A DNA stretch of 64,000 nucleotides from Nitratiruptor tergarcus DSM 16512. Its GTDB lineage: Bacteria; Campylobacterota; Campylobacteria; Campylobacterales; Nitratiruptoraceae. The notes under the pieces are model-generated. The model had not been told where the DNA came from and made no database searches. It worked only from the letters and a program-made list of their open reading frames with translations. Each line of letters begins with the position of its first letter. Positions within the stretch are counted from its first letter, which is position 1. The translations under genes and the position numbers were made by a program. Of the stretch, positions 1 to 64,000 are shown piece by piece. The stretch is from NCBI RefSeq assembly GCF_027946175.1, contig NZ_AP026671.1, positions 744,001 to 808,000 on the forward strand, read 5' to 3'.

Positions 1-729
1 GCCGTATCTAATGTTATAGGAAGTGTTACACTTAATATTACCTTAGTTTTGGGAATTGTTTTTTTACTTGCAAAAAAGCTTTCGCCTTCACGTGATATAT
101 TTGGAAAAGATAGTTCATGGGCTCTTTTCCCCATATTTATTTTTTTCCTTGTTGCTTTTGATGGTACTATAACACGCTTAGAAGGGGGGCTCTTTCTCTT
201 ATTGATGGGGGGATATCTTCTCTTTCTCTCGCAAGAACCATCAATTGTTGCAGAAGAGATAGATGAAGAGATTTTGCAAGAAAAGTTTAATTGGCCACCC
301 ACTTTAGTGTTTTTGCTTCTTGGATTTATAATGGTCATCTATGGAGCAGATTATGCAGTGCAAAGTGCTAGTAATATAGCACGCCATCTTGGAGTAAGTG
401 AATGGATAATTGGGCTTTTTCTTGTATCATTTGGTACCAGCCTGCCAGAACTCATTGTAAGTGTTGTAGCAGCTATCAATAAAAAAGCTGATATGAGTAT
501 AGGTAACATAATAGGCTCAAATGTAGCAAATTTTAGTGTAGTTCTTGGTTCTGCAGCAGTTGTCAATCCTTTGCTTGTAAATATTCAAGCATACGCTTTT
601 GATATTGCTACAGCATTCATAGCATCACTTATGCTTGTCTTTATCGCCGCTAATAGACTCTATAACAAATCGGCAGGAATTGTGCTCCTAGTAACACTGG
701 GGGTTTTTGTACTTAATCACGTGCCCTAA
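1..729 (+). CDS. Calcium/sodium antiporter (CaCA family), 5'-truncated
   Basis: Inner-membrane cation exchanger of the YrbG type, which swaps Ca2+ for Na+ or H+. The reading frame is open from base 1, so the gene starts upstream of the window. The first residues contain GSVTLNITLV, the end of the alpha-1 repeat. The alpha-2 repeat lies near bases 430-560, with SFGTSLPELIVSV followed by GNIIGSNVANFSVVLG. Several hydrophobic segments surround both repeats. The last 17 bases overlap the end of the convergent mrdA gene, so there is no room for a separate terminator. Family assignment is firm; the ion actually transported is not shown. Confidence 0.88.
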   Translation, partial: AVSNVIGSVTLNITLVLGIVFLLAKKLSPSRDIFGKDSSWALFPIFIFFLVAFDGTITRLEGGLFLLLMGGYLLFLSQEPSIVAEEIDEEILQEKFNWPPTLVFLLLGFIMVIYGADYAVQSASNIARHLGVSEWIIGLFLVSFGTSLPELIVSVVAAINKKADMSIGNIIGSNVANFSVVLGSAAVVNPLLVNIQAYAFDIATAFIASLMLVFIAANRLYNKSAGIVLLVTLGVFVLNHVP

Positions 730-2497
730 AATAACCTAACTCAATCATTTTTGTATATATAGCATTTACAATTGGTCCTGCGGCTGCACCACCATGTCCA
801 CCATGCTCCACAAGTACTGTTACTATATAGCGAGGTTGTTTAAAGGGAGCATATGTAGTGAGCCAAGCGTGTGAACGGGAGTAATATGCCAATTCCTCCT
901 CTTTCATTCTCTCTTTTTCATCTTGCGGTATACCCACAATTTGAGCTGTACCTGTTTTTCCTGCTATTTTTATTGGCAAAGAGATATGTCTTGTGGCTGT
1001 ACCTTTTGGATGATTACACACCTCATACATTCCTCTTCGTATAAATTTAAGATTGCGTTTTTGCAATGGAGTTAAAACATCTTCTTCTTTTGGAATATAG
1101 TTTTTATAAGTAAAACTCCTTGCAAAATGGGGAGTTGGAAGCTTCCCCGTAGCAAGCAAAGCGGTATAACGAGCAATTTGCATAGGTGTGACAAGATCAT
1201 ACCCTTGTCCTATAGAAGATACTACAGTTTCCCCTTGATACCAATTTAATCCATATTTTCTCTTTTTCCACTCTTTATCAGGAACAACACCAATAAATTC
1301 ATTTGGAAGATCTACACCACTCTTTTTACCAAAGCCCATTTTACGAAGATCAAAAGCAATTTTGTTTATACCAACACGCAAGCTCCCTTCATAAAAATAG
1401 ACATCACAACTCTCTCTAATAGCTTTAATAAGTCTCACCTCTCCATGACCTGTATGTTTCCAGCACCGAAATTTGCGCTTTCCTAACTCTATAGCTCCAT
1501 TGCAATAAAAAGGTGTATAGGGAGATATTTTACGTGAATCTAAAAATGAGAGTGCAACTCCCATTTTGATAGTAGATCCTGGAGGGTAAAGACCATTTAT
1601 AAGTTTATTTGTAAAAGGGTGATTGAGATCATTTATAAGTTCTTTCCACTTTTTACGGCTAATTCCAGAGACAAAAAGATTGGGATCAAATTCAGGAAAA
1701 CTTCCAGCTGCTAGAATTTCTCCATTTGTTTTCATTACAATTGCTACACCTGCTTTATTTTGAAAAAGTTTATGGATAAACTCTTGCAGTCTCAAATCAA
1801 GAGTCAAGTAGAGATCTCTATTTTGTATTGGCTCCTTTTCTTCTACGACATCGATAACTCTATTAAAAGCAGTGACTTTAAGTTTTTTATATCCCAACTC
1901 TCCTTCTAGATAATCATTGTAATATTTTTCTATACCAGATTTGCCTATAATTCCAGTAATTTTGGCAACTTTATCTCTTTGTGTATCTTTTGTATTTGCT
2001 TTGGAAACATATCCTATTACATGTGATGCTATCTCTCTTTGTGGATAAAAGCGCTTAAAAGCTGGCTCTATTTTTATAAGAGGATCGAGTAAAAGCTTTG
2101 TATAATAGGGCATCATACGCTCATATGAAATAAATGGTACTACTTCAATAGGATCGTGATTATAAGGTGAATCATGTTTTCTATAGCGTTTTATGAGTTT
2201 TGAAGTATTGAGATCACTAAACTTTGCAGTTATTTTCTCAATTGAGCCAAGTAGTTTTTCTCTTTTTTTTAAATGAGGAACAATTTTTATCTTAAATCCA
2301 ATATTATTCACTGCGAGAGGTTTTCCAAATCTATCAAGAATCTCTCCACGAACAGGAACAATCCACTCCTTTTTTATCATATTCTGTTTTGCTAAAGCTT
2401 CATAGTAGCTATTGGACTTAATAGAGAGAAAATATATACGAGAGAGTAAAATACCCCAAACAATAAAAAAGAGAATGAGTATAAATCTACTTCTCAT
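713..2497 (-). CDS. mrdA: Penicillin-binding protein 2, peptidoglycan transpeptidase
   Basis: Class B PBP of the rod-elongation complex, crosslinking peptidoglycan in the periplasm with RodA. It is 594 residues, within the usual range. One N-terminal membrane anchor lies at residues 5-24, followed by the dimerisation-region motif RGEILDRFGKPLAVN at 50-64. The transpeptidase motifs are S308-T-I-K311, S363-C-D365 (SxN position) and K514-T-G516. It is the last gene of the nadK-to-mrdA operon and overlaps the membrane protein before it by 11 bases. RodA, its usual partner, is encoded separately at 30,220. Confidence 0.95.
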   Translation of the reverse strand: MRSRFILILFFIVWGILLSRIYFLSIKSNSYYEALAKQNMIKKEWIVPVRGEILDRFGKPLAVNNIGFKIKIVPHLKKREKLLGSIEKITAKFSDLNTSKLIKRYRKHDSPYNHDPIEVVPFISYERMMPYYTKLLLDPLIKIEPAFKRFYPQREIASHVIGYVSKANTKDTQRDKVAKITGIIGKSGIEKYYNDYLEGELGYKKLKVTAFNRVIDVVEEKEPIQNRDLYLTLDLRLQEFIHKLFQNKAGVAIVMKTNGEILAAGSFPEFDPNLFVSGISRKKWKELINDLNHPFTNKLINGLYPPGSTIKMGVALSFLDSRKISPYTPFYCNGAIELGKRKFRCWKHTGHGEVRLIKAIRESCDVYFYEGSLRVGINKIAFDLRKMGFGKKSGVDLPNEFIGVVPDKEWKKRKYGLNWYQGETVVSSIGQGYDLVTPMQIARYTALLATGKLPTPHFARSFTYKNYIPKEEDVLTPLQKRNLKFIRRGMYEVCNHPKGTATRHISLPIKIAGKTGTAQIVGIPQDEKERMKEEELAYYSRSHAWLTTYAPFKQPRYIVTVLVEHGGHGGAAAGPIVNAIYTKMIELGYFRARD

Positions 2498-2936
2498 ATA
2501 TCACCAATACCAAGATATCTAAAAGCATATAGTAGCCAACTATCCAATAATCTAATGGATAAATTATTTGTAAAATATATCCCAAAACTATATGGATGAG
2601 GATTATTCCTATATAGAAAAAGGCGCTGCTAGCAATTTTCAACATCACATTCCAAACAAAATATTTATATAAAATTTGCAATAAAGAGAGTGTAATAAAA
2701 AGATTGAAAAAGAGTGTATATCTTACAAAATCATGATCAATTTCATATAAATAAATATATGCAATACCAAAAAGCCAAGTAATTGCATCCCGTTTTTGAA
2801 AAAGCAGCCATACAACTACCCCCAAGAGAGAGGGGAGATAGATAAAAATAGTTGTTAAAGGTTCATATACAAAAAGTAAGATAAGATAGATAAAGATTCT
2901 TAATTGACTCTTTTTAACATCGCCACTTCGTTGCAT
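2487..2936 (-). CDS. Small integral membrane protein, possible MreD-like
   Basis: About 149 residues, almost entirely hydrophobic, with four to five predicted membrane segments. A charged start (MQRSGDVKKSQLR) is followed by alternating hydrophobic stretches. I chose the ATG at 2936; an ATG at 2963 in the same frame would lengthen the overlap with the GNAT gene. Its place directly before mrdA and its size recall MreD, the membrane component of the rod complex. I see no diagnostic MreD motif, so the link is inference from context. Confidence 0.7.
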   Translation of the reverse strand: MQRSGDVKKSQLRIFIYLILLFVYEPLTTIFIYLPSLLGVVVWLLFQKRDAITWLFGIAYIYLYEIDHDFVRYTLFFNLFITLSLLQILYKYFVWNVMLKIASSAFFYIGIILIHIVLGYILQIIYPLDYWIVGYYMLLDILVLVIYEK

Positions 2937-3367
2937 ATAGGAAAATGCTTGCATTTTATACAATCTTGCCAGATTTTTTGTTCTGGTATTTGCTCTTTTG
3001 GTATCTCATGAAATCCCAGTTTTTCAAAAAACTCCCTGTTGTACGTAAGTGCTAATATCTCTTGGACAGCTAAAGATTTGCCCTCTTCAAGAGCCCGTGT
3101 TACAAGCTCTTTTCCTATTCCCTTTCCTTGAAACTCCTCTTTAACTATAAGGCTGCGTATCTCGGCTAAACGCATACTATGAATATGAAGTGCAACATAT
3201 CCGATTATGCTCTCCTCTATTGAAGCAACAATATATGATCGTATATTTGTTGCCACTTCGTCATCACTTCTTGGCAGGATTATACCATCTTTAACATATT
3301 GTGCCACCAGACTTTGCATAGCTGGAATATCAGTGAGAATCGGTTTTTTGTATGTTACCAAAGACAT
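2900..3367 (-). CDS. GNAT N-acetyltransferase, probably a short N-acetylglutamate synthase
   Basis: 155 residues with the GNAT fold. The acetyl-CoA binding motif is EFQGKGIGKELV (about residues 78-89) and the core strand is IRSLIV just before it. The C-terminal tail has a cysteine pattern, DCIKCKHFPICNE, which I associate with small ArgA-like acetyltransferases that make N-acetylglutamate in the arginine pathway. The substrate is therefore inferred, not seen. It overlaps engB by 38 bases upstream and the next membrane protein gene downstream, so the genes are translationally linked. Confidence 0.78.
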   Translation of the reverse strand: MSLVTYKKPILTDIPAMQSLVAQYVKDGIILPRSDDEVATNIRSYIVASIEESIIGYVALHIHSMRLAEIRSLIVKEEFQGKGIGKELVTRALEEGKSLAVQEILALTYNREFFEKLGFHEIPKEQIPEQKIWQDCIKCKHFPICNEVAMLKRVN

Positions 3368-3947
3368 GTTCGAGTATCTTTTCTTGAAGTTTTTCTATCC
3401 CCTCTTTGTTCATGCTTGAAATCAAAAGGGCATCAGGATAGAGTCGCTTTATTTTGGCTCTCTCTTTTTGTTTGAGTTTATCTGCTTTTGTAAAAACCTC
3501 TATTACCTTTTGATCACCTCTTTGAATACGTTGTAAAAATAGTCGTGTTTGCGCATCTAACTCCATTTCTGGATGTCTTGCGTCTATAAGGTGTACAAAT
3601 ACTCTAATTGATTCTCTTTTTTGCAAAAACTCTGTTAGACTCTTTTGCCAAGCGTTTTTAAGAGATTTACTCGTTTTTGCATACCCATAACCTGGAAGAT
3701 CTACAAAACGAAGAGGATAGATATTCTCATCAACTTTGTAAACAACATCAAAAAAATTTATGAGCTTTGTTTTTCCTGGTGTTGCAGAGCTCTTTGCAAG
3801 ATTTTTTCTTTGCGTCAATGCATTGAGTAGTGAGCTTTTTCCTACATTACTGCGACCTAAAAAGGCCACCTCACTCATACTTGCTGGTGGCGCTTCTTTT
3901 ATAGTAGGTGCAGATGTGACAAATGTTGCTTTGCTTACTTTTATCAT
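3330..3947 (-). CDS. engB: Ribosome biogenesis GTPase EngB/YsxC
   Basis: TRAFAC-class GTPase needed for large ribosomal subunit assembly. G motifs are visible in order: G1 GRSNVGKSS (residues 31-39), G2 ATPGKT (55-60), G3 DLPGYGYA (83-90) and G4 TKAD (153-156). The length of 205 residues is normal for the family. It overlaps lptA upstream by 4 bases. Expression with envelope genes is common in this lineage and needs no functional link. Confidence 0.96.
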   Translation of the reverse strand: MIKVSKATFVTSAPTIKEAPPASMSEVAFLGRSNVGKSSLLNALTQRKNLAKSSATPGKTKLINFFDVVYKVDENIYPLRFVDLPGYGYAKTSKSLKNAWQKSLTEFLQKRESIRVFVHLIDARHPEMELDAQTRLFLQRIQRGDQKVIEVFTKADKLKQKERAKIKRLYPDALLISSMNKEGIEKLQEKILEHVFGNIQKTDSH

Positions 3948-4405
3948 TTTTCCTCTATTGTAAAAATCATCTTTACAGGAGTATCTTGTGTTCCTTTTAC
4001 AGATATTTTACTCTGCTGGAGATTGAGATAGATGTTTTGCGCATAAATCCTCTTTTTTTGTGGAAACTGCACTATTTCCACACTGCCACGAAGATAATAC
4101 TCCTTTTTACTAGGGTAATAAATAACCTCTTTTGCTTTACCTTTATATTTTTTGCCCTGTTGATCATGTAAAACAAACGTTACATGCCCTTTTGCATCAA
4201 TTTTCTGCGGCTTTTTTGCTTTGTTGAAATATATAAAAACTTCATCAGCTTTGATAATATCACTGCCTTTTTTAAATATTACATTACCAATGAACTTAGA
4301 AAATAGTTTTTTTTGATCTGCTTCAAATTTCTTTGATGTTATCTCTATTTGTGCTGCATATAGCGAAAAAAAGCTTAAACAAAGTATGAAGAATATCTTT
4401 TTCAT
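3944..4405 (-). CDS. lptA: LPS transport periplasmic protein LptA
   Basis: 153 residues with a clear signal peptide (MKKIFFILCLSFFSLYAAQ). The mature protein is an OstA-type beta-jellyroll. Typical features are IEITSKKFEADQKK near the start and GNVIFKKGSDIIKADEVFIYF around residues 39-59. LptA forms the periplasmic bridge that carries lipopolysaccharide from LptC to LptD. It follows lptC with a 4-base overlap, the usual arrangement. Confidence 0.92.
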   Translation of the reverse strand: MKKIFFILCLSFFSLYAAQIEITSKKFEADQKKLFSKFIGNVIFKKGSDIIKADEVFIYFNKAKKPQKIDAKGHVTFVLHDQQGKKYKGKAKEVIYYPSKKEYYLRGSVEIVQFPQKKRIYAQNIYLNLQQSKISVKGTQDTPVKMIFTIEEK

Positions 4406-4911
4406 ATTGCACTCTTTACTATAGCTTTAATATCATAAGCTACTATTTTATCTAAATCGAGATAATATTGCATCTTACTCCCATTGAGTTCCATTTTCGC
4501 AGATACAACTCTAAAAGGTGTTGGTACATAAAGGATTTTCTTCTCAATGAAATATTGAGCACTTTGAGTAAAAAATTCAAATTCCTCACTCATGTAATAA
4601 ATCGAACCTTGTAGTTTTAGTATCTTTTCTCCTTCATAAACACCTTTTTTTGCAAAGAGCTTTTTATCATCTGTTTGTATGCGTGGATGTTTTATCACCA
4701 TTGTAGTCGCTTTTTGGATCGCTTCATCGCCTTCAAGATGTAATTTCATACCTTGAGTATTAAAAATAGAAAAGACAAACTTACCCAACTCAACATTTGC
4801 TCGTGGCTGATTAGCTATTTCTACCTCAAAAGGTTTAAAAAAAATCAGCCAAAAAAGAATAAATCCAAAAAGTGAAAGATAAAAAATATATATTTTCACT
4901 ACTTTACCCAA
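4402..4911 (-). CDS. lptC: LPS export system protein LptC
   Basis: 169 residues with one N-terminal membrane anchor (about residues 8-25) and a periplasmic jellyroll domain like that of LptA. It would pass lipopolysaccharide from the inner-membrane LptBFG pump to LptA. Sequence similarity in this family is weak. The call rests on topology, size and the position between kdsC and lptA, with overlaps of 13 and 4 bases. The kdsC-lptC-lptA order is a well-known gene cluster. Confidence 0.88.
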   Translation of the reverse strand: MGKVVKIYIFYLSLFGFILFWLIFFKPFEVEIANQPRANVELGKFVFSIFNTQGMKLHLEGDEAIQKATTMVIKHPRIQTDDKKLFAKKGVYEGEKILKLQGSIYYMSEEFEFFTQSAQYFIEKKILYVPTPFRVVSAKMELNGSKMQYYLDLDKIVAYDIKAIVKSAI

Positions 4912-5396
4912 TAATCGAGATATTCTGCATAAAGATGCTCTTTTTGTAAAAGGTACTCAATCATCTCTCTTACAGCACCCTTGCCACCACCATTTTTCAA
5001 CACTACATCTACACGCTCTTTGATATATGCCACCGCGTCTGCAGGAGCAAAGGAGATTCCTACAGCTTTGAGCAAACGATAATCATTAAGATCATCTCCA
5101 ATTGCAGCAACACTCTCTAAAGGTATATGAAGCTTTTGCGCTAGTTCCTCTATCGCTTCATCTTTTCTCTTGACACACTGATAGAGATACTCTATTCCAA
5201 GCTCTTTTGCCCTGCGTTCAACAATTTTCGACTCTCTCCCTGTAATTATCGCAGCCTTTTTGCCAAGACGTATCCACTGTACTATTGCAAAGCCGTCTTT
5301 GACGTTAAATGCTTTAAGTTCATCACCTTCATTTGTATAAATAATACTGCCATCTGTCATACATCCATCAACATCTAGTACAATGAGTTCTATCAT
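4899..5396 (-). CDS. kdsC: 3-deoxy-D-manno-octulosonate 8-phosphate phosphatase
   Basis: HAD-superfamily C0-type phosphatase that releases Kdo from Kdo-8-phosphate for lipid A core synthesis. The nucleophile motif DVDGCMTDG carries D8 and D10. Motif II is ITGRES, and motif III is AAIGDDLNDY with the Mg2+ ligands. At 165 residues it is a typical stand-alone tetrameric KdsC. It overlaps hisB by 4 bases and lptC by 13. Confidence 0.94.
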   Translation of the reverse strand: MIELIVLDVDGCMTDGSIIYTNEGDELKAFNVKDGFAIVQWIRLGKKAAIITGRESKIVERRAKELGIEYLYQCVKRKDEAIEELAQKLHIPLESVAAIGDDLNDYRLLKAVGISFAPADAVAYIKERVDVVLKNGGGKGAVREMIEYLLQKEHLYAEYLDYWVK

Positions 5397-5965
5397 AAAA
5401 CTCCCTTGGTACTGGGCAGCCCCGCTCGTGTATCAATTCTTAAAGCTCTACGCAGTGCAACGGCTAAAGCTTTAAAAGAGGCTTCAGCAATATGGTGTCT
5501 ATTTCTACCACGAAGCTCAACAATGTGGCAAGTGATTCGTGCATTAAAAACAAAAGCTTTAAAAAACTCTTCAAAAAGCTCACAATCAAACTCCCCTACT
5601 TTTCCATCTAAAGATGTTTCATAGACCAAGTAGGGACGATTAGAGAGATCGAGCGCACAGCTTACTGCAGCCTCATCCATTACAACTACACTATCACCAA
5701 AACGCTCTCTATTTTCTACAGGAAAAACTGCTTTATAAAATGCTTCACCCAGTACAATACCCACATCTTCTACACTATGGTGAAAATCGATATGAATATC
5801 TCCTTTACAATAGACTTCAAGATTAAATCTCGCATGTTTGGCCAAGGCTTCTAACATATGATCAAAAAAGCCAATACCAGTATCAATTTGACTCTCCCCT
5901 GTTCCATCAATATCAAGGGCTACTTGTATATCGGTCTCTTTTGTTTTTCTCTCAACTTTTACCAT
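5393..5965 (-). CDS. hisB: Imidazoleglycerol-phosphate dehydratase
   Basis: Monofunctional IGPD (190 residues) catalysing the sixth step of histidine synthesis. The Mn2+-binding histidine motifs are present twice, as expected for the repeat fold: FFDHMLEALAKHA and DFHHSVEDVGI in the first half, CHIVELRGRNRHHIAEASFKA in the second. There is no fused phosphatase domain. It sits between rlpA and kdsC without other his genes nearby. Confidence 0.96.
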   Translation of the reverse strand: MVKVERKTKETDIQVALDIDGTGESQIDTGIGFFDHMLEALAKHARFNLEVYCKGDIHIDFHHSVEDVGIVLGEAFYKAVFPVENRERFGDSVVVMDEAAVSCALDLSNRPYLVYETSLDGKVGEFDCELFEEFFKAFVFNARITCHIVELRGRNRHHIAEASFKALAVALRRALRIDTRAGLPSTKGVL

Positions 5966-5966
5966 T

Positions 5967-6743
5967 TTAATTCCTTATAATAAATGCTCCAGGATATCTA
6001 CCAGTTCGTATGAAATCTCTTGCTTCATCTTCACTTTGAAAACCAGTCAGCCAAACTCTATAAAGAGGTGCTCCATCAAATATAAATTTTTTGACAACTG
6101 CACGGTAGCGTCCATCTACTAAAGCATTGCGTTCACGTGTAATAGAAGCACCTTGATAGCGTCTAAAGGATCCTATCTGCACTGCGAAATTTGTAAGAAC
6201 TATCGATTTACGCGGCATATTTGGAAGCGAAGCAATATTTTTATCAAAATCCAACACCTCCAATTCCACAGGTGCTGTACCAGTACCTATCATACCTATT
6301 TGTTTTGCAGCTGCATAGCTGAGATCAATAATTCTATTTCCTACAAAGGGGCCTCTATCATTGACTCTTACAATTACACTCTTATGGTTACGTAAATTTG
6401 TGACTTTTAGCATTGTGTTCATAGGAAGCGTTTTGTGTGCTGCGGTAAAATCATGCATATTATAAATCTCACCGTTACTTGTTTTTTTCCCATGAAAGTT
6501 TGGTCCATACCAGCTAGCAATTCCTCGATATTTTGTCCCTACCTCAACAACTGTTGGATAGTAAGTAATTCCATTGACTGTATAGGGACGCATAGTGGCT
6601 CTGTGTACTGCGTTTGAACTTATAGGTTTACCAAAAGTCGGCTTTGATGGAGGAAAATAGCTAATCTCTTGTTTAGAGCCGCATCCCCAAAAAAAGAGGC
6701 TTATTATACCAATTAATGCAACATTTCTAATAGAGCACAACAA
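5967..6743 (-). CDS. rlpA: RlpA-like septal lytic transglycosylase lipoprotein with SPOR domain
   Basis: Outer-membrane lipoprotein that cleaves denuded glycan strands. A lipobox-like FWGC lies at the end of a short hydrophobic leader. The double-psi beta-barrel domain contains GIASWYGPNFHGKKTSNGE and VRVNDRGPF, with the catalytic Asp in NDRGPF. A C-terminal SPOR-type domain starts near FAVQIGSF. An upstream TTG at 6755 also opens the frame. I prefer the TTG at 6743 because GGAG lies about 6 bases before it. It overlaps the end of mltD by 17 bases. Confidence 0.9.
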   Translation of the reverse strand: MLCSIRNVALIGIISLFFWGCGSKQEISYFPPSKPTFGKPISSNAVHRATMRPYTVNGITYYPTVVEVGTKYRGIASWYGPNFHGKKTSNGEIYNMHDFTAAHKTLPMNTMLKVTNLRNHKSVIVRVNDRGPFVGNRIIDLSYAAAKQIGMIGTGTAPVELEVLDFDKNIASLPNMPRKSIVLTNFAVQIGSFRRYQGASITRERNALVDGRYRAVVKKFIFDGAPLYRVWLTGFQSEDEARDFIRTGRYPGAFIIRN

Positions 6744-7938
6744 GCTTCTCTCCAATTCTTAAAAAGTTATCTTTTTTATCGTTCCAAATTTTTAGTTTTT
6801 TAGCATCAACACCAAATTTATGGGCAATTTTGAGAATCGTATCTCCTTTTTTTACTCTATATATACGACGTGAGCGTTTGGCAATTGGGAGAATGAGTTT
6901 TTGATTTGGTCGTAATAGATTGGAAGAGAGATGGTTGAACTTTTTTATAAGAGCTATTTTGATTCCATAGCGATGGGCAATTTTATAGAGACTATCTCCT
7001 CTTTTAACTTTATAGACCAAAAATCCTCTTACACTATTAGAGGGTTTATAGAATTTTTTGAATTCATTAAATTTAAGTTTTGGAATATAAATGGAGTATT
7101 TTTTAACATCAGGAGGTGTAAAGCCCCTTTTAATATGGGGATTGAGATCTTGTAGGTAGTTGAGGCGCAATTTGATTTTGTTTGCTACATAATCAAGCAG
7201 CTCTGCACCTTTAATCTCTACAGGCATAATATCAAACTCTTCTCCTCTTGTGAGAATATATGCAAGATCGCTATTAAGCATATATTCATTATCATTCGCC
7301 ATGAGTGCCAGCATCACTATTTTATACAAATAGCGTCTACTCTCTTTAGGAAGATATCTCTTTTTCTCATCTAGTAACACTCTTACATCATCTGTACCAG
7401 CCCTTTTAATAGCTCGCTTCACAGCACCCTCTCCAGCATTATATGCCAAAGCAGCTAAATACCACTTTCCAAACATTTTATGGAGTCTTTTGAGATATTT
7501 GATAGCAGCATTAGTAGATCTGTATGGATCTCTTCTCTCATCTACAAACTCATCTATTCGTAAACCATACTTTTTTGCAGTTGCAGGCATAAATTGCCAA
7601 ATTCCTACAGCCTTTTTATGTGATTTTGCTTTTACTGCAAAATTAGATTCAGCCAAAGCCATAAATAGAAAAACATCGGGGATATTGTATGCATTAATTA
7701 TTTTTACAAGTTCTGGTACAAAATATGTCTCAACTTTATTTACATTAAAAAAGTGGTGATTTTTGTAACGTGCATATTCTCTTTTTATTTTTTGGAATTT
7801 TTTACTATATAAAAATGATGTGGGTAGATCCAAACTCTTTGTAATATAGTGTCCTATACTATTCTCACCCTTCGCATCATAAGAAGCTAATACAAAATGA
7901 ATAGATATTAATAAGATTAATACAATTCTCATTTTCAC
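6727..7938 (-). CDS. mltD: Membrane-bound lytic murein transglycosylase D with two LysM domains
   Basis: 403 residues. A signal peptide (MKMRIVLILLISIHFVLA) leads into an SLT domain with the catalytic glutamate in ALAESNF, then GIWQFMPATAKKYGL and LAALAYNAGEGAV. Two LysM repeats follow (VYKVKRGDSLYKIAHRYGI and YRVKKGDTILKIAHKFGV) that bind peptidoglycan. The usual lipobox is not obvious, so it may be soluble in the periplasm or anchored by an uncleaved leader. It overlaps tatD by 4 bases and is followed by rlpA, another glycan-strand cleaving enzyme. Confidence 0.93.
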   Translation of the reverse strand: MKMRIVLILLISIHFVLASYDAKGENSIGHYITKSLDLPTSFLYSKKFQKIKREYARYKNHHFFNVNKVETYFVPELVKIINAYNIPDVFLFMALAESNFAVKAKSHKKAVGIWQFMPATAKKYGLRIDEFVDERRDPYRSTNAAIKYLKRLHKMFGKWYLAALAYNAGEGAVKRAIKRAGTDDVRVLLDEKKRYLPKESRRYLYKIVMLALMANDNEYMLNSDLAYILTRGEEFDIMPVEIKGAELLDYVANKIKLRLNYLQDLNPHIKRGFTPPDVKKYSIYIPKLKFNEFKKFYKPSNSVRGFLVYKVKRGDSLYKIAHRYGIKIALIKKFNHLSSNLLRPNQKLILPIAKRSRRIYRVKKGDTILKIAHKFGVDAKKLKIWNDKKDNFLRIGEKLVVLY

Positions 7939-8714
7939 CCTTTGTCTGCAAAATCAAAAAGCCTCATAGCATTTTTCGTTGTGATATCACAAATCTCTTC
8001 ATAACTTTTTCCAAGAATCTCAGCTAATTTCTGTGCTACAAACTTAGTATATGCTGGCTCATTACGCTTGCCTCTAAAAGGATGAGGCGTAAGGTATGGT
8101 GCATCAGTTTCTAAAACAATTCTATCAAATGGAATCTTTGGAATAATTTCAACAAGTTTTTTAGCATTTTTAAATGTCAACACTCCTCCAATACCATAAT
8201 AAAATCGCTCCTTGAGATCCAATAGCAGCGGACTAGCATTATAACAATGCAACACTCCCCCTCTTTTTCCTGCATGTGCGTGCAATAAATCATGCGCATC
8301 TTGACTTGCCTCTCTGATGTGTACAATAAGGGGTAAATCAAACTCTTTTGCTAGCGTTATTTGATCGATAAAAACCTCTTTCTGCTTCTTTATATTCTCT
8401 TCTTTTGCTGTAGGTTCTTTGGGCAATCTATAGTAATCAAGCCCACACTCTCCAACAGCTACACACTTTGGATGGGTAATATATTTTTTGAGATACTCTT
8501 TGTCATACTTATCAATATCATAAGGGTGCACTCCTACTGCAAAAAAGATCTCTTCATACTTTTCACTCAGTTCCACTGCTCGAGGTAAATCAGCTGGATC
8601 AGCTCCAGGTATCACCATTTTTACTACACCAGCCTCTTTTGCTCGTGCAATTACCTCATCAACATCTTCATAAAACATTTTATGATCAAGATGGGTATGT
8701 GTATCTATTATCAA
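7935..8714 (-). CDS. tatD: TatD-family metal-dependent deoxyribonuclease
   Basis: 259 residues, TIM-barrel amidohydrolase fold. The metal-binding motif DTHTHLD is at residues 4-10. Other family signatures are GECGLDYYR, PLIVHIREA, GVLHCYN and ETDAPYLTPHPFRGKRNEP. TatD enzymes degrade DNA 3' to 5' and act in DNA repair and turnover. Four-base overlaps on both sides link it to recN and mltD. Confidence 0.95.
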   Translation of the reverse strand: MIIDTHTHLDHKMFYEDVDEVIARAKEAGVVKMVIPGADPADLPRAVELSEKYEEIFFAVGVHPYDIDKYDKEYLKKYITHPKCVAVGECGLDYYRLPKEPTAKEENIKKQKEVFIDQITLAKEFDLPLIVHIREASQDAHDLLHAHAGKRGGVLHCYNASPLLLDLKERFYYGIGGVLTFKNAKKLVEIIPKIPFDRIVLETDAPYLTPHPFRGKRNEPAYTKFVAQKLAEILGKSYEEICDITTKNAMRLFDFADKG

Positions 8715-10255
8715 ATACTCTCCTTGAGTAGTTTTTTGGCAAAGTCTTTTGCTTCTTGCGTAATTTTTTCTCCACTTATGATTCTTGCAATCTCTTCAAC
8801 TCTTTGTTCCTCTTCAATCTCTTTAACACTGCTTTTACCATTTTCTTTTGTTACTAAAAAGTGTTGATCAGCTAGACTTGCAAGTTGTGCTTGATGTGAA
8901 ATAGCAAAAATTTGATAATTAGAAGAGAGTTTTTTGAGGATCTTTGCTACTGCCATAGACTCTTCACCGCTGATATTTGCATCTATCTCATCGAGTACTA
9001 AAATTCCCTTTTTCCCTCCCACATCACTCCAGGCAGCCATAAAAGCAAGTCTTAATCTATTATACTCTCCAGAGCTTATATTTTTAAAATTTACACCATT
9101 AAGTAATACTTCTGCTTCATCTGCTCCACTTGCATCAAGGTTTTTATTCTCTATTGCTATAGCTGCTGCAGGGAGTTTGAGTTGATGGAGGTACTCATTG
9201 ACTCTCTCTTGCACTCTTTTTGCTGCCTCTTTTCGTGCCTTCGTAATAGATGCAGCAATATCTTGCAACTGCTGTTGCAAAGAATCGAGCTCTTTTTGCA
9301 AATGCTCCTTTTCAAAACTAATATTTTCTAATGCTTCAAGCTCCTCTTTTTTCTTTTTACGCTGCTCTATTGCCTCTTCAATACTTCCGTATCTTCTTTT
9401 TAATGATGAGAGCTCTTCGATTCTGCTTAAAACTGTTTCAATATCTACCTCTTCAAGCTCTTCAAGACGTGTGGCTTCTGCGTAAAAAATATCACGCAAT
9501 TCATTCATTGTTGCATTAAAAAAGTCGCTGCTTTTGCCTATAAGATCTAGTGCCTCTTGCACTGCACTCTCATATTCAAAAATATTTTCTGCTCGCTGCA
9601 AAGCTTGTGCAATTTTTTCTTTTTTGGAGAGTTCTTTTTTTACCTGCATTAACTCTTCATATTCACCCACTTGAGGATTGATACGATCGATTTTTGCAAT
9701 CTCAAACTCCAAAAACTCTCGCAACTCTTGCGATTTTTGCTCTTTTTGCTCAATCTCTTCTAAATGCTTTTTTGTCTTTATGTAGCGCTGATACAACTCT
9801 TGCAAAAGAAGCTTATTTTTTACAAACTCCTCACTCTCTACAAAATCATCTATAATATTTAAAATATTTGTGCTAGCGAAAAAACTCTGATCTTTTTGAT
9901 TGAGATAAGAAACCATCGGAGAAAAAAGCTCTTGTAAAGACTTTTTCGAGATGCTCTGCTCATTGATAAAATAGCGGCTCTTCTCTTTTTTCATAGAGCG
10001 TATAATTACAATATCTTCTTCACTCTCTATACCAAACCTTTCAAGATCCACATTTGCTTGTACAACAATCTCACTCACTTTCGCTTCTGGATTTTTCATG
10101 CCAAAAAGAGCCAACAGCGCATTTATAAGAACACTCTTTCCTGCCCCACTGGGCCCCGTAAAAACAATAAGAGAGTTACGAAAACTAAGCACTACCTCTT
10201 CAAATCCAAAATGTTCTTTGAGATAAAGCCTCTCAACCAAAACTATATTCCCCAT
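8711..10255 (-). CDS. recN: DNA repair ATPase RecN
   Basis: SMC-like protein for double-strand break repair, 514 residues. The Walker A motif GPSGAGKS is at residues 34-41. A long antiparallel coiled coil occupies roughly 150-360, rich in E, K, L and Q. The ABC signature ISSGEYNRLRLA and Walker B LVLDEIDANISG come near the C-terminus. It is a little shorter than E. coli RecN, as is usual in Campylobacterota. It overlaps nadK by 13 bases. Confidence 0.94.
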   Translation of the reverse strand: MGNIVLVERLYLKEHFGFEEVVLSFRNSLIVFTGPSGAGKSVLINALLALFGMKNPEAKVSEIVVQANVDLERFGIESEEDIVIIRSMKKEKSRYFINEQSISKKSLQELFSPMVSYLNQKDQSFFASTNILNIIDDFVESEEFVKNKLLLQELYQRYIKTKKHLEEIEQKEQKSQELREFLEFEIAKIDRINPQVGEYEELMQVKKELSKKEKIAQALQRAENIFEYESAVQEALDLIGKSSDFFNATMNELRDIFYAEATRLEELEEVDIETVLSRIEELSSLKRRYGSIEEAIEQRKKKKEELEALENISFEKEHLQKELDSLQQQLQDIAASITKARKEAAKRVQERVNEYLHQLKLPAAAIAIENKNLDASGADEAEVLLNGVNFKNISSGEYNRLRLAFMAAWSDVGGKKGILVLDEIDANISGEESMAVAKILKKLSSNYQIFAISHQAQLASLADQHFLVTKENGKSSVKEIEEEQRVEEIARIISGEKITQEAKDFAKKLLKESI

Positions 10256-11106
10256 CCAAGTTTTTCGCGAAGCACATTGAAGTAGTTGCGCTCTTTACGA
10301 TGAATAAGTTTCGCACCAATAGGTGCTTTTTTCACTATTACAATATCTTTTGGTGTAAATTCATACATATCTTGTCCATCAATGACAATGAGAGCCGATT
10401 TGCTTTTGGTAGTAATTTTAAACTCAAACTCTGCAGGAAGCACCAATGGACGCTGCGTCAAAGAGTGTGGACAAATAGGTGTGAAGATGAAATCATTTGA
10501 AAAAGGATAGACTACAGGTCCACCAGCAGAGAGATTGTATGCAGTAGATCCTGTCGGTGTTGAGATAATAAGTCCATCCCCATAGTAGCTATTCATGAGG
10601 CTATCTTCTATGAACACATCGATATATATCATTTTTGAGACAGCTGGCCTAGTGATAACTACATCATTAAATGAGAGGATGCGCTCTTTTTTTCCAAGTA
10701 TAGCAATTTCTATCATCATACGCGTATCTATGCGAAAATCATTCTTTTTTATTTTTTTTACAAAACTCTCAACATCTTCTGGTTTTATATCTGTCAAAAA
10801 ACCAAGAGTCCCTACATTGATACCAAGTACAGGTTTATGATATTCATAGCTCCGTCTTGCTACACTAATGAGCGTTCCATCCCCTCCTAAAGAGACAAGA
10901 ATATCGCATGCCTGACACAACTCATCAAAACTCAAACCATCTTTCTCACCAATTATCTGTGCACTCGATCTATCAATTTTGATAGCAATATCCTCTTTTT
11001 CAAAAGCTTTTTTGATACGCTTATACGTATCTTTAAGCTTTTCCCCACCCGGTTTTATGATAATTCCTGCACACTTGATATCCATGGAACACTCTTTTTT
11101 TGTCAT
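10243..11106 (-). CDS. nadK: NAD kinase
   Basis: 287 residues, phosphorylates NAD to NADP. GGDGTLIS is at about residues 74-81, NDVVITRP lies in the middle, and TPTGSTAYNLSAGGP is the substrate-binding loop. It is the first gene of the minus-strand operon that runs to mrdA, divergent from aspS across a 70-base gap. A second ATG at 11,085 (MDIKCAGI) aligns better with the usual start of the family, so the true protein may be 7 residues shorter. Confidence 0.94.
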   Translation of the reverse strand: MTKKECSMDIKCAGIIIKPGGEKLKDTYKRIKKAFEKEDIAIKIDRSSAQIIGEKDGLSFDELCQACDILVSLGGDGTLISVARRSYEYHKPVLGINVGTLGFLTDIKPEDVESFVKKIKKNDFRIDTRMMIEIAILGKKERILSFNDVVITRPAVSKMIYIDVFIEDSLMNSYYGDGLIISTPTGSTAYNLSAGGPVVYPFSNDFIFTPICPHSLTQRPLVLPAEFEFKITTKSKSALIVIDGQDMYEFTPKDIVIVKKAPIGAKLIHRKERNYFNVLREKLGWGI

Positions 11107-11143
11107 ATTTTAACATATCATACTTTTTAAAGATTAGTTTTTG

Positions 11144-11149
11144 TATAAT
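11144..11149 (+). promoter_or_regulatory. -10 element for aspS
   Basis: Perfect TATAAT preceded by TTTTTG, 28 bases upstream of the TTG start of aspS. The strong ribosome site AAGGAAGAGAG lies between them. No clear -35 hexamer is visible, which is usual for Campylobacterota sigma-70 promoters. Confidence 0.55.
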
Positions 11150-11176
11150 TGAGCCAAAAATTTAAAGGAAGAGAGT

Positions 11177-12937
11177 TTGCGAACACACTACTGCGCTCAA
11201 CTAAATGAAAACGACGTAGGCAAAGAGGTAGTGCTCTGTGGATGGGCAAATAGCTACCGCGATCATGGAGGAGTCATATTTATAGATTTGCGTGATAAAA
11301 CTGGGCTTATCCAGCTTGTATGCGATCCCGCTGATAGCAAAGAGGCACATAAAATCGCTACAAGAGTACGAGATGAGTATGTACTTATTGCTAAAGGAAA
11401 GGTGCGATTACGCGGTGAGGGGCTTGAAAACCCACGTCTAAAAACTGGTAAAATTGAAGTAGTTGTAGATAAACTTACTATAGAAAATGAGAGTGCACCA
11501 CTCCCTTTTATAATAGGTGATACAAACGTCAATGAGGAGATTCGTCTTAAATATCGCTATTTAGATCTGCGCACAAAAGAAGCATATGAGACTTTTGAAC
11601 TTCGCAGCAAAGTAGCAATTGCTGCAAGAAACTTTCTTGATGAAAATGGTTTTTTGGAGGTTGAGACTCCAGTTCTCACAAAATCTACTCCAGAAGGTGC
11701 TAGAGACTATCTAGTTCCAAGCAGGCTCTATCCTGGAGAATTTTACGCTCTGCCACAATCACCACAGCTTTTTAAGCAGCTCTTGATGGTAGCAGGATTT
11801 GATCGTTATTTTCAAATAGCTAAATGTTTTCGTGACGAAGACTTAAGAGCTGACAGACAGCCTGAATTCACCCAAATCGATGTGGAGATGAGCTTTTGTA
11901 CTGAAGATGAAGTAATTGCAATTGCTGAAGGGCTCATCAAAGCGATTTTTACAGCAAGTGGCATAGAGGTTCAAACCCCTTTTCGCCGCATGCCATACCA
12001 TGAAGCAATGGAGAATTACGGTAGCGACAAACCAGATCTTCGCTACGATCTTAAACTTGTCGATGTCATTGATATTTTTGAAGATACTGAGCTCAAAGTC
12101 TTTCGCGATATTGCACAATACAAAAAACTTAACCGCATCAAAGCTCTTCCAGTCAAAAATGGCGCTGATACATTGACAAGAAAAGATATAGATGAACTCA
12201 CCAATTTCGTAGCGAAGTTTGGTGCAAAAGGTCTTGCATGGGTCAAAGTCAAAGAGGATGGAGATCTACAAGGTCCTATTGTGAAGTTTTTAAGTGAAGA
12301 TGAAAAAAATAGACTTATAGAGCGTTGCGGCGTAGAAGCAGGAGATCTCATCTTCTTTGGTGCAGGTGCTAAAAAAACTGTGCTTGATTATATGGGAAGA
12401 CTCCGAGCAGAAGTAGCAAAAAAACTTGGACTCATAGATAAAGATAGATATGAGTTTGTATGGATTGTTGATTTTCCAATGTTTGAGATCGAAGAGGGAG
12501 AGGTGAAAATCAAAGCACTCCACCACCCCTTTACAATGCCAAAGAATGTAGATAGTGAAGATATCGAAGCGATGACCAGTGAAGCTTACGATATTGTTCT
12601 CAATGGTGTAGAACTTGGTGGTGGAAGTATCAGGATTCATAAACCGCAAATTCAAAAGAAAATATTTGAGATCCTTGGAATTAGTGATGAAGAAGCACGT
12701 GAGAAATTTGGCTTTTTACTTGATGCACTCCAATATGGTGCACCCCCTCACGGAGGCTTTGCCCTTGGATTTGATAGACTTGTAATGTTACTTACAAAAC
12801 GTGACAATATTAGAGATGTGATCGCATTTCCTAAAACGCAAAAAGCGCAATGTCTACTCACCCATGCTCCAAGTCCAGTAGACCCAGAGCAGCTTAAAGA
12901 ACTCCATATAAGGATTAGAGAGCCGAAAAAGGTATGA
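11177..12937 (+). CDS. aspS: Aspartyl-tRNA synthetase
   Basis: 586 residues, bacterial-type class II synthetase with an N-terminal OB-fold anticodon-binding domain, catalytic core and GAD insertion (about residues 280-410). Core motifs include [23 protein letters not shown] (class II motif 2 region) and [13 protein letters not shown] (motif 3). The start is TTG at 11,177, chosen because AAGGAAGAGAG sits just upstream and MRTHYC matches family N-termini. In relatives this enzyme often charges both tRNA-Asp and tRNA-Asn; the sequence alone does not settle this. It overlaps feoA by 4 bases. Confidence 0.96.
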
Positions 12938-13164
12938 AACTAAGCGATACAAAAAGCGGTGATATTGTAAAAGTTGTAAGCTTTGAAAATGAGTGTAATG
13001 AGATGCAATGCAAGCTTGAAGCTATGGGTTTTCGGCGAGGGGATATTGTTAAAGTATTGCAAAAAAGCTTTTTTGGTCCAATACAGGTAGAAGCAAATGG
13101 TACCAAAATTGCACTTTGTCGAGGACAAGCAAAAAAAATTGAAGTAGAAAAAGTAAAGGAGTAA
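12934..13164 (+). CDS. FeoA-domain protein
   Basis: 76 residues forming one SH3-like FeoA domain ([22 protein letters not shown]-like core, then [21 protein letters not shown]). FeoA proteins assist the FeoB ferrous-iron transporter at the inner membrane. No feoB is present here, so its partner would be elsewhere, or the protein may have another role. It starts inside the aspS stop region (4-base overlap) and ends 2 bases before adk. Confidence 0.85.
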
Positions 13165-13166
13165 AA

Positions 13167-13745
13167 GTGAAAAAACTATTTTTAATAATTGGAGCCCCAG
13201 GAAGTGGGAAAACTACAGATGCTGAACTTGTAGCAAAAAGAAACAGTGATAAAATCATTCACTACTCTACAGGTGAACTCTTGCGCGCAGAGATTGCCAA
13301 AGGAACACCACTTGGCGCTACTATCGCTAGCTATGTAGATAACGGTAAGCTAGTACCTCTTGAAATTGTTATGGATACTATTAAAAATGCAATTTTAAGT
13401 AGTGATAAAGACATCATTATCATAGATGGATTTCCTCGAAGCGTAGAGCAGATGGAAGCTCTTGATGCAATGCTTACACAAAGCCCTGATATTACACTCA
13501 AAGCTGTCATTGAGATAGTCGTAAGCGAAGAGACAGCAAGAGAACGTGTTCTAGGTAGAGCTAGAGGCGCAGATGATAATGTAGAGGTCTTTAATAATCG
13601 TATGAAAGTCTATTTAGAGCCTTTACCAGAGATAGAGAAATTTTATGAAAGCAAGGGACTGCTCAAAAAAATCGATGGTGAGAGAACTATAGAAGAGATT
13701 GTAGAAGAGCTAGAGAAGTTCATCCTTGAAAAAGCAAACTCCTAA
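13167..13745 (+). CDS. adk: Adenylate kinase
   Basis: 192 residues, interconverts ATP, ADP and AMP. The P-loop [12 protein letters not shown] starts at residue 9, with the TT variation seen in Campylobacterota instead of the common GT. The AMP-binding segment [18 protein letters not shown] and the [13 protein letters not shown] motif are present. The long zinc-type LID is absent, so this is the short form. The ribosome site AAAGGAG precedes the ATG. Confidence 0.95.
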
Positions 13746-14484
13746 TTTTTATGCAGTTATAATTGGCACAGAAATTCTCAACGGAAGACGTGAAGATAGG
13801 CATTTTGCCTTTCTTCGTAACTCGCTCCTTCAAAGGGGCTGGAAACTCAAAGCCTCTTTTGTTATTGAAGATGATCCACTTCTCATAGAAAAGATTTTTA
13901 CCCTCATAAAAGATGATCCCAAAAGTGTAATGTTTAGTTTCGGTGGTATTGGAGCAACTCCAGATGATTATACAAGAGCAATAGCTGCAAAAGTCTTTGG
14001 TGATGGAAAACTCTATATGCATGAAGAGGCAAAGAGGCGTATTATTGATAGATTTGGAAAAGATACTTATCCACACCGTATCAATATGGCAATGCTGCCA
14101 AAAGATGCAAAACTCTTAGATAATCCCATTAATAATGTCCCTGGATTTTATCTTCATAAGAGATTTTTCTTTGTTCCAGGTTTTCCACAGATGGCTCACC
14201 CAATGGTAGAGCAAGTACTCGATCTCTTCTACCCCAAAGCTCCCAAACTTTATAGACTCACAATATGCGTAGAAGCGAGTGAAAACGATCTTTTAGATAT
14301 TATGAAAAAGATACCAGAAGATATTGAGTTTTCTTCTTTGCCAGCTATTGAAGATAATCGATATTTTGATGTGATCTCAATTGCTTCTACAGATAAAAAA
14401 GAAGCAAAACATTGGATGCAGTTTTTCATCAATGAAGTAGAAAAACGAGGCTTTAGATATAAAAAAGCGGAACGATGCTCATAG
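13726..14484 (+). CDS. CinA-like molybdopterin-binding domain protein
   Basis: 252 residues with the MoaB/Mog-type fold in the first 165 residues: [21 protein letters not shown] and [19 protein letters not shown] are characteristic of the N-terminal domain of CinA. The C-terminal PncC amidohydrolase domain is absent. Roles proposed for such proteins include nucleotide pyrophosphatase activity; none is shown here. The start is TTG at 13,726, overlapping the end of adk by 20 bases. The first conserved residues (FYAVIIGTE) begin right after it. Confidence 0.82.
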
Positions 14485-14750
14485 TACATCTTCTCATCAC
14501 ACTGGATCTTCCCTATATTACATCTCTCAAAGGAAGACGCAAAATTCTCAACTCTCTCAAAGAGAAACTTAAACACCAAAATATGGCCGTCACCGATGTG
14601 AGTGGAGAGTATGCAAAAGAAGCTAGCTTGGCTCTTCTTTTTTTTGCAAAAAATGAAAATGAAGCCCATAAAAAAATTGAAAAAGTACGTAATCTTCTTG
14701 ATAACTACATGAGTGATATTGAATATACAATTTCTTACGAAATTTTGTAA
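14475..14750 (+). CDS. DUF503 (YlxP-like) family protein
   Basis: 91 residues, ferredoxin-like fold predicted. Family features are [20 protein letters not shown] at the start and a VSGEYAKEASLALLFFAKNE-like centre. YlxP homologs accompany rbfA in other bacteria and are suspected to act in ribosome maturation, but the function is not established. It overlaps the cinA-like gene by 10 bases and closes the aspS-led operon. Confidence 0.8.
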   Translation: MLIVHLLITLDLPYITSLKGRRKILNSLKEKLKHQNMAVTDVSGEYAKEASLALLFFAKNENEAHKKIEKVRNLLDNYMSDIEYTISYEIL

Positions 14751-14831
14751 ATATTTACTATAGCAGCTTGCATCCGGGCACCATATAAAATACTACACAG
14801 TTCCTCAAAATATACTTTATACTTATCTATA

Positions 14832-14850
14832 AAATAATGTTACATTATTT
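14832..14850. promoter_or_regulatory. 19-bp inverted repeat upstream of tetR
   Basis: Arms AAATAATGT and ACATTATTT around a single central T. The repeat overlaps the TTGACT at 14,849-14,854 that could serve as -35 for tetR. It could be a binding site for a regulator other than the TetR protein, because its sequence differs from the 18-bp palindrome downstream. Confidence 0.45.
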
Positions 14851-14869
14851 GACTTACTTCTCTATTTTT

Positions 14870-14875
14870 TATACT
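14870..14875 (+). promoter_or_regulatory. Probable -10 of the tetR promoter
   Basis: TATACT lies 15 bases after TTGACT. The predicted start of transcription falls inside the palindrome at 14,882-14,899, which would allow direct repression. Confidence 0.4.
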
Positions 14876-14881
14876 ATCTTA

Positions 14882-14899
14882 TTAGAGTAATTACTCTAA
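14882..14899. promoter_or_regulatory. Perfect 18-bp palindrome, likely TetR operator
   Basis: TTAGAGTAATTACTCTAA reads the same on both strands and ends 9 bases before the ATG of the TetR gene. Size and symmetry match operators of TetR dimers, and the position just after a -10 element fits autorepression. It is seen directly; the binding protein is inferred. Confidence 0.65.
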
Positions 14900-14908
14900 A
14901 GGCTTGTA

Positions 14909-15514
14909 ATGGATAAAAAAGAGATAATTTTAGAAACTGCTTTGGCGCTTTTCAATAACTATGATACAAAAACAATCACAACAAATCATATTGCCAAAGA
15001 GGCAGGTGTAAGTCCTGGTAATCTCTACTATCACTATAAAAACAAAGAGGAGATAATCTATGAGCTCTATAAGCAAATGATGCAAAAAATAGGCTTTCTC
15101 TCTGCTCCTTTGCCTGCATCGTTATGCGAAATGAATACATATTGCCGCTATGTTGCAAATGTTTGGTGGAAATACAGGTTTTTGCGCAAAGAGCTGCTTT
15201 TTCTCATGCGCCGTGATCCTTTGTTACAACAGGCTGTCATAAAGGATAACAAAGCGCAATATGAAAAACTGCTAGAACTTATAAAGCATCTTGTCACTAA
15301 TGGTTGTATCGAGAAAAAAGCGATGCAAATGCATCAGTTTATTGCCCAAACTATCATGCTTTATAGTCAGTTTTGGACACCATTTCTTACTATTATGGGA
15401 GAAAAAGAGGATGAAGCAGCAGCTTTACGTATCACCCAAAAGATTAAAAAAATTCTCCAACCCTATCTTACACAAAAAGCAATAGCTAATCTACAACAAT
15501 GTAAAGGAGTTTAA
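14909..15514 (+). CDS. TetR/AcrR-family transcriptional regulator
   Basis: 201 residues. The N-terminal helix-turn-helix spans about residues 5-55 (ILETALALFNNYD, then ITTNHIAKEAGVSPGNLYYHYKNKEE), the classic TetR signature. The C-terminal ligand-binding domain is helical and carries no recognisable ligand motif. The ribosome site AAAGG precedes the ATG. The stop codon abuts the start of the AhpD-like gene, so the downstream redox genes are probably in its regulon. Confidence 0.9.
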   Translation: MDKKEIILETALALFNNYDTKTITTNHIAKEAGVSPGNLYYHYKNKEEIIYELYKQMMQKIGFLSAPLPASLCEMNTYCRYVANVWWKYRFLRKELLFLMRRDPLLQQAVIKDNKAQYEKLLELIKHLVTNGCIEKKAMQMHQFIAQTIMLYSQFWTPFLTIMGEKEDEAAALRITQKIKKILQPYLTQKAIANLQQCKGV

Positions 15515-16048
15515 ATGGCATACATAAAATTACCTGAATTTGAACAGATGAGCCCAGCAATCCAGGAAAAAGCTCGCCCTATTCTAGAAAAAACAGGAAC
15601 ACTTGGTGAAATATTCAAACTGCTTGCAGTTGATGAAAATATCTACAACGCTACCGATACAATGGTACAAAATTACCTTATAAAACAGACACATCTGCCC
15701 TACTATATCAAAGAAGCAATTGCACTTTTAATTTCAAAAGAGAATAGTTGCAAAATGTGTGTGGATGTGCATAAAAATATTGCAAAAATGCTCGGACTCA
15801 CCCAGGAGCAAATCGATGAGATTTTGCAAGGAATAGATGCTATGCATACTGATGAAAAAACAAAAAGACTTTTGGAGTTTTGCATTCGTGCATCAAAAAA
15901 GGATAACTATAAAATGACACAAGAAGATATCGATGCAATCAAATCGTATGGATGGAGTGATAAAGAGATCCTTGAAGCAGTAGCAATAACAGGCTATTTT
16001 AACTATATCAATACACTATCCAATGTCTTTGGACTTGGAAAAGGATAA
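15515..16048 (+). CDS. Carboxymuconolactone decarboxylase / AhpD-like protein
   Basis: 177 residues, all-helical AhpD-like fold. The redox motif CKMCVDVHKNIAKMLG (CxxC followed by H three residues later) lies near residues 80-95 and is typical of peroxidase-like members. Such proteins remove peroxides with help from a thiol donor. It directly follows the TetR gene with an AAAGGAG ribosome site and precedes a cytochrome c and a thioredoxin-like gene, which supports a redox-stress role. Confidence 0.85.
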   Translation: MAYIKLPEFEQMSPAIQEKARPILEKTGTLGEIFKLLAVDENIYNATDTMVQNYLIKQTHLPYYIKEAIALLISKENSCKMCVDVHKNIAKMLGLTQEQIDEILQGIDAMHTDEKTKRLLEFCIRASKKDNYKMTQEDIDAIKSYGWSDKEILEAVAITGYFNYINTLSNVFGLGKG

Positions 16049-16051
16049 GAG

Positions 16052-16381
16052 ATGCGATATATAATTACTGGGATATTTCTTTTATCAGTTTATACATTTG
16101 GATATTCAAGCAAAGGCATGAACGCATATAAAAAACTTTGTAGCCTCTGCCATGGTCCTGCATTCAAAGGTGCAGCCATGCTCAATAGCGATGAATGGGA
16201 TGCAATGTTTGCCAATGGTGCAAAAAAACTCCGTACTTTGCACAAAGAGTTTCCAAAGGCTCTAAAAAAGCTCAACTCATCATATTTCAAAAGAAGAGGT
16301 AAATATCTCCATAAATTTTTACATAATAATGGTAGAGATTTTGGAGTTGTGCGTAGCTGTGATGGCCTTAACTGCGGATAG
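16052..16381 (+). CDS. Small periplasmic c-type cytochrome
   Basis: 109 residues with a signal peptide (MRYIITGIFLLSVYTFGYS). One haem-binding motif CSLCH lies at about residues 30-34. The distal ligand is not certain; a Met in GAAML is a candidate. Two extra cysteines close the protein (SCDGLNCG). It begins 3 bases after the AhpD-like gene and is followed closely by the thioredoxin-fold gene, so it may exchange electrons with one of them. Confidence 0.82.
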   Translation: MRYIITGIFLLSVYTFGYSSKGMNAYKKLCSLCHGPAFKGAAMLNSDEWDAMFANGAKKLRTLHKEFPKALKKLNSSYFKRRGKYLHKFLHNNGRDFGVVRSCDGLNCG

Positions 16382-16389
16382 GAGAGAGT

Positions 16390-16797
16390 ATGCTTAAATT
16401 TATTATTATACTTTTTGTGCCTCTTTTGCTTGCAGCGCAGATTCAATGGCAAAAGGATTTTTCTACTGCACTTGCGGTAGCGAAGAAAAGCAATAAACCA
16501 CTTATGATTTTTTATGAGAGTAAAAATTGCCACTGGTGTAAAAAAATGGTGCAAGAAACACTACACAACAAAAAGGTAAAAGATCGTATCAATAAAGAGG
16601 TCATAGCTGTAAAAATCTGGAAAGAGCGTAATGACTATCCAGCATCTTTTCGTGCTAAATATACGCCAACAACATTTTTCATAACTCCAACTCAAAAACA
16701 GATCATAAGACCTGTCCTTGGCTATGTCAATGTCGCATATTTTCTCTCCTATCTCGATGATGTCAAACGAAGAAAAAAACGCTATAAACTTTTCTAA
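16390..16797 (+). CDS. Periplasmic thioredoxin-fold protein
   Basis: 135 residues with a signal peptide ending near LLLAAQ. The active-site pair is CHWC (about residues 50-53) in ESKNCHWCKKM, and the cis-proline loop is YTPTTFF. This resembles the SoxW/DUF255 thioredoxin group. It may reduce or repair the neighbouring AhpD-like protein or cytochrome; the partner is inferred from position only. Confidence 0.83.
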   Translation: MLKFIIILFVPLLLAAQIQWQKDFSTALAVAKKSNKPLMIFYESKNCHWCKKMVQETLHNKKVKDRINKEVIAVKIWKERNDYPASFRAKYTPTTFFITPTQKQIIRPVLGYVNVAYFLSYLDDVKRRKKRYKLF

Positions 16798-16810
16798 ATC
16801 TTTCTTTTAC

Positions 16811-16816
16811 TATAAT
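16811..16816 (+). promoter_or_regulatory. -10 element for ppa
   Basis: Perfect TATAAT about 31 bases before the ppa ATG, with the strong ribosome site AGAGGAGAG in between. It suggests ppa has its own promoter, separate from the TetR group. Confidence 0.55.
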
Positions 16817-16846
16817 AGTCTGCAAATTTGAAAAGAGGAGAGATAA

Positions 16847-17368
16847 ATGGATCTAAATAAAATAGGATGTGGCGAAAATCCTGATAAAGTACATGCACTC
16901 ATAGAAATCCCTTACGGTTCAAATATTAAATATGAAGTAGACAAAGAGAGTGGCGCTATATTTGTAGATCGCATTATGTATAGCGCTATGTACTACCCAG
17001 CAAATTACGGCTTTGTACCAAATACGCTTGCTGCTGATGGTGATCCAGCAGATATCTTAGTACTTACAGACTACCCTTTGATTCCTGGCAGTGTTATAAA
17101 AAGCCGCCTTATTGGCGTTTTGGTGATGGAAGATGAAAGTGGTATGGATGAAAAACTCCTTGCAGTTCCTGTTACAAAAGTAGATCCAACCTATGCAGAT
17201 ATCAATGATATTCATGATCTTCCACAACACACTCTTGATAAAATTAAAAACTTTTTTGAAACATATAAAATACTTGAACCAAATAAATGGGTAAAAGTCA
17301 AAGAGTACAAAGGAAAAGACGAAGCTACAAAAATTCTTGAAGAAGCAATACAAAACTACAAAGGCTAA
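16847..17368 (+). CDS. ppa: Inorganic pyrophosphatase (family I)
   Basis: 173 residues, hydrolyses pyrophosphate in the cytoplasm and so drives biosynthetic reactions. Metal-binding and catalytic segments are ALIEIPYGSNIKYEVDK, YYPANYGFVPNT and the signature DGDPADILVL. Length is normal. It converges on amiC with 13 bases between the stops. Confidence 0.96.
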   Translation: MDLNKIGCGENPDKVHALIEIPYGSNIKYEVDKESGAIFVDRIMYSAMYYPANYGFVPNTLAADGDPADILVLTDYPLIPGSVIKSRLIGVLVMEDESGMDEKLLAVPVTKVDPTYADINDIHDLPQHTLDKIKNFFETYKILEPNKWVKVKEYKGKDEATKILEEAIQNYKG

Positions 17369-17386
17369 GGGAGTTTTTCTCTTAGC
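17364..17386. terminator. Hairpin between convergent ppa and amiC
   Basis: GCTAAGGGAG and TTCTCTTAGC can pair over about 10 bases (two of them G-U) around a TTT loop, spanning both stop codons. There is no long T-run after it, so it is a weak candidate for a two-way terminator. Confidence 0.35.
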
Positions 17387-18776
17387 GTCTACTGTTTCTA
17401 AAATAGCTCTCAATACCTGCTACAACACCTTCAGCAATAAGATTTTGATAATAAGGGCTCATTAAACGCATTGCTTCAGTGGGATTTGTAATATAACCAA
17501 CCTCTATTAATATTGCAGGCATCTGTGCTCCAACAAGCACCCAAAATGGTCCAGGCCGCACTCCCCCATCAACCACTTTGTAGCGAGAGCGTACTTTATA
17601 AAGGATGTTGCGCTGTATATCGATAGCGAGCTTGTTTGATTCGATTGTTTTTGCTCTGTTGATAAAATCCAAAAAAACGTTTTTACTATAGTAACTAAGA
17701 TTTTCCATATCAGCTCTATTCTCCAATGCCGCAATACGCTTTGCTCGCTCACTTCTAGCTGGCGAGAGATAGAAAGTCTCAAGCCCTTTCATACTCAGAT
17801 ATTTACTTCTTTTTGGCGCAGCATTGGCGTGAATGGAAATAAAGAGGTGTGCTTTCACCCTATTGGCAAATTTCGTGCGATTACGCAGTGTGACAAAGTA
17901 GTCCCCTCTTCTTGTCATATAGACCTTAAATCCAGCATTTTTGAGTTTTTTATAGACACGCTTCGCAATTGCAAGAACAATATCCTTCTCTTTTTTCCGT
18001 TTATATCCAATAGCTCCGCTATCTTTTCCCCCATGTCCTGGATCAATAACAATAACCTTTTTAGAATTTTCTACACTTTGTGGGACAGCTTTTGGTAAAT
18101 CTTTTTTACGTACCACTTGCTTTAATGTACTCTTTTTGCCAAGATAGATGGAGAGTCTATTTCCTTTAATTTTGTAATTAGTTCCAAAAGGGCGGGAATG
18201 TTCAAAAACAATGCGGATTTTTTTTGGAGTAAATTGGGCAATTTTAAGATATTTAACACTTTTGAGTCTATATGTTTTACTCTTAAATCCTAGTCTTCCT
18301 TCTATATCATAAATAATTTTATAGGAATTTTTTCTCTTCAATGTAGAAGTTGATATCCAAGAACTTTTTACGGGAGAATCGAAAAAGAAATCTACATATC
18401 CTCTTCGCAAGACAACTTTTACCAATCTATTCTTAAGGAGTTTAACACTTTTCTTTGTATACTTCTTTTTTTTATGTACTTTGGTACTGCTTTTTTTATT
18501 GCCAATGAGAGTATAGAGTTCGCTATCATATTCATTATGCGCAAGACCCAGTTTTTTAGAGCACTTTATAAGTCCCTGAAGCGCTTTGATACGTAGATTT
18601 TTGTCATCATCTATCATAGACTTTATATACAAAGACTTGAATCTATTCAAGCCTTTGAGATTTTTGTCTTTATTATTTAAAGAGCAGTAGTAGTCAGCTT
18701 CTTTGATATTATTTACAACAGAAGCATGAAGGAAGGTAGTTAAAAATAGTACAAAAAGAAAAAATCTAATAATCAC
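17382..18776 (-). CDS. amiC: N-acetylmuramoyl-L-alanine amidase (AmiC type)
   Basis: 464 residues. A signal peptide is followed by a basic AMIN-like region (about residues 115-210) for envelope targeting and an Amidase_3 domain from about residue 240. Zinc and catalytic motifs are VIDPGHGGKDSGAIG, SIHANAAP and the glutamate in ILIEVGYITNP. It cuts septal peptidoglycan to separate daughter cells. It ends the operon that also carries ftsE, ftsX and an EnvC-like protein, the system that activates such amidases in other bacteria. Confidence 0.93.
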   Translation of the reverse strand: MIIRFFLFVLFLTTFLHASVVNNIKEADYYCSLNNKDKNLKGLNRFKSLYIKSMIDDDKNLRIKALQGLIKCSKKLGLAHNEYDSELYTLIGNKKSSTKVHKKKKYTKKSVKLLKNRLVKVVLRRGYVDFFFDSPVKSSWISTSTLKRKNSYKIIYDIEGRLGFKSKTYRLKSVKYLKIAQFTPKKIRIVFEHSRPFGTNYKIKGNRLSIYLGKKSTLKQVVRKKDLPKAVPQSVENSKKVIVIDPGHGGKDSGAIGYKRKKEKDIVLAIAKRVYKKLKNAGFKVYMTRRGDYFVTLRNRTKFANRVKAHLFISIHANAAPKRSKYLSMKGLETFYLSPARSERAKRIAALENRADMENLSYYSKNVFLDFINRAKTIESNKLAIDIQRNILYKVRSRYKVVDGGVRPGPFWVLVGAQMPAILIEVGYITNPTEAMRLMSPYYQNLIAEGVVAGIESYFRNSRR

Positions 18777-19864
18777 TCTCCCTCTACAAGCCGTTGCATC
18801 AACTCTTTGACACTGAGTAGTTCATTCAGGCGATATCCGTTTGCACCGCTAAAATAGAGACCTAGCTCTTCATCCCCTCTATATGCATCACTGAGTCTAT
18901 CAGCTATACAGTACCCTACCTCTTTTGCTTCCACACCTCTGTGACATGGTGCAACGCAGTTACTTATGCATTTAATAGCAGGGCCTTCACGCTTTTCAAC
19001 AAGCTCAATGAGTTTTGTACGCACACCTCTTGCCGGATATCCTACAGGAGATTTGAGTAAGATGATATCCTCTTTTTTTGATTGCAAAAGAATTTTCTTG
19101 AATGTGTCACTGGCATCACACTCATATGTACCGATAAAACGTGTACCTATTTGTACTCCAGCAGCACCCATATCAAGATACTTTTTAATATCGTTATGAT
19201 CCCATATGCCACCTGCAGCTATGACTGGTATCTCTCCCCATTTTTTCGCTTCTTCAATGACTTGAGGAACAATATTTTCCAGCTGAAACTCTTCCATAAA
19301 ACACTGCTCATAGGTAAAGCCTTGATGTCCTCCACTTAAGGGCCCCTCAACTATAACTGCATCAGGAATTTTATTGTATCTTGTAGTCCATCGTTTACAG
19401 ATGATCTTCAATGCTTTTGCACTAGACACTATAGGCACAAGAGCAACATCTGGAAAGTCTCTCGTAAACTCAGGCATATTAGTGGGAAGTCCAGCACCAG
19501 TTATGATAATATTGGCGCCAGCTTCGCAAGAGTCTCTCACCACTCGACCATAGTCATTGATAGCGTAGAGAACATTTGCACCCAGTGGAGCATCACCACA
19601 AATTTTTCTTGCATTTTCAAATATTTTAAAAAGCGCCTTTTTGGAGTAGAAATTTGCTGTCTCCAAAGGCCGTCCAGCCACCTCTTTTTCAATATATTTT
19701 TTATTTTGATAGTAGCCTGTACCTACAGAGCTTATAACTCCCAATCCACCCTCTTTACTCACATTGCCAGCAAGCTTGTCCCAGCTTATTCCTACACCCA
19801 TTCCACCCTGGATGATAGGATATTTAATGGTGTATTTTCCAATTTTTAATGATGGCAAGCCCAT
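18773..19864 (-). CDS. NAD(P)H-dependent FMN flavin oxidoreductase (nitronate monooxygenase family)
   Basis: 363 residues, TIM barrel of the 2-nitropropane dioxygenase/FabK group. Seen are YPIIQGGMGVGISW at the N-terminus, VIVEGPLSGGHQG, VIAAGGIWDHNDI and GAAGVQIGTRF for FMN phosphate binding. A cysteine-rich stretch follows (CISNCVAPCHRG). Sequence alone does not separate nitronate monooxygenase from enoyl-ACP reductase FabK. It overlaps amiC by 4 bases and tyrS by 1. Confidence 0.85.
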   Translation of the reverse strand: MGLPSLKIGKYTIKYPIIQGGMGVGISWDKLAGNVSKEGGLGVISSVGTGYYQNKKYIEKEVAGRPLETANFYSKKALFKIFENARKICGDAPLGANVLYAINDYGRVVRDSCEAGANIIITGAGLPTNMPEFTRDFPDVALVPIVSSAKALKIICKRWTTRYNKIPDAVIVEGPLSGGHQGFTYEQCFMEEFQLENIVPQVIEEAKKWGEIPVIAAGGIWDHNDIKKYLDMGAAGVQIGTRFIGTYECDASDTFKKILLQSKKEDIILLKSPVGYPARGVRTKLIELVEKREGPAIKCISNCVAPCHRGVEAKEVGYCIADRLSDAYRGDEELGLYFSGANGYRLNELLSVKELMQRLVEGE

Positions 19865-21063
19865 TATAGCACCTTCAATTTCGCAAATTTACGTTTTCCT
19901 ACCTGTGCAATATACTCTCCGCTTTGTAGTTGTAAATCTTTATCTTGCACTTTTTCTTTATCTAAACGCACTGCACCAGCTTGGATATCGCGGCGTGCCT
20001 GCGAAGTAGATGGCTCAAGCCCTGCTTCAACAAGCGCTTTGGCTATCCATATTGGACCTTGCAACGTAACCTCTTTGAGATCTGTTGGGATATCCTTTTG
20101 TTTATGTATTTTATCAAATTCAGCTTTTGCAGCCTCAGCAGCTTCGCTGTTATGGTAGCGAGCAACAATCTCCATCGCTAAAAGCTCTTTCGCTGCTTTT
20201 GGATGGATTTCTCCTTTAGATACTCCCTCTTTGAGTGCTTTTATCTCTTCAAGACTCTTACTACTCAAAAGCTCATAGTAGCGCCACATCAACTCATCTG
20301 AAATGCTAAGAAGCTTTGCAAACATGGTATTTGGATCTTCAGTGACACCTATATAGTTACCAAGAGATTTACTCATCTTTTGTACACCATCAAGACCTTC
20401 TAAAATAGGCATCATTAAGACTGCTTGCTCTTTTACTATACCATAACTTCTTTGCAGGTGACGTCCCATGAGAAGATTAAATTTCTGATCTGTTCCACCA
20501 ATTTCTATATCACTTTTAAGATGTACACTATCATACCCTTGCAAAAGAGGATAGATAAATTCACTGATTGCAATAGGCTTATTGGATTTAAAACGTTTTT
20601 CAAAATCGTCACGCTCTAACATTCTTGCTACGCTAAAAAGAGTAGTTAGCTCCACAAGTCCACTAGCTCCCAAAGCATCAAGCCATTTAGAATTAAAAAC
20701 GACCTCTGTTTTTGCTGGATCGAGCACTTTAAATACCTGCTCTTTGTAGCTCGTTGCATTTTTGAGCACAGTTTCGCGATCAAGTTTTTTTCTTGTTTCA
20801 CTCTTTCCTGTAGGATCACCTATCATTGCTGTAAAATCACCTATGATAAACTGCACTATACCGCCATATTTTTGAAAGGTTGCTAGTTTTTGCAAAAGTA
20901 CTGTATGGCCTAAATGGAGATCTGGTGCAGTAGGATCAAAACCTGCTTTAACATAGTACTCTTTTCCAGAATTAAAATACTCTTTGAGAAGCTCTACAAT
21001 TTTTTCTTCATCAATAATTTCTGCTGTACCTCTTTTGATTTCAGCCAGCGCTTCTTGAATCAT
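19864..21063 (-). CDS. tyrS: Tyrosyl-tRNA synthetase
   Basis: 399 residues, class I synthetase of the longer TyrZ-like bacterial type. The HIGH-type motif is HLGHT (in [14 protein letters not shown]) and the KMSKS motif is exact ([12 protein letters not shown]). A C-terminal S4 RNA-binding domain begins near [17 protein letters not shown]. It lies 8 bases after spoT in the operon. Confidence 0.96.
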
Positions 21064-21071
21064 CCATACTC

Positions 21072-23216
21072 CTATCTATTATATGCATCACTCGATTTTA
21101 TAAATTCTAATATTTTAACTTTTGAAGCTATTTTTTTCCTTAAAACCTCGCTATCGCTAATATTTGATTCAAACTCCATCTCACACATATTAGTCTGCTC
21201 TACATTTTTACCCAGCTCTATGGAGATAATATTTATATCTATTTTTGATAAATATTGCAAGAACTGCGCAAGCGCACCTTTGCGATCAGGAAGAAGGGCT
21301 ATAAGTTTATAGTGAGGCAATGAGTCCTCTTTCCACTCAATATAGAGCATTGGGACTCCCTCATCTATGAGTTTTTGAGCTTTGTGGCACATTTTGTGAT
21401 GTACGATAGCTTTGTTTCCCTCTTTAAAAGCAACTATCTCATCACCCCTTTTTGGATGGCAGCAGTAATCAAACTCCACACTATTTATAGAATAGCTTGT
21501 ATATATCACAAAATTTTCAAGCTCTTTTGGCTCCAGTTTCACATGCTTTGGAGCAAGGAGATAAAGCATACCTTTTTTCTTTCTATATTCACTGAGGTAT
21601 CTATTTTTAATCTCTTTGAGGTAATTAATCTCGGTTGCAATGCGGTGTAGCTGAGGAGTAAGATCATGCTCTTCTATCCACTCTTTTATTTGCTTAGGAT
21701 CTGTTCTTAGCTCACTTGCCAAAATATTAATAGCTGCTTTTGCATTTATCTCTTTGAATTTTTGACGGCATAGAATGCGCATCTGCTCTTTTGCTTTAGA
21801 GGTTTTTACTGCATCTATCCAGCTACAGCGCAGTATTGGCTCTTTTGCCGTTTCGATTCTAACAATATCTCCATTTTTAAGTTCACTGAGCAGCGTACTA
21901 CGCTGCTTATTGATATAAGCAGCTTTTGCTCTGTTACCAATATCAGTATGCACAGCATAGGCAAAATCAAGAGCAACTGCGCCTCGTGGGAGGGTAAAAA
22001 CATCGCCTTTTGGGGAGAAGACTGAGATATCTTCACTAAAAAGATCATTTTTTACAAGCTCATAAAACTCTTCAATATTTTCATTTTGGTACTGGAGGTT
22101 CTCAAGCCAAGCAAGATTGACGCCAACATCACCAATTTTATATTTCCAATGTGCTGCTACTCCAAACTCTGCAGTATGGTGCATTTTGAATGTGCGAATC
22201 TGCACTTCAAATATTGAAGAGTTGTCAAAAACAGTCGTATGGATAGTTTGGTAGCCATTCTCTTTTGGTACAGCAATATAGTCTTTGAAGCGCATCACTA
22301 AAGGCTTGAAATTTGTATGAATAATGCCAAGAACTTTATAGCAAGCAAGTTTCTCTTTTACTAGAATACGAATAGCAAGAAGATCTAGTACCTCTTCGAT
22401 AGAGATACCTTTGCGCTGCATTTTGAGATAAATTGAGTAGTAGTGCTTGATACGCGAAAGTATTTCAAAATCGTCAATGCGAAAGCCGTTTTGCACCATT
22501 TTCTTTTTGACAACATCAATAAACTCATTGAGTTTCATCTGTAGCTCTAGTTTATGAGAACGAATAAACTCATCAATACGTTGATACTCTTGAGGAAAAA
22601 GATAGTAAAAGCTGAGATCTTCAAGGTAGTTTTTTATAGATGCAATACCAAGCCTATGGGCTATCGGAGCATAAACTACAAGAGTCTCTTCAGCAATTCT
22701 TTTCTGTTTTGCTGCTGGAAGAGCATCAAGAGTGAGCATATTGTGGAGTCTATCACAAAGTTTTACAATAAGAACTCGCACATCTTCAATAGAGGCTATG
22801 AGCATTTTACGAAATGAGAGTGCTGAAGTAATGAGCTTTTCTTTAGAGCTTGAAGGGATAAGCTCTTCACTACGAATTGCAACGATTTTTGTAAGCCCCT
22901 CCACAAGGCTTGCCACATCTTTGCCAAAAAGTTCTTCAATCTCTTCTATGCAATGAGATGTATCTTCTACTACATCATGTAAAAGTGCACTTATAATCAT
23001 CGTCTCATCATTGGTAACAAAAGCGGTGATAGCAGCTACTAAAATGGGATGAATAATATAAGGCTCTCCACTTTTACGGTACTGCCCCTCGTGAGCATCT
23101 TTTGCAAACTGGAGAGCTTTTTGAATTTTTTTCGTAGGTGGATAGAGGGTGAAGAGGAGCTTTTGTGCTTCTTCAACACTCTTTATATTCTTAATCTTAT
23201 CGATAAGCTCTTTCAT
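21072..23216 (-). CDS. spoT: Bifunctional (p)ppGpp synthetase/hydrolase, Rsh
   Basis: 714 residues, the usual long Rsh. The HD hydrolase domain holds [10 protein letters not shown] (H80-D81). The synthetase domain contains [16 protein letters not shown] and [16 protein letters not shown] ([25 protein letters not shown]) and a C-terminal ACT domain complete it. Key HD residues are present, so hydrolysis is likely intact. It directly follows rpoZ, the classic rpoZ-spoT pairing. Confidence 0.96.
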
Positions 23217-23429
23217 TTACGAGGATTTTTTGACCTCGATACTAATTTTACCCTCTGCTATCTCCATAATAGCTATGTCAGTATATTTAAATTTTTTAGG
23301 ATCTACATCTACCATTGGAGGATTCCCTAAAGCAAGCTCTTTAGCTCTTTTGGCTACTGCAAGGGAGAGGAGGTATCTATCAAATCCAACATTTTCCAAT
23401 GCTTTTGCAGCTATCTGTTCAAGTCTCAT
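23217..23429 (-). CDS. rpoZ: RNA polymerase omega subunit
   Basis: 70 residues. [33 protein letters not shown] matches the conserved omega N-terminal helices. Omega helps fold beta-prime and senses ppGpp, which fits its position one base before spoT. Length is typical for Campylobacterota. Confidence 0.93.
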
Positions 23430-23432
23430 CAG

Positions 23433-24188
<756 letters not shown>

Positions 24189-24222
24189 TTATCTAAAAAT
24201 AGATAATAAAGCCCTAAAACTC

Positions 24223-25398
24223 TCAATTAATTCTTATAAGTTCAAGGGGATTGATGTGGGCATTATTTTTGGTTACTTCAAAGATAAGTTTATTGTTTAC
24301 GCGTCCTATTGTATAGCCACGTTTTAACTTGCGCCCCTTTTTAACATAAGGTGCAAGTTTGTCAAGATATGCATAGATAGTATAGAGACCATTTTTATGC
24401 TTAACAATGACTACATTTTTAAGATGCGGTGTCCATTTAGCGAGTATAACACGACCATTAAGAACGTTACGCACTTTTGCATTTGGCATGATAGGTTTGA
24501 GTTCTACATTTTCATTAGGTATATCGATATTGTAGATAGGATCTCGATACACACCATAACGCTTTATAATAATAAATTTTTCCAAAGGAGGTATTGTTTT
24601 TGGTCCACGATAGCGCACTGTACGAATTTTTTTGTAACTCTTCTCTCCATATTTTTTGACTTTGACTTTAGCAAAAGCTGTTGATTTTTTCGCAGATTCT
24701 TTTAGAATACTCAGTTTTCTCAGTGTCTTTTGAAGAGATTTTCGCTGCTCTATCAATTTTTTTATCTCTTCATTATACCGTCTCTTTTGCTCATCTAGCT
24801 TTGCAAGTTTTTTCGATTTTTCACTTTTTAAACGTTTGAGTTCCTCTTTGTTGCGCAATAACTCGGCTATCTCTTTTTCCAATTTTGCAAGTTTTGTTTG
24901 GTTTTGTGTCAGTTTGCTTTTTGTATCTTGATAAGCTTGACTCACTTGCTTGAGGTGCATATCTGCACTTTTTTGTATAGCTTTGAGGATCTCTTCTTTT
25001 ATAACATCCTCTTCCGTTGGATTTTGCAAGGAAGTAAGAAGCAAAGATTTAGAAAATGATTGTGTGATCAATAGCACAAGTTGCTGCTTGAGTGTTTTTT
25101 CTTTGAGGGTAAGTTTTTCAATATCATTTTTCGTGAGATTATACTCAGTCAGTTTTTGGCTATATTGCTTCTGAGCATCTTTTAAAAGGGTCTCAATTTG
25201 AAGAAGCTTTTTGTCGATACTGGATAAATCCTTTTGCAATCTCGTAATACTCTTTGCAAGCTTTGCTAAACGAACATTCAACCCTTTTATCTGCGAAGTA
25301 GTTTTATGCAATGCTTGACGGGAACTCTTAATCTTTGTATCAATTGTGGCACCAAGACTAAAAACTATGGTTATTATGAAGGTAACTACTATTCTCAT
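24223..25398 (-). CDS. EnvC-like protein with degenerate LytM (M23) domain
   Basis: 391 residues. A short signal peptide is followed by a long coiled coil (about 20-240) and a C-terminal M23-type domain. The metal-binding residues of active LytM enzymes are not seen: the YGHL position reads YAYLDKL and the LHFE position reads LIFEVT. This matches the family of inactive activators such as EnvC, which bind FtsEX and switch on amidases. The gene follows ftsX with a 4-base overlap, and amiC lies in the same operon. Confidence 0.88.
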   Translation of the reverse strand: MRIVVTFIITIVFSLGATIDTKIKSSRQALHKTTSQIKGLNVRLAKLAKSITRLQKDLSSIDKKLLQIETLLKDAQKQYSQKLTEYNLTKNDIEKLTLKEKTLKQQLVLLITQSFSKSLLLTSLQNPTEEDVIKEEILKAIQKSADMHLKQVSQAYQDTKSKLTQNQTKLAKLEKEIAELLRNKEELKRLKSEKSKKLAKLDEQKRRYNEEIKKLIEQRKSLQKTLRKLSILKESAKKSTAFAKVKVKKYGEKSYKKIRTVRYRGPKTIPPLEKFIIIKRYGVYRDPIYNIDIPNENVELKPIMPNAKVRNVLNGRVILAKWTPHLKNVVIVKHKNGLYTIYAYLDKLAPYVKKGRKLKRGYTIGRVNNKLIFEVTKNNAHINPLELIRIN

Positions 25399-26219
25399 GT
25401 GAGCTTTTGCTTCCTTGCAGATACAATAAGAACATTAAATATCGATATAACTACGCCCAGTCCAAAGAGCCAAGCCATATCTTGCACAAGATCATTAATA
25501 CCAATGGAAATATTCTCCACACCCAGTAGCTCTTTAAGGTAATTTGTAGAGAGAAAATAGTAGTAGATACCAAAAACAAGCAGTGTACTTATCAATGTAT
25601 CAATAAAAGAGAGTTTAATAAGAATAGCGTTACGCATCCAAAGCGGAGCACCAAAAAGCGCCATAATATACATTCTCTCGCTATGCTCCAGATTCCAGAT
25701 CTCAATTTGCTTAAATACGAGCATAATACTAGTTATAAATATAATTCCTAAAAAGAGTTTGGAGATGTTTTTCAAAAAGATCAAGAATTTATAGATCTTC
25801 TCATGTACCTTTGTAAAGGTCTCTACCCGTGTAATCCCATCAATTTGCAGCAATCGCTTTTTGATTTCACGAAGTTTTTGTGTTGAAGGAAATGATGAGA
25901 GATAGATTTTGTAAAAATTTGGCAAGAAATTTTTGAGCTCTTTTGTATCTAACTCTATCCCATTTGTTTGCAGTCTTTTGAGAAACAGCGTACTATCTAT
26001 TGGCTGGATTTTTTGAATATCTGGGATATGTACACGAATCTCTTGCAGTGTCAACTTCTTCTTTGCAACCACCACAATGGAATAGTCTTTATTGAGATTG
26101 TTTTCATAATTGATAATGATTTTATCTATAATGAAATAGAACTCTACTGCAAAAAGTATTGCAAAGAGTGGAATTATAAGGGATATATGGTTTTTAAGAG
26201 ATCTCATAGACTTTTCCAT
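25395..26219 (-). CDS. ftsX: Cell division protein FtsX
   Basis: 274 residues with the FtsX topology: one N-terminal membrane helix, a periplasmic loop (about 45-150) and three further helices in the C-terminal half (FLGIIFITSIMLVFK, LIKLSFIDTLISTLLVFGIYY, WLFGLGVVISIFNVLIV). FtsX couples FtsE ATP hydrolysis to periplasmic hydrolase activation. It overlaps ftsE by 26 bases. Confidence 0.9.
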   Translation of the reverse strand: MEKSMRSLKNHISLIIPLFAILFAVEFYFIIDKIIINYENNLNKDYSIVVVAKKKLTLQEIRVHIPDIQKIQPIDSTLFLKRLQTNGIELDTKELKNFLPNFYKIYLSSFPSTQKLREIKKRLLQIDGITRVETFTKVHEKIYKFLIFLKNISKLFLGIIFITSIMLVFKQIEIWNLEHSERMYIMALFGAPLWMRNAILIKLSFIDTLISTLLVFGIYYYFLSTNYLKELLGVENISIGINDLVQDMAWLFGLGVVISIFNVLIVSARKQKLT

Positions 26220-26868
26220 CTTCTATATAAAAATGTTTAAAAGGCACTTTCAAACTAGTTGGAATTGAGTGTGTCACCACAACCACTGTTGTACCAAGTT
26301 GCTCATTAGCACTCTCCAAAAGTCCCCAAATTACACGAGAAGAGTACTCATCAAGATTGCCTGTGGGCTCATCTGCTAAGATAATCACAGGATTATGCGC
26401 CAGAGCTCTTGCCATCGCAACTCTTTGCTGCTCCCCACCACTAAGCTCTGGTGGATAGTAGTTCTCTTTACCAGTAAGATGCACATGTCTTAAAAGTCTC
26501 GCAGTCTGGGCTTCACATACATTTTTACTATATCCAGCAATCAAAAGTGGAAGCATAACATTTTTTTTCACTGTCCACTCTTCAATCAGCTTATAGTCTT
26601 GAAAAATAATGCCGAGATATTTGCGCAAAAAAGCAAGCTTTGAAGTGCTTATGTCATTGAGAGAGACTCCACCGATTTGTAATATTCCTTGCTTTGGCTT
26701 AAGTTCACCATAAAAAGATTTAAGAAGTGTACTCTTCCCACTTCCACTTGGACCTGTAATAAATACAAAACTACCACTTTTGATAGAAAATGTTGAATCT
26801 TTTATAATGGGAGTATCTTTTTTATATTCAAGATAGAGATCTTTAGCGACAATAACATTTTTAGACAT
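26194..26868 (-). CDS. ftsE: Cell division ATP-binding protein FtsE
   Basis: 224 residues, ABC ATPase. Walker A GPSGSGKST (39-47), Q-loop IIFQDYKLI, signature LSGGEQQRVAMARA, Walker B VIILADEPTGNLD and the H-switch VVVVTHS are all intact. It works with FtsX at the septum. It overlaps trmB by 8 bases. Confidence 0.95.
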   Translation of the reverse strand: MSKNVIVAKDLYLEYKKDTPIIKDSTFSIKSGSFVFITGPSGSGKSTLLKSFYGELKPKQGILQIGGVSLNDISTSKLAFLRKYLGIIFQDYKLIEEWTVKKNVMLPLLIAGYSKNVCEAQTARLLRHVHLTGKENYYPPELSGGEQQRVAMARALAHNPVIILADEPTGNLDEYSSRVIWGLLESANEQLGTTVVVVTHSIPTSLKVPFKHFYIEDGKVYEIS

Positions 26869-28036
26869 TGAGAAACTCTTCTATTTTTTTATGTGCTTTA
26901 ATATTTGCCTGTGAAGCAATGGGCTTTTTTGGATAGTATTGTGCCGAACCTTCACTTAAAATCAAGTATAGATGTGTCGGTCTATCAAAACTTCCAAAGG
27001 AAACTTCAGCTAAAAATTTACCATCTTCAATCATATAGAGCTTTTCAAAATGGACAAAATAGTCATCAAAAACTTTTGGTTTTATATCAAAGTTTTTAAT
27101 AAATCGTTCTAAAGATGAGATTTTTGAAAAAGTAAAATCAAAATTGAGCTCTAATGGGGGTGATTCTTGCAGTGCATACATGCGAATGTCGTAAATATCT
27201 TTGCCAAGTCGCACCCATCTATCCTCATATTTACTACTTACTGGTGGCTCTATATTTTTTGTTACTTCTAGTTTGGATTTTTCTCTTTCTAAAAAGAGCT
27301 CAAGCGCATAGTCAAAGTAAGCTCTGCTATCAGTACGTAGTTCCAAAACGCCGTCAGGTTTTAAAGCACGCTCTGCCTCTTGAATAAATTTTTTAGATAT
27401 CACCCGCCTATGAGGCTTCTTATCCCAAGGAACTGGAAAATGAACAAATATTTTTCCTACTATATTTGATGGTACAAACTCCAAAAAAAGCCTTGCATCA
27501 TAATCAATAACCAAAAGATTATGAATATCTTGCAAAGCAATTTGCTTAAGAAGCTGCTCAATGGATGGCTTGTGAATTTCTATACCAATAAACTGAATAT
27601 CGGGGTTATTCTTGGCTTGATAGAGTAGATGCCGCCCACTTCCAAATCCAATCTCAATCCACACCTCTTTTTTGGTTGGAAAGTGCTCAATAAAGTAGTC
27701 AATCTCTTTCAAAAAGCTTTTTGCCTTATCAACATGGATTGGCTTGATAGAAGAGAGATTGTCATACAAAATTTCGCAATCAGCCAACTCACAAAAGTGT
27801 TTTAATGCTCCTTTGAGGATATATGTAGGAGCAATACGTGTAATCTTATCGCCTTTGATGATATAGTGCTCATCTTTTGGCTTGATTGCCAAAAGAAACT
27901 GATGCTCTTCAAATCGTACTGCTACAAGAGTATCCTTTGCGTTTTTAAACTCTTTTGCAAACCATAAAAATTCATACCCATCCGATTTTACTGGTGAAGT
28001 GAACTCTTTGTAACTCTTTACAACTATATGTGGCAT
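26861..28036 (-). CDS. trmB: tRNA (guanine-N7-)-methyltransferase, long form
   Basis: 391 residues, against about 210-240 in most bacteria. The methyltransferase core begins near residue 120: IEIGFGSGRHLLYQA (SAM site), then VHFPVPWDKKPHRR, the TrmB signature. About 120 residues precede the core and about 90 follow it, as in other Campylobacterota. It makes m7G46 in tRNA. The extensions have no known role. It overlaps the lipoprotein gene by one base. Confidence 0.93.
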   Translation of the reverse strand: MPHIVVKSYKEFTSPVKSDGYEFLWFAKEFKNAKDTLVAVRFEEHQFLLAIKPKDEHYIIKGDKITRIAPTYILKGALKHFCELADCEILYDNLSSIKPIHVDKAKSFLKEIDYFIEHFPTKKEVWIEIGFGSGRHLLYQAKNNPDIQFIGIEIHKPSIEQLLKQIALQDIHNLLVIDYDARLFLEFVPSNIVGKIFVHFPVPWDKKPHRRVISKKFIQEAERALKPDGVLELRTDSRAYFDYALELFLEREKSKLEVTKNIEPPVSSKYEDRWVRLGKDIYDIRMYALQESPPLELNFDFTFSKISSLERFIKNFDIKPKVFDDYFVHFEKLYMIEDGKFLAEVSFGSFDRPTHLYLILSEGSAQYYPKKPIASQANIKAHKKIEEFLNV

Positions 28037-29268
28037 TACTTCTCTATTGTAAACTCTATAGTTTTGCTTGGTTCAGAAACTATTCCAAATTTGTCTACTG
28101 CTATAATCTCATACTTATATTTTGCTCCCGGCTTCAGGCCAGCATCACTGAAACTTGTACTTTTTATATTTTTAAAAATATACTCATTACTATTCATGAA
28201 GCCTAACTTTTCTGTCTTTTTGATAATAAAACTCTCAGCCCTCTTATCTGGTGACTGCCATGTTACAAAAAATGTTTTACCTTCTACTTTGTAATTTAAA
28301 ATAACTGGAGGAAGAGGCTTACTTAAAGTCTTTCCAACAACAGGGACATCTTGTTTAAAGCTTTCTAATCCATCTTTATCTATGGCAGTGACTTTATAGT
28401 AATATTTTGCTCCATCTTTTTTGATGAGATCGGTATATTCAGTTTTTTTGGCTTTAGCAATTTTCAGATATGGACCTAACTCAAAAAAACTCCTATATAT
28501 ATTGTAGTGATCGATATCAGGCTCACTATTTGGCTGCCAGTGGAGAACGATTTTTCTAGGGAGATTTTGTGAAGCTTGCAAGCCTTGTACAATTTTAGGC
28601 CTTGGTTTCGTTGATGCTTGCACGACTTTGCTTGGCTTAGAAACGATACCATCACATGTTTTTACTTTGATACGATAATAGTAGGTTTTATTATCTTTTA
28701 GCCCTTTATCGATGTATTCAGCTTTGAGTCTTCCTTTGATAGTAGCAATCTCTTTCCATTTATCACTTCTAGGCTCGCTTCTTTCAATAATATACCACTC
28801 AACTCTTTGATAAGGGTGAGGACGCCAAATAATCTTTATCTCCCTTGGTAAGTGATCAATTGCATCAATAAATGGGACTGATTCTGGAATTGGGAGTGTG
28901 CGCACACGTACAGGTTTACTAGGACGCGATTCTACGCCATTTCTTGTAAAAATACTCATGGCGTAAATATATAGAGTGTCTGGTTTAAGATCTTTATCGA
29001 TATAGTGAGAACTATATCTATCCTCTATTGTAGCAATACGTTGAAGCTTTTTCCCCTCTTGAGCACGATAGAGGTAGTAGCCTTCTACTTTTTCACTATA
29101 AAGAGGAGTCCACTCCAATGCCACACTCGTAATATCACTAATAGTACGAATAGTCTGTACAGTTGGCAATGAGAGATCTACTTTTGGTTTAGCTGGTTTT
29201 GGCTGTAATCCACAACCCGCTAGAAAAATCAAAGAGCTTATCAAAAGTATCTGGAATAATCTTTTCAT
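28036..29268 (-). CDS. Lipoprotein with four fibronectin type III domains
   Basis: About 410 residues. I place the start at MKRLFQILLISSLIFLAGCG (ATG at 29,268), which gives a signal peptide with lipobox LAGC. Longer in-frame starts exist up to 29,316 but would spoil the leader. Four Fn3 units follow, each with a W and a Y-x-I/L-Y-R type strand (VALEWTP...YYLYR, IIWRPHP...YIIER, VLHWQPN...YNIYR, FVTWQSP...FIIKK). Such modules suggest surface or outer-membrane binding. The 5' end overlaps rluD by 80 bases. Confidence 0.82.
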   Translation of the reverse strand: MKRLFQILLISSLIFLAGCGLQPKPAKPKVDLSLPTVQTIRTISDITSVALEWTPLYSEKVEGYYLYRAQEGKKLQRIATIEDRYSSHYIDKDLKPDTLYIYAMSIFTRNGVESRPSKPVRVRTLPIPESVPFIDAIDHLPREIKIIWRPHPYQRVEWYIIERSEPRSDKWKEIATIKGRLKAEYIDKGLKDNKTYYYRIKVKTCDGIVSKPSKVVQASTKPRPKIVQGLQASQNLPRKIVLHWQPNSEPDIDHYNIYRSFFELGPYLKIAKAKKTEYTDLIKKDGAKYYYKVTAIDKDGLESFKQDVPVVGKTLSKPLPPVILNYKVEGKTFFVTWQSPDKRAESFIIKKTEKLGFMNSNEYIFKNIKSTSFSDAGLKPGAKYKYEIIAVDKFGIVSEPSKTIEFTIEK

Positions 29269-30181
29269 ATACATTCTCCATTTCAAAATTTTTTTGCAAA
29301 AACTGCTGCATATCATCTGGTAAAGGAGCTACAAAACGCATCTCTTTATTGCTTTTAGGATGGCGTAAATACAGAACATACGCATGTAAAAATACTCTTG
29401 GAATAGTAGCTTTTTTGCTCTTAAAGCCATATAAACTATCCCCTAATATATGCCTTTGCAGCGAAGCTAGATGCACGCGTATCTGATGCGTGCGTCCAGT
29501 AAAAAGCTTCGCTCCAATAAGCTCATAAACACCATTTTTGCTCTGCAATATCTTTACAAATGCAGACCGAGCGACTCTTCCACTATTTATTATCGTCATT
29601 TTGAGACGATTTTTTGGGTTTCTCCCAATTGGTTTGTCAACTATGATATTTTCTTTAAGCGGAGGCTCAATAATAGCAAGATAGTATCGTCCCATCGATT
29701 TGTCTTGCAGCTGCTGCGATAACGCCAGATGGGCCTGATCGTTTTTGGCAACTACCAGTAATCCACTTGTCTCTTTATCGATTCTGTGTACTATACCGTG
29801 ACGCTCTTCTCCACTAAGGGTTGAAAGACGTATACCTTTTGATTTTAGCCAATCTACAAGTGTAGCCTCTTTGACACTTGGTGCAGGATGTACAACAATG
29901 CCACTAGGCTTGTTTACTACTAAAATATCTTCATCTTCATATACAATATCTACTTCAAAATCTACATCACACCTTTGACTTTGTCGAGGCTTGGGTAGAT
30001 TGACAACTATCTCGTCACCTTCTTTGAGTTTGTATCCGGGTTTAGTGATCTTTTGATTGGCAACAGTAACAAAACCGCCTTTTATAAGCTGCTCAATCTG
30101 ATTACGGCTTTTTTGTAGTTCTTGTGTCAAAAACTTGTCAAGTCTCTCTTTTTGCTGTGCTTTAAAATGTAATTCATCCAA
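29189..30181 (-). CDS. rluD: RluD-family 23S rRNA pseudouridine synthase
   Basis: 330 residues. An N-terminal S4 RNA-binding domain (LDKFLTQELQKSRNQIEQLIKGGFV) leads into the RluA-family catalytic domain with HRIDKETSGLLVVAK, where the aspartate is catalytic, and LFTGRTHQIRVHLA. The exact target uridines cannot be read from sequence; RluC and RluD share this layout. It is the first gene of the long minus-strand operon, divergent from rodA. Confidence 0.91.
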   Translation of the reverse strand: MDELHFKAQQKERLDKFLTQELQKSRNQIEQLIKGGFVTVANQKITKPGYKLKEGDEIVVNLPKPRQSQRCDVDFEVDIVYEDEDILVVNKPSGIVVHPAPSVKEATLVDWLKSKGIRLSTLSGEERHGIVHRIDKETSGLLVVAKNDQAHLALSQQLQDKSMGRYYLAIIEPPLKENIIVDKPIGRNPKNRLKMTIINSGRVARSAFVKILQSKNGVYELIGAKLFTGRTHQIRVHLASLQRHILGDSLYGFKSKKATIPRVFLHAYVLYLRHPKSNKEMRFVAPLPDDMQQFLQKNFEMENVYEKIIPDTFDKLFDFSSGLWITAKTS

Positions 30182-30199
30182 TATTAAACCTCTTCAGTG

Positions 30200-30205
30200 T
30201 ATAAT
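30200..30205 (+). promoter_or_regulatory. -10 element close to rodA start
   Basis: Perfect TATAAT only 14 bases before the ATG of rodA. The expected transcript leader is very short and no Shine-Dalgarno sequence is visible before the ATG. Confidence 0.45.
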
Positions 30206-30219
30206 TTAGCAAAAAAGCT

Positions 30220-31323
30220 ATGTTTTGGATTGATAGAAGAATATTAACACATTTTGATTTTGTTCTACTCTTTTTGATTCTTCCACTTATGCTTCTCTCT
30301 AATTATCTTATAGCAGATGTCAATACGCTTCTTGCTAAAAAGCAGATTGTATACTATATTGTTGGATTTATCGCCTTTTTTGTGGCATTTTTGCTTCCTT
30401 TACGAGAATATCGATGGCTTATCCCAGCTATTTACTGGTTTAATATCTTGCTTCTTTTGAGCGTAGATATTTTTGGAGTGAGCAAACTGGGTGCAAAAAG
30501 ATGGCTTGCAATACCTTTTACCCACTTTACTATCCAGCCATCAGAGATTTTCAAACCCGCCTTCATTCTTATGCTAGCCTACATAATTCAAAACAATCCG
30601 CCTCCGAAAGAGGGATATGGGTGGAGAGATTTTTTAAAAATATCATTTTATATTCTCTTACCATTTATACTTATTGCAAAAGAGCCAGATCTCGGGACAG
30701 CAATGATACTGCTGATTATAGGTTATGGAGTGCTCTTTGTAGTAGGAGTTAATTGGAAAATATGGGCTACTCTAGCAGTCCTTGCCTCCCTTCTTGCTCC
30801 ACTTTCATACAAATACCTCCTCCACGATTATCAAAAGCGGCGGATTCAAGACTTTTTGAGTGAAAAACCAAGCTACCATGTCCAACAATCTATCATTGCC
30901 ATCGGTTCTGGAGGTCTGAGTGGAAAGCCTACAGAAGAAGCGACACAGACCAAACTGCGTTTTCTACCAATTGCAACGAGTGATTTTATCTTCGCATACT
31001 ATGTAGAGCGCTTTGGATTTTTCGGAGCAGTAGCACTTGTATTACTCTATGCTCTTCTCATACTCCATCTTTTTTCTATCTATTTCAAACTCAAAGGAGA
31101 TTTCTTTACGCAAGTAGTGGCGCTCAGCATATCTTTTTTGATTTTTACATATATGAGTATCAATATTGCTATGACAATAGGTCTCGCTCCTGTAGTTGGT
31201 GTTCCCCTGCCCCTTTTTAGCTATGGAGGAAGCAGTTTTGTCAATTTTATGATACTCTTTGGATTGCTCGAGCATCTTCTTGCATTTCGCTATAGATTTC
31301 TGTATAATTCCACACATATTTGA
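30220..31323 (+). CDS. rodA: RodA, SEDS peptidoglycan glycosyltransferase
   Basis: 367 residues with about ten membrane helices. SEDS motifs include GAKRWLAIPFTHFTIQPSEIFKPAFI, KEPDLGTAMILL with the conserved catalytic-region aspartate, and the C-terminal VGVPLPLFSYGGSSF. RodA polymerises glycan strands together with PBP2 (mrdA at 713) during elongation. It stands alone between rluD and a tRNA gene. Confidence 0.95.
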   Translation: MFWIDRRILTHFDFVLLFLILPLMLLSNYLIADVNTLLAKKQIVYYIVGFIAFFVAFLLPLREYRWLIPAIYWFNILLLLSVDIFGVSKLGAKRWLAIPFTHFTIQPSEIFKPAFILMLAYIIQNNPPPKEGYGWRDFLKISFYILLPFILIAKEPDLGTAMILLIIGYGVLFVVGVNWKIWATLAVLASLLAPLSYKYLLHDYQKRRIQDFLSEKPSYHVQQSIIAIGSGGLSGKPTEEATQTKLRFLPIATSDFIFAYYVERFGFFGAVALVLLYALLILHLFSIYFKLKGDFFTQVVALSISFLIFTYMSINIAMTIGLAPVVGVPLPLFSYGGSSFVNFMILFGLLEHLLAFRYRFLYNSTHI

Positions 31324-31362
31324 GGGTGTGAGTACAGCTTACAAAACCTCTTTTCACAGAAT

Positions 31363-31439
31363 GGGCTCGTAGCTCAGTTGGTTAGAGCAACCGGCTCATA
31401 ACCGGTTGGTCGCAGGTTCGAGTCCTGCCGAGCCCACCA
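31363..31439 (+). tRNA. tRNA with CAU anticodon, probably elongator tRNA-Met
   Basis: 77-base cloverleaf. The acceptor stem is GGGCTCG/CGAGCCC, the D stem GCTC/GAGC, the anticodon stem ACCGG/CCGGT with loop CTCATAA (anticodon CAT), and the T arm GCAGG TTCGAGT CCTGC. CCA is encoded. The normal Watson-Crick pair at the acceptor top rules out initiator tRNA. A CAU anticodon can also mark tRNA-Ile2 modified by TilS; I favour Met on overall similarity but cannot exclude Ile2. Confidence 0.93.
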
Positions 31440-31599
31440 AGCATTCTGAAAAAATCTGTTGGCTCCAACTTCAAGCCCTACCAAGTACCATAAACTAAAA
31501 ACTAAAGCTCATCTTCTATAGTGGATAGAAAATTCTTCTACAGTTCTATATTTAGCTTTGTTATATTCTACAAAGTGATATTATTTAAAAAATTTTATG

Positions 31600-31605
31600 T
31601 ATAAT
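31600..31605 (+). promoter_or_regulatory. -10 element for the small basic secreted protein
   Basis: Perfect TATAAT 37 bases upstream of the ATG at 31,643, with AGGAGG as ribosome site in between. It implies the small gene is transcribed on its own. Confidence 0.5.
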
Positions 31606-31642
31606 CTCTTTTGCCTATTGGCATCTAATTTTAGGAGGTAGC

Positions 31643-31942
31643 ATGAAAAGAGTATTGGCGATAATAATTACATTGGGTCTTCTTGGGACTAGCTCGGTTG
31701 CAAAGCAAAACAGTGCAAAAACTAAAGACTTTAGTAAAATTAAAGCAGCAAAAATTAAAAAGCTCGAAGCAAAAAAAGAAACTATTGAAAAGCGAATCAA
31801 ATGTATTAAAGATGCAAAAATACGTAAAGAAATCAAAGAGTGTGAGAAGAAATATCCACTGGTCAAAAGAACAAAAAAGATGAAAAAAACAAAGAATCAA
31901 AACAGAAAAAAAATTCAAAACAAAAACACAAAGGCAAAATAA
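31643..31942 (+). CDS. Small secreted lysine-rich protein, unknown
   Basis: 99 residues. A signal peptide (about 1-20, ending SSVAKQ) is followed by a strongly basic helix-forming sequence with many K, E and I residues and two cysteines (CIKDAK, CEKKYP). The C-terminal 25 residues are almost all K, N, Q, R and T. It has its own TATAAT and an excellent AGGAGG ribosome site, so it is very likely expressed. I do not recognise a family. A role in binding acidic surface polymer or DNA is possible but unsupported. Confidence 0.7.
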   Translation: MKRVLAIIITLGLLGTSSVAKQNSAKTKDFSKIKAAKIKKLEAKKETIEKRIKCIKDAKIRKEIKECEKKYPLVKRTKKMKKTKNQNRKKIQNKNTKAK

Positions 31943-31947
31943 CTTCA

Positions 31948-31977
31948 TTAGAAGACTTAGATATCGGAGCCTTCTAA
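31948..31977 (+). terminator. Weak hairpin after the small basic protein
   Basis: TTAGAAG and CTTCTAA pair across a 16-base gap, followed by TTTCTC. The loop is long and the T-run short, so termination is uncertain. Confidence 0.25.
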
Positions 31978-32080
31978 TTTCTCAATTCTTCATTGATATC
32001 AAGTTTATTCTTTTATTTTTCTAACCTCACTTTAATTTTCATTTAGCTATTATAGCTTCAAAAAATTTCAAGGGATTTTA

Positions 32081-33627
32081 ATGGAAGAGAAACAACCAGT
32101 ACAACTTATTGTACAAAACTGTCCCACCGAAGAGGATGAGATAGATCTTTGGCAGTTATGGGAAACAATCAAAAAAAATAGAAAAACAATTTATAAAGTA
32201 ACTGCAGCAGTTTTTCTCCTTGCTCTTGTCTATATCTTTATAAAAACTCCACTTTATCAAGCAAAAACAGTTATGCAGATAGGCTACATCGGTGATAAAC
32301 CAATCGAAAAAGCAAATATTGTTGCCCAAAAGATAAAAACAGTTTTTTATGTAGATTCTCCTTTGCAAAAAAAAATAGATAAAGAAGCTTTCATAGAAAG
32401 TGTCAATCCTGTAAAAAAAGTAGATAAACTCATAGACATCACAGCTTATGGCATCTCTAATGAAAAAGCAGTAAATAAAATCAATGAAGTTTTGAAGTAT
32501 GTCAGAAAAGATGAGAAACTCAAAATAGAGCACTTTAAACAAGATATTCAAGCCGAAATAGACAAAACGCAAAGAGATATTGATAAACTTAAAATTGTCG
32601 ATATCAAAAAAATAGATGACCAAATAAATCTGGTTAAAACACACGATATCAAAAAAATAGATGACCAAATCAATCTTTTAAAAACACAAGATATTAAAAA
32701 AATCGATGATAAAATCAATCTTATTAAAACTGTCGATATCAAAAAAATAGATGACCAAATCAATCTTTTAAAAACACAAGATATTAAAAAAATCGATGAT
32801 AAAATCAATCTCATTAAAACTGTCGATATCAAAAAAATAGATGACCAAATCAATCTAGTTAACACACAAAATTTAGCACAGATTAATGACAAAATTACTC
32901 TTTATCAAAAAGAGATAATTCCAAATATTGAAAAGAAAATCCAAATTACTCAAAAACAGATAGAAAAATTTGAAAAAAACATCCAAAACTTGCAAAAGAG
33001 TATCCAAAAAGCTAAAGATAAAGCTTTTATAGCCCTTACTCTTGTTCAAGTATCCAACTATCAAAACATGATCTACTCAAGACAGCTAAAAATCAACGAT
33101 CTTCATCTACAAAAAGAAAAAATTCTCAAAGAAACAATTCCAAATCTCCAAAGACAAAAAGAAAAAATTCTCAAAGAAACAATTCCAAATCTCCAAAGAC
33201 AAAAAGAAAAAATTCTCAAAGAAACAATTCCAAATCTCCAAAGACAAAAAGAAAAAATTCTCAAAGAAACAATTCCAAATCTCCAAAGACAAAAAGAAAA
33301 AATTCTCAAAGAAACAATTCCAAATCTCCAAAGACAAAAAGAAAAAATTCTCAAAGAAACAATTCCAAATCTCCAAAGACAAAAAGAAAAAATTCTCAAA
33401 ATTGAGATTCCAAAATTGCAAGACAGTATTGGATCATTGCGATACAAACTTACTGAAGCCTATATCTCTCCTAGCAAATTTGTAGGTGATATCCAAACCT
33501 TTGACAAACCTGCAAAACCAAAGAAAAAACTCATCTTGGTAGTCGCTCTTGTTACAGGTCTAATACTTGGAGTATTTTTAGTCTTTTTTCTTGAGTTTTT
33601 AAAAAGTGAACCAAAAAAGGAAACTGA

Positions 33628-33631
<4 letters not shown>
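32081..33631 (+). CDS. Wzz-type polysaccharide chain-length/co-polymerase protein with tandem repeats
   Basis: 516 residues. A cytoplasmic N-terminus, TM1 (about 38-58), a very long helical periplasmic region and TM2 (about 482-505, KKKLILVVALVTGLILGVFL, preceded by a DKPAKP proline-rich motif) give the Wzz/PCP layout. The periplasmic part holds two tandem arrays: six units of the DIKKIDDQINLLKTQ type (residues 174-263) and six identical plus one altered unit of QKEKILKETIPNLQR (344-448). Ordinary Wzz proteins are about 330-380 residues, so the arrays account for the extra length. It is translationally coupled to ugd (4-base overlap). Confidence 0.85.
32600..32869 (+). repeat. Tandem repeat A, 6 x 45 bp
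   Basis: Six in-frame 45-bp units coding for DIKKIDDxINLxKTx. Units 2-3 and 4-5 form a 90-bp higher-order duplication, because they alternate between QINLLKTQ and KINLIKTV endings. Confidence 0.95.
33110..33424 (+). repeat. Tandem repeat B, 7 x 45 bp
   Basis: Six consecutive 45-bp units that are identical base for base, coding for QKEKILKETIPNLQR, then one diverged unit (QKEKILKIEIPKLQD). Perfect identity points to very recent expansion, and the number of copies probably differs between strains. Confidence 0.97.
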
Positions 33632-34986
<1,355 letters not shown>

Positions 34987-35041
34987 CTTCAATTCGAGAT
35001 GACACGGTTTATCGTGAGATGTTGTGCATAATTTTTGTTTA

Positions 35042-35075
35042 CTATGTTATAATCACATGAGTTATTACAACATAG
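35042..35075. promoter_or_regulatory. Near-perfect palindrome over the promoter of the truncated ATPase
   Basis: Arms CTATGTTATAAT and ATTACAACATAG match at 11 of 12 positions across a 10-base gap and end 9 bases before the ATG at 35,085. The left arm includes TATAAT (35,048-35,053), so a bound protein could block transcription. Confidence 0.5.
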
Positions 35076-35084
35076 ATTATTGCT

Positions 35085-35514
35085 ATGAAATTTTACGATA
35101 GAGAAATAGAGTTGTCATTATTAAAAAGAGCGGACTCCCTCAAGGATAAAAGATCAGTTCTCTCACTCATTATCGGAAGAAGAAGGATAGGAAAAACTTC
35201 TCTTGCATTGAAAGTTAATGAGAAATCTCATTATTTTTTTATTTCAAGAAAAGATGAAAAGCTTTTATGTGAAGAATTTGTAGAAGAATTGAAAAAATTT
35301 AGGCATAGATATTTTTGGACGTTTTGAAAGATTTGAAGATCTTTTCAACTATATCATAACCCTCAGCAAAAACCAACCCGTTACACTCATTATTGATGAA
35401 TTTCAAGAGTTTTATAAGATAAATCCTTCGATTTTTTCTTCCTTACAAAAAATATGGGATTTCAATAAAGAAAAAGCCCATATGCATCTGATAATTTGTG
35501 GTTCAATCAATAGT
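35085..35514 (+). pseudogene. Truncated, frameshifted archaeal-type ATPase (PF01637-like)
   Basis: The start MKFYDREIELSLLKRADSL and Walker A GRRRIGKTSLALK resemble the intact ATPase at 61,928. The first frame ends at 35,327. The homologous sequence resumes in another frame near 35,300 at a run of A and continues through LIIDEFQEFYKINPSIF (Walker B) to LIICGSINS. It then stops, 10 bases before the IS256-type element. The sensor and C-terminal nuclease-like half is missing and does not reappear after the element, so insertion was accompanied or followed by deletion. Confidence 0.8.
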
Positions 35515-35524
35515 GTACACTAAA

Positions 35525-36916
35525 GTTCGCAATTTAGCTTGAAGACTCTTTAGGGACTTTTCAAGATTTCAAGATTTCAAGAATTGAAAAGAGAGAAGAG
35601 AGTTGGATAGACTTCCCAGTGAGAATCAAACAAACAGGAGGAAGCCTATCCATGAGCAATAATAGCAAAAAAGAATTAAAAATATTTAAAGAGATAATGA
35701 CACAGTTTATAGTTGAGGATGATCCACTACTTGCAATGCTAAAATGGATGATGGAGCAGCTGATGCAAATAGAGTCCGAGATGAAAGTTGGAGCTAAAAA
35801 GGGAGAACATAAGAGTGAGAGAAAGAGCTATTTTAGCGGTTATAGACCAAGAAGATTTGATACAAGACTTGGCACTGTGTATTTGATGGTTCCAAAGATC
35901 AGAAAAGGAGGCTATGTTCCCTTTTTCATTACAGAGAGAAAAAGAAGTGAACAGGCTTTAATTGCAATGGTAAAAGAGGCGTATGTGAATGGAGTTTCAA
36001 CAAGAAAAATAGAGCGTTTGGCAAAAGAATTAGGTATTGAGAATATCAGTGCATCCCAAGTATCACAAATTAATAAAGGGCTTGATGAGCAAGTTAAAGA
36101 GTTTCGTAATCGTCCACTCCAAAAGGAGTATCCATTCGTATGGGTGGATGCATTATATGAGAAAGTGAGAGATTATGAAGGTAAAGTTGTTTCTACTGCT
36201 ATTATGATAGCTTATGGTGTAAATTTAGAAGGAAAAAGAGAAATATTGGCAATAGAGCCTTTTATCAATGAAAGCGTAGAAAGCTGGAAAAACTTTTTTA
36301 TCAAGCTTCAAGCAAGAGGATTACAAAAAATAGCATTGCTTATCAGTGATGCACATTTAGGCATTCAAAAAGCTTTCAAAGAAACATTTCTTGGTGCATC
36401 ATGGCAACGGTGTAAAGTCCATTTTATGCGTAATATCCTGGCACATGTTCCCCACAAAGCAAAAGAGAAATTTGCAGCAAAACTAAAAACTGTTTGGCTG
36501 CAAGAGAATAAAAAAGATGCACAGGTAATTGCACAGATGATTATTGAGGAATTTGGTAAAAAGTTTCCCGAAGCAATTGAAACACTTCAAAATAGTTTGG
36601 AGGATTCTTTGCAGTTTTATCACTTTCCACAAATTGATAAAAGGAGAATTAGTTCGACCAATGTACTTGAGAGGATAAACAAGGAAGTCAGAAGAAGATC
36701 TAAAGTTGTCTCCATATTTCCATCAAGAGAATCCTATCTTAGACTCATTGCCACATATCTGATGGAATATACTGAGGACTGGGAAGTGGATAGATGTTAT
36801 ATTCAACCTGACAAGCTTCAGCAGATTATGGAAATTCACAAGGTGCAGCTTCAAAAAGCTGCTTGAATAACTTAAAGTTATCACAAAACAATTTCACTGG
36901 GAAGGAAATTGCGAAC
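35525..36916 (+). mobile_element. IS256-family insertion sequence
   Basis: About 1.39 kb bounded by GTTCGCAATTT at the left and its exact inverse AAATTGCGAAC at the right (11 bp). It encloses one transposase gene. No matching target duplication is seen: ACACTAAA on the left against AAATATTG on the right. That suggests a rearrangement after insertion. The true ends could extend slightly further. Confidence 0.7.
35652..36866 (+). CDS. IS256-family (mutator-type) DDE transposase
   Basis: About 404 residues from the ATG at 35,652, with GGAGG about 10 bases upstream; a GTG at 35,619 is an alternative. The DDE triad can be placed: D in FVWVDALYEK, D in LLISDAHLG and E in NVLERINKEVRRR. The family signature WQRCKVHFMRNIL is present. 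The gene is intact, so the element may still be active. It lies on the plus strand between a broken ATPase gene and remnants of other transposases. Confidence 0.93.
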   Translation: MSNNSKKELKIFKEIMTQFIVEDDPLLAMLKWMMEQLMQIESEMKVGAKKGEHKSERKSYFSGYRPRRFDTRLGTVYLMVPKIRKGGYVPFFITERKRSEQALIAMVKEAYVNGVSTRKIERLAKELGIENISASQVSQINKGLDEQVKEFRNRPLQKEYPFVWVDALYEKVRDYEGKVVSTAIMIAYGVNLEGKREILAIEPFINESVESWKNFFIKLQARGLQKIALLISDAHLGIQKAFKETFLGASWQRCKVHFMRNILAHVPHKAKEKFAAKLKTVWLQENKKDAQVIAQMIIEEFGKKFPEAIETLQNSLEDSLQFYHFPQIDKRRISSTNVLERINKEVRRRSKVVSIFPSRESYLRLIATYLMEYTEDWEVDRCYIQPDKLQQIMEIHKVQLQKAA

Positions 36917-36925
36917 AAATATTGA

Positions 36926-37039
36926 CAGTATCAGGCTAATAAAATTATTGGAGAATGGATCAATTTTTACAATCAAAAACGAAAGCATTCAGCGCTGCAG
37001 TACAAAACGCCTGCAGAAGTGTTTCGTTTAGTAGCTTAG
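36926..37039 (+). pseudogene. C-terminal remnant of an IS3-family transposase
   Basis: After an in-frame stop at 36,923, the frame reads QYQANKIIGEWINFYNQKRK, then HSALQYKTPAEVFRLVA and stop. The FYNxxRxHSALxxxxPxE pattern is typical of the end of IS3 OrfB. The rest of the element is gone. Confidence 0.78.
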
Positions 37040-37070
37040 GTGTGCAAGAAGGAAGGGGTCATTACAATCA

Positions 37071-37265
37071 GTCCATCGACAGTTCCGAAAATTAACTAAG
37101 ACCAAAGGAGCGTTTCCCAATGAAAACAGCCTTTTAAAGCTGCTCTATCTTGGCATTCAGAATGCTCAGAAAAAGTGGACAATGCCAATTAGGAACTGGA
37201 GTCTTACTCTCTCTCAATTGGCTATATTTTTTGAAGGAAGACTCGAGAAAGCTCTCGAGCTATGA
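37071..37265 (+). pseudogene. C-terminal remnant of a second IS256-family transposase
   Basis: About 64 residues: VHRQFRKLTKTKGAFPNENS then LLKLLYLGIQNAQKKWTMPI and RNWSLTLSQLAIFFEGRL. The LLYL....KKWTMPIRNW block is the conserved end of mutator-type transposases. It differs from the intact transposase at 35,652, so it comes from another element. Confidence 0.82.
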
Positions 37266-37315
37266 TATAATCTTGTGCACTATCGGTGACACAAAATTAT
37301 GAACGGTCTCAATTA

Positions 37316-37776
37316 TTACAACAAAAATCTTTCAAGTCTATTGATAACCACATCCGAAAAATCGATATCTTTTTGTAAAGAATCATACATTGATTCATAC
37401 TCTTTTCTTTTTAACAATTTGTATAATATATCTTCGTTAAATTCCAGATAATCATGGATCAATACATTTCAAAATCCTATTGCGGCATTGAATGTGCGAT
37501 ACTCTTCGTCCATTATAGCTCCTGCCTCGTAGAGGATAGATACCGCATCTTTACTTCTTGTAGGTACTACCAGACAGTTGAAATATTTGAGCATTATTTC
37601 GATTTTCCAATAAGCATGTCAATGAGGACTTGGAAACTATTCTTTGCAGCACGTATCTCTATCTCATCGAGCTTTTGTTTATTTGCAAGTTTATCGGGGA
37701 TCTTTTTTCCTGAGAGGCTCTTTTTTGTATCTGTTCCAAGTACACTTCTAAGCTCATCTTCGTTGCCTTTTATCAT
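37316..37776 (-). pseudogene. Decayed MNT-HEPN remnant (HepT-like)
   Basis: The sequence parallels the intact HepT-like gene at 42,232. MIKGNEDELRSVLGTDTKK matches the tail of the neighbouring MNT protein, then KLDEIEIRAAKNSFQVLIDM matches the HEPN start. A frameshift after LIGKSK and an in-frame TGA in GF*NVLIHDYLEF follow. That TGA replaces the arginine of the RX4H motif. The end (KDIDFSDVVINRLERF) is still readable. It is a dead paralog of the 42-kb module. Confidence 0.8.
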
Positions 37777-37830
37777 AATATTAAACCATATAAAATTTAA
37801 AACAATCTTCAAATCTTAGTTAAAATTTAT

Positions 37831-38208
37831 TTAACATTCACTCAGATCTTTGTCAAAGCTCAACTTATCATAATTTTGGAGTTTACATTTAGCACATATC
37901 AAAGCATCTACAAAATCAATATTTTTATTTTCTATAATATTTAAATTTTCAAATAGTATTACTTTATCTTTATTCACAACCCCTTCCAAAGAAAGGATGA
38001 TTTTAAGGTCTGCTATTACATCATTTTTAGGTAGTTTATAAAATTTTGTAAGGACAAAAAAGACTTCCATTAAGACTTCACTCAAAATTTCAACTTTTAT
38101 TTTACCTTTCTCAATCTGCTCAAAATATTCAATACTTTTTCTTAGTAATACATCATTATCTCCTACTAAAAATCTAATAATAACATTTGCATCAAGAAGA
38201 TAGACCAT
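37831..38208 (-). CDS. PIN-domain ribonuclease toxin (VapC-like)
   Basis: 125 residues. Acidic PIN residues are visible: D6 in LLDANVIIRFL, E in SEVLMEVFF, D in NIDFVDALICAK and D in LSFDKDLSEC. Such proteins cut RNA and are held in check by the upstream partner. It overlaps the antitoxin gene by 17 bases. Length and motif set are complete. Confidence 0.85.
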   Translation of the reverse strand: MVYLLDANVIIRFLVGDNDVLLRKSIEYFEQIEKGKIKVEILSEVLMEVFFVLTKFYKLPKNDVIADLKIILSLEGVVNKDKVILFENLNIIENKNIDFVDALICAKCKLQNYDKLSFDKDLSEC

Positions 38209-38455
38209 ACTTTTCCTTCATAGCCTCTTGCATCGCTAACTCTTTAATCTTTTGTAATGAAAGATTGGTCTTTTCTATTCTGTTTTTATATTTGCCTGCT
38301 AATTTTTTTACAAACGGCTCTTGTTCTTTTTGCTTTACAGGATAGACTATTGCAAGAATTTCTTTTTTTCTCTTATCTACAATCTTTATCTCTTCAGTTA
38401 TATTTTTAAAAACAGAAATGTTTTTTTGTATCTCACCTATTCCGATGCTTATCAA
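38192..38455 (-). CDS. Antitoxin partner of the PIN toxin
   Basis: 87 residues. The N-terminus (MISIGIGEIQKNISVFKNI then EEIKIVDKRKKEILAIVYPV) looks like a Phd/YefM-type DNA-binding fold, and the C-terminus is a charged helix that would embrace the toxin. The call rests on size, overlap and position just before the PIN gene. It may autoregulate the pair. Confidence 0.75.
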   Translation of the reverse strand: MISIGIGEIQKNISVFKNITEEIKIVDKRKKEILAIVYPVKQKEQEPFVKKLAGKYKNRIEKTNLSLQKIKELAMQEAMKEKYGLSS

Positions 38456-38591
38456 AATTGTCCTTTGTTAAAAGTTGCGATATTTATATATATTTATACT
38501 ATTTTATATAAATAAGATTTTTTTGTCAATTTTTATAACAATTATTAACAAAATTTGTTACCATTTTCTTACCTTTCAAAAAAGAGCAAAT

Positions 38592-38879
38592 ATAAAACAA
38601 AGCTATGTCTATATTATGACGAGCATGAATCATCGTGCCATCTATATCGGAGTAACTAGCAACTTGGTAAAAAGAGTTTACGAACACAAAAACGGCTTGT
38701 GTGACGGATTTACTAAAAGATATCATTGCACAAAACTTGTCTATTTTGAAGTTTTTGACAATATCGATGAAGCCATCAATCGAGAAAAATATCTCAAAGG
38801 CAAGAAAAGAGATTTCAAAATTGCATTGATAGAGAAGCAGAATCCCAAGTGGCGTGATTTGTATGATGACATATTGTAG
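38592..38879 (+). CDS. GIY-YIG endonuclease-domain protein, start codon unclear
   Basis: About 95 residues of the short UPF0213-like type. The GIY-YIG motif is YVYIM...AIYIGVTSNLVKRVYEHK, followed by the conserved E in NREKYLKGKKRDFK. In relatives the start corresponds to M-K-Q-S-Y-V-Y. Here that codon is ATA (38,592), with AAGAG 6 bases before it. The frame is open upstream to an ATG at 38,475 without protein-like sequence, and ATG codons also occur at 38,616 and 38,625. The gene may be weakly expressed or newly damaged. Confidence 0.72.
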   Translation: MKQSYVYIMTSMNHRAIYIGVTSNLVKRVYEHKNGLCDGFTKRYHCTKLVYFEVFDNIDEAINREKYLKGKKRDFKIALIEKQNPKWRDLYDDIL

Positions 38880-38898
38880 ATCTATTGCTATGTTTCTC

Positions 38899-39003
38899 TG
38901 TCATCCTGAGACTTTGTATTCCCGTCATCCTGAGGCGTCAGCAGAAGGATCTATCCTATCTGCCGATCATTTATAGATCTTTCGCTACGCTCATGATGAC
39001 GAG
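38899..39003. repeat. REP-like hairpin repeat 1
   Basis: Two right-facing copies (GTCATCCTGAG) and one inverted copy (AGATCTTTCGCTACGCTCATGATGAC) lie between the GIY-YIG gene and the DUF4143 ATPase. The outer arms can pair. Confidence 0.85.
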
Positions 39004-39010
39004 ACATTAT

Positions 39011-40294
39011 TCACTTCTCTTCACCCTCCAAGAGCCATCTCCACAAAGGTTTGAGAAATATCTTGAAACCTTGTGATTCGATGACTCTATCTTCATCTTT
39101 TGTGATCAGACATCCACTTTCACTACCTACATATCGCATTCCTTCAATCAACGATTGCACTTCCCTTTCCAAAGTTTTCTTATCTTTCACATCATAAATG
39201 ACATTAACAAGCATTTTGCGACTAGGGATATAAAAATCCACCTCTCTTTTGCTTTTATAGTAGTAAATTTGTGAAAATCTTCTTCGTAAATGCAAAAAAA
39301 CTACATTCTCATACAATTTAGAATAATCTGGCGAAAAGGTAGTATCGTAAATATAGTTGAATCCATTATCTACGATAAACACCTTTTTGGGATTCCTCTG
39401 CTCTTCTTTGACAGAACTTTTGAAAATAGATGTAATAAAACAGGTATACGCATCGTTTAAATAAGCAAAATATTCAAAAAGCGTGTCTTTGGAGAGTCTA
39501 TATCCCATTGATTTGAAGTCGTTATAGAGTTTGGTAAAACTCACAAGTGTCGCTGGGTTGGAAAAAAGATATTTTATGAGAAGCTTCAAAAGTGCGAGAT
39601 TTTTGACTTTGTAGCGCTCTATGATATCCCTATACACTATCAAATCCACATAATCACGCAAAATTCTCGATTGGATATCTTCATCCTCTTCCAATACAAT
39701 TTCAGGAAATCCTCCTTTAACAACATAAATTTGCAATGCATTTTTTATATGAGAGAGACTTTTAGAGGAGTGGAGATTGATATCGATCTGCCTGAAGCGA
39801 AGGTATTCTTGAAAACTAAGTGGAAAAACTTCATAACTTATCGTCCTTCCCCTAAGTGATGTGGCAATCTCTTTTGACAAAAGTTTTGAGGATGAACCAG
39901 TTATAACAATATTTGCATTCAAAGTATCATGAATACGCCTAACAAATTTCTCCCAATAGGCAATTTCTTGAATCTCATCGAAAAAGAGGTAAATCTTCTC
40001 GTCTCGCTTTTGTGGATAGAGCTCAAAATAGGCTTCTATAAGTTTGTCAAAATCTTTATAATTCATTCCTATCAAACAATCATCTTCAAAATTTATATAA
40101 AGGATATTTTGTTTCAATCCTTTCTTTTTGAGTTTGTTTATCATTTCGTAAAGTAAATAGGTTTTACCCGACCTTCGCACGCCTATTAAAGAGACAATTT
40201 TCGAAGTTTCTATTGGAAGTGTATATGCTCTAGGTATGATTTCAATCTCTTTTTCTTGAAAATCAACAATGAGTCTTTTGAAGAGTTCTTTCAT
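39011..40294 (-). CDS. AAA_14/DUF4143 ATP-binding protein
   Basis: 427 residues. Walker A is GVRRSGKTYLLYEM, Walker B IYLFFDEIQEI, and VITGSSSKLLSKEIATSLRGR is the family signature. The C-terminal DUF4143 region has a PD-(D/E)xK-like start (KREVDFYIPS), but the position of the E-x-K pair reads NVIYDV, so nuclease activity is doubtful. Such ATPases are common accessory genes in archaea and thermophiles, with no settled role. A perfect palindrome sits directly before the ATG. Confidence 0.88.
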   Translation of the reverse strand: MKELFKRLIVDFQEKEIEIIPRAYTLPIETSKIVSLIGVRRSGKTYLLYEMINKLKKKGLKQNILYINFEDDCLIGMNYKDFDKLIEAYFELYPQKRDEKIYLFFDEIQEIAYWEKFVRRIHDTLNANIVITGSSSKLLSKEIATSLRGRTISYEVFPLSFQEYLRFRQIDINLHSSKSLSHIKNALQIYVVKGGFPEIVLEEDEDIQSRILRDYVDLIVYRDIIERYKVKNLALLKLLIKYLFSNPATLVSFTKLYNDFKSMGYRLSKDTLFEYFAYLNDAYTCFITSIFKSSVKEEQRNPKKVFIVDNGFNYIYDTTFSPDYSKLYENVVFLHLRRRFSQIYYYKSKREVDFYIPSRKMLVNVIYDVKDKKTLEREVQSLIEGMRYVGSESGCLITKDEDRVIESQGFKIFLKPLWRWLLEGEEK

Positions 40295-40318
40295 ATTATC
40301 CCTTTCTAAAGGGATAAT
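40295..40318. promoter_or_regulatory. Perfect palindrome abutting the DUF4143 ATPase start
   Basis: Arms ATTATCCCTTT and AAAGGGATAAT (11 bp, no mismatch) flank a 2-base centre and end at the base next to the ATG. On the minus-strand transcript the second arm contains the AAAGGGA ribosome site, so an RNA hairpin would hide it. Alternatively it is a DNA operator. Confidence 0.6.
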
Positions 40319-40418
40319 TTTACTATATTTTGTCCTCTTATATAAGGATAAATAGCAATATCAATCCCATTGTCACAAGACTCCATCATCATGAGGAAGC
40401 ACCGTAACTGAAGTATTT

Positions 40419-40584
40419 CCCGTCATCCTGAGGCGTCAGCCGAAGGATCTAATTTATCAACCATTCATCACAGATCTTTCGCTACGCTCAAGATGACGAG
40501 TAGCAGTCATTCTGAGGGAGCGGGAGTAACCGAAGGATCTACGTTGATTTTCCGATCACCCTGAGCCATTGGCGAAGAATCTAT
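40419..40584. repeat. REP-like hairpin repeats 2 (double)
   Basis: Two successive units: GTCATCCTGAGGCGTCAGCC...AGATGACGA, then GTCATTCTGAGGGAGC...GAATCTATG. They fill the gap between the ATPase and the HEPN gene. Confidence 0.85.
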
Positions 40585-40586
40585 GA

Positions 40587-41027
40587 TCATTTATTTTTTA
40601 TCTCTTGCAGATATCGCAATGTATTTTCCATAATCTCGATCAATTTTTCACTATACATCAAAACTTCATCGAATATCTCGATAAGATTTTCTTCAATATA
40701 CTCATGCACTATATCATTACGCAAATCTTTCATTATTCTTAACTCATCGATATCTTCAAAAAACCCGCGTTTATGAGCATTGTTTACAACATCAATGAGT
40801 GTTCCGGGATTTTCAAATTCATAAATATCTATGGAGCGAAATATCTTTCTGATAAGAAAATCGATTCCTCTGCTATATCTGGCACACAAAGTTTCAAATT
40901 TACCAAATTCTTCTGGAGTGTAACAATTTTTAATCCCAATATTTTTGCATTCATTGACAGAATAGCGTATCCAAAAGAGCTGTTTTTCAATGAGTCTTTT
41001 GTCTTCTAAAAGCTTTTCATACATCAT
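40587..41027 (-). CDS. HEPN-domain toxin (HepT-like)
   Basis: 146 residues, all helical. The RX4H ribonuclease motif is LRNDIVHEY near residue 107. HepT proteins of this type cut RNA and are kept silent by an MNT partner that attaches AMP to the Tyr after the His (type VII system). The 4-base overlap with the MNT gene upstream supports this. The HEPN subfamily differs from the other HEPN genes in this window. Confidence 0.83.
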   Translation of the reverse strand: MMYEKLLEDKRLIEKQLFWIRYSVNECKNIGIKNCYTPEEFGKFETLCARYSRGIDFLIRKIFRSIDIYEFENPGTLIDVVNNAHKRGFFEDIDELRIMKDLRNDIVHEYIEENLIEIFDEVLMYSEKLIEIMENTLRYLQEIKNK

Positions 41028-41308
41028 AACTCGACTGCTTGCTTACGTATCAGTTCGATAAAAGCATTTTTATTTCTTTTATTATCAAGAACAATATCGA
41101 TTTTTTGCTCTCCAAAATGTTTATAAAACTCCACCCGCAAAGCTCTTAAATCTTTTCTTGTGATATTCTCTCCTACTATCAAAAGATCTATATCCCCTCC
41201 TCTTTTGCTATCATCTGTCCTACTTCCAAAGAGGTAAATCTTCGCATTAGGAGAGATAGAGTAAAGCTTCTCTTTTAAAACCTTTATCTCTTTTTCGCTA
41301 AGCCGCAT
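41024..41308 (-). CDS. MNT-domain nucleotidyltransferase antitoxin (MntA-like)
   Basis: 94 residues, minimal nucleotidyltransferase. The GSRX(n)DxD motif reads IYLFGSRTDDSKRGGDIDLLIV, with a third acidic residue in KIDIVLDNKR. It likely AMPylates the HEPN partner. Start MRLSEKEI. Confidence 0.87.
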   Translation of the reverse strand: MRLSEKEIKVLKEKLYSISPNAKIYLFGSRTDDSKRGGDIDLLIVGENITRKDLRALRVEFYKHFGEQKIDIVLDNKRNKNAFIELIRKQAVEL

Positions 41309-41370
41309 CGTATAATCCTTATTCTTGTCTTTTTTATTTTATCAAACTATTATGGATTTTACATAAAAAA

Positions 41371-41530
41371 GCAGTCATTCTGAGGCTTTAGCCGAAGGAT
41401 CTACATTAATTTCCCGGTCACCCTGAGCAAAGCGAAGGGTCTACTTTTTAGTCAATTACCATCATAGATCTTTCGCTACGCTCAAGATGACGAAACTCTG
41501 TCATCTTGAGCCAAAAGTGAAGGAGCTACT
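41371..41530. repeat. REP-like hairpin repeats 3
   Basis: Units GTCATTCTGAGGCTTTAGCC, GTCACCCTGAGCAAAGCG, an inverted AGATCTTTCGCTACGCTCAA and GTCATCTTGAGCC lie between the MNT gene and the broken mazF. Confidence 0.85.
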
Positions 41531-41533
41531 TCC

Positions 41534-41868
41534 TTATCCCATATCAAACAATAACAATTTCAGTTTTTCCAGTACTTTTTCTAATACTTCCTCATCGACC
41601 TTTTCTACAAAAGCGACACTCCTTGCACGATAATCAAGAGTCCTTACTTGATCAGGGAGCACAACTCCTTGAATCTTTCCAGCTATAGCTACCTCAAAAG
41701 GATACCCTTTACTTTTGGATGTAATAGGAGAGGCGATACGCGGCCAACTTTCTTATTGTATTCATATGGTGAGAGAATCAATGCAGGCCTATGCCTTGCT
41801 TGTTCATGCCCTTTTTGAGGATTGAGCCCGACCCAAACGATATCACCGCGCTCAGGAATATAACTCAT
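41534..41868 (-). pseudogene. MazF/PemK-type toxin with a frameshift
   Basis: The ATG at 41,868 opens MSYIPERGDIVWVGLNPQKG then HEQARHRPALILSPYEYNKK, the typical MazF N-terminus. Near 41,741 the frame breaks. The remaining protein continues one frame over as RIASPITSKSKGYPFEVAIA through VVLPDQVRTLDYRARSVAFV to a stop at 41,534. Only one indel separates it from an intact gene of about 111 residues. The antitoxin mazE upstream is intact. Confidence 0.85.
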
Positions 41869-41882
41869 AGCAGCTCTTTTCC

Positions 41883-42095
41883 TTATATATCACCAAAATC
41901 TATTTCATGATGAACATTTTGTGGAGTTATTTGTGATAAGAGCGATTGTAAAGATTTCTTGGGAGTGAGGATTATTTTCCCATCTCTAATTTCGATATCG
42001 ATTTCGCTATTTTCTTGAAGATTAAGACTCTTCAATATCTGTTTGGAAAGTCTAATGCCATAGCTATTGCCCCATTTATTGATTTTGACTGTCAT
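41883..42095 (-). CDS. mazE: MazE-type AbrB-fold antitoxin
   Basis: 70 residues. MTVKINKWGNSYGIRLSKQI then LKSLNLQENSEIDIEI is the swapped-hairpin AbrB/MazE DNA-binding domain, and the C-terminal tail would wrap the MazF toxin. It ends 14 bases before the broken mazF gene. With the toxin dead, it may persist as an orphan regulator or as protection against related toxins. Confidence 0.9.
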   Translation of the reverse strand: MTVKINKWGNSYGIRLSKQILKSLNLQENSEIDIEIRDGKIILTPKKSLQSLLSQITPQNVHHEIDFGDI

Positions 42096-42132
42096 TTTCT
42101 ATCCTTATATACTTTGTATATACTTGTTGTAT

Positions 42133-42223
42133 CATAGATCTTTTGCTTTGCTCAAGATGATGAGTAGTAATCATCCTGATGCTTTACATCCTGGTCATCC
42201 TGAGTCGTAGGCGAAGGATCTAC
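42133..42223. repeat. REP-like hairpin repeat 4
   Basis: An inverted unit (AGATCTTTTGCTTTGCTCAAGATGA) followed by GTCATCCTGAGTCGTAGGCGAAGGATCTA separates mazE from the HepT-like gene. Confidence 0.82.
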
Positions 42224-42231
42224 CTTCAAAA

Positions 42232-42681
42232 TCACAAAGCAAATCTCTCTATTCTTTTTATGACTACATCGGAAAAATCTATATCTTTTTGCAAAAAATC
42301 GTATAGCTTCTCATATTGTCTACTTTGCAACAATTTATACAATATATCCTCATCAAATTCCAAATAGTCATGAATCAAGACATTGCGAAAACCGATTGCA
42401 GCATTGAATTCTCTATACTCTTCATCCTCTAGGGCTCCTACTTCATGGAGAATATACACAGCATCTTTACTCCTCGTGGGCACAACCGGACAATTGTAAA
42501 ATTTTAGAATCTTTTTCGATTTTCCTATAAGCATCTCGATCATCACTTGCAGACTATTTTTGGCCGCACGCAGCTCGATCTCATCGAGTTTCTCTTTGCT
42601 CGCAAGAATATCAAGAATCCTCTTCTCTTGGATCGCTCGCTTCTTTATCTGTTCCAAGTAGTCGTACAAGCTCATTTTCAC
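42232..42681 (-). CDS. HEPN-domain HepT-like toxin
   Basis: 149 residues, nucleotidyltransferase-substrate-binding type. The RX4HDY motif is FRNVLIHDYLEF near residue 98. LDEIELRAAKNSLQVMIEML is a typical N-terminal helix. It overlaps the MNT gene by 71 bases as drawn; no later in-frame ATG precedes the conserved part, so the overlap seems real or an unusual start is used. A degraded paralog lies at 37,316. Confidence 0.85.
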   Translation of the reverse strand: MKMSLYDYLEQIKKRAIQEKRILDILASKEKLDEIELRAAKNSLQVMIEMLIGKSKKILKFYNCPVVPTRSKDAVYILHEVGALEDEEYREFNAAIGFRNVLIHDYLEFDEDILYKLLQSRQYEKLYDFLQKDIDFSDVVIKRIERFAL

Positions 42682-42982
42682 TGCCTTTTATCAATATATG
42701 CCGATATGCTATCTCTCTTTTGATACTCTCTCCAGCTCGCAAAAAATCCACCAGATCGATATCTTCAACATCTATATCCATTGCATGGGCTATCTCCACC
42801 CACAACCTCGCAAAATCGCTTACATCCCCTCTATAGACTATTGCAAAATCATAGTCGCTGAAGGGATGTGCATCATTACCTACTCGTGATCCAAACAAAA
42901 CTGCCAAATCTATGTGAGAAAATCTTGCAAATATCTCTTTTAATGCTGCTATATCGATATTTTTTACAGGTAGTGGTATCAT
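42611..42982 (-). CDS. MNT-domain nucleotidyltransferase antitoxin
   Basis: 123 residues. The motif is LAVLFGSRVGNDAHPFSDYD FAIV (GSR then DYD), with a third acid in DVEDIDLVDFLRAGE. It partners the HepT-like protein. The tail (IKGSENELVRLLGTD) also survives in the 37-kb remnant, showing the pair was once duplicated as a unit. Confidence 0.86.
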   Translation of the reverse strand: MIPLPVKNIDIAALKEIFARFSHIDLAVLFGSRVGNDAHPFSDYDFAIVYRGDVSDFARLWVEIAHAMDIDVEDIDLVDFLRAGESIKREIAYRHILIKGSENELVRLLGTDKEASDPREEDS

Positions 42983-43021
42983 AGGAATATTATAGCGTAA
43001 TAGCGTATCACTTATAAACTT

Positions 43022-43050
43022 GGATCTTTCGCAACGCTCAAGATGACGAA
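43022..43050. repeat. REP-like half unit 5
   Basis: A single inverted half (GGATCTTTCGCAACGCTCAA then GATGACGA) upstream of the MNT gene. Confidence 0.75.
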
Positions 43051-43128
43051 TCTATTCGTCTAATGTGAAATAAAGGATTTATCACTTCTATATGTTATAA
43101 CCATAGAATAAATCAAAGATGTAAATCA

Positions 43129-43224
43129 TCAATGCTGCATTTTGTGTTTTTCCTTGAAAATAAGATACAATGCATAAGCACCAAGAATGCCGATTGTCAA
43201 TAATACATATGTTCCTGCACTCAT
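43129..43224 (-). CDS. 31-residue single-span membrane protein
   Basis: MSAGTYVLLTIGILGAYALY, then LIFKEKHKMQH and stop. One membrane helix is followed by a basic tail. Its ATG overlaps the TGA of the 67-residue gene before it (ATGA), which strongly suggests both are translated as a pair. The function is unknown. Confidence 0.62.
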   Translation of the reverse strand: MSAGTYVLLTIGILGAYALYLIFKEKHKMQH

Positions 43225-43424
43225 TTTTCAGCTCCTAAATTTATCAATTCCGTACCTATCCAAAAAGCCACCAACATACCGACAAAAAATTCCCAACCTA
43301 TATCGCCAAATTTACCTTTGACAATCGGTGTCACAACGGCGATTGCAAAGGTTATCTTACCTAAGTCATAAAATAACTTACCTAATTCTTTTAAAGCCTC
43401 TTTTTTCATTAATACCCTCTTCAA
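43221..43424 (-). CDS. 67-residue membrane protein with two spans
   Basis: A basic amphipathic start (MKRVLMKKEALKELGKLFYD) is followed by two hydrophobic segments (ITFAIAVVTPIVKG and WEFFVGMLVAFWIGTELINL). Translationally coupled to the 31-residue membrane protein. I do not recognise a named function. Its place among toxin-antitoxin modules suggests a small accessory cassette such as a membrane toxin or protective pair, but nothing proves that. Confidence 0.7.
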   Translation of the reverse strand: MKRVLMKKEALKELGKLFYDLGKITFAIAVVTPIVKGKFGDIGWEFFVGMLVAFWIGTELINLGAEK

Positions 43425-43498
43425 CGATTATATCATTTATTTTTATATTTTTGGTTGGATTGCAAAATTATATTTTATCATGTTATGCCCACTATTTT

Positions 43499-43612
43499 CG
43501 TCACCCTGAGCAAAGCGAATGATCTATTTTATTTACCATTCACCACAGATCTTTCACATTCATTCAGGATGACAAACCGTAGTCATCCTGAGGTGTCAGC
43601 CGAAGGATCTAT
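43499..43612. repeat. REP-like hairpin repeats 6
   Basis: GTCACCCTGAGCAAAGCG, an inverted AGATCTTTCACATTCATTCA and GTCATCCTGAGGTGTCAGCC occur in order between the small membrane pair and a PIN module. Confidence 0.85.
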
Positions 43613-43627
43613 CCTGAAACGGTCTGC

Positions 43628-44053
43628 TCAAATATCTTTTTCAAAATTATAATGCTCTAAAAATCCCTTACAATCAAAGATTTCTATACCACAATCAACA
43701 AATTTCTTATCATGGGTAATGAAAATGCATTTGTGTTTTTTAGCTGCAAAACACTGCAAAGCATCCTCAAAATCTACATTTTCCCTCAATGCAAATTCGA
43801 TGGCATTTTTCATTACATCTTTGTCAAAATATATAATATTCCAATCATCTATAATATCTTTAAAAAAATGTAAAACTTTTTGTTTATCTTTTACAAGATA
43901 ATAGATTGTACTTAACATATCTTCAGTGATAAAAATTTCACACTCTTGTTCTATCAACGCAGCTATTAATCTTACCGCCAAATGGTGAGAAGACCTTGAC
44001 TCATCCAAAAAATCTATAATGATATTGGTATCTAAAAAGATATTAGTTATCAC
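43628..44053 (-). CDS. PIN-domain ribonuclease toxin
   Basis: 141 residues. Acidic residues fit the PIN active site: D in IFLDTNIIIDFLDE, E in ITEDMLSTIYYL, D in NVDFEDALQCFAA and D in FITHDKKF. It overlaps the antitoxin gene by 11 bases. Confidence 0.87.
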   Translation of the reverse strand: MITNIFLDTNIIIDFLDESRSSHHLAVRLIAALIEQECEIFITEDMLSTIYYLVKDKQKVLHFFKDIIDDWNIIYFDKDVMKNAIEFALRENVDFEDALQCFAAKKHKCIFITHDKKFVDCGIEIFDCKGFLEHYNFEKDI

Positions 44054-44351
44054 CGTTTATCCCTGCTTTCGCCTTTGCTATCTCAGTTTTCAATTCTTTA
44101 GAAGACAAATTTTCAAATTTCTCATCTATTTTTATAGCACCAGCATATTGCATAATTTTACGTAATTTCTCTTCTTTAGCTTTTTGCTTTTTTTCTCTTA
44201 AATATTTTAAAAATTCGATTGCTTGCTCTTTTGATAGATAGATTCCTTTTAATTCATTAGTCTTTTTATCAACTATTTCTACTATTTCCATATTCTGCAG
44301 TTTATTGAAGCTTTTGGTAAATTCCCTCACTCCTATCTTTGGCATTCTCAT
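44043..44351 (-). CDS. Antitoxin partner of the second PIN toxin
   Basis: 102 residues. MRMPKIGVREFTKSFNKLQN then MEIVEIVDKKTNELKGIYLS resembles a Phd/YefM-like N-terminal domain. A lysine-rich helix follows. It sits directly upstream of, and overlapping, the PIN gene. Family placement is tentative; the partner role rests on context. Confidence 0.75.
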   Translation of the reverse strand: MRMPKIGVREFTKSFNKLQNMEIVEIVDKKTNELKGIYLSKEQAIEFLKYLREKKQKAKEEKLRKIMQYAGAIKIDEKFENLSSKELKTEIAKAKAGINGDN

Positions 44352-44430
44352 TTTTTCTCCTTCATCAGATATCTGATATCAGTATAACATAAATCTTCAA
44401 TAATGTAAGCATTTTCATATTACAACTTAG

Positions 44431-44436
44431 TTATAA
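44431..44436 (+). promoter_or_regulatory. -10 element for the ligase-WecA fusion gene
   Basis: Perfect TATAAT 27 bases before the ATG at 44,463, with AAAGAG as a moderate ribosome site. The large gene seems to have its own promoter at the edge of the toxin-antitoxin island. Confidence 0.5.
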
Positions 44437-44462
44437 TTTCACAAAAATCTAAAGAGTTTTCT

Positions 44463-47177
44463 ATGCAAAAATTTATCAAACTTTTTTTCTATTTCGTTCT
44501 TTTTACGCAAGGCTGGATTATTCTCAGTGGTCTTTTCAACCTCCCCTTTTGGTGGGTTATAATAGCTTCTTATATAGGATTTTTGGCATATCTCTATCCT
44601 TTGCAAGTTCTTTACTTTTTACTCATCGTTATGCCTATATTTGGCTCGAGGCCTCCCGATACGCAGGCGCATTTTCTCTATTTTTTGGCAGCCACTATCA
44701 TCATAGGGCTCTACAGCAACCTCTATAAAAACGAAAGACTTTGCAAAAGATTTTGGACTAAAATTATAGAGCCAAATGCGATTACCCTTTTTGTAGCTCT
44801 TTTTGCAGTCGTATCGCTTCTTAGCCTCATAGGACTTCCAATCCTTGGAGCCATCAAGCATAGTATCACAGAAGACCCCCTCTATATCATCAAACAGCTC
44901 TTGCCAGTGGGAGAAACGACACTCTTTTACTCCATCTCTTCACAGATTTTCTTATTCCAAGCAATGCTCATAGGTCTCTATATTTATGGCATCACCAAAC
45001 CTTCTAACCAGCTTCAGATCTTTAAAAATATTCTACTTTCACTCGTAGCCGGATGGTTTTTGGTCATCGTTTTTGGATATCTGGACTTTTTTGGAATTTT
45101 TGAACTCTCTCATTTCAGACCCGATGACACCGCTACAAGATTTGTCTCATTTTTTCCAAATTCCACATGGACAGCTCAGTATCTCTCTCTTATGATGCCT
45201 CTACTTGCAGTCATATTGCTCTATGTTCGCAAAACCTGGTATGCGATCGTGACACTTGTCCTTTTGCTTATCATTGGGGAAGTTGGGCTCATATTGGCAA
45301 TGGAGAGAGGTGCATGGATCACCTATCCCCCTATTCTTTTTATCATCTGGGTGATGGTCTACTACATCTTTGCAAAAACGAAAGATCCATTTATAGAGCT
45401 CAAAACATTTTTGCGCAAATATTGGCTCAAAGTCTTTATCACCATTCCTCTCACAGTCTCTCTCTCCGTCCTCATCGTCTATGGGATCAAGCATATCAAT
45501 CAGCAAAACTTTGCTAAAAGTATTATTCAAGCCACAAGTAAAGCCAAGCGTATCACACAAGCCAATGACAGGCTCAAGCACTGGCCTCCAGCGTTCAAGC
45601 TCTATAGTGAAAATCCTCTCTTTGGGGGGGGAGGAGATAGCTTTGGCTGGCAATACAAAGTCTACTACTATCAAAAAGATGCCAAATGGCACGATGACAA
45701 AACAAATACTCTATCACTTGGACAATTTGGCACCGCGCATAATATTTATCTTGAGACATTGGTAGGCAAAGGAATATTTGGACTCATTTTCCTCATAGCC
45801 CTGTTCTTTTCACTCTTTTACAAACTGATTAAAAAAGAGCTTACCCAGCCGCAACTTGAAGTCTCCATCATAGGACTTATCATCTTTGCTTCACTCCTTG
45901 CTGCCTTTATCTACGGCAATGTTCAGGTCATTACATATACCCAGCCAGTAGCCATCATCTTTTGGCTTATGGTCTTCATGGCAGCTGGACTCACGCATAG
46001 CTACAGCTTCACTCCAGCTATCCGGATAAGATTTGCACAAATCTTACGCTATACTATTCTCTTGATGCTCTTGCTACTCCCTTTTCATATTGCCAATATC
46101 TCTTTTATCAAAGATTTTGTCATAGCAAAATTTACACAAGTTTTCCCTGCTCTTCAACAGCACTCATCTCTTATCATTTCCACAGCTATTTGGCTCAGTG
46201 CTCTGGGAGTGCTCATCTCTTTTCTCATGCATAGACATGTCATCAGACAAAGCCTGAGCCAAGGATTTCTTGTGGATGAGCTTACCGACAAGCCTCAGCT
46301 TTTTCACGAAGCCCCAACTCCAAGAGCCGGTGGTATTGGTATATATCTGACTAATCTCCTTGCCATATTCAACCCCATAGGCTGGAAATTTTTGCTGGCA
46401 AGCTTTCCAGCATTTTTTGCCGGACTTATGGATGATTTTAGCTCCATCCCTCCGAAAGTGAGACTTGTCTTTCAGGTCATTTCAGCGAGTTTAGCGGTAT
46501 TTTTGCTAAATGCTGTGATAGATAGCATTGGTTTTGGTATCCAGATCCCATATTGGCTTGGAGCAGTGCTTAGCATCATAGCTATCACCGGTGTGATCAA
46601 CGCTATCAATATCATCGATGGATTTAATGGTTTGGCTGGAGGCTTTTCTCTTCTTGCATTTTTGTCATTAGGATATGTTGCTTTCAAAGTAGATGATATG
46701 GCACTACTGGAGCTCATCATCATCAATATCGCTGCTCTCATAGGATTTCTCGCCCTCAACTTCCCAAGAGGCAAGATCTTCTTAGGAGATGGTGGGGCAT
46801 TTTTCTTGGGATTTGCTTTAGCTACAATTGCATTATTGATTTATCATATGCACCCAAAAGAAGTATCTCAATGGTATCCTCTAGGTTTGCTTATATATCC
46901 GGTATTTGAAGTTTTATTTAGTATATACCGCAAGAAATATTTGAGAGAAACATCTCCTTTTTTGCCAGATAGGTTACATTTTCATATGTTAGTAAATAAA
47001 AGGATTACTCGAAATAATCCACATACATCGCTCTACATTCTCAAAAGAGTTGCAATTTTTACACTCTTTGCGACAATGTTTTATTGGTATGATTTGGCAC
47101 AGATTTTAATTATTTTGATTTTTTGTTTGCTATATATTAGGTTATATAAAAAGATTGTTTTATTTTATTATAATTGA
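44463..47177 (+). CDS. Fusion: O-antigen ligase/polymerase-like half + WecA/MraY-like phosphoglycosyltransferase half
   Basis: 904 residues in one open frame. Residues 1 to about 590 form a multi-span membrane protein with a large periplasmic loop. That loop ends in AHNIYLETLVGKGIFGL near 425-441, the Wzy_C/WaaL hallmark. From about 600 the sequence is a polyprenyl-phosphate sugar-phosphate transferase: PRAGGIGIYL (~620), FAGLMDD (~658), NAINIIDGFNGLAGG (~713), GKIFLGDGGAFF (~772) and DRLHFHM (~838). The second half would load the first sugar on undecaprenyl phosphate; the first would polymerise or transfer finished glycan. An EpsG-like polymerase occurs at 50,592, so ligase is my preferred reading of half one. 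Confidence 0.88.
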   Translation: MQKFIKLFFYFVLFTQGWIILSGLFNLPFWWVIIASYIGFLAYLYPLQVLYFLLIVMPIFGSRPPDTQAHFLYFLAATIIIGLYSNLYKNERLCKRFWTKIIEPNAITLFVALFAVVSLLSLIGLPILGAIKHSITEDPLYIIKQLLPVGETTLFYSISSQIFLFQAMLIGLYIYGITKPSNQLQIFKNILLSLVAGWFLVIVFGYLDFFGIFELSHFRPDDTATRFVSFFPNSTWTAQYLSLMMPLLAVILLYVRKTWYAIVTLVLLLIIGEVGLILAMERGAWITYPPILFIIWVMVYYIFAKTKDPFIELKTFLRKYWLKVFITIPLTVSLSVLIVYGIKHINQQNFAKSIIQATSKAKRITQANDRLKHWPPAFKLYSENPLFGGGGDSFGWQYKVYYYQKDAKWHDDKTNTLSLGQFGTAHNIYLETLVGKGIFGLIFLIALFFSLFYKLIKKELTQPQLEVSIIGLIIFASLLAAFIYGNVQVITYTQPVAIIFWLMVFMAAGLTHSYSFTPAIRIRFAQILRYTILLMLLLLPFHIANISFIKDFVIAKFTQVFPALQQHSSLIISTAIWLSALGVLISFLMHRHVIRQSLSQGFLVDELTDKPQLFHEAPTPRAGGIGIYLTNLLAIFNPIGWKFLLASFPAFFAGLMDDFSSIPPKVRLVFQVISASLAVFLLNAVIDSIGFGIQIPYWLGAVLSIIAITGVINAINIIDGFNGLAGGFSLLAFLSLGYVAFKVDDMALLELIIINIAALIGFLALNFPRGKIFLGDGGAFFLGFALATIALLIYHMHPKEVSQWYPLGLLIYPVFEVLFSIYRKKYLRETSPFLPDRLHFHMLVNKRITRNNPHTSLYILKRVAIFTLFATMFYWYDLAQILIILIFCLLYIRLYKKIVLFYYN

Positions 47178-48222
47178 TATTGTAATTAATTATAGCTTTA
47201 TAATAATTCAAAAATTCATATTTAAATGTGTTTAAATTAAATTTTTTATTAAATAATATTTTTGAACCTTCTTTATATTGATTCATATTCAATATACATT
47301 TTTCAATCGCCTTTTGTATACATTCAACATCATTTATGACTAAAACTCCGTTATTTTCAATTAGCTCGCTGCATCCGCCTACATCACTTAAAATAATAGG
47401 CAATCCTGCACTCATAGCCTCTAAAGCAGACAAAGGTAGGCCTTCACTGTCAGAAATCAAAGCAAAAATATCATAAGATGAAAAATCATTAAAGCCATCT
47501 ATTTCCCAATGAAAAACAACATTTTTATGCTTTATTGATTTTAAGTAGTTTCTCTGAGAACCATCACCTATGATATGTAATTCTATATTACGTAAATTTT
47601 TTGTAGCTTCAATTAATAAATCAACCCTTTTGGGATGTTCTAATCTTGCAACAGTTAATATTTTTATTTTTTTATTTTTATTATGATTTGTTTTTATTAA
47701 ATTATTTTTTACCGGAAATATTTTATTAGTAATCCATTTCAATTTTTTTTCATTTATTCCTATTAATTGTTTTGCATTTTGAAAATCTTTTTTCGAAATA
47801 CAAAGAATTGAGTCACTTATTTTTGAAAGTTGTTTTTCTATAAAGATATATAAAAATGCTAATTTCCCACCATTATATATAGAAGACCAACCATGACTTA
47901 CATATATTACTTTTATTTGTGGATTTAATAATTTGACTAGTCTTGAATATATTCCAGCATTTGCGGAGCTTGCAACTATTAAATTAATTCTATTTTTTTT
48001 AATAAAGTGATTTAATTTCATTAAATACCATATAGAAAAACGTTTATGTATTAACTTATCTAATAACTTATCTTGAACATTTACACTTTTTACGAGCCAT
48101 CCATTTTCATCTGTAGCTAAAAAACATTGAAAATCTTCAGAACATATATTTATCTGTTCTTTAGTCCATTTTTGGGCACCACCATTCTCAGACTTTGTCA
48201 CCATAAAAAGAATTTTTTTCAT
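47137..48222 (-). CDS. Glycosyltransferase, GT4 family
   Basis: 361 residues, GT-B fold. The N-terminus MKKILFMVTKSENGGAQKWT is typical. The C-terminal domain has ILTVARLEHPKRVDLLIEA, LHIIGDGSQ and the E-x7-E region SEGLPLSALEAMSAGLPII. It would add a sugar from a nucleotide donor to the growing repeat unit in the cytoplasm. Its end overlaps the end of the fusion gene by 41 bases on the opposite strand. The gene is much richer in A+T than the fusion gene. Confidence 0.9.
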   Translation of the reverse strand: MKKILFMVTKSENGGAQKWTKEQINICSEDFQCFLATDENGWLVKSVNVQDKLLDKLIHKRFSIWYLMKLNHFIKKNRINLIVASSANAGIYSRLVKLLNPQIKVIYVSHGWSSIYNGGKLAFLYIFIEKQLSKISDSILCISKKDFQNAKQLIGINEKKLKWITNKIFPVKNNLIKTNHNKNKKIKILTVARLEHPKRVDLLIEATKNLRNIELHIIGDGSQRNYLKSIKHKNVVFHWEIDGFNDFSSYDIFALISDSEGLPLSALEAMSAGLPIILSDVGGCSELIENNGVLVINDVECIQKAIEKCILNMNQYKEGSKILFNKKFNLNTFKYEFLNYYKAIINYNINYNKIKQSFYIT

Positions 48223-48968
48223 CTAAAAAAAGCCTTTGTAAAATAAATCCAAGATCCTATAAAATATTTTATTGATTTAGAATAAATAGCTTCTCTAAAC
48301 ATATAGCCTGCAACATCTGCAAAAGCGCTATTATTGCCTTTTGACTGATTACTGTGAATACGATATCTTACTAATGGTTGTTGAATATTATAAAATTTTA
48401 TATTCTTATCACGCATCAACCTAATCCACAAATCAACGTCTTGAGCATATCTTCCTCCTAAATATCCACCCACTTTTAATAAATCATCTTTTTTACATAA
48501 AACTGTTGGATGAGCAATAACTGATTTGTAAATGATTTTTTTTCTAATTTCTTCATTTTTTTCAGGATATATCTTTTCCCTTATAACTTCATTATGTTCA
48601 TTTATATATAAAATATTTGAACCTACAACATCATATTTTCCCGTTTTTATGATATCCATCTGAATCTCAAGTCTTCTTGGTTCAGCAATATCATCGGCGT
48701 CAATTCTTGCAATATAATCCCCTTCAGCATGAGAAAGAGCAAGATTTAGGTTATAATTTAACTGGCAGATATTGCTTTCTAAAACTTTTATCCTATTATC
48801 TTTAAAAGATTTAACAATTTGTAAAGTATTATCAGAAGAGCAATTTACAACGACAATAAGTTCAAAATTTTTATATGTTTGCATTAAAATACTATTAATA
48901 GTATCAGAAATAAACTTCTCTCCATTTTTTACAGCTAATAAAATAGATATCTTTTTATTCATATTCAA
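48219..48968 (-). CDS. Glycosyltransferase, GT2 family
   Basis: About 247-249 residues, GT-A fold. ISILLAVKNGEKFISDTINS ILMQTYKNFEL is the classic N-terminus. The DxD-like motif is ARIDADDIAEPRR, and a later conserved block is YAQDVDLWIRLM. ATGs at 48,968 and 48,962 are both possible; the second matches family starts (MNKKISIL). It overlaps the GT4 gene by 4 bases. Confidence 0.9.
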   Translation of the reverse strand: MNMNKKISILLAVKNGEKFISDTINSILMQTYKNFELIVVVNCSSDNTLQIVKSFKDNRIKVLESNICQLNYNLNLALSHAEGDYIARIDADDIAEPRRLEIQMDIIKTGKYDVVGSNILYINEHNEVIREKIYPEKNEEIRKKIIYKSVIAHPTVLCKKDDLLKVGGYLGGRYAQDVDLWIRLMRDKNIKFYNIQQPLVRYRIHSNQSKGNNSAFADVAGYMFREAIYSKSIKYFIGSWIYFTKAFFR

Positions 48969-49441
48969 ATTTCCTTAAAATCTTTGCAGGCACTCCCGCA
49001 ACAATTACATTAATTTCAATATTTTTTATTACTACGCTTCCTGCTCTTACTGTAATATTATCTCCAATTCCGACACCATCAAGAATAATAGCATCTGCTC
49101 AAATCTGAATATTATTACCTATTTTGATACCAAATCCTTTATGCTCACAATTACCTCTTGCAAATTGTTCAGTATCTAATCTTGTAGATATTAGCATACA
49201 ATATACTGATAATGAAACATTATCACCAATCTATATATAATTCCAACTATTTAATTATACTTCATCATTTAAAGTACAATTTTTACCTATCATAATATTA
49301 TTTGGATTCTTAATGTTGACATTCCATATACTCTAAGATTATTTCCATAAGATGCAAATAAATGTCCATAATATTCTTTTTTAATTTTATCTAAAAATTT
49401 AGTATATAAAAAAAATGGATAGTTAAAGCAATAAATCTCAT
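48955..49441 (-). pseudogene. Hexapeptide-repeat O-acetyltransferase, inactivated
   Basis: The ATG at 49,441 overlaps the stop of the upstream glycosyltransferase (ATGA), so it was once a coupled gene. After MRFIALTIHFFYILNFLDKI and GHLFASYGNNLRVYG the frame shifts. The left-handed beta-helix part is still legible (NNIMIGKNCTLNDEV, IGDNVSLSV, DGVGIGDNITVRAGSVVIKN, VAGVPAKILRKF) but carries TAA, TAG and TGA stops. The TGA stands where tryptophan is expected (IQ-W-ADAIIL). Sugar acetylation at this step is probably lost. Confidence 0.85.
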
Positions 49442-50577
49442 ACTAAATATCCTAGTTTATTTAATAAATCTTTTACTCTGATTTTATATGTATTTTTCCT
49501 TGCTTTTTCAAATGCTGCACATCTAATTTCTTCTAGTTTTTTTTCATTATGTAATAAATTTTCTACCTTTTCCACACATTCATCTATATTTTTATAATAT
49601 ACGATTTCTTTATCTTCAATAAAAATTCTTGCAGTATCTTCATTATAATTAGTAACATATACGCTACCGGACATCGGCACATCGAAATCACGTAATTTCA
49701 TCGAAGTAAAATTACTACACCCTAAAATTGTACTTACCCCTAGTACTATTTTACATTGATTGTAAAATAAATTTGTATCTTCTATAGGTAATCTTCCACT
49801 AGGCCATCCATTTCCATATACTTTTACTTTTATACCTTTATCTATTAGTCGCTGTACAATACTCTCACGTATACCATATTTTGCTCCCACAAATCCTACA
49901 TCGTAAATCTTTTCGACATTTAATGGCTTAAAAATTTCTTCATCACTAGCGAGAGGATAAAAATATGCTTGACACCCCTCTGTTCTATACCACTTAACGG
50001 CCTCTGAAGATGTCGTAAATACACAGTCAAGAGCAGGTATCAATCCTGCACTACCTCGTTTTCTATTCCCATAAAGCCAATACGAATGCCTATCGTCCAT
50101 CGCGATATTGACAATCTTCATAGATGGATATCTTTTACGAACTTCCTTCAATGTTTCAAGACCAATGCGCCACTCCCATGTCTGCATGAGCAAGATATCA
50201 GGAGCTGTTTCCATATTCAAAAGTAGCTCAAATAAGCGCTTTCGATTTGCTTGTATATTTTTTTTTCTGTTCAATACGCCAAAAGAATATGAACCATAAC
50301 TTCCATCTTTTTTCGTAAAATATGTGAGATCACTATACACTTTAAGAGCCTGTAAAAAACCACTTTTATCTTGAAGCTCATCCGTACCAAGATAAAAAAT
50401 ATTAGGTCTTTTTGTTACTTTTGATATATTCTCATTTAAAATTAGTTTTGGTTTCTTATATTGATAAAATTTCTGAATTATTTTATATTGACTTAATACA
50501 ATACTACATTGCAATTTTTCATATATAAACTTTGTGATTTCATTTGATTTTATTTTATTTTTAAGTTGATGTAACAT
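49438..50577 (-). CDS. CgeB-like glycosyltransferase
   Basis: 379 residues. The pattern ILLMQTWEWRIGLETLKEVR, NIAMDDRHSYWLYG, DCVFTTSSEAVKWYR, YDVGFVGAKYGIRESIVQRL and a C-terminal Glyco_trans_1_2-like domain (KLRDFDVPMSGSVYVTNYNE) matches the CgeB/DUF3880 type of GT-B enzymes. The donor and acceptor are unknown. It lies between the polymerase-like gene and the dead acetyltransferase. Confidence 0.82.
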   Translation of the reverse strand: MLHQLKNKIKSNEITKFIYEKLQCSIVLSQYKIIQKFYQYKKPKLILNENISKVTKRPNIFYLGTDELQDKSGFLQALKVYSDLTYFTKKDGSYGSYSFGVLNRKKNIQANRKRLFELLLNMETAPDILLMQTWEWRIGLETLKEVRKRYPSMKIVNIAMDDRHSYWLYGNRKRGSAGLIPALDCVFTTSSEAVKWYRTEGCQAYFYPLASDEEIFKPLNVEKIYDVGFVGAKYGIRESIVQRLIDKGIKVKVYGNGWPSGRLPIEDTNLFYNQCKIVLGVSTILGCSNFTSMKLRDFDVPMSGSVYVTNYNEDTARIFIEDKEIVYYKNIDECVEKVENLLHNEKKLEEIRCAAFEKARKNTYKIRVKDLLNKLGYLV

Positions 50578-50591
50578 AACATTCCTTTAAA

Positions 50592-51623
50592 TTAATAAAA
50601 TACATTCCATATTTTGTATGGATAATTTTCAGGTATACCAATAAATAACATTAAAATTGATGTCGACCAAATTACAATTAATGTAAATAAAATTATTTTA
50701 GAGGTTTTATTTCTTATCAATTCAAGCAACATGGGAAACATTATTATTTCCAAAACTCTAAAAAACTGGTTAATTTTCGTTGCAAATGCTAAATTGAATG
50801 AAAAAATAATATATATAAAATATCCAAGTAAATAAATATAGAAGTAATATTTTAATTTATGAGATTTTTTTATTAAATCATAATAATATATAAATGGAAG
50901 TATGAGCAACAACCTTTGTAACACTCTAATGAAATTAATTTTTTCATCAAATCCTTTAGCATAATCAATAAATTTCATTTGTATATATGATGGAAAATAA
51001 TCAAAAAGATATTTACTTACATCAAAGAATAAAAATAACAAACTAATATATAGAGCTGCTATTATAACTTTTTTTGGAATAATTAATTTTCTTGGAATAA
51101 AATAAGCAAATAAAATCAATATACCAGTAATATGAATTGATACAGCAATAACTGTGGCCAATAATACATGGGAGATTTTGCGCTTATACATATTATTTAA
51201 TAAAGATAAAAATATACCCATTACCAAGCCCTGTCTTAGACCACTATATATAGCTGTTACAAGATATGTATTATAAAAAATGAAAAATGCAAAGTAAGTA
51301 TATTTTGTTTGTAGCACTATTCCTTTATAATAAAGCAATAATGAAATTAAACCTATTATAAAAAAAATACACAGGTAATTTAAATCTAAACTTTTTAGCG
51401 CTAAAACTAAATATTTAAATCCTGGTTCTATAAGCGGATAATCACTTATATCCTGTATGTTTGTAAAAATATTTTTATATGGAATATAATCTTTTCCAAC
51501 CTCATAGCGAAAACCTGCAATCATAATAAACAAAATAATAATTGGTAAAAATGGAATAAATTTTTTTGTAAAAGTTTGTAGTATCGATAATATTAAAATA
51601 AATCCATACATGATAAAATACAT
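50592..51623 (-). CDS. EpsG-family (Wzy-like) polysaccharide polymerase
   Basis: 343 residues with about ten membrane spans. The EpsG signatures are AGFRYEVGKDYIPYKNIF and AIYSGLRQGLVMGIFLSL. It would polymerise lipid-linked repeat units on the periplasmic side. With the Wzx flippase and the Wzz-type protein at 32,081 it completes a Wzx/Wzy system. Confidence 0.86.
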   Translation of the reverse strand: MYFIMYGFILILSILQTFTKKFIPFLPIIILFIMIAGFRYEVGKDYIPYKNIFTNIQDISDYPLIEPGFKYLVLALKSLDLNYLCIFFIIGLISLLLYYKGIVLQTKYTYFAFFIFYNTYLVTAIYSGLRQGLVMGIFLSLLNNMYKRKISHVLLATVIAVSIHITGILILFAYFIPRKLIIPKKVIIAALYISLLFLFFDVSKYLFDYFPSYIQMKFIDYAKGFDEKINFIRVLQRLLLILPFIYYYDLIKKSHKLKYYFYIYLLGYFIYIIFSFNLAFATKINQFFRVLEIIMFPMLLELIRNKTSKIILFTLIVIWSTSILMLFIGIPENYPYKIWNVFY

Positions 51624-51699
51624 TTTTTACCTTTAATCACTCATAGTGATATGATGAAATTGGACACCTACGCCGGAATGCCATGGTGTTTTTCATTTA

Positions 51700-53016
51700 T
51701 TAGATATGAGCCTCGTTGTTTTTCACTTTACTAAGTATAACTCTGGCTTGAATAGGCCCTGCAATAGCAAAAAAAGATAATGATAAAATAGTAGCTAACA
51801 CAACTCCGGCATTACCCATATGAAAATTTTTCACAAAAAAGATCGATAATGGAATATTCAATATAGCACCTATCAGTAATGTATAAAATTGTACTTTAAT
51901 AGCATTGATAGCATTTAGAAAAAATGCATAATTATTGTTCCATGCGACAATAACAACATATATAGTCATCATCATGACCAAGCTTTTCGAAATCTGAATC
52001 TGATCACCTATCCAAATAGATATTAACTGTTCACTAAATACATTTAATGTTATAGCTACACCAGCCAATACAAATACAAAAAGTCCCATTTTTTTTAAAC
52101 TACTGATTATCCAATAAATTTCTTTTTTTGTATATGCTTCCGTATATGCTGACCATAGCGGAGCATTCACTATCCCATGTAAAACTTGGACGATACTAAA
52201 CAATCTATATACAATATCGTATGAAGTTACATATTTTGGGCCTAGTAGCTGGGTAATAATTATTTTATCAGACAGCATGATAAATATAAATACCATTTGT
52301 AAAGCGAAAAAGGATATGCCGACATTCATAAGCTTTCCCATTATATTCTTTTGAAAGTTTTTCATCGAGGGAATTAAATGCCTATTTTTTGTAAAAAAGA
52401 TAATAGTCAGCACCAGTTTACTAGTAATCAGAGCAACTCCGTAAACTATAACAATAGATTCAATACTGTGATATCCAAAGACATAAAGATATAATAATAA
52501 ACTGCATAATAATATATAAAATAAAAATTGTTCAAATTCATTCAATGCATTTTTTTGTATAGCGAAAATAAATTGTTTTACGAAACTGATAATAAAATGT
52601 AAAAACACAAAGCCGAAAAGCAGCACAACAATTATTTTTAGTTGATCTTGCATGAGAAGCGTAGTGTTGAAGATTGATTGTAAATTTGCAAATGATGAAA
52701 ATATATAAACAAATAAAAATAGCAAAATTGAAATAATAGTTATAGAAACATATCCTGTCATAATAATTTCTTTTGCTTCTATTGTATTATTTAAGCTCAG
52801 TGCTTCAGTCAAATAATTTTTTATACCATTACCTAATCCAAAATCAAAAAATACAACCCATGTAACAATTGAAAGAAGGGTTGCCCATACACCATAAAGT
52901 TCACTTCCGAGTATTTTTACTTGAAAAGAGATTGAAATATAATAAAATATAAATGTAAGTATTTTAAATAAAAATGACCATTTAATTTGCCGAAATATAT
53001 TTCGGTTTCTATCCAT
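51700..53016 (-). CDS. Wzx-type polysaccharide flippase
   Basis: About 438 residues with 12-14 predicted spans (MATE-like Polysacc_synt family). FQVKILGSELYGVWATLLSI and FDFGLGNGIKNYLTEAL are typical of the N-terminal half. I prefer the ATG at 53,016 (MDRNRNIFRQIKWSFLFK), because the longer frame up to 53,055 overlaps the fcl fragment. It flips undecaprenyl-linked repeat units across the inner membrane. Confidence 0.87.
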   Translation of the reverse strand: MDRNRNIFRQIKWSFLFKILTFIFYYISISFQVKILGSELYGVWATLLSIVTWVVFFDFGLGNGIKNYLTEALSLNNTIEAKEIIMTGYVSITIISILLFLFVYIFSSFANLQSIFNTTLLMQDQLKIIVVLLFGFVFLHFIISFVKQFIFAIQKNALNEFEQFLFYILLCSLLLYLYVFGYHSIESIVIVYGVALITSKLVLTIIFFTKNRHLIPSMKNFQKNIMGKLMNVGISFFALQMVFIFIMLSDKIIITQLLGPKYVTSYDIVYRLFSIVQVLHGIVNAPLWSAYTEAYTKKEIYWIISSLKKMGLFVFVLAGVAITLNVFSEQLISIWIGDQIQISKSLVMMMTIYVVIVAWNNNYAFFLNAINAIKVQFYTLLIGAILNIPLSIFFVKNFHMGNAGVVLATILSLSFFAIAGPIQARVILSKVKNNEAHI

Positions 53017-53023
53017 ATATATA

Positions 53024-53272
53024 CTACTCATAAGCTTTTTGAATCCCTTCTTCAAGCTCCACGTTGTGGCTCCAGCCTAGAAGAATATGAATTTTACTCA
53101 CATCTAAAACCTTATACATTGTCCCCATCTGGTTTTTGGGTAATGAAATAAAATTAACCTTTAATTTAACAGTATCTTTTATAAGTTCAGATAATTCTTT
53201 CATACTCAAATCTTTTCCTCTTCCGATTTTAATATGTGTGTTACGTCGTTCATGATTCGTGAGCAGGGAATT
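53024..53272 (-). pseudogene. 3'-terminal fragment of a second GDP-fucose synthase gene
   Basis: The frame reads LLTNHERRNTHIKIGRGKDL then SMKELSELIKDTVKLKVNFI, QMGTMYKVLDVSKIHI and GWSHNVELEEGIQKAYE. This lines up with the last 80 or so residues of the intact fcl gene at 55,135 (NEIRNTHINIGTGKDISIKE, DGTMRKVTDVTKLHNLGW) but is clearly diverged. The rest of the gene is absent. It marks an old recombination end next to wzx. Confidence 0.82.
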
Positions 53273-53562
53273 ATGAGTTGTAAATCATGAATCATGAGTT
53301 ATGAATTTTATTCTATAATATTTAATTAATTTTGTAATTCTATCTGTAAATTATGAAAGCAACAAATATTTATTACTTGGTAAATCTCTCATTTTTGTTT
53401 CTTTTTTATTATCTTTGCTTTTTAAATTCAATATAACTTTTACATATTCATGCATTATATTAATATGATAAAATATAAATTATATTTTTCTAAAAAAATA
53501 ATCTTTTGATATTTTCATAATTTTTTACCTAATGACTATTATCTTTAAAACCTATTTTTAAT
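53240..53562. other. AT-rich gap with short ATGATT/ATGAGTT repeats
   Basis: From about 53,247 to 53,310 short near-repeats (CATGATTCGTGAG, TTATGAGTTGTAAATCATGA, ATCATGAGTTATGAATT) stand in a row. The remaining 250 bases are about 80% A+T. A 34-codon frame (53,351-53,455, minus) has no ribosome site that I trust. I see no gene. Confidence 0.5.
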
Positions 53563-54612
53563 CTATTCCTCAAAACATTCTTTAAATTGCAATGGTTTTG
53601 CTCTAGTCCACCCTTTTCTTTCTGGCATACTTTTATAATGCTGTTTTGTTGACCCTTTTGTTGCAATAACCTTACAACCTCTTCTTATAAATGCATTTAC
53701 AACAGATTGCCTTGGATGAGTTTTTGAATTTTTACTTACAGATACAAACGCTATTTTATTTTGTATTTTTTGTCCTTTTTTTCCTAATAATTTATCTAAA
53801 ATATCAGGATTTACATTATTTCTACTTCCATGATGAGGAATTTGTATAAATTTCAAATTATTAGATATTGTAGGTTTGTATTTGTATGCTTTATTTAAAG
53901 CCTTAATTCCTGCATCACCTGTTAATAAAATTCCTCTATTATTAATATTTGCATATAAAATAACACTACTTTCATTATCTGCACTAGTTGTTCCATCTAT
54001 TTTTAATGTTTCTTTATCAAATGTTTCCTCAATCCAATTAAGAACTTTTTCTGCAAATTTTTCAAAACCTTCCTGTAATATACTTTCTTTTTTATCAGGA
54101 GTCTTATTAAAATCAGGAATCAATTCATATAAATACCACTCTTTAGAAGGAGATAGAACTTCAAAAATACCTATTTTATCTCCCTGATACGGTTCTTTGA
54201 TAATTATGTTTTTTTCAATAGCCAATTCTTCAAGTGGATATACATACGAAAAACTATCTTGTAACCTTCTTTTTAAACTCTCTTTTGTAATTCTCTTATC
54301 TTTAAAATAATCAATTATTTCTTGTGTATAGTTCCAAGGTCTATGTATCCATAATTCTCTAACTTTCAACTTTTCCAACACTACACTAAGTCCAGATGCA
54401 TGATCCTGATCAGGATGAGTATTTACAACATAATCAACCACTTCAGTATTATAATATCGTTTGACATGTTCAACTATTTGTTCTCCTGATTCTTTTGTTC
54501 CACCATCAACTACCATTACTTTGTACTTATTTTTTTCTTGCCATCTTATACAAATGGCATCCCCGCTTTTTTCTCCATTTCCTACTGGTAAAAATTCTAT
54601 TTCATAATTCAT
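53563..54612 (-). CDS. ComEC-like metallo-beta-lactamase-fold hydrolase
   Basis: 349 residues from the ATG at 54,612 (MNYEIEFLPVGNGEKSGDAI). The metal motif is NTHPDQDHASG, the Zn/acid residue lies in LLTGDAG, and PHHGSRNN holds the late histidines. Together they resemble the stand-alone MBL domain of ComEC. The in-frame extension to 54,681 overlaps the next gene too far. Stand-alone proteins of this group are often found in phage-defence or stress islands. The 10-11 base overlap with the four-span membrane protein suggests a two-gene unit. Confidence 0.82.
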   Translation of the reverse strand: MNYEIEFLPVGNGEKSGDAICIRWQEKNKYKVMVVDGGTKESGEQIVEHVKRYYNTEVVDYVVNTHPDQDHASGLSVVLEKLKVRELWIHRPWNYTQEIIDYFKDKRITKESLKRRLQDSFSYVYPLEELAIEKNIIIKEPYQGDKIGIFEVLSPSKEWYLYELIPDFNKTPDKKESILQEGFEKFAEKVLNWIEETFDKETLKIDGTTSADNESSVILYANINNRGILLTGDAGIKALNKAYKYKPTISNNLKFIQIPHHGSRNNVNPDILDKLLGKKGQKIQNKIAFVSVSKNSKTHPRQSVVNAFIRRGCKVIATKGSTKQHYKSMPERKGWTRAKPLQFKECFEE

Positions 54613-55123
54613 CTGAATGCTCCAATTTATATTTAATTCTATCTGTAATATATTTAGTTTGTTTATAATAACTAATAGCATAAAGAATAAACAAAAAAAT
54701 TATTAAAATTTCTTTATAAAAAATTTTTAAAAAAGTACAAATGTTCAAATCACATTTTCTAATAAAATGAAAAACAATAAGTATTAAAAACAAACTTGTA
54801 AAAGTTCTATATACATTATTTTGTTCAGATAATATATTTAATTTTTTATCAATTTTTTCAACTTTTATAAAATCAGAATAATCAGCAAATTTTATAATAT
54901 ATTTCCTATAAAAAGGTTCTATGATTAAAGAACCCACCCTACTAATTGTTAATCCTATAAAATATAAGATAAACAAATTAATTATATTAAAATATAATAT
55001 TGAAAGATTCAGATATAGATTAATATCATCTAAATATTTAATCAATACTACAAAAATAATTCCACTAAAAAGATAATTAAATATGTTGTAAATTGATATT
55101 TTATGGATTATTAATTTTATCAT
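54602..55123 (-). CDS. Four-span membrane protein, partner of the MBL hydrolase
   Basis: 173 residues. Two membrane helices lie in the first 60 residues (YNIFNYLFSGIIFVVLIKYL and a second ending FIGLTISRVGSLI). A cytoplasmic stretch follows (about 65-100), then two more helices (SLFLILIVFHFIRK and ILIIFLFILYAISYY). I recognise no family. The short overlap with the MBL gene suggests joint function. It lies between fcl and the hydrolase in otherwise polysaccharide-related surroundings. Confidence 0.72.
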   Translation of the reverse strand: MIKLIIHKISIYNIFNYLFSGIIFVVLIKYLDDINLYLNLSILYFNIINLFILYFIGLTISRVGSLIIEPFYRKYIIKFADYSDFIKVEKIDKKLNILSEQNNVYRTFTSLFLILIVFHFIRKCDLNICTFLKIFYKEILIIFLFILYAISYYKQTKYITDRIKYKLEHSDEL

Positions 55124-55134
55124 TATTCCTACTT

Positions 55135-56301
55135 TTAATTATTAAATATATTTACATACCATTTATAAACCTTCCCAATTCCTACTTCAAGCTCGGTTTT
55201 ATGCCTCCAGCCTAAATTATGAAGTTTCGTAACATCTGTCACTTTTCTCATTGTCCCATCCGGTTTTTTGGTGTTAAAATATAAATCGCCTTTTAACCCG
55301 ACAATCTCTTTTATTAGATATGCTAACTCTTTAATGGATATATCTTTTCCTGTACCTATATTAATGTGGGTGTTTCGTATCTCATTTGTTGTATAGCAGG
55401 TTACATCACAGCTAGTGTTGATGGAAAGCTGCTCTTTTATAATATCTGTAAAATTAATTTTTTCCATAATATATACACACGCATCTGCCATATCATTAGA
55501 ATACATAAACTCTCTTTTTGGTTTGCCGCTTCCCCATATCTCTATTTGAACACCATTATCTTTTAAGGAAATGCCATATTTGTCTAAAATATTTAGTATC
55601 TCCTCTTTTGACACATTACCATCAATACCTTCTATTGGATTTTTATCAAGATCTTTTCTAATTGCTTCAAAGTTCCCTTCTTCCAAACATTTTCCAAGAT
55701 ACATTTTTCTTAAAAGTGCTGGTAAAACATGGGAAGTCTCTAAATCAAAGTTATCATGGGGTCCATAAAGATTTGTTGGCATTACAGATAGAAAGTTTGT
55801 TCCATATTGCAGATTAAAACTCTCACACATTTTAATTCCGGCTATTTTTGCTATAGCGTATGGTTCATTTGTATATTCAAGCTCTCCTGTTAAGAGATAC
55901 TCCTCTTTTATTGGCTGAGGACAGTTTTTAGGATAAATGCATGTACTTCCTAAAAAAAGTAGTTTTTTTGTTTTATATTTATAGGCATTATAGATGATAT
56001 TGTTTTGAATCTGGAGGTTTTCATAGATAAAATCGGCTCGATAAATATTGTTTGCCATAATACCACCAACTTTTGCAGCAGCGAGAAAGACAAATTCTGG
56101 TTTTTGCTCTTCAAAAAAGTTTTCTACTTCTATAGAGTCTGTCAAATCTATTTTATGCCACTGAGTATCATTATCTTGCGGTTTTCTATTATGATAGGTA
56201 CTTGTAATGTTTGTATACCCTTTTTCTTTTAGCTTTCTTATGATTGCACTGCCTACCAGTCCTGTTCCCCCGGCTACAAAAATCTTACTTTTCTTTTGCA
56301 T
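55135..56301 (-). CDS. fcl: GDP-L-fucose synthase
   Basis: 388 residues from MQKKSKIFVAGGTGLVGSAI (ATG at 56,301), directly after gmd. The SDR motifs are GGTGLVGSAII, the catalytic YAIAK (in NEPYAIAKIAG) and the S in LLFLGSTCIYPK. It is about 70 residues longer than E. coli WcaG: an insert around FEAIRKDLDKNPIEGIDGNV and a second near NTSCDVTCYTTNEIRNTH. It makes GDP-L-fucose from the gmd product. Confidence 0.92.
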   Translation of the reverse strand: MQKKSKIFVAGGTGLVGSAIIRKLKEKGYTNITSTYHNRKPQDNDTQWHKIDLTDSIEVENFFEEQKPEFVFLAAAKVGGIMANNIYRADFIYENLQIQNNIIYNAYKYKTKKLLFLGSTCIYPKNCPQPIKEEYLLTGELEYTNEPYAIAKIAGIKMCESFNLQYGTNFLSVMPTNLYGPHDNFDLETSHVLPALLRKMYLGKCLEEGNFEAIRKDLDKNPIEGIDGNVSKEEILNILDKYGISLKDNGVQIEIWGSGKPKREFMYSNDMADACVYIMEKINFTDIIKEQLSINTSCDVTCYTTNEIRNTHINIGTGKDISIKELAYLIKEIVGLKGDLYFNTKKPDGTMRKVTDVTKLHNLGWRHKTELEVGIGKVYKWYVNIFNN

Positions 56302-56302
56302 T

Positions 56303-57481
56303 TTACAACTCACAGCTTTTTGGTACTTCAAATCCACACTCTTTGAGAACTAATTCTTGATAGTTCTCTTTGAGGTCATGCTCTACCATTTCATTTACCA
56401 GCTCTTCTAGTGTAATTTGAGGCTCCCAGCCAAGTTTCTCTTTTGCTTTTGTTGGGTCACCCAAAAGCAGATCCACTTCTGTTGGTCTAAAATATTTTGG
56501 GTCGACATTGATAACATCTCTGCCAAGTAGTGTTTTTGCATGCTCGATGATTGTTTGAGGATGAGCTACGTTTGTTTGCTTCAACAATATATGAAGCTTT
56601 TCTTCATCAATTGCTTTTACAACTCCTTTTTCATTGACTCCTTCACCTTCAAACTCGATGGTGATTCCAAATCTCTCAAAAGTCATGCGAACAAACTCTC
56701 TAATCTCTGTTGTTCTTCCTGTAGCTATTACCCAGTCCTCCGGTTTTTCGTATTGCAGTATCATCCACATCATTCTTACATAATCTTTTGCATGTCCCCA
56801 GTCTCTTTTTGCGCTTAGATTTCCAAGATAGAGTTTATGGTCTAATCCCAATATAATTCTTGCAGCAGCTCTCGTTATTTTTCTTGTAACAAATGTCTCT
56901 CCTCGCCTTGGAGATTCATGATTAAATAAAATTCCATTACAGGCAAACATGTTGTAGGCTTCTCTGTAATTGACCGTTATCCAATAGGCATATATTTTTG
57001 CTGCGGCGTATGGACTCCTTGGATAAAATGGTGTATTTTCATTCTGGGGTACTTCTTGCACTTTGCCGTAGAGCTCTGAAGTGGAAGCTTGGTATATTTT
57101 TGTTTTATCAGTAAGTCCTAAAAGCCGTACAGCCTCCAAGATTCTCAATGTCCCTACTGCATCTACTTGAGCGGTATATTCTGGCTCTTCAAAGCTCACT
57201 GCCACATGGGACTGGGCTGCTAGGTTATAGATCTCCTCTGGTTGGATTTTTTGGATGAGTCTTGTGAGATTCAGACTATCTCCCATATCTCCATAGTGTA
57301 AAAAGAAGTTTACATTCTCTTCATGAGGATCTTTATATAGATGATCAATCCTTTTGGTGTTAAAAAGTGAACTTCTTCTTTTTATCCCGTGTACTTCATA
57401 TCCTTTATCTAACAAAAATTCAGCCAGATAGCTCCCATCTTGTCCTGTTATACCGGTGATTAAAGCTACTTTTTTTGCCAT
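56303..57481 (-). CDS. gmd: GDP-mannose 4,6-dehydratase
   Basis: 392 residues. [20 protein letters not shown] binds NADP. The catalytic region is [10 protein letters not shown], then [15 protein letters not shown] with the YxxxK pair. [19 protein letters not shown] is a GMD signature. It converts GDP-mannose to the 4-keto-6-deoxy intermediate and sits one base after manC and before fcl. Confidence 0.96.
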
Positions 57482-58840
57482 TTATTTCCTTTTAAAATCA
57501 TCTTCAATTCTCACAATATCATCTTCTCCTGTATATTCTCCCACTTGAGCCTCGATGAGCACTACGGGAATTTTACCAGGATTGGAGAGGCGGTGGATCT
57601 CCCCCATTTTGATATAAGTCGATTCGTTCGCTCGTACAAGATAGCGATCATCCCCCACTTGCACTTCCGCTGTGCCACTTACTACTATCCAGTGCTCGTT
57701 ACGGTGAAAGTGCTTTTGGAGTGAAAGTCTCTTACCAGGTTTGACTTCAATCCGCTTGATCTTGTAGCCACTGTCTTCTACGAGAACTTCATATGTCCCC
57801 CAAGGGCGATGGACTTTGGTATGGGCATTGAGAAGCTCTGGATGAGATGTTTGCAATCTACCTACAAGCTCTTTGACTTTTTGTGTCTCGCCTCGTTTGG
57901 CAATGAGCAGAGCATCATTGGTATCAATGATGATAAGATTATCTATGCCAATAGTAGCTATAAGTTTTTTATTATTGTCACTATAATAAAAATTATTTTC
58001 ACTCTCTATCTCAATATTATCAGTTTCACTGTCGATATACTCAGTAAGACTATCAAAACTTCCCACATCACTCCAGCTAAATTCACTCGGCACCATTTTG
58101 ATTTTATCGCTCTTTTCCATCACGGCGTAGTCTATGCTGATATCTGGGATCTTTTCCATAAATTCTGGAGTTATGCGGCGAATTTTCCCATCGATTTTGC
58201 TGTTTTCATAGGCCCTCTTTGCACTTTCATAAAGTTCTGGAGCATGCTTTTGCAGCTCTTTGAGGTAGACGCCAGCTTTGAATAAAAACATTCCACTATT
58301 CCAAAAGTAGTTACCTTTAGCAAGATACTCTTTGGCTTTTTGCTTGTCTGGCTTTTCATGAAACTTTACCACATCCTCGCCATCCGCTTCGATATATCCA
58401 TAGCCACCATGCGGCTCGGTAGGCTTGATACCAAATGTCACAAGCCCACCATTTTTGGCCAAATCTTTTGCTCTTTGGATCGCTTCATGATATTTTTCTT
58501 CATCTTCGATCAAATGATCGCTTGGAGTGATAAAAAGTAGCTCATCTTCATCCACACTCATCGCACCAAAGGCGATAGCCGCTGCGGTATTTCTGCCAAA
58601 TGGCTCGAGGATATAGCCATCTGTATCTATTCCTATCTCATCGACTTGATCGTTAGCCAAAAAATACTGCTCCTCGTTGGAGATGATAAGAATTTTATCA
58701 CTTAAAGGTACATTCCTTTGTAGTGTTTTTTGAAAAAGCGATTTATTATCAAAAAGCTGTAAAAACTGTTTTGGCATGAGTTTTCGACTCAAAGGCCAGA
58801 GTCTCGTACCGCTTCCACCACTGAGAATTATATTTGTCAT
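57482..58840 (-). CDS. manC: Mannose-1-phosphate guanylyltransferase / mannose-6-phosphate isomerase
   Basis: 452 residues, bifunctional type II. The nucleotidyltransferase signature is ILSGGSGTRLWPLSRKLMPK. FITPSDHLI and VKFHEKPDK follow. The C-terminal cupin isomerase domain includes RPWGTYEVL and KPGKRLSLQKHFHRNEHWIV with metal-binding His and Glu. It makes GDP-mannose for gmd-fcl. No manB is seen in the window. Confidence 0.95.
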   Translation of the reverse strand: MTNIILSGGSGTRLWPLSRKLMPKQFLQLFDNKSLFQKTLQRNVPLSDKILIISNEEQYFLANDQVDEIGIDTDGYILEPFGRNTAAAIAFGAMSVDEDELLFITPSDHLIEDEEKYHEAIQRAKDLAKNGGLVTFGIKPTEPHGGYGYIEADGEDVVKFHEKPDKQKAKEYLAKGNYFWNSGMFLFKAGVYLKELQKHAPELYESAKRAYENSKIDGKIRRITPEFMEKIPDISIDYAVMEKSDKIKMVPSEFSWSDVGSFDSLTEYIDSETDNIEIESENNFYYSDNNKKLIATIGIDNLIIIDTNDALLIAKRGETQKVKELVGRLQTSHPELLNAHTKVHRPWGTYEVLVEDSGYKIKRIEVKPGKRLSLQKHFHRNEHWIVVSGTAEVQVGDDRYLVRANESTYIKMGEIHRLSNPGKIPVVLIEAQVGEYTGEDDIVRIEDDFKRK

Positions 58841-58867
58841 ATATTTTGGCTCTTAATTTTTGATAAT

Positions 58868-58873
58868 ATTGTA
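58868..58873 (-). promoter_or_regulatory. Extended -10 element for manC
   Basis: On the minus strand TGCTACAAT (TG-n-TACAAT) stands 28 bases upstream of the ATG. The same TGCTACAAT occurs before the MNT genes further right. Confidence 0.5.
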
Positions 58874-58914
58874 GCAAATGGAATGTTAAATTTTGGTTAT
58901 ATATTAGAATAGTG

Positions 58915-59030
58915 ACGTCATATTGAGGGAAACGAAACATCTCTATGTGGGTTGACAAATTTGGGTGGATCCTTCGCCGTTGGCTCAGGATGATTAAGGC
59001 TGTCATCTTGTGTAAAGCGAAAGATATATG
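58915..59030. repeat. REP-like hairpin repeats 7
   Basis: A degenerate unit (GTCATATTGAGGGAAACGAA), an inverted GGATCCTTCGCCGTTGGCTC then AGGATGA, and GTCATCTTGTGTAAAGCGAA fill the space between manC and the HEPN pseudogene. Confidence 0.8.
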
Positions 59031-59035
59031 AAAAT

Positions 59036-59447
59036 CTAGAGCAAATTCTCTTTTTCAATACCCACTATCTCTAAAACTTGCTCAAATATATCATTTGCAA
59101 ATTCATAAAACTCTTTTTGCATCTTCGAGTGACGGTTTGCCATCTGGTAATAATCCCAAATCTCCTGGATATCTTGCATCCATATAAAGCTCATTGATCT
59201 TGAACATAGTCTTTTCATCTTCGATTTTAATGTCATTTTCTATAAGAGAATATAAGGCAAAAAGGTTATGCTTTTTAGGGATATTCTGCCTTTTATATTC
59301 GATTAAGGCTTTAAATGATTTTTCTATTGCCTGCTGAGCATGGAAAGAAGCTATAGGAGTGAGATGTTCATTACCCAATAAATATTCTATAGCTTGGATA
59401 TCTAAATAAACAGCTTTCAACCATTCTTTGGCTATTTGCGAAGCCAT
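59036..59447 (-). pseudogene. HEPN-domain gene with one-base frameshift
   Basis: MASQIAKEWLKAVYLDIQAI, then FHAQQAIEKSFKALIEYKRQ, is the PF05168-type HEPN start. After LPDGKPSLEDAK the frame breaks at a five-A run (five T on the plus strand, 59,114-59,118), where the paralog at 59,919 has four. The rest (EFYEFANDIFEQVLEIVGIE) is intact in the other frame and almost identical to that paralog. One base would restore the gene, so it may be phase-variable, freshly dead, or a sequencing slip. Confidence 0.83.
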
Positions 59448-59776
59448 AAAACTATACCTTTTTGGATTTCTTTGGCAAAAGAGCTATTGTTTTCTATAAA
59501 TTTTTGATGCATCGGTTTTGTATGGACAATGAAATCCAGTCCAAAATCTTTCGCAATGTTTTCTAACGGTTTAAAATAACGAAATTTTAAATCCATCTTT
59601 TCATTCACATTTTGAGGAATATAATCATCTTTCGTTACAATATAGAGATCTATATCACTCTCTTCGTTTGACTTGCCATACGCATAGGAGCCAAAGAGGA
59701 TGATCTTATCTGGTTCAAGTGGTTTGAGCCGCTCTACGATCTCGTTTTTGAGTTTTTCTATGTCTATTTTGCTCAT
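59432..59776 (-). CDS. MNT-domain nucleotidyltransferase, array copy 1
   Basis: 114 residues. The motif is IILFGSYAYGKSNEESDIDL YIV (GS then DID), with a third acid in FGLDFIVHT. The first 55 or so residues are nearly the same as in the copies at 60,323 and 61,418, but the second half is distinct. It overlaps its HEPN partner by 16 bases. Confidence 0.86.
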   Translation of the reverse strand: MSKIDIEKLKNEIVERLKPLEPDKIILFGSYAYGKSNEESDIDLYIVTKDDYIPQNVNEKMDLKFRYFKPLENIAKDFGLDFIVHTKPMHQKFIENNSSFAKEIQKGIVLWLRK

Positions 59777-59801
59777 ATTTATTTCTTGTGGGTTTTTTGT
59801 T

Positions 59802-59807
59802 ATTGTA
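59802..59807 (-). promoter_or_regulatory. Shared extended -10 of MNT copy 1
   Basis: TGCTACAAT on the minus strand, 26 bases before the ATG, inside the conserved block CCAATATGCTACAATAA that precedes each complete MNT copy. Confidence 0.5.
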
Positions 59808-59816
59808 GCATATTGG

Positions 59817-59912
59817 GTAGATCCTTCGGCTAAAGCCTCAGGATGACAAAAAAATAGTCATCCTGAACGAATGTGAAGGATCTCGTTATCTTGAGAGAAG
59901 CGAAAGATCTAT
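59817..59912. repeat. REP-like hairpin repeats 8
   Basis: AGATCCTTCGGCTAAAGCCT then CAGGATGAC, then GTCATCCTGAACGAATGTGA and a third arm TTATCTTGAGAGAAGCGAAA. Lies between the MNT copy 1 promoter and the HEPN of copy 2. Confidence 0.85.
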
Positions 59913-59918
59913 GAAAAT

Positions 59919-60326
59919 CTATAGCAAATTCTCTTTTTCAATACCCACTATCTCTAAAACTTGCTCAAATATATCATTTGCAAATTCATAAAACTCTTTT
60001 GCATCTTCGAGTGTTGGTTTTCCATAAGGTAAAAGTCCCATATCCCCAGGATATCTTGAATCTATATAGAGTTGATTTAAAGTATCAAGTAAATCATCAT
60101 CTGCAGAAATATCGTTAGAAACAGCTTCTTTTAATTTTATCAAGTCATGTTGTTTGGGTACTCTTATATTTTTGTATTCCATTAAAGCTTTGAAGGATTT
60201 TTCTATAGATTGTTGCGCGTGAAATGCAATCATGTGTGTTAAATCTGGTGAATCTATGATTTTTGAAATAACTTTAAGATCGTCATAAGAAGCTTTAATC
60301 CATGCGTAATAGAGCGGCTGCTTCAC
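59919..60326 (-). CDS. HEPN-domain protein, array copy 2 (intact)
   Basis: 135 residues. MKQPLYYAWIKASYDDLKVI leads to HMIAFHAQQSIEKSFKALME, then RVPKQHDLIKL (R followed by H five residues later), the probable catalytic pair. The last 30 residues, EFYEFANDIFEQVLEIVGIE and on, are shared with copies 1 and 3. It overlaps the MNT gene by 4 bases. Confidence 0.86.
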   Translation of the reverse strand: MKQPLYYAWIKASYDDLKVISKIIDSPDLTHMIAFHAQQSIEKSFKALMEYKNIRVPKQHDLIKLKEAVSNDISADDDLLDTLNQLYIDSRYPGDMGLLPYGKPTLEDAKEFYEFANDIFEQVLEIVGIEKENLL

Positions 60327-60658
60327 AAGCGTATTCCTCGTCGAATCTCATATTTATAGAAACTACTATTTTGTTTCACAAATTCTTCATGCATTTTTTT
60401 GGTATGTACTATGATATCTATAGGAATATCCTTTCTCAAATCTCTCAATAATCGAGCTATTTTTAAATAGAGTTCATTCTTTTCTTTGAAATTTCTGGGT
60501 ATATACTCATCCTTCGTCACAATATAGAGATCGATATCACTCTCTTCGTTTGGCTCCCCATAGGCATAGGAACCAAAGAGAATGATCTTATCTGGTTCAA
60601 GTGGTTTGAGCCGCTCTACGATCTCTTTTTTGAGTTTTTCGATATCTATTTTGCTCAT
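60323..60658 (-). CDS. MNT-domain nucleotidyltransferase, array copy 2
   Basis: 111 residues. IILFGSYAYGEPNEESDIDL YIVTKDEYIP, then DIPIDIIVHTKKMHEEFVK. It probably AMPylates or otherwise tames the coupled HEPN protein. The N-terminal half closely matches copies 1 and 3. Confidence 0.87.
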   Translation of the reverse strand: MSKIDIEKLKKEIVERLKPLEPDKIILFGSYAYGEPNEESDIDLYIVTKDEYIPRNFKEKNELYLKIARLLRDLRKDIPIDIIVHTKKMHEEFVKQNSSFYKYEIRRGIRL

Positions 60659-60682
60659 ATTTTGCTCTGGTAGATTTTTATT

Positions 60683-60688
60683 ATTGTA
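60683..60688 (-). promoter_or_regulatory. Shared extended -10 of MNT copy 2
   Basis: Same TGCTACAAT block as in copy 1, here 25 bases upstream of the ATG. Confidence 0.5.
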
Positions 60689-60698
60689 GCATATTGGG

Positions 60699-60760
60699 TA
60701 GATCCCACGCCGTTGGCTCAGGATGACGGAAAGCTGTCATCTTGAGCGCAGCGAAAGATC
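60699..60760. repeat. REP-like hairpin repeat 9
   Basis: AGATCCCACGCCGTTGGCTC AGGATGAC and GTCATCTTGAGCGCAGCGAA AGATC face each other between MNT copy 2 and the RelE/ParE toxin. Confidence 0.83.
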
Positions 60761-60773
60761 AAAAACTTTATAA

Positions 60774-61034
60774 TCACTTATAAACATCACCTCTACTTAC
60801 AGCTTTAATAACTTCTATAATTAACTCTTCTTCTAACACTCTAAATATTATTCTATATTTACCAATGCGTAACCTATAAACATTTTGAAAACCTTTTAAC
60901 TCTTTAATATCAAATCTATCAAGTTCTAATTCATGTTTCAGTTCATCAAATGTTGACATAATTTTTTGAACTATTTCCTTCTTCTGCTTTTGCAAAAATT
61001 TTATGACCTGTTTACTATATTTTATTCTATACAT
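60774..61034 (-). CDS. RelE/ParE-family toxin
   Basis: 86 residues. MYRIKYSKQVIKFLQKQKKE, then FDIKELKGFQNVYRLRIGKY and RIIFRVLEEELIIEVIKAVS RGDVYK follow the RelE/ParE fold closely. It would cleave mRNA on the ribosome (RelE type) or poison gyrase (ParE type); sequence alone does not decide. It overlaps the antitoxin gene by 13 bases. Confidence 0.87.
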   Translation of the reverse strand: MYRIKYSKQVIKFLQKQKKEIVQKIMSTFDELKHELELDRFDIKELKGFQNVYRLRIGKYRIIFRVLEEELIIEVIKAVSRGDVYK

Positions 61035-61279
61035 AATAATTTTTTGACTTCATTCTCATCATAATATTCCTGCTTCTGCATGAGAGCTTTTATATCTTCT
61101 TTTGTAGGGATGATAAACTCTTTATCTCCTTCTACTACTACAATATCACCTAAATCATCGATGTATGTAAACGATTTTTTCTTCTTTTTTGCAAGTTTTT
61201 TGAGAAAAACAATAACATCATTAAAAAGTTCTGGATCAACTTCAAAAATTTTTGCATTATTATTGGTCACCATAATCAT
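61022..61279 (-). CDS. Antitoxin of the RelE/ParE pair
   Basis: 85 residues, charged, with a lysine-rich middle (FLKKLAKKKKKSFTYIDDLG) and an acidic C-terminal helix (IKALMQKQEYYDENEVKKLL). No classical HTH or Phd motif is clear. It is assigned as antitoxin because it precedes and overlaps the toxin gene. Confidence 0.72.
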   Translation of the reverse strand: MIMVTNNNAKIFEVDPELFNDVIVFLKKLAKKKKKSFTYIDDLGDIVVVEGDKEFIIPTKEDIKALMQKQEYYDENEVKKLLCIE

Positions 61280-61417
61280 AAAGTATCCTTTTTCATTAAT
61301 TATATTACCATAAAAGAATCAACATATATTTTATCAATTCACTTTCACAAATATCTAGAATTTGGTAAATATTTTGCAAAAGATCCTCTGTAAAACTTTT
61401 TCTTTTTTGGAAAAGAT

Positions 61418-61759
61418 CTATTTGACATAAATCATTCTACCCTTCTTTATGATTTTCTTGTAAAATTGATCTCTTATATTTTCCATTCTATGTTTAATCC
61501 TACTCTTACAATCGACAAATACATCAGATCCAATCTTATATTTTTCTACGATATCCCACAATAGTATTTGAGCTTGTAACATTTCATCTCTTAGCTTCTC
61601 TTTTTCTAATGCATCTTTAATGATAAACAGATCGATATCGCTCTCTTCGTTTGGCTCGCCATAGGCATAGGAACCAAAAAGGATAATTTTGTCTGGATTG
61701 AGTGGTTTGAGCCGTTCCATGATCTCGTTTTTGAGTTTTTCTATATCTATTTTGCTCAT
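61418..61759 (-). CDS. MNT-domain nucleotidyltransferase, array copy 3, no HEPN partner
   Basis: 113 residues. The N-terminus (MSKIDIEKLKNEIMERLKPL, GSYAYGEPNEESDIDLFII) belongs to the same set as copies 1 and 2, while residues after about 58 (DALEKEKLRDEMLQAQILLW, GSDVFVDCKSRIKHR) are of another MNT subtype. No HEPN gene follows; 138 bases later the RelE/ParE antitoxin begins. It looks like a hybrid left over after partner loss. Confidence 0.84.
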   Translation of the reverse strand: MSKIDIEKLKNEIMERLKPLNPDKIILFGSYAYGEPNEESDIDLFIIKDALEKEKLRDEMLQAQILLWDIVEKYKIGSDVFVDCKSRIKHRMENIRDQFYKKIIKKGRMIYVK

Positions 61760-61785
61760 TTTTTTAATCTTAGTGGTTTTTTATT

Positions 61786-61791
61786 ATTGTA
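61786..61791 (-). promoter_or_regulatory. Shared extended -10 of MNT copy 3
   Basis: TGCTACAAT again, 27 bases upstream of the ATG, in the conserved block CCAATATGCTACAATAA. Confidence 0.5.
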
Positions 61792-61800
61792 GCATATTGG

Positions 61801-61865
61801 ATAGATTCTTCGGCTAAGGCCTCAGGATGACGGGAATAGAGACTCAGAATGTGTGTGACGGAATC
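61801..61865. repeat. REP-like hairpin repeat 10 (partly decayed)
   Basis: AGATTCTTCGGCTAAGGCCT CAGGATGAC is clear. The second half (GACTCAGAATGTGTGTGACG) is degenerate. Confidence 0.72.
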
Positions 61866-61907
61866 GAGAAATTTTAAAATGACAGAGAAATTTTATGGTA
61901 TTTATTG

Positions 61908-61936
61908 CGTTTTTAAAAAATTATATTTCAAAAACG
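61908..61936. repeat. 29-bp palindromic element at the ATPase 3' end
   Basis: CGTTTTT and AAAAACG frame a 15-base AT centre. The TGA stop of the ATPase gene lies within it. It matches the element at 63,297-63,325 in inverted orientation at 27 of 29 bases. Confidence 0.7.
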
Positions 61937-63286
61937 AATAAAATCAAGAATTTCCACAAGAAATAATTTTTCTGGATTATTTCGTGCAAAATCAATTAGC
62001 TCTTGAGTAAAGCCGCTTTTGGAGAAGAGAATATATTTTTTTTGAGGATATTCTATCAATGCTGATTTATGTACTAGCTTTTGGTATACATCCATACAGA
62101 CTTTTCTCTTTTGCCATTTGCATTCACCAAAGAGATAGTAATCATCCCCTATTCCAACAAGATCAATCTCTTCATTTTTACTCCACCATCTGCCACATCT
62201 TATTAATGAAAAATGCTCTTTAACAAAATCTATCGCCAACTCTTCATAAGTTTTGGATACAAACTGGTCGAAACTCTCTTTGATTTTTTTTATAACATAC
62301 TCTTTGTTTCCCATCTCTAAATAGGATTTAAAGGGAAATACAAACGCAAACCAAAACCGCAAAAATTGATCTTTAATAAAATAGAGTCCTTTTTTGCTTT
62401 TTTGTGGATTTGTCTCGGTAATTGGAACCTCTTTGACTATTATTTCAAGATCTATCAGTTTTTGCAAAGAAGTCGTGAAATTGTGTACGGGCTTTTGCAA
62501 TCTTTTTGCTATATTTCCAATTTTATGCTCTCCAGCGGCAATCACTTCCAAAATAGAAAAATATGTCGTAGGTTCATTAATCTCATCTTGCAAGAGAAAA
62601 TAGGGCTCATAATATAAAAAGGCATTTGGATCGAGTATATTAGATTCGATTGTAGCGAATATATCCTCAAAATCTCCAAAAATCTCCAAATACTTCGGTA
62701 TACCGCCAAGAATGCTATAAATCTCTATGAGCTCTTGTTTTTTCTTTTTTGGAAAAAATTTATCTATATAGATAAATTGCAAGGGAGAGAGTTTGATATT
62801 GGAAGTTCTTCGACCATACAGGGGTGATGAATATGCCAAAGTCTCTCTATACATCATAGATATAATCGAACCACAAAGAATAAGAAAAATATTGCTTGAT
62901 TTAAGATAGTTGTCGCAAATAGTTTGGAAAATCGATGCAATCGCTGGATTTACTTTCGCAAGATACTGAAATTCATCTATTACAATGGTAACTTTTTGGT
63001 TTTTTTGAACAATATAGAGAAAAAGCTCTTCAAAACTACCAATTGTAACTTTTCGCAAAAATTCGTCTGCAAAATAGTCTGCTACTATATTTTTGAATTT
63101 TTCAAGCAGCAAGTGCTCATTTTCGAGTGTTGCCAAGAAGTAAATACCTCTTTTTTTGGAAAGAAACTTCTGGATAAGCGCTGTTTTTCCAACTCTACGG
63201 CGTCCATAAATGATGCAAAAGCGAAAATTTTTATGGTTATACTCTTTTTCCAAAATCTTTAATTCTTTTTCTCTATCTACAAACAT
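61928..63286 (-). CDS. Archaeal-type ATPase (PF01637) with DUF234 nuclease-like domain
   Basis: 452 residues. MFVDREKELKILEKEYNHKN is the family start. Walker A is GRRRVGKTALIQKF and Walker B VTIVIDEFQYL. A winged-helix part follows (ILEVIAAGEHKIGNIAKRLQ). The C-terminal DUF234 part contains NEEIDLVGIGDDYYLFGECKWQ, which fits a PD-(D/E)xK nuclease (D, then E-x-K). Unlike the DUF4143 protein, these residues look intact. The role is unknown; such genes spread in archaea and thermophilic bacteria. A broken relative lies at 35,085. Confidence 0.88.
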   Translation of the reverse strand: MFVDREKELKILEKEYNHKNFRFCIIYGRRRVGKTALIQKFLSKKRGIYFLATLENEHLLLEKFKNIVADYFADEFLRKVTIGSFEELFLYIVQKNQKVTIVIDEFQYLAKVNPAIASIFQTICDNYLKSSNIFLILCGSIISMMYRETLAYSSPLYGRRTSNIKLSPLQFIYIDKFFPKKKKQELIEIYSILGGIPKYLEIFGDFEDIFATIESNILDPNAFLYYEPYFLLQDEINEPTTYFSILEVIAAGEHKIGNIAKRLQKPVHNFTTSLQKLIDLEIIVKEVPITETNPQKSKKGLYFIKDQFLRFWFAFVFPFKSYLEMGNKEYVIKKIKESFDQFVSKTYEELAIDFVKEHFSLIRCGRWWSKNEEIDLVGIGDDYYLFGECKWQKRKVCMDVYQKLVHKSALIEYPQKKYILFSKSGFTQELIDFARNNPEKLFLVEILDFIRF

Positions 63287-63293
63287 GTTAAAC

Positions 63294-63328
63294 TTTCGTT
63301 TTTGAAATATTATATTTTAAAAACGAAA
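63294..63328. promoter_or_regulatory. Palindrome upstream of the ATPase-nuclease gene
   Basis: Perfect 10-bp arms TTTCGTTTTT and AAAAACGAAA, 15 bases apart, begin 7 bases before the ATG. It contains the 29-bp element also seen at the 3' end of the gene. Confidence 0.65.
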
Positions 63329-63351
63329 ATAAGTAAAGTGCGGGGATTTAT

Positions 63352-63380
63352 CGGTCATCTTGAGTGAAGCGAGAGATCTA
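63352..63380. repeat. REP-like half unit 11
   Basis: GTCATCTTGAGTGAAGCGAG AGATCTA, a single arm that ends on the stop codon of the HEPN copy 4 gene. Confidence 0.75.
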
Positions 63381-63787
63381 TAACAACTCATTTTTCTCAA
63401 TCCCAATAATTCGGATAGCTTGCTCAAATATCTCATTTGCAAATTCGTAAAACTCTTTTGCATCTTCGAGTGTTGGTCTGCCATCTGGTAGTAATCCCAA
63501 ATCTCCTGGATATCGAGATTCTATATATAGACTTTTAAACGAAATAAAATTTTCTCATTTTCAAGTTTTATATTATTTCCAATTAATCTATACAGATGAA
63601 CTATATCGTGTTTTTTGGGTATCTGTGATTCATGAAATTCCAATAGACCTTTGAAAGACTTCTCGATTGCCTGCTGGGCATGAAAAGAGGCTATGTGAGT
63701 TAATAGCGGATCATTTAAGATTTTTTGAATAACCAAAATATCGCTATATGCCGCTTTAAGCCACTCTGTGGCCATCTTTATGTTCAT
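63378..63787 (-). pseudogene. HEPN-domain gene, array copy 4, frameshifted
   Basis: MNIKMATEWLKAAYSDILVI and FHAQQAIEKSFKGLLEFHES start a HEPN protein. Near 63,533-63,541 a one-base loss shifts the frame (KILFRLKVYI then stop). The other frame continues with SLYIESRYPGDLGLLPDGRP and EFYEFANEIFEQAIRIIGIE to 63,378. The arginine of the RX4H motif found in copy 2 is not obvious here (SQIPKKHDIV). Confidence 0.8.
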
Positions 63788-64000
63788 AAATAACTCTTCC
63801 TTGCTGTAAAATCGTTTTGCTAAATGAACTTTTTGATTCGATAAACTTTTGATGCATTTTTTTTGTGTGGACAATAATATCTAGAGGAAAATGGACATAC
63901 ATGTCAGCTAATCGCTGTGAATAAAGTAGTACAAGATCATTCTTTTCACGCCAACTTTTAGGAATATAATCATCTTTAGTTACGATATAGAGATCTATAT
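63756..64000 (-). CDS. MNT-domain nucleotidyltransferase, array copy 4, cut by the window end
   Basis: The visible part reads IDLYIVTKDDYIPKSWREKN, then FPLDIIVHTKKMHQKFIESK and ends GRVIYEHKDGHRVA. It is the C-terminal two thirds of an MNT protein like copy 2 and overlaps the HEPN gene by 32 bases. The start lies beyond 64,000. Confidence 0.82.
   Translation of the reverse strand, partial: IDLYIVTKDDYIPKSWREKNDLVLLYSQRLADMYVHFPLDIIVHTKKMHQKFIESKSSFSKTILQQGRVIYEHKDGHRVA

Follow-up and report, generated by a model that had tools for sequence, protein, structure and literature searches.

The wzz gene and its surroundings

The stretch of the Nitratiruptor tergarcus DSM 16512 genome analyzed here (64,000 nucleotides of NZ_AP026671.1, hereafter the window) encodes a chain-length determinant with two internal tandem arrays and, downstream of it, a set of glycan genes (Table 1). 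The protein is a Wzz, or polysaccharide co-polymerase (PCP), without a kinase. Both of its Pfam matches, to PF02706 (2.4e-10, 41 bits against a curated cut-off of 25.5) and GNVR (6.2e-7, 29.7 bits against 27.7), lie above the curated cut-offs, which bears out the Wzz-type assignment made in an earlier note on this DNA, and wzz is the sole PF02706 match of the whole genome. The chain stops after the predicted second membrane helix (TM2), and it has neither a Pfam or NCBIfam match to a tyrosine-kinase domain nor a Pfam match to the kinase and methyltransferase domains of the WbdD type. The segment DKPAKPKK (residues 475-482) and a GxxxG motif (G493-xxx-G497) are kept in relatives, and in an AlphaFold2 (AF2) model the two membrane segments, both predicted with low confidence, flank a helical hairpin.

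Table 1. Features of the window, with positions counted from its first nucleotide
Feature	Position	Strand	Remarks
wzz	32081..33631	+	Wzz/PCP chain-length determinant, 516 aa; intact single frame, without kinase domain
First membrane helix	32192..32245	+	~residues 38-55; hydrophobic run after EEDEIDL motif; AF2 helix 34-55, low confidence
Array A, six 15-residue modules	32600..32869	+	Residues 174-263; ascending arm (predicted)
Degenerate seventh A module NLAQINDKITLYQKE	32870..32914	+	Directly after the six A units; nearest relative (G010) has one too
Hairpin turn	33011..33019	+	Residues 311-313; sole break between the long helices (AF2); same motif turns in G015
Tip-proximal motif VQVSNYQNMI	33044..33073	+	Conserved (family alignment); landmark for arm measurement
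Array B, six units QKEKILKETIPNLQR	33110..33379	+	DNA-identical 45-bp units; residues 344-433; descending arm (predicted)
Altered seventh B module QKEKILKIEIPKLQD	33380..33424	+	Conserved in G010, nearly so in G015
Proline-rich segment DKPAKPKKK	33503..33529	+	Precedes second membrane helix; alignable in all relatives
Second membrane helix	33524..33604	+	GxxxG (G493, G497); AF2 helix 482-508, low confidence
UDP-sugar dehydrogenase	33628..34986	+	PF03721 1.2e-67; start overlaps wzz stop (ATGA)
O-antigen ligase (Wzy_C) + WecA-like (Glycos_transf_4) domains	44463..47177	+	Single 904-aa frame
EpsG-family protein, likely Wzy polymerase	50592..51623	-	PF14897 2.5e-40
Polysacc_synt/MatE protein, likely Wzx flippase	51700..53055	-	PF01943 7.7e-9

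Because of the start/stop overlap, wzz and the UDP-sugar dehydrogenase gene likely form one operon. With this adjacent gene and the likely Wzx and Wzy genes 17-20 kb away, wzz is linked to a Wzx/Wzy pathway. A counterpart of the fused Wzy_C/WecA-like frame (906 aa) also lies near wzz in G010 (L043:5826-8543). Several other genes surround the locus. Just upstream of wzz is a lysine-rich 99-aa frame with a signal-like start and no Pfam match (31643-31942, +), and a Mutator-family transposase gene (35619-36866, +) separates the wzz-dehydrogenase pair from the remaining glycan genes. Small defence-like genes cluster beside the glycan locus (37834-41308), encoding a PIN-domain protein with a small partner, a GIY-YIG protein, and a nucleotidyltransferase accompanied by a possible HEPN-like partner; another HEPN protein is encoded at 59106-59447.

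Two arrays on one predicted hairpin

The coordinates and unit counts proposed earlier for the two arrays proved correct to the base, and the unit coordinates confirm that both have the same 15-residue (45-bp) period. Array A reads, in order, DIKKIDDQINLVKTH, ...LLKTQ, ...KINLIKTV, ...LLKTQ, ...KINLIKTV and ...LVNTQ, and the degenerate seventh module is followed by an eighth-like unit, IIPNIEKKIQITQKQ. In array A, unit 4 repeats the DNA of unit 2 exactly, and unit 5 that of unit 3 with one base changed, so that the array contains a 90-bp higher-order repeat. Tandem Repeats Finder scored array A at 351-437 and array B at 584 (6.5 copies, 100% match, 292 bp), with no array above 66 in the window outside wzz. 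Among 200 genomes of the class, the B unit was found in no gene other than the wzz genes of the window and of G010.

AF2 predicted two very long helices in the window protein, at residues 128-310 and 314-462. This single-chain model was built on an alignment of two sequences only (mean pLDDT 68.7, pTM 0.40); pLDDT is ~83-96 from residue 180 to 450, whereas prediction is poor for the N-terminal region and the membrane segments, and the model does not resolve the membrane-proximal domain. When array A, including its seventh unit (residues 174-278), is mirrored about the tip, it faces residues 345-449. Array B (344-448) is thus approximately its mirror image, which places the arrays opposite each other on two strands. 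Hence, A and B are predicted to lie on opposite strands of a single antiparallel helical hairpin, equidistant from its tip. The model of the orthologue from a Campylobacterales metagenome bin (G015) turns at the same motif, between helices 129-296 and 300-448; helix 2 has 149 residues in both proteins, and helix 1 has 168 in G015 versus 183 in the window. A structure search with the window model returned generic antiparallel hairpins centered on the same turn, such as a chemoreceptor (2ch7; Z 15.7, rmsd 7.0 over 301) and the CHMP4B hairpin (4abm; rmsd 0.8 over 75 residues around the tip), and no Wzz structures were among the matches listed.

The proline in each B unit had been regarded as unusual for a rigid helix. 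The predicted helix runs unbroken through it, and in 22 relatives a proline occupies the matching module position in 24% of arm A and 33% of arm B modules, so it is not an oddity of array B.

Matched arm lengths across Campylobacterota

An alignment of Campylobacterota Wzz proteins contains gaps of entire 15-residue blocks on each of the arms. The arms were measured with the tip motif (Y327) as a common landmark: arm A is the distance between it and the conserved N127, and arm B the distance between it and P480. Relatives in which the tip motif could not be aligned were excluded from scoring. Across 42 proteins, the lengths of the two arms were almost perfectly correlated (r 0.996, slope 0.997). 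Arm B measured 48, 63, 78, 93, 108, 123, 138 or 153 residues (48+15n) in nearly all of them, and four members of a short form had an arm B of 41. Arm A exceeded arm B by 29-34 residues in 41/42 proteins, the exception being the window protein (47), which is among the tallest found.

This balance rule was written down before held-out proteins were fetched from two other families and a plasmid. All 34 scoreable held-out proteins obeyed it (one more was not scoreable), although the set is not fully independent, because its families also occur in the first set. In the joint set, the difference was 29-35 in 73/74 proteins, again with the window protein as the only exception, and two proteins added later both obeyed the rule. 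The span from N127 to P480, a measure independent of the tip, stepped by ~30 residues within each lineage class (130, 160, 216-220, 245-250, 277, 307 and 337), and a half-step (353) was seen in the window protein only. The single plasmid relative, on Aliarcobacter cibarius pACIB (29%), also obeyed the ladder. It is a lone, balanced Wzz with five B modules, and no glycosyltransferase is annotated in its vicinity (L153, NZ_CP043858.1 80814-98022). A viral source was considered and rejected, with no relative found in viral contigs.

The coupling persisted when relatedness was taken into account on trees built without the arms, with independent contrasts giving r 0.992 for 42 proteins and 0.986 for 79. 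Sixteen branch-disjoint pairs differed in arm B, and one (L097/L098) was discarded since the tip of L098 could not be aligned (both have a span of 152). In 14 of the 15 usable pairs the number of modules changed equally on both arms; the single unequal pair was the window protein and G010 (five A versus four B modules). At least 20 changes in module number are required on the tree. Together, these comparisons of protein sequences show that the predicted hairpin changes length by whole modules, and that in nearly all relatives scored a change on one arm is matched on the other.

One module type on both arms

The relationship between the modules of the two arms was assessed in 22 proteins, a set without the window protein and its two nearest relatives. 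The autocorrelation of hydrophobicity was 0.41 for arm A and 0.34 for arm B at lag 15, and ≤0.06 at other lags from 10 to 20. The consensus modules, approximately xI[P/K]xIxxxIxxLxxx in A and xI[P/K]xLxxxxxxILxx in B, carry proline at the same position, and the log-odds correlation between A and B modules was 0.60 at the best phase (next best, 0.47). One relative (L132) has a two-module duplication that matches on both arms. The earlier description of A and B as unrelated thus holds for the two window units compared directly, but not for the diverged modules of both arms, which have a common consensus. Judging from these similarities, each of the two window arrays is probably a re-expanded version of the same ancient type of module. 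That A and B are unrelated, independent arrays is ruled out by the coupling of their lengths and by the consensus common to diverged relatives.

Recent copy-number change and an unpaired module

The expectation that copy number changes was upheld between species, based on one genome per species. Within the genus of the window, the nearest relative of the window protein, that of G010 (overall identity ~90%), carries 1+1 A and 2+1 B modules, compared with 6+1 and 6+1 in the window, and is hence shorter by five A and four B modules. In the G015 protein (74%), arm A totals six units and arm B has 6+1. The three species share the same B peptide. Between G015 and the window, each B unit shows 7-9 synonymous differences and no nonsynonymous one; in G015, the six identical B peptides are encoded by five DNA versions. 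The retention of one peptide despite synonymous-only differences in DNA indicates purifying selection, and the uniform DNA of array B in the window indicates a recent expansion.

The window protein carries one A module without a B partner, the sole unmatched step found among 74 proteins. This implies either that arm balance is not absolute or that the assembly is wrong. The unpaired module may be a transient state left by recent slippage: array A steps most easily by two modules (the 90-bp repeat) and array B by one (45 bp), so that a mismatch of one module is a natural intermediate. Alternatively, array B could have lost a copy during assembly, in which case the two arms would really be in balance (A 200, B 168). 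Runs of identical repeat units are a classic site of assembly collapse, six identical 45-bp B units are prone to it, and the single unbalanced protein of the 74 is also the one whose array is long and free of mismatches (292 bp). However, the assembly is close to finished (two contigs, 99.99% complete), and four other proteins reach the same maximal B arm of 153. An assembly error seems to us possible but somewhat less likely than slippage. It bears on the imbalance in the window only, not on the ladder.

Comparison with known systems

Like the window protein, the enterobacterial PCP-1 proteins WzzB, FepE and WzzE have a Wzz Pfam domain and a proline-rich segment and GxxxG at TM2, with Wzx/Wzy genes near. 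They also have two membrane helices and a long helical periplasmic part, as is predicted for the window protein, with low confidence for the membrane segments. These proteins form a bell of ~100 angstroms, whereas the arms of the window-type hairpin are predicted to be up to about twice as long. Paired 15-residue modules in varying number characterize Campylobacterota Wzz; the literature examined for WzzB, FepE and WzzE makes no mention of repeat modules. The best solved match of the family profile is Wzc of Escherichia coli (PCP-2a; 2.8e-25), which is alike in its N- and C-terminal segments but has a tyrosine-kinase domain that the window protein lacks. Non-heptad coiled coils (11- and 15-residue) offer a parallel in periodicity, with 15 residues over four turns, although the modules described here are predicted to sit in a membrane-anchored antiparallel hairpin. 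The hydrophobic period of 15 residues seen in the 22 relatives is one that a right-handed coiled coil, as suggested earlier, would also show. In WbdD of E. coli O9a, the length of a coiled coil sets O-antigen length, and insertions or truncations shift the modal length (PMC5082667). WbdD is unrelated in protein and topology: it is a kinase/methyltransferase that terminates chains in an ABC-transporter pathway, and its coiled coil is a parallel trimer. Literature searches on Campylobacter/Arcobacter and on hairpins turned up no account of variation in module length among the titles and abstracts listed, and one on the paired-repeat Wzz theme itself found nothing.

Module number and polymer length

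On balance, we favor the view that this is a kinase-less Wzz with a long hairpin of 15-residue modules, whose number would set the height of a barrel and hence its volume and the modal polymer length. The periplasmic part would be a very long antiparallel hairpin with A as the ascending and B as the descending strand, and the matching of modules between the arms, seen in nearly all relatives scored, keeps tip and base in register. By analogy with WzzB and FepE, neighboring hairpins would assemble into a barrel that encloses the glycan as it grows. The barrel would then gain ~22 angstroms in height, and hence volume, with each module pair, and the linked Wzx/Wzy system would make a polymer whose modal length is set by module number.

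Tuning of glycan length by modules fits published work on these homologs. The interior volumes of FepE and WzzB (143,033 and 39,571 cubic angstroms, with capacities of 95 and 26 repeat units, respectively) match modal O-antigen length, and the difference between them comes from width rather than height (PMC13161533). If the lumen measures 30-35 angstroms as in WzzB (PMC7809406) and stays open, ring size is constant, a module is 22.5 angstroms high and a hydrated sugar takes up 300 cubic angstroms, we estimate that one module pair would add ~18,000 cubic angstroms, or 60 sugars. A bolder version, which we regard as possible though somewhat doubtful, is that Campylobacterota Wzz proteins are digital rulers. 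Glycan length would be an integer count of paired modules (0 to 7 on the B arm), each adding barrel capacity for an estimated ~60 sugars, with slippage on two dissimilar arrays kept equal by selection and a ceiling near the width of the periplasm.

Two other readings of module number seem improbable to us. Modules might determine reach rather than volume, extending the hairpin across the periplasm to a peptidoglycan or outer-membrane partner, with module number following envelope width. With a rise of 1.5 angstroms per residue, the 149 residues of helix 2 in the window protein would span ~224 angstroms, compared with ~100 angstroms, or half as much, for the WzzB bell (PMC7809406). The longest B arm is 153 in three families (f1, f7 and f8) and none is longer, as a physical ceiling would give. 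The best solved relative by profile, Wzc, forms a complex with the outer-membrane protein Wza (PMC12881504). However, B modules vary within a genus (3 to 7 in that of the window; 5, 6 and 7 in genus g10), and one periplasm width does not explain Wzz proteins of two lengths in one genome (G049, G336, G346 and G412).

The other reading, to which we likewise give little credence, is neutral slippage under a fold constraint, whereby selection only purges mismatched arms and module number has no specific function. Any antiparallel hairpin would give matched arms, the DNA-identical B units show recent slippage, and the window protein tolerates one unmatched module. Strong purifying selection on the module peptide (0 nonsynonymous changes) argues against it, as does the fixed module number of some lineages while others vary (B 63 in 23 proteins, and B 108 in every long-arm f3 Wzz of the 42-protein set).

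How Wzz proteins control polymer length is a long-standing open question, and the newest proposal, that the interior volume of the co-polymerase sets length, rests on two proteins that differ in many ways (PMC13161533). The Campylobacterota proteins provide a natural ladder of one Wzz architecture, with hairpins that differ by whole modules, sometimes by one module pair between close relatives, and glycan lengths compared along it would be a direct test of height and volume against other models. The arrays also offer a clear example of compensatory repeat evolution within one molecule, in which the numbers of two different DNA repeats appear to be equalized by the fold.

Some genomes of family f7 encode two Wzz proteins of different module number (G412, G049, G252, G256, G336 and G346). 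The two genes are side by side in G412 (C1:807730-809489, L118; B 78 and 63), an arrangement that recalls WzzB plus FepE, and such pairs would predict bimodal glycan lengths. Elsewhere, the membrane-proximal domain of the G016 Wzz (L011:1057-1923) contains a run of approximately nine Ser-Asn dipeptides. In G421 (C1:600611-603186), the wzz match is split at the hairpin into two pieces ~1.4 kb apart, possibly by an insertion element.

Follow-up and report, generated by a model that had tools for sequence, protein, structure and literature searches.

Background

Class II HEPN/MNT modules are described as multi-copy and mobile (PMC7641770, PMC2701414, PMC3710099), and PMC7641770 knows of no Class II biochemistry. 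These three papers deal with clusters, islands and mobility; the passages found in them give no account of modules with constant arms around a variable core, or of recombination from arm to arm. The type VII HepT/MntA systems (Class I), known from Shewanella (SO_3166/SO_3165), Aphanizomenon and Legionella, form the other group for comparison. In this study, we analyzed a tandem MNT/HEPN array of the vent bacterium Nitratiruptor tergarcus, located at the end of a 64,000-nucleotide stretch of its genome (the window), focusing on its classification, layout, phylogeny and evolution.

Results

Classification and predicted structure

Domain matches assign the modules to Class II HEPN/MNT, with MNT (PF01909) as the first gene and HEPN (PF05168) as the second. 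The MNT proteins scored 42.7-49.5 bits (cut-off 21) and carry the GSX10DXD motif, GSYAYGEPNEESDID; the HEPN proteins scored 57.2, 64.3 and 38.7 bits (cut-off 22) and matched no other HEPN family. RX4HXY is absent from the HEPNs (H60 is invariant and is followed by D-L in HEPN2, and R55 is not conserved), and the tyrosines Y87 and Y92, which do not vary among 32 HEPNs, are candidate AMP acceptors. Both domains, the gene order, the MNT motif, the missing RX4HXY and a conserved tyrosine are all features shared with Class II, and the modules are putative adenylylation-controlled toxins. The first-pass annotation had related them to type VII systems, with which they share the MNT fold, the catalytic motif, the upstream position of MNT and, probably, docking of MNT helix alpha 2 to HEPN. 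The kinship does not extend to the HEPNs, which belong to another family (PF05168 instead of PF01934 or PF08780 with RX4HXY, by which type VII HEPNs are recognized) and lack the catalytic motif of the characterized type VII toxins; the MNTs reach 29.4-34 bits against the NCBIfam MntA equivalog, below its cut-off of 60.

Searches of PDB sequences with HEPN2 and MNT2 gave no match, and the folds were therefore predicted. The models place catalysis in the 5' arm, which comprises the promoter, the start and the catalytic MNT half (alpha 1, beta 1, the GSX10DXD loop and beta 2). The core comprises the rest of MNT, including alpha 2, and HEPN helices 1-4, and the 3' arm the last HEPN helix. In solved complexes, alpha 2 is the common HEPN-docking site (PMC11586414).

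Organization and decay of the array

The features of the array are listed in Table 1. Three MNT genes with a common promoter block, ATG and N-terminal part followed by divergence had been noted from the window, and this was borne out; the array continues beyond the window end and the true set is five genes, which share the promoter, the start and about 44-55 codons. The promoter block common to MNT1, MNT2 and MNT3 is GGATCTACCCAATATGCTACAATAA. The other MNT-HEPN pairs of the window, at 41.0-42.9 kb, are absent among the same-genome matches to MNT1, making them an internal negative control. A pattern related to the REP-like repeat is limited to two TA islands within the genome. No integrase-like ORF adjoins the array and the shared blocks are coding arms, which does not fit an integron-like reading.

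Table 1 Features of the MNT/HEPN array (window coordinates unless stated)
Feature	Position	Strand	Remarks
REP-like repeat, 3' of module 1	59002..59034	.	family D7
3' arm, module 1	59036..59113	-	HEPN tail (helix 5), identical to HEPN2 tail
HEPN1	59036..59447	-	PF05168, A type; frameshift at T5 run 59114-59118
MNT1	59432-59776	-	PF01909, A-type core
5' arm, module 1	59645..59819	-	promoter block, ATG, MNT1 codons 1-44 including GSX10DXD catalytic motif
REP-like repeat, 3' of module 2	59885..59917	.	
3' arm, module 2	59919..59996	-	HEPN tail
HEPN2	59919..60326	-	PF05168, GTG start; predicted fold, pLDDT 93.9
MNT2	60323-60658	-	PF01909, A-type core; predicted fold, pLDDT 93.6
5' arm, module 2	60527..60703	-	promoter block plus first 44 MNT2 codons
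REP-like repeat, between module 2 and RelE/ParE-type pair	60736..60768	.	
HEPN3 remnant, 3' end	~61327-61394	-	B type; local alignment to G004 HEPN tail
MNT3	61418-61759	-	PF01909, B-type core; orthologue of single MNT at syntenic G004 locus
5' arm, module 3	61628..61806	-	promoter block and MNT3 codons 1-44
REP-like repeat, 3' of module 4	63354..63386	.	
3' arm, module 4	63378..63455	-	HEPN tail; 79% identity in repeat family D2, a more distant copy
HEPN4	63378..63787	-	A type; frameshift at TTTT run 63533-63536
MNT4	63756-64121 (in window 63756..64000)	-	A-type core
MNT5	64603-64932 (extended coordinates)		outside window

The 5' arm occurs in all five modules and the 3' arm in A-type modules only; sharing of the last HEPN helix is confined to one subfamily, and no A-type tail is present in the B-type HEPN. 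Common 3' ends had been claimed for HEPN1, HEPN2 and HEPN4. The claim stands for HEPN1 and HEPN2, which share a 78-nt identical run within 65% overall identity; the HEPN4 copy is more distant. Frameshifts in short A runs put the supposed 'last 30 codons' of HEPN1 and HEPN4 out of frame (the HEPN1 frame, 59103-59447, stops short of helix 5), and HEPN5, just past the window, belongs to a different subfamily, contains an in-frame stop and has no A-type tail. Programmed frameshifting in HEPN1 was considered and set aside, GCA AAA AGA containing no classic slippery heptamer.

HEPN2 is the sole intact HEPN of the array. With the other four HEPN genes broken beside five intact MNT genes, the array is partly decayed, in part a relic, and its present function is doubtful. 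One could go further and regard most of the toxins as dead, the MNTs as anti-addiction antitoxins kept against incoming modules, and the arms as the record of old recombination. The broken HEPNs beside intact MNTs would fit this, as would the syntenic single-module locus of the sister species (G004), likewise broken; module 2 is intact, however, and so apparently are the modules of a similar array in another genome (L135, below), and we regard this reading as somewhat doubtful. It is a statement on what the array does now and not on how the layout arose, and it is compatible with recombination between the arms.

Different histories of arm and core

The DNA identity among MNT genes is 84-92% over codons 1-44 and 39-66% over the remainder. 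The 5' arm of module 1 is 92% identical to those of modules 2 and 4 (dS 0.28-0.33), with the core saturated; over the array, arm dS ranges from 0.28 to 1.3, not a very young age, against saturated cores. In nine of ten MNT pairs, the arm has fewer third-position differences than the core (p<0.02).

Phylogenies of the two parts, from a survey that was seeded with arm peptides, likewise disagree. The arm sequences reject the A-type grouping (AU p = 7e-6) and accept the five array genes together with the G004 gene as one clade (0.97), on an alignment of 123 columns with few supported forks, whereas in the core sequences the A type forms a clade (98.5) and the genome clade is rejected (AU p = 1e-76). 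Core type changes 22 times on the arm tree (shuffled mean 25) versus twice on the core tree, and mean arm identity is equal in pairs of the same type (0.621) and of different types (0.617). Arm and core differ in age and tree, and core types A and B are older than the genera. MNT-core type and HEPN type are coupled in 77/77 modules (41/41 and 36/36), so the cores seem to travel as matched units that are not re-paired.

The proposal of a variable core between recombining constant arms thus keeps its main part, as the two gene halves give different trees, the arms are lineage-specific and not conserved in unrelated single-copy loci, and the layout recurs elsewhere. Two of its parts fell away: no new pairings were found, and MNT3, which had been taken for a partnerless arm-to-arm hybrid, is the orthologue of the single-copy module of the sister species (86% protein identity) beside a HEPN remnant. 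The remnant aligns locally to the G004 HEPN tail with a score of 116 (shuffled maximum 53), and the partner HEPN was lost through internal deletion.

The MNT3/G004 pair also bears on the possibility that only concerted evolution is at work, i.e. that gene conversion homogenizes the arms among array members and the cores remain at the positions of their first acquisition. The same within-genome discordance of arm and core would be predicted, and the identical HEPN1/HEPN2 tail (19 consecutive informative sites, permutation p = 5e-5) is a clear conversion tract; recent exchange within the genome is seen in these tails only, and none was seen between strains. Against it, the window arms are mostly as distant from each other as from the sister-species arm, and in the MNT3/G004 pair core dS is 0.036, compared with 0.505 in the arm and 0.40-1.5 in flanking genes, with an arm-core breakpoint (permutation p = 0.005). 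A core dS so far below that of the flanking genes suggests that, later than the species split, this core was itself transferred between lineages; the case for core movement comes mainly from this one orthologue pair with its 11 synonymous changes. Conversion as the sole process is therefore rather unlikely.

Similar arrays in other genomes

The layout was also found in MAGs of Arcobacteraceae, Sulfurovum, another member of Campylobacterales and Ca. Caenarcaniphilales, and the four independent arrays (L086, L135, L124 and L051) all lie on MAG contigs. In the Ca. Caenarcaniphilales array (L086), identity is 98% in the arm, 50% in the core and about 97% in the HEPN tail, the cores being unrelated, and dS is 0.035 in the arm and 1.7 in the core. 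Both ends are constant in L086 and L135. In L086 and L124, broken copies of the MNT head follow the last module, and in L049 they are duplicated. Close arrays of array-type MNT genes occur in 2 of 397 genomes of the class, namely that of N. tergarcus and G407 (probably the genome of L135). Viral contigs yielded no relative of the MNT alignment and phage records no DNA match; plasmids held only distant single MNTs (<60% identity). Arrays with constant ends and variable matched cores appear to have arisen independently in several bacteria.

Orthologous MNT pairs from other genomes served as controls; their arm dS is close to their core dS, so the arm is under no special synonymous constraint, and neither plain constraint nor selected duplication explains the step between arm and core. 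Tandem duplication, with diversifying selection then acting on the TA interface and purifying selection on the catalytic and promoter parts, would account for finding the catalytic motif and promoter in the arms and the interface in the cores, but protein-level selection leaves synonymous sites unsaturated, unlike the L086 values, and the age of the core types also speaks against it; this explanation is already contradicted and very improbable. Still less credible, and likewise contradicted, is nucleotide-level constraint (promoter, translation start or RNA structure) keeping the 5' arm alike in all MNT genes: the -10 block is very conserved across the five copies, but arms vary freely between lineages, the controls show no reduced arm dS, and the MNT3/G004 contrast is reversed, with the arm more diverged than the core.

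Discussion

Taken together, we consider it quite probable that this is a tandem Class II HEPN/MNT array whose outer parts are shared through homologous recombination and whose core is inherited as a matched two-gene unit. Arms would recombine with one another inside the array and with related DNA of other lineages, so that either a core or the arm around it is replaced. The outcome would be a new cognate pair under the resident promoter, joined to the resident catalytic half. The agent is presumably RecA-type recombination, and the cores probably move, beyond mere overwriting of the arms, a point that the data partly resolve. A wider generalization can be offered tentatively: the joint at which one HEPN tail meets the following MNT head may be a recurrent homologous docking block, where Class II cores enter and leave arrays as swappable cassettes, and might provide a general route by which insulated TA specificities spread across bacterial phyla.

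How a cell survives the emergence of new TA specificities is an open question, and a fixed promoter and catalytic half, with the two-gene recognition core replaced whole, would be a direct and testable answer. Caution is needed with whole-gene MNT trees, which mix two histories. No paper describing a constant-arm/variable-core MNT/HEPN layout was found in the literature searched. Comparable principles exist in other systems. Contact-dependent inhibition and Rhs polymorphic toxins swap a matched toxin/immunity pair by recombination beside a constant part; that part is a large delivery protein, whereas here an intracellular module of two genes is constant at both ends, one of which includes the catalytic antitoxin half. 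In type I restriction hsdS genes, constant coding segments provide the homology for exchange of variable specificity segments; hsdS encodes one DNA-recognition subunit, whereas the piece swapped here would cover two genes and the protein-protein interface between their products.

Organization of the array

The array lies on the minus strand at the right end of the window (C1:744001-808000; the genome comprises 1.94 Mb in two contigs) and extends about 1 kb beyond it, towards a glycosyltransferase gene; a mannose-1-phosphate guanylyltransferase gene precedes its start. The order in the direction of transcription is MNT5-HEPN5, MNT4-HEPN4, an ATPase gene (PF01637/DUF234), MNT3, a RelE/ParE-type pair, MNT2-HEPN2 and MNT1-HEPN1. 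All five MNT genes are open and HEPN2 is the sole intact HEPN: the reading frame of HEPN1 breaks off ahead of its final helix (helix 5; residues 106-127 of the HEPN2 model), HEPN4 is frameshifted and HEPN5 has an in-frame TAA close to its start. These frames were taken from the assembly, and sequencing error may lie behind the HEPN1 and HEPN4 frameshifts. A HEPN broken by frameshift or stop beside an open MNT was frequent, being listed below for three further contigs, and both genes are broken in the single module of the sister species G004.

PADLOC places the ATPase near candidate family PDC-S27, and no transposase was seen with this gene and its flanking inverted repeats. The REP-like GTCATCYTGAGYGNARCGAARGATC (<=2 mismatches) has 7 copies genome-wide, found only in two TA-rich stretches of the window that flank the surface-polysaccharide gene region. 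The second TA-rich island holds apparent PIN-type pairs, two MNT-HEPN-like pairs, whose MNTs are without the arms of the array, and a MazE/AbrB-like gene.

Coordinates of features in the window and in other contigs
Feature	Sequence	Position	Remark
Pieces of second ATPase copy	window	35091-35520	DUF234 type
Second TA-rich island	window	37454-44351
REP-like copies	window	38976-43047, 59002-63386
Mannose-1-phosphate guanylyltransferase gene	window	57482-58840
HEPN1	window	59036-59447	five A vs four in HEPN2
Inverted repeats around ATPase	window	61905-61938, 63295-63328	34 nt, 91% complementary
ATPase gene	window	61928-63286	DUF234 type
HEPN4	window	63378-63787	one-base loss
Mannose-1-phosphate guanylyltransferase gene	L135	5732-7153	adjoins array
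MNT genes	L051	199-3625	five, 3.6 kb contig
Broken HEPN	L010	6203-6620
Broken HEPN	L054	4559-4937
Broken HEPN	L086	5781-6192

Arms and cores

As the first-pass annotation had proposed for three of them, the MNT genes share a promoter and N-terminal region and then diverge: the promoter block is common to all five, as are about 44 codons (about 55 in MNT1, MNT2 and MNT4), identity is 84-92% in this arm versus 39-66% in the core, and third-position differences are fewer in the arm for nine of ten MNT pairs (p<0.02). Its claim that the HEPN genes share their ends held for HEPN1 and HEPN2, in which a terminal 78-nt run is identical versus 65% overall identity (consecutive informative sites, permutation p = 5e-5). 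The HEPN4 tail is less similar, and HEPN5 belongs to a different HEPN subfamily.

Cores were typed by their resemblance to those in the window (A, MNT1, MNT2 and MNT4; B, MNT3 and MNT5), with type C taken from G048, a Campylobacterales MAG. Separate trees for the two MNT halves, which had been suggested as a check, gave different histories. Arm data rejected an A clade (AU 7e-6) and accepted the five array genes plus G004 as one group; core data supported the A clade (98.5) and rejected a genome clade (AU 1e-76). Greater weight goes to the AU tests than to the topology, since arm peptides served as seeds for the sample and the arm tree, with its short alignment of 123 columns, has poor resolution; the arm DNA tree needed 22 core-type changes (shuffled mean about 25) versus two on the core tree (62 sequences). 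Mean arm identity was independent of core type (0.621 for same-type and 0.617 for different-type pairs), and MNT-core and HEPN types agreed in every module with a detectable partner (A, 41/41; B, 36/36).

Arm dS is far under core dS in most pairs of array paralogues (L086, 0.00/1.20; L135, 0.23/1.2 and 0.23/1.1; L124, 0.40/1.3; MNT1-MNT2, 0.36/3.8). Eight like-typed MNT pairs across genomes, used as controls, have arm dS close to core dS (ratio about 0.4-2.5; for example 0.24/0.17, 0.32/0.45 and 0.37/0.32). The comparison speaks against a special constraint on the arm. Duplication with positive selection as the source of divergent cores is opposed by the saturation of core synonymous sites.

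Recurrence in other genomes

L086, a contig of a Ca. Caenarcaniphilales MAG, carries two modules. Identity between them is 98% over 52 codons in the MNT heads, 50% in the cores and about 97% in the HEPN tails, which are about 115 nt long; a 34-nt HEPN-tail remnant lies ahead of the first module, and the last is followed by a broken MNT head. L135 (Arcobacteraceae) joins three MNT heads, 89-92% identical, to B, B and C cores; its HEPN dS is 0.26 in the tail and saturated in the head. The 5' part of the layout is present in L124 (Sulfurovum) and in L051 of G048, whose array was found in two MAG records (99.8% identical), and broken MNT heads occur in L049 and L124 too. Taken together, these arrays and broken heads suggest that the repeated block consists of a HEPN tail together with the MNT head joined to it.

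The five MNT genes of L051 are of differing kinds; their N-terminal leaders (LTPL/LSPL), for which a CCCCTTT-like repeat codes, resemble one another. The L135 and window arrays both adjoin a mannose-1-phosphate guanylyltransferase gene, a neighbourhood that is possibly their common insertion hot spot.

Origin of MNT3

MNT3 had been read as a partnerless hybrid from arm recombination. A 3' remnant of a B-type HEPN nevertheless lies downstream of it (score 116 vs a shuffled maximum of 53), and G004 has, between the same two flanking genes, one module of an MNT3 orthologue (86% protein identity) and then a broken B-type HEPN. Given this syntenic module, MNT3 is a resident gene whose toxin was lost, not such a hybrid. 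The MNT3/G004 comparison nonetheless reveals recombination: dS is 0.036 in the core and 0.505 in the arm, and 9/11 synonymous changes lie in codons 1-35 (p = 0.005 by permutation across all breakpoints). Flanking genes have dS of 0.40, 1.13 and 1.54 between the two genomes; judged by synonymous sites, the core is far more recent than the divergence of the two species, unlike the arm.

Predicted structure and mechanism

In the MNT2 model (pLDDT 93.6), similar to the MNT chains of the solved HEPN-MNT complexes 7bxo and 8xeh, the arm comprises alpha 1, beta 1, the GSX10DXD loop and beta 2, and the core alpha 2 (57-70), beta 3 and the C-terminal helices. The HEPN2 model (pLDDT 93.9) is similar to HEPN structures 1wol and 1ufb. 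Since the catalytic loop is modelled in the arm, and alpha 2, the common HEPN contact in solved complexes (PMC11586414), in the core, catalysis is assigned to the constant arm, and the core probably governs partner choice. Homologous recombination between arms would carry out the exchange, as the coding arms are long and near-identical and no recombinase gene was found beside the array. Exchange may proceed by movement of cores or by overwriting of arms; for MNT3, the young core favours movement.

Relation to known systems

Defined by sequence, the modules belong to Class II HEPN/MNT, with putative toxicity and adenylylation, and not to Class I type VII: they lack RX4HXY, and their MntA scores are 29-34 versus a cut-off of 60. 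According to PMC7641770, there was no biochemistry on Class II modules at that time. No description of constant arms with swapped cores was found in the open-access papers searched; among the related accounts, Makarova et al. 2009 describe islands of TA pairs not explicable by tandem duplication (PMC2701414), and Anantharaman et al. 2013 describe several MNT and HEPN genes clustered in crenarchaea (PMC3710099).
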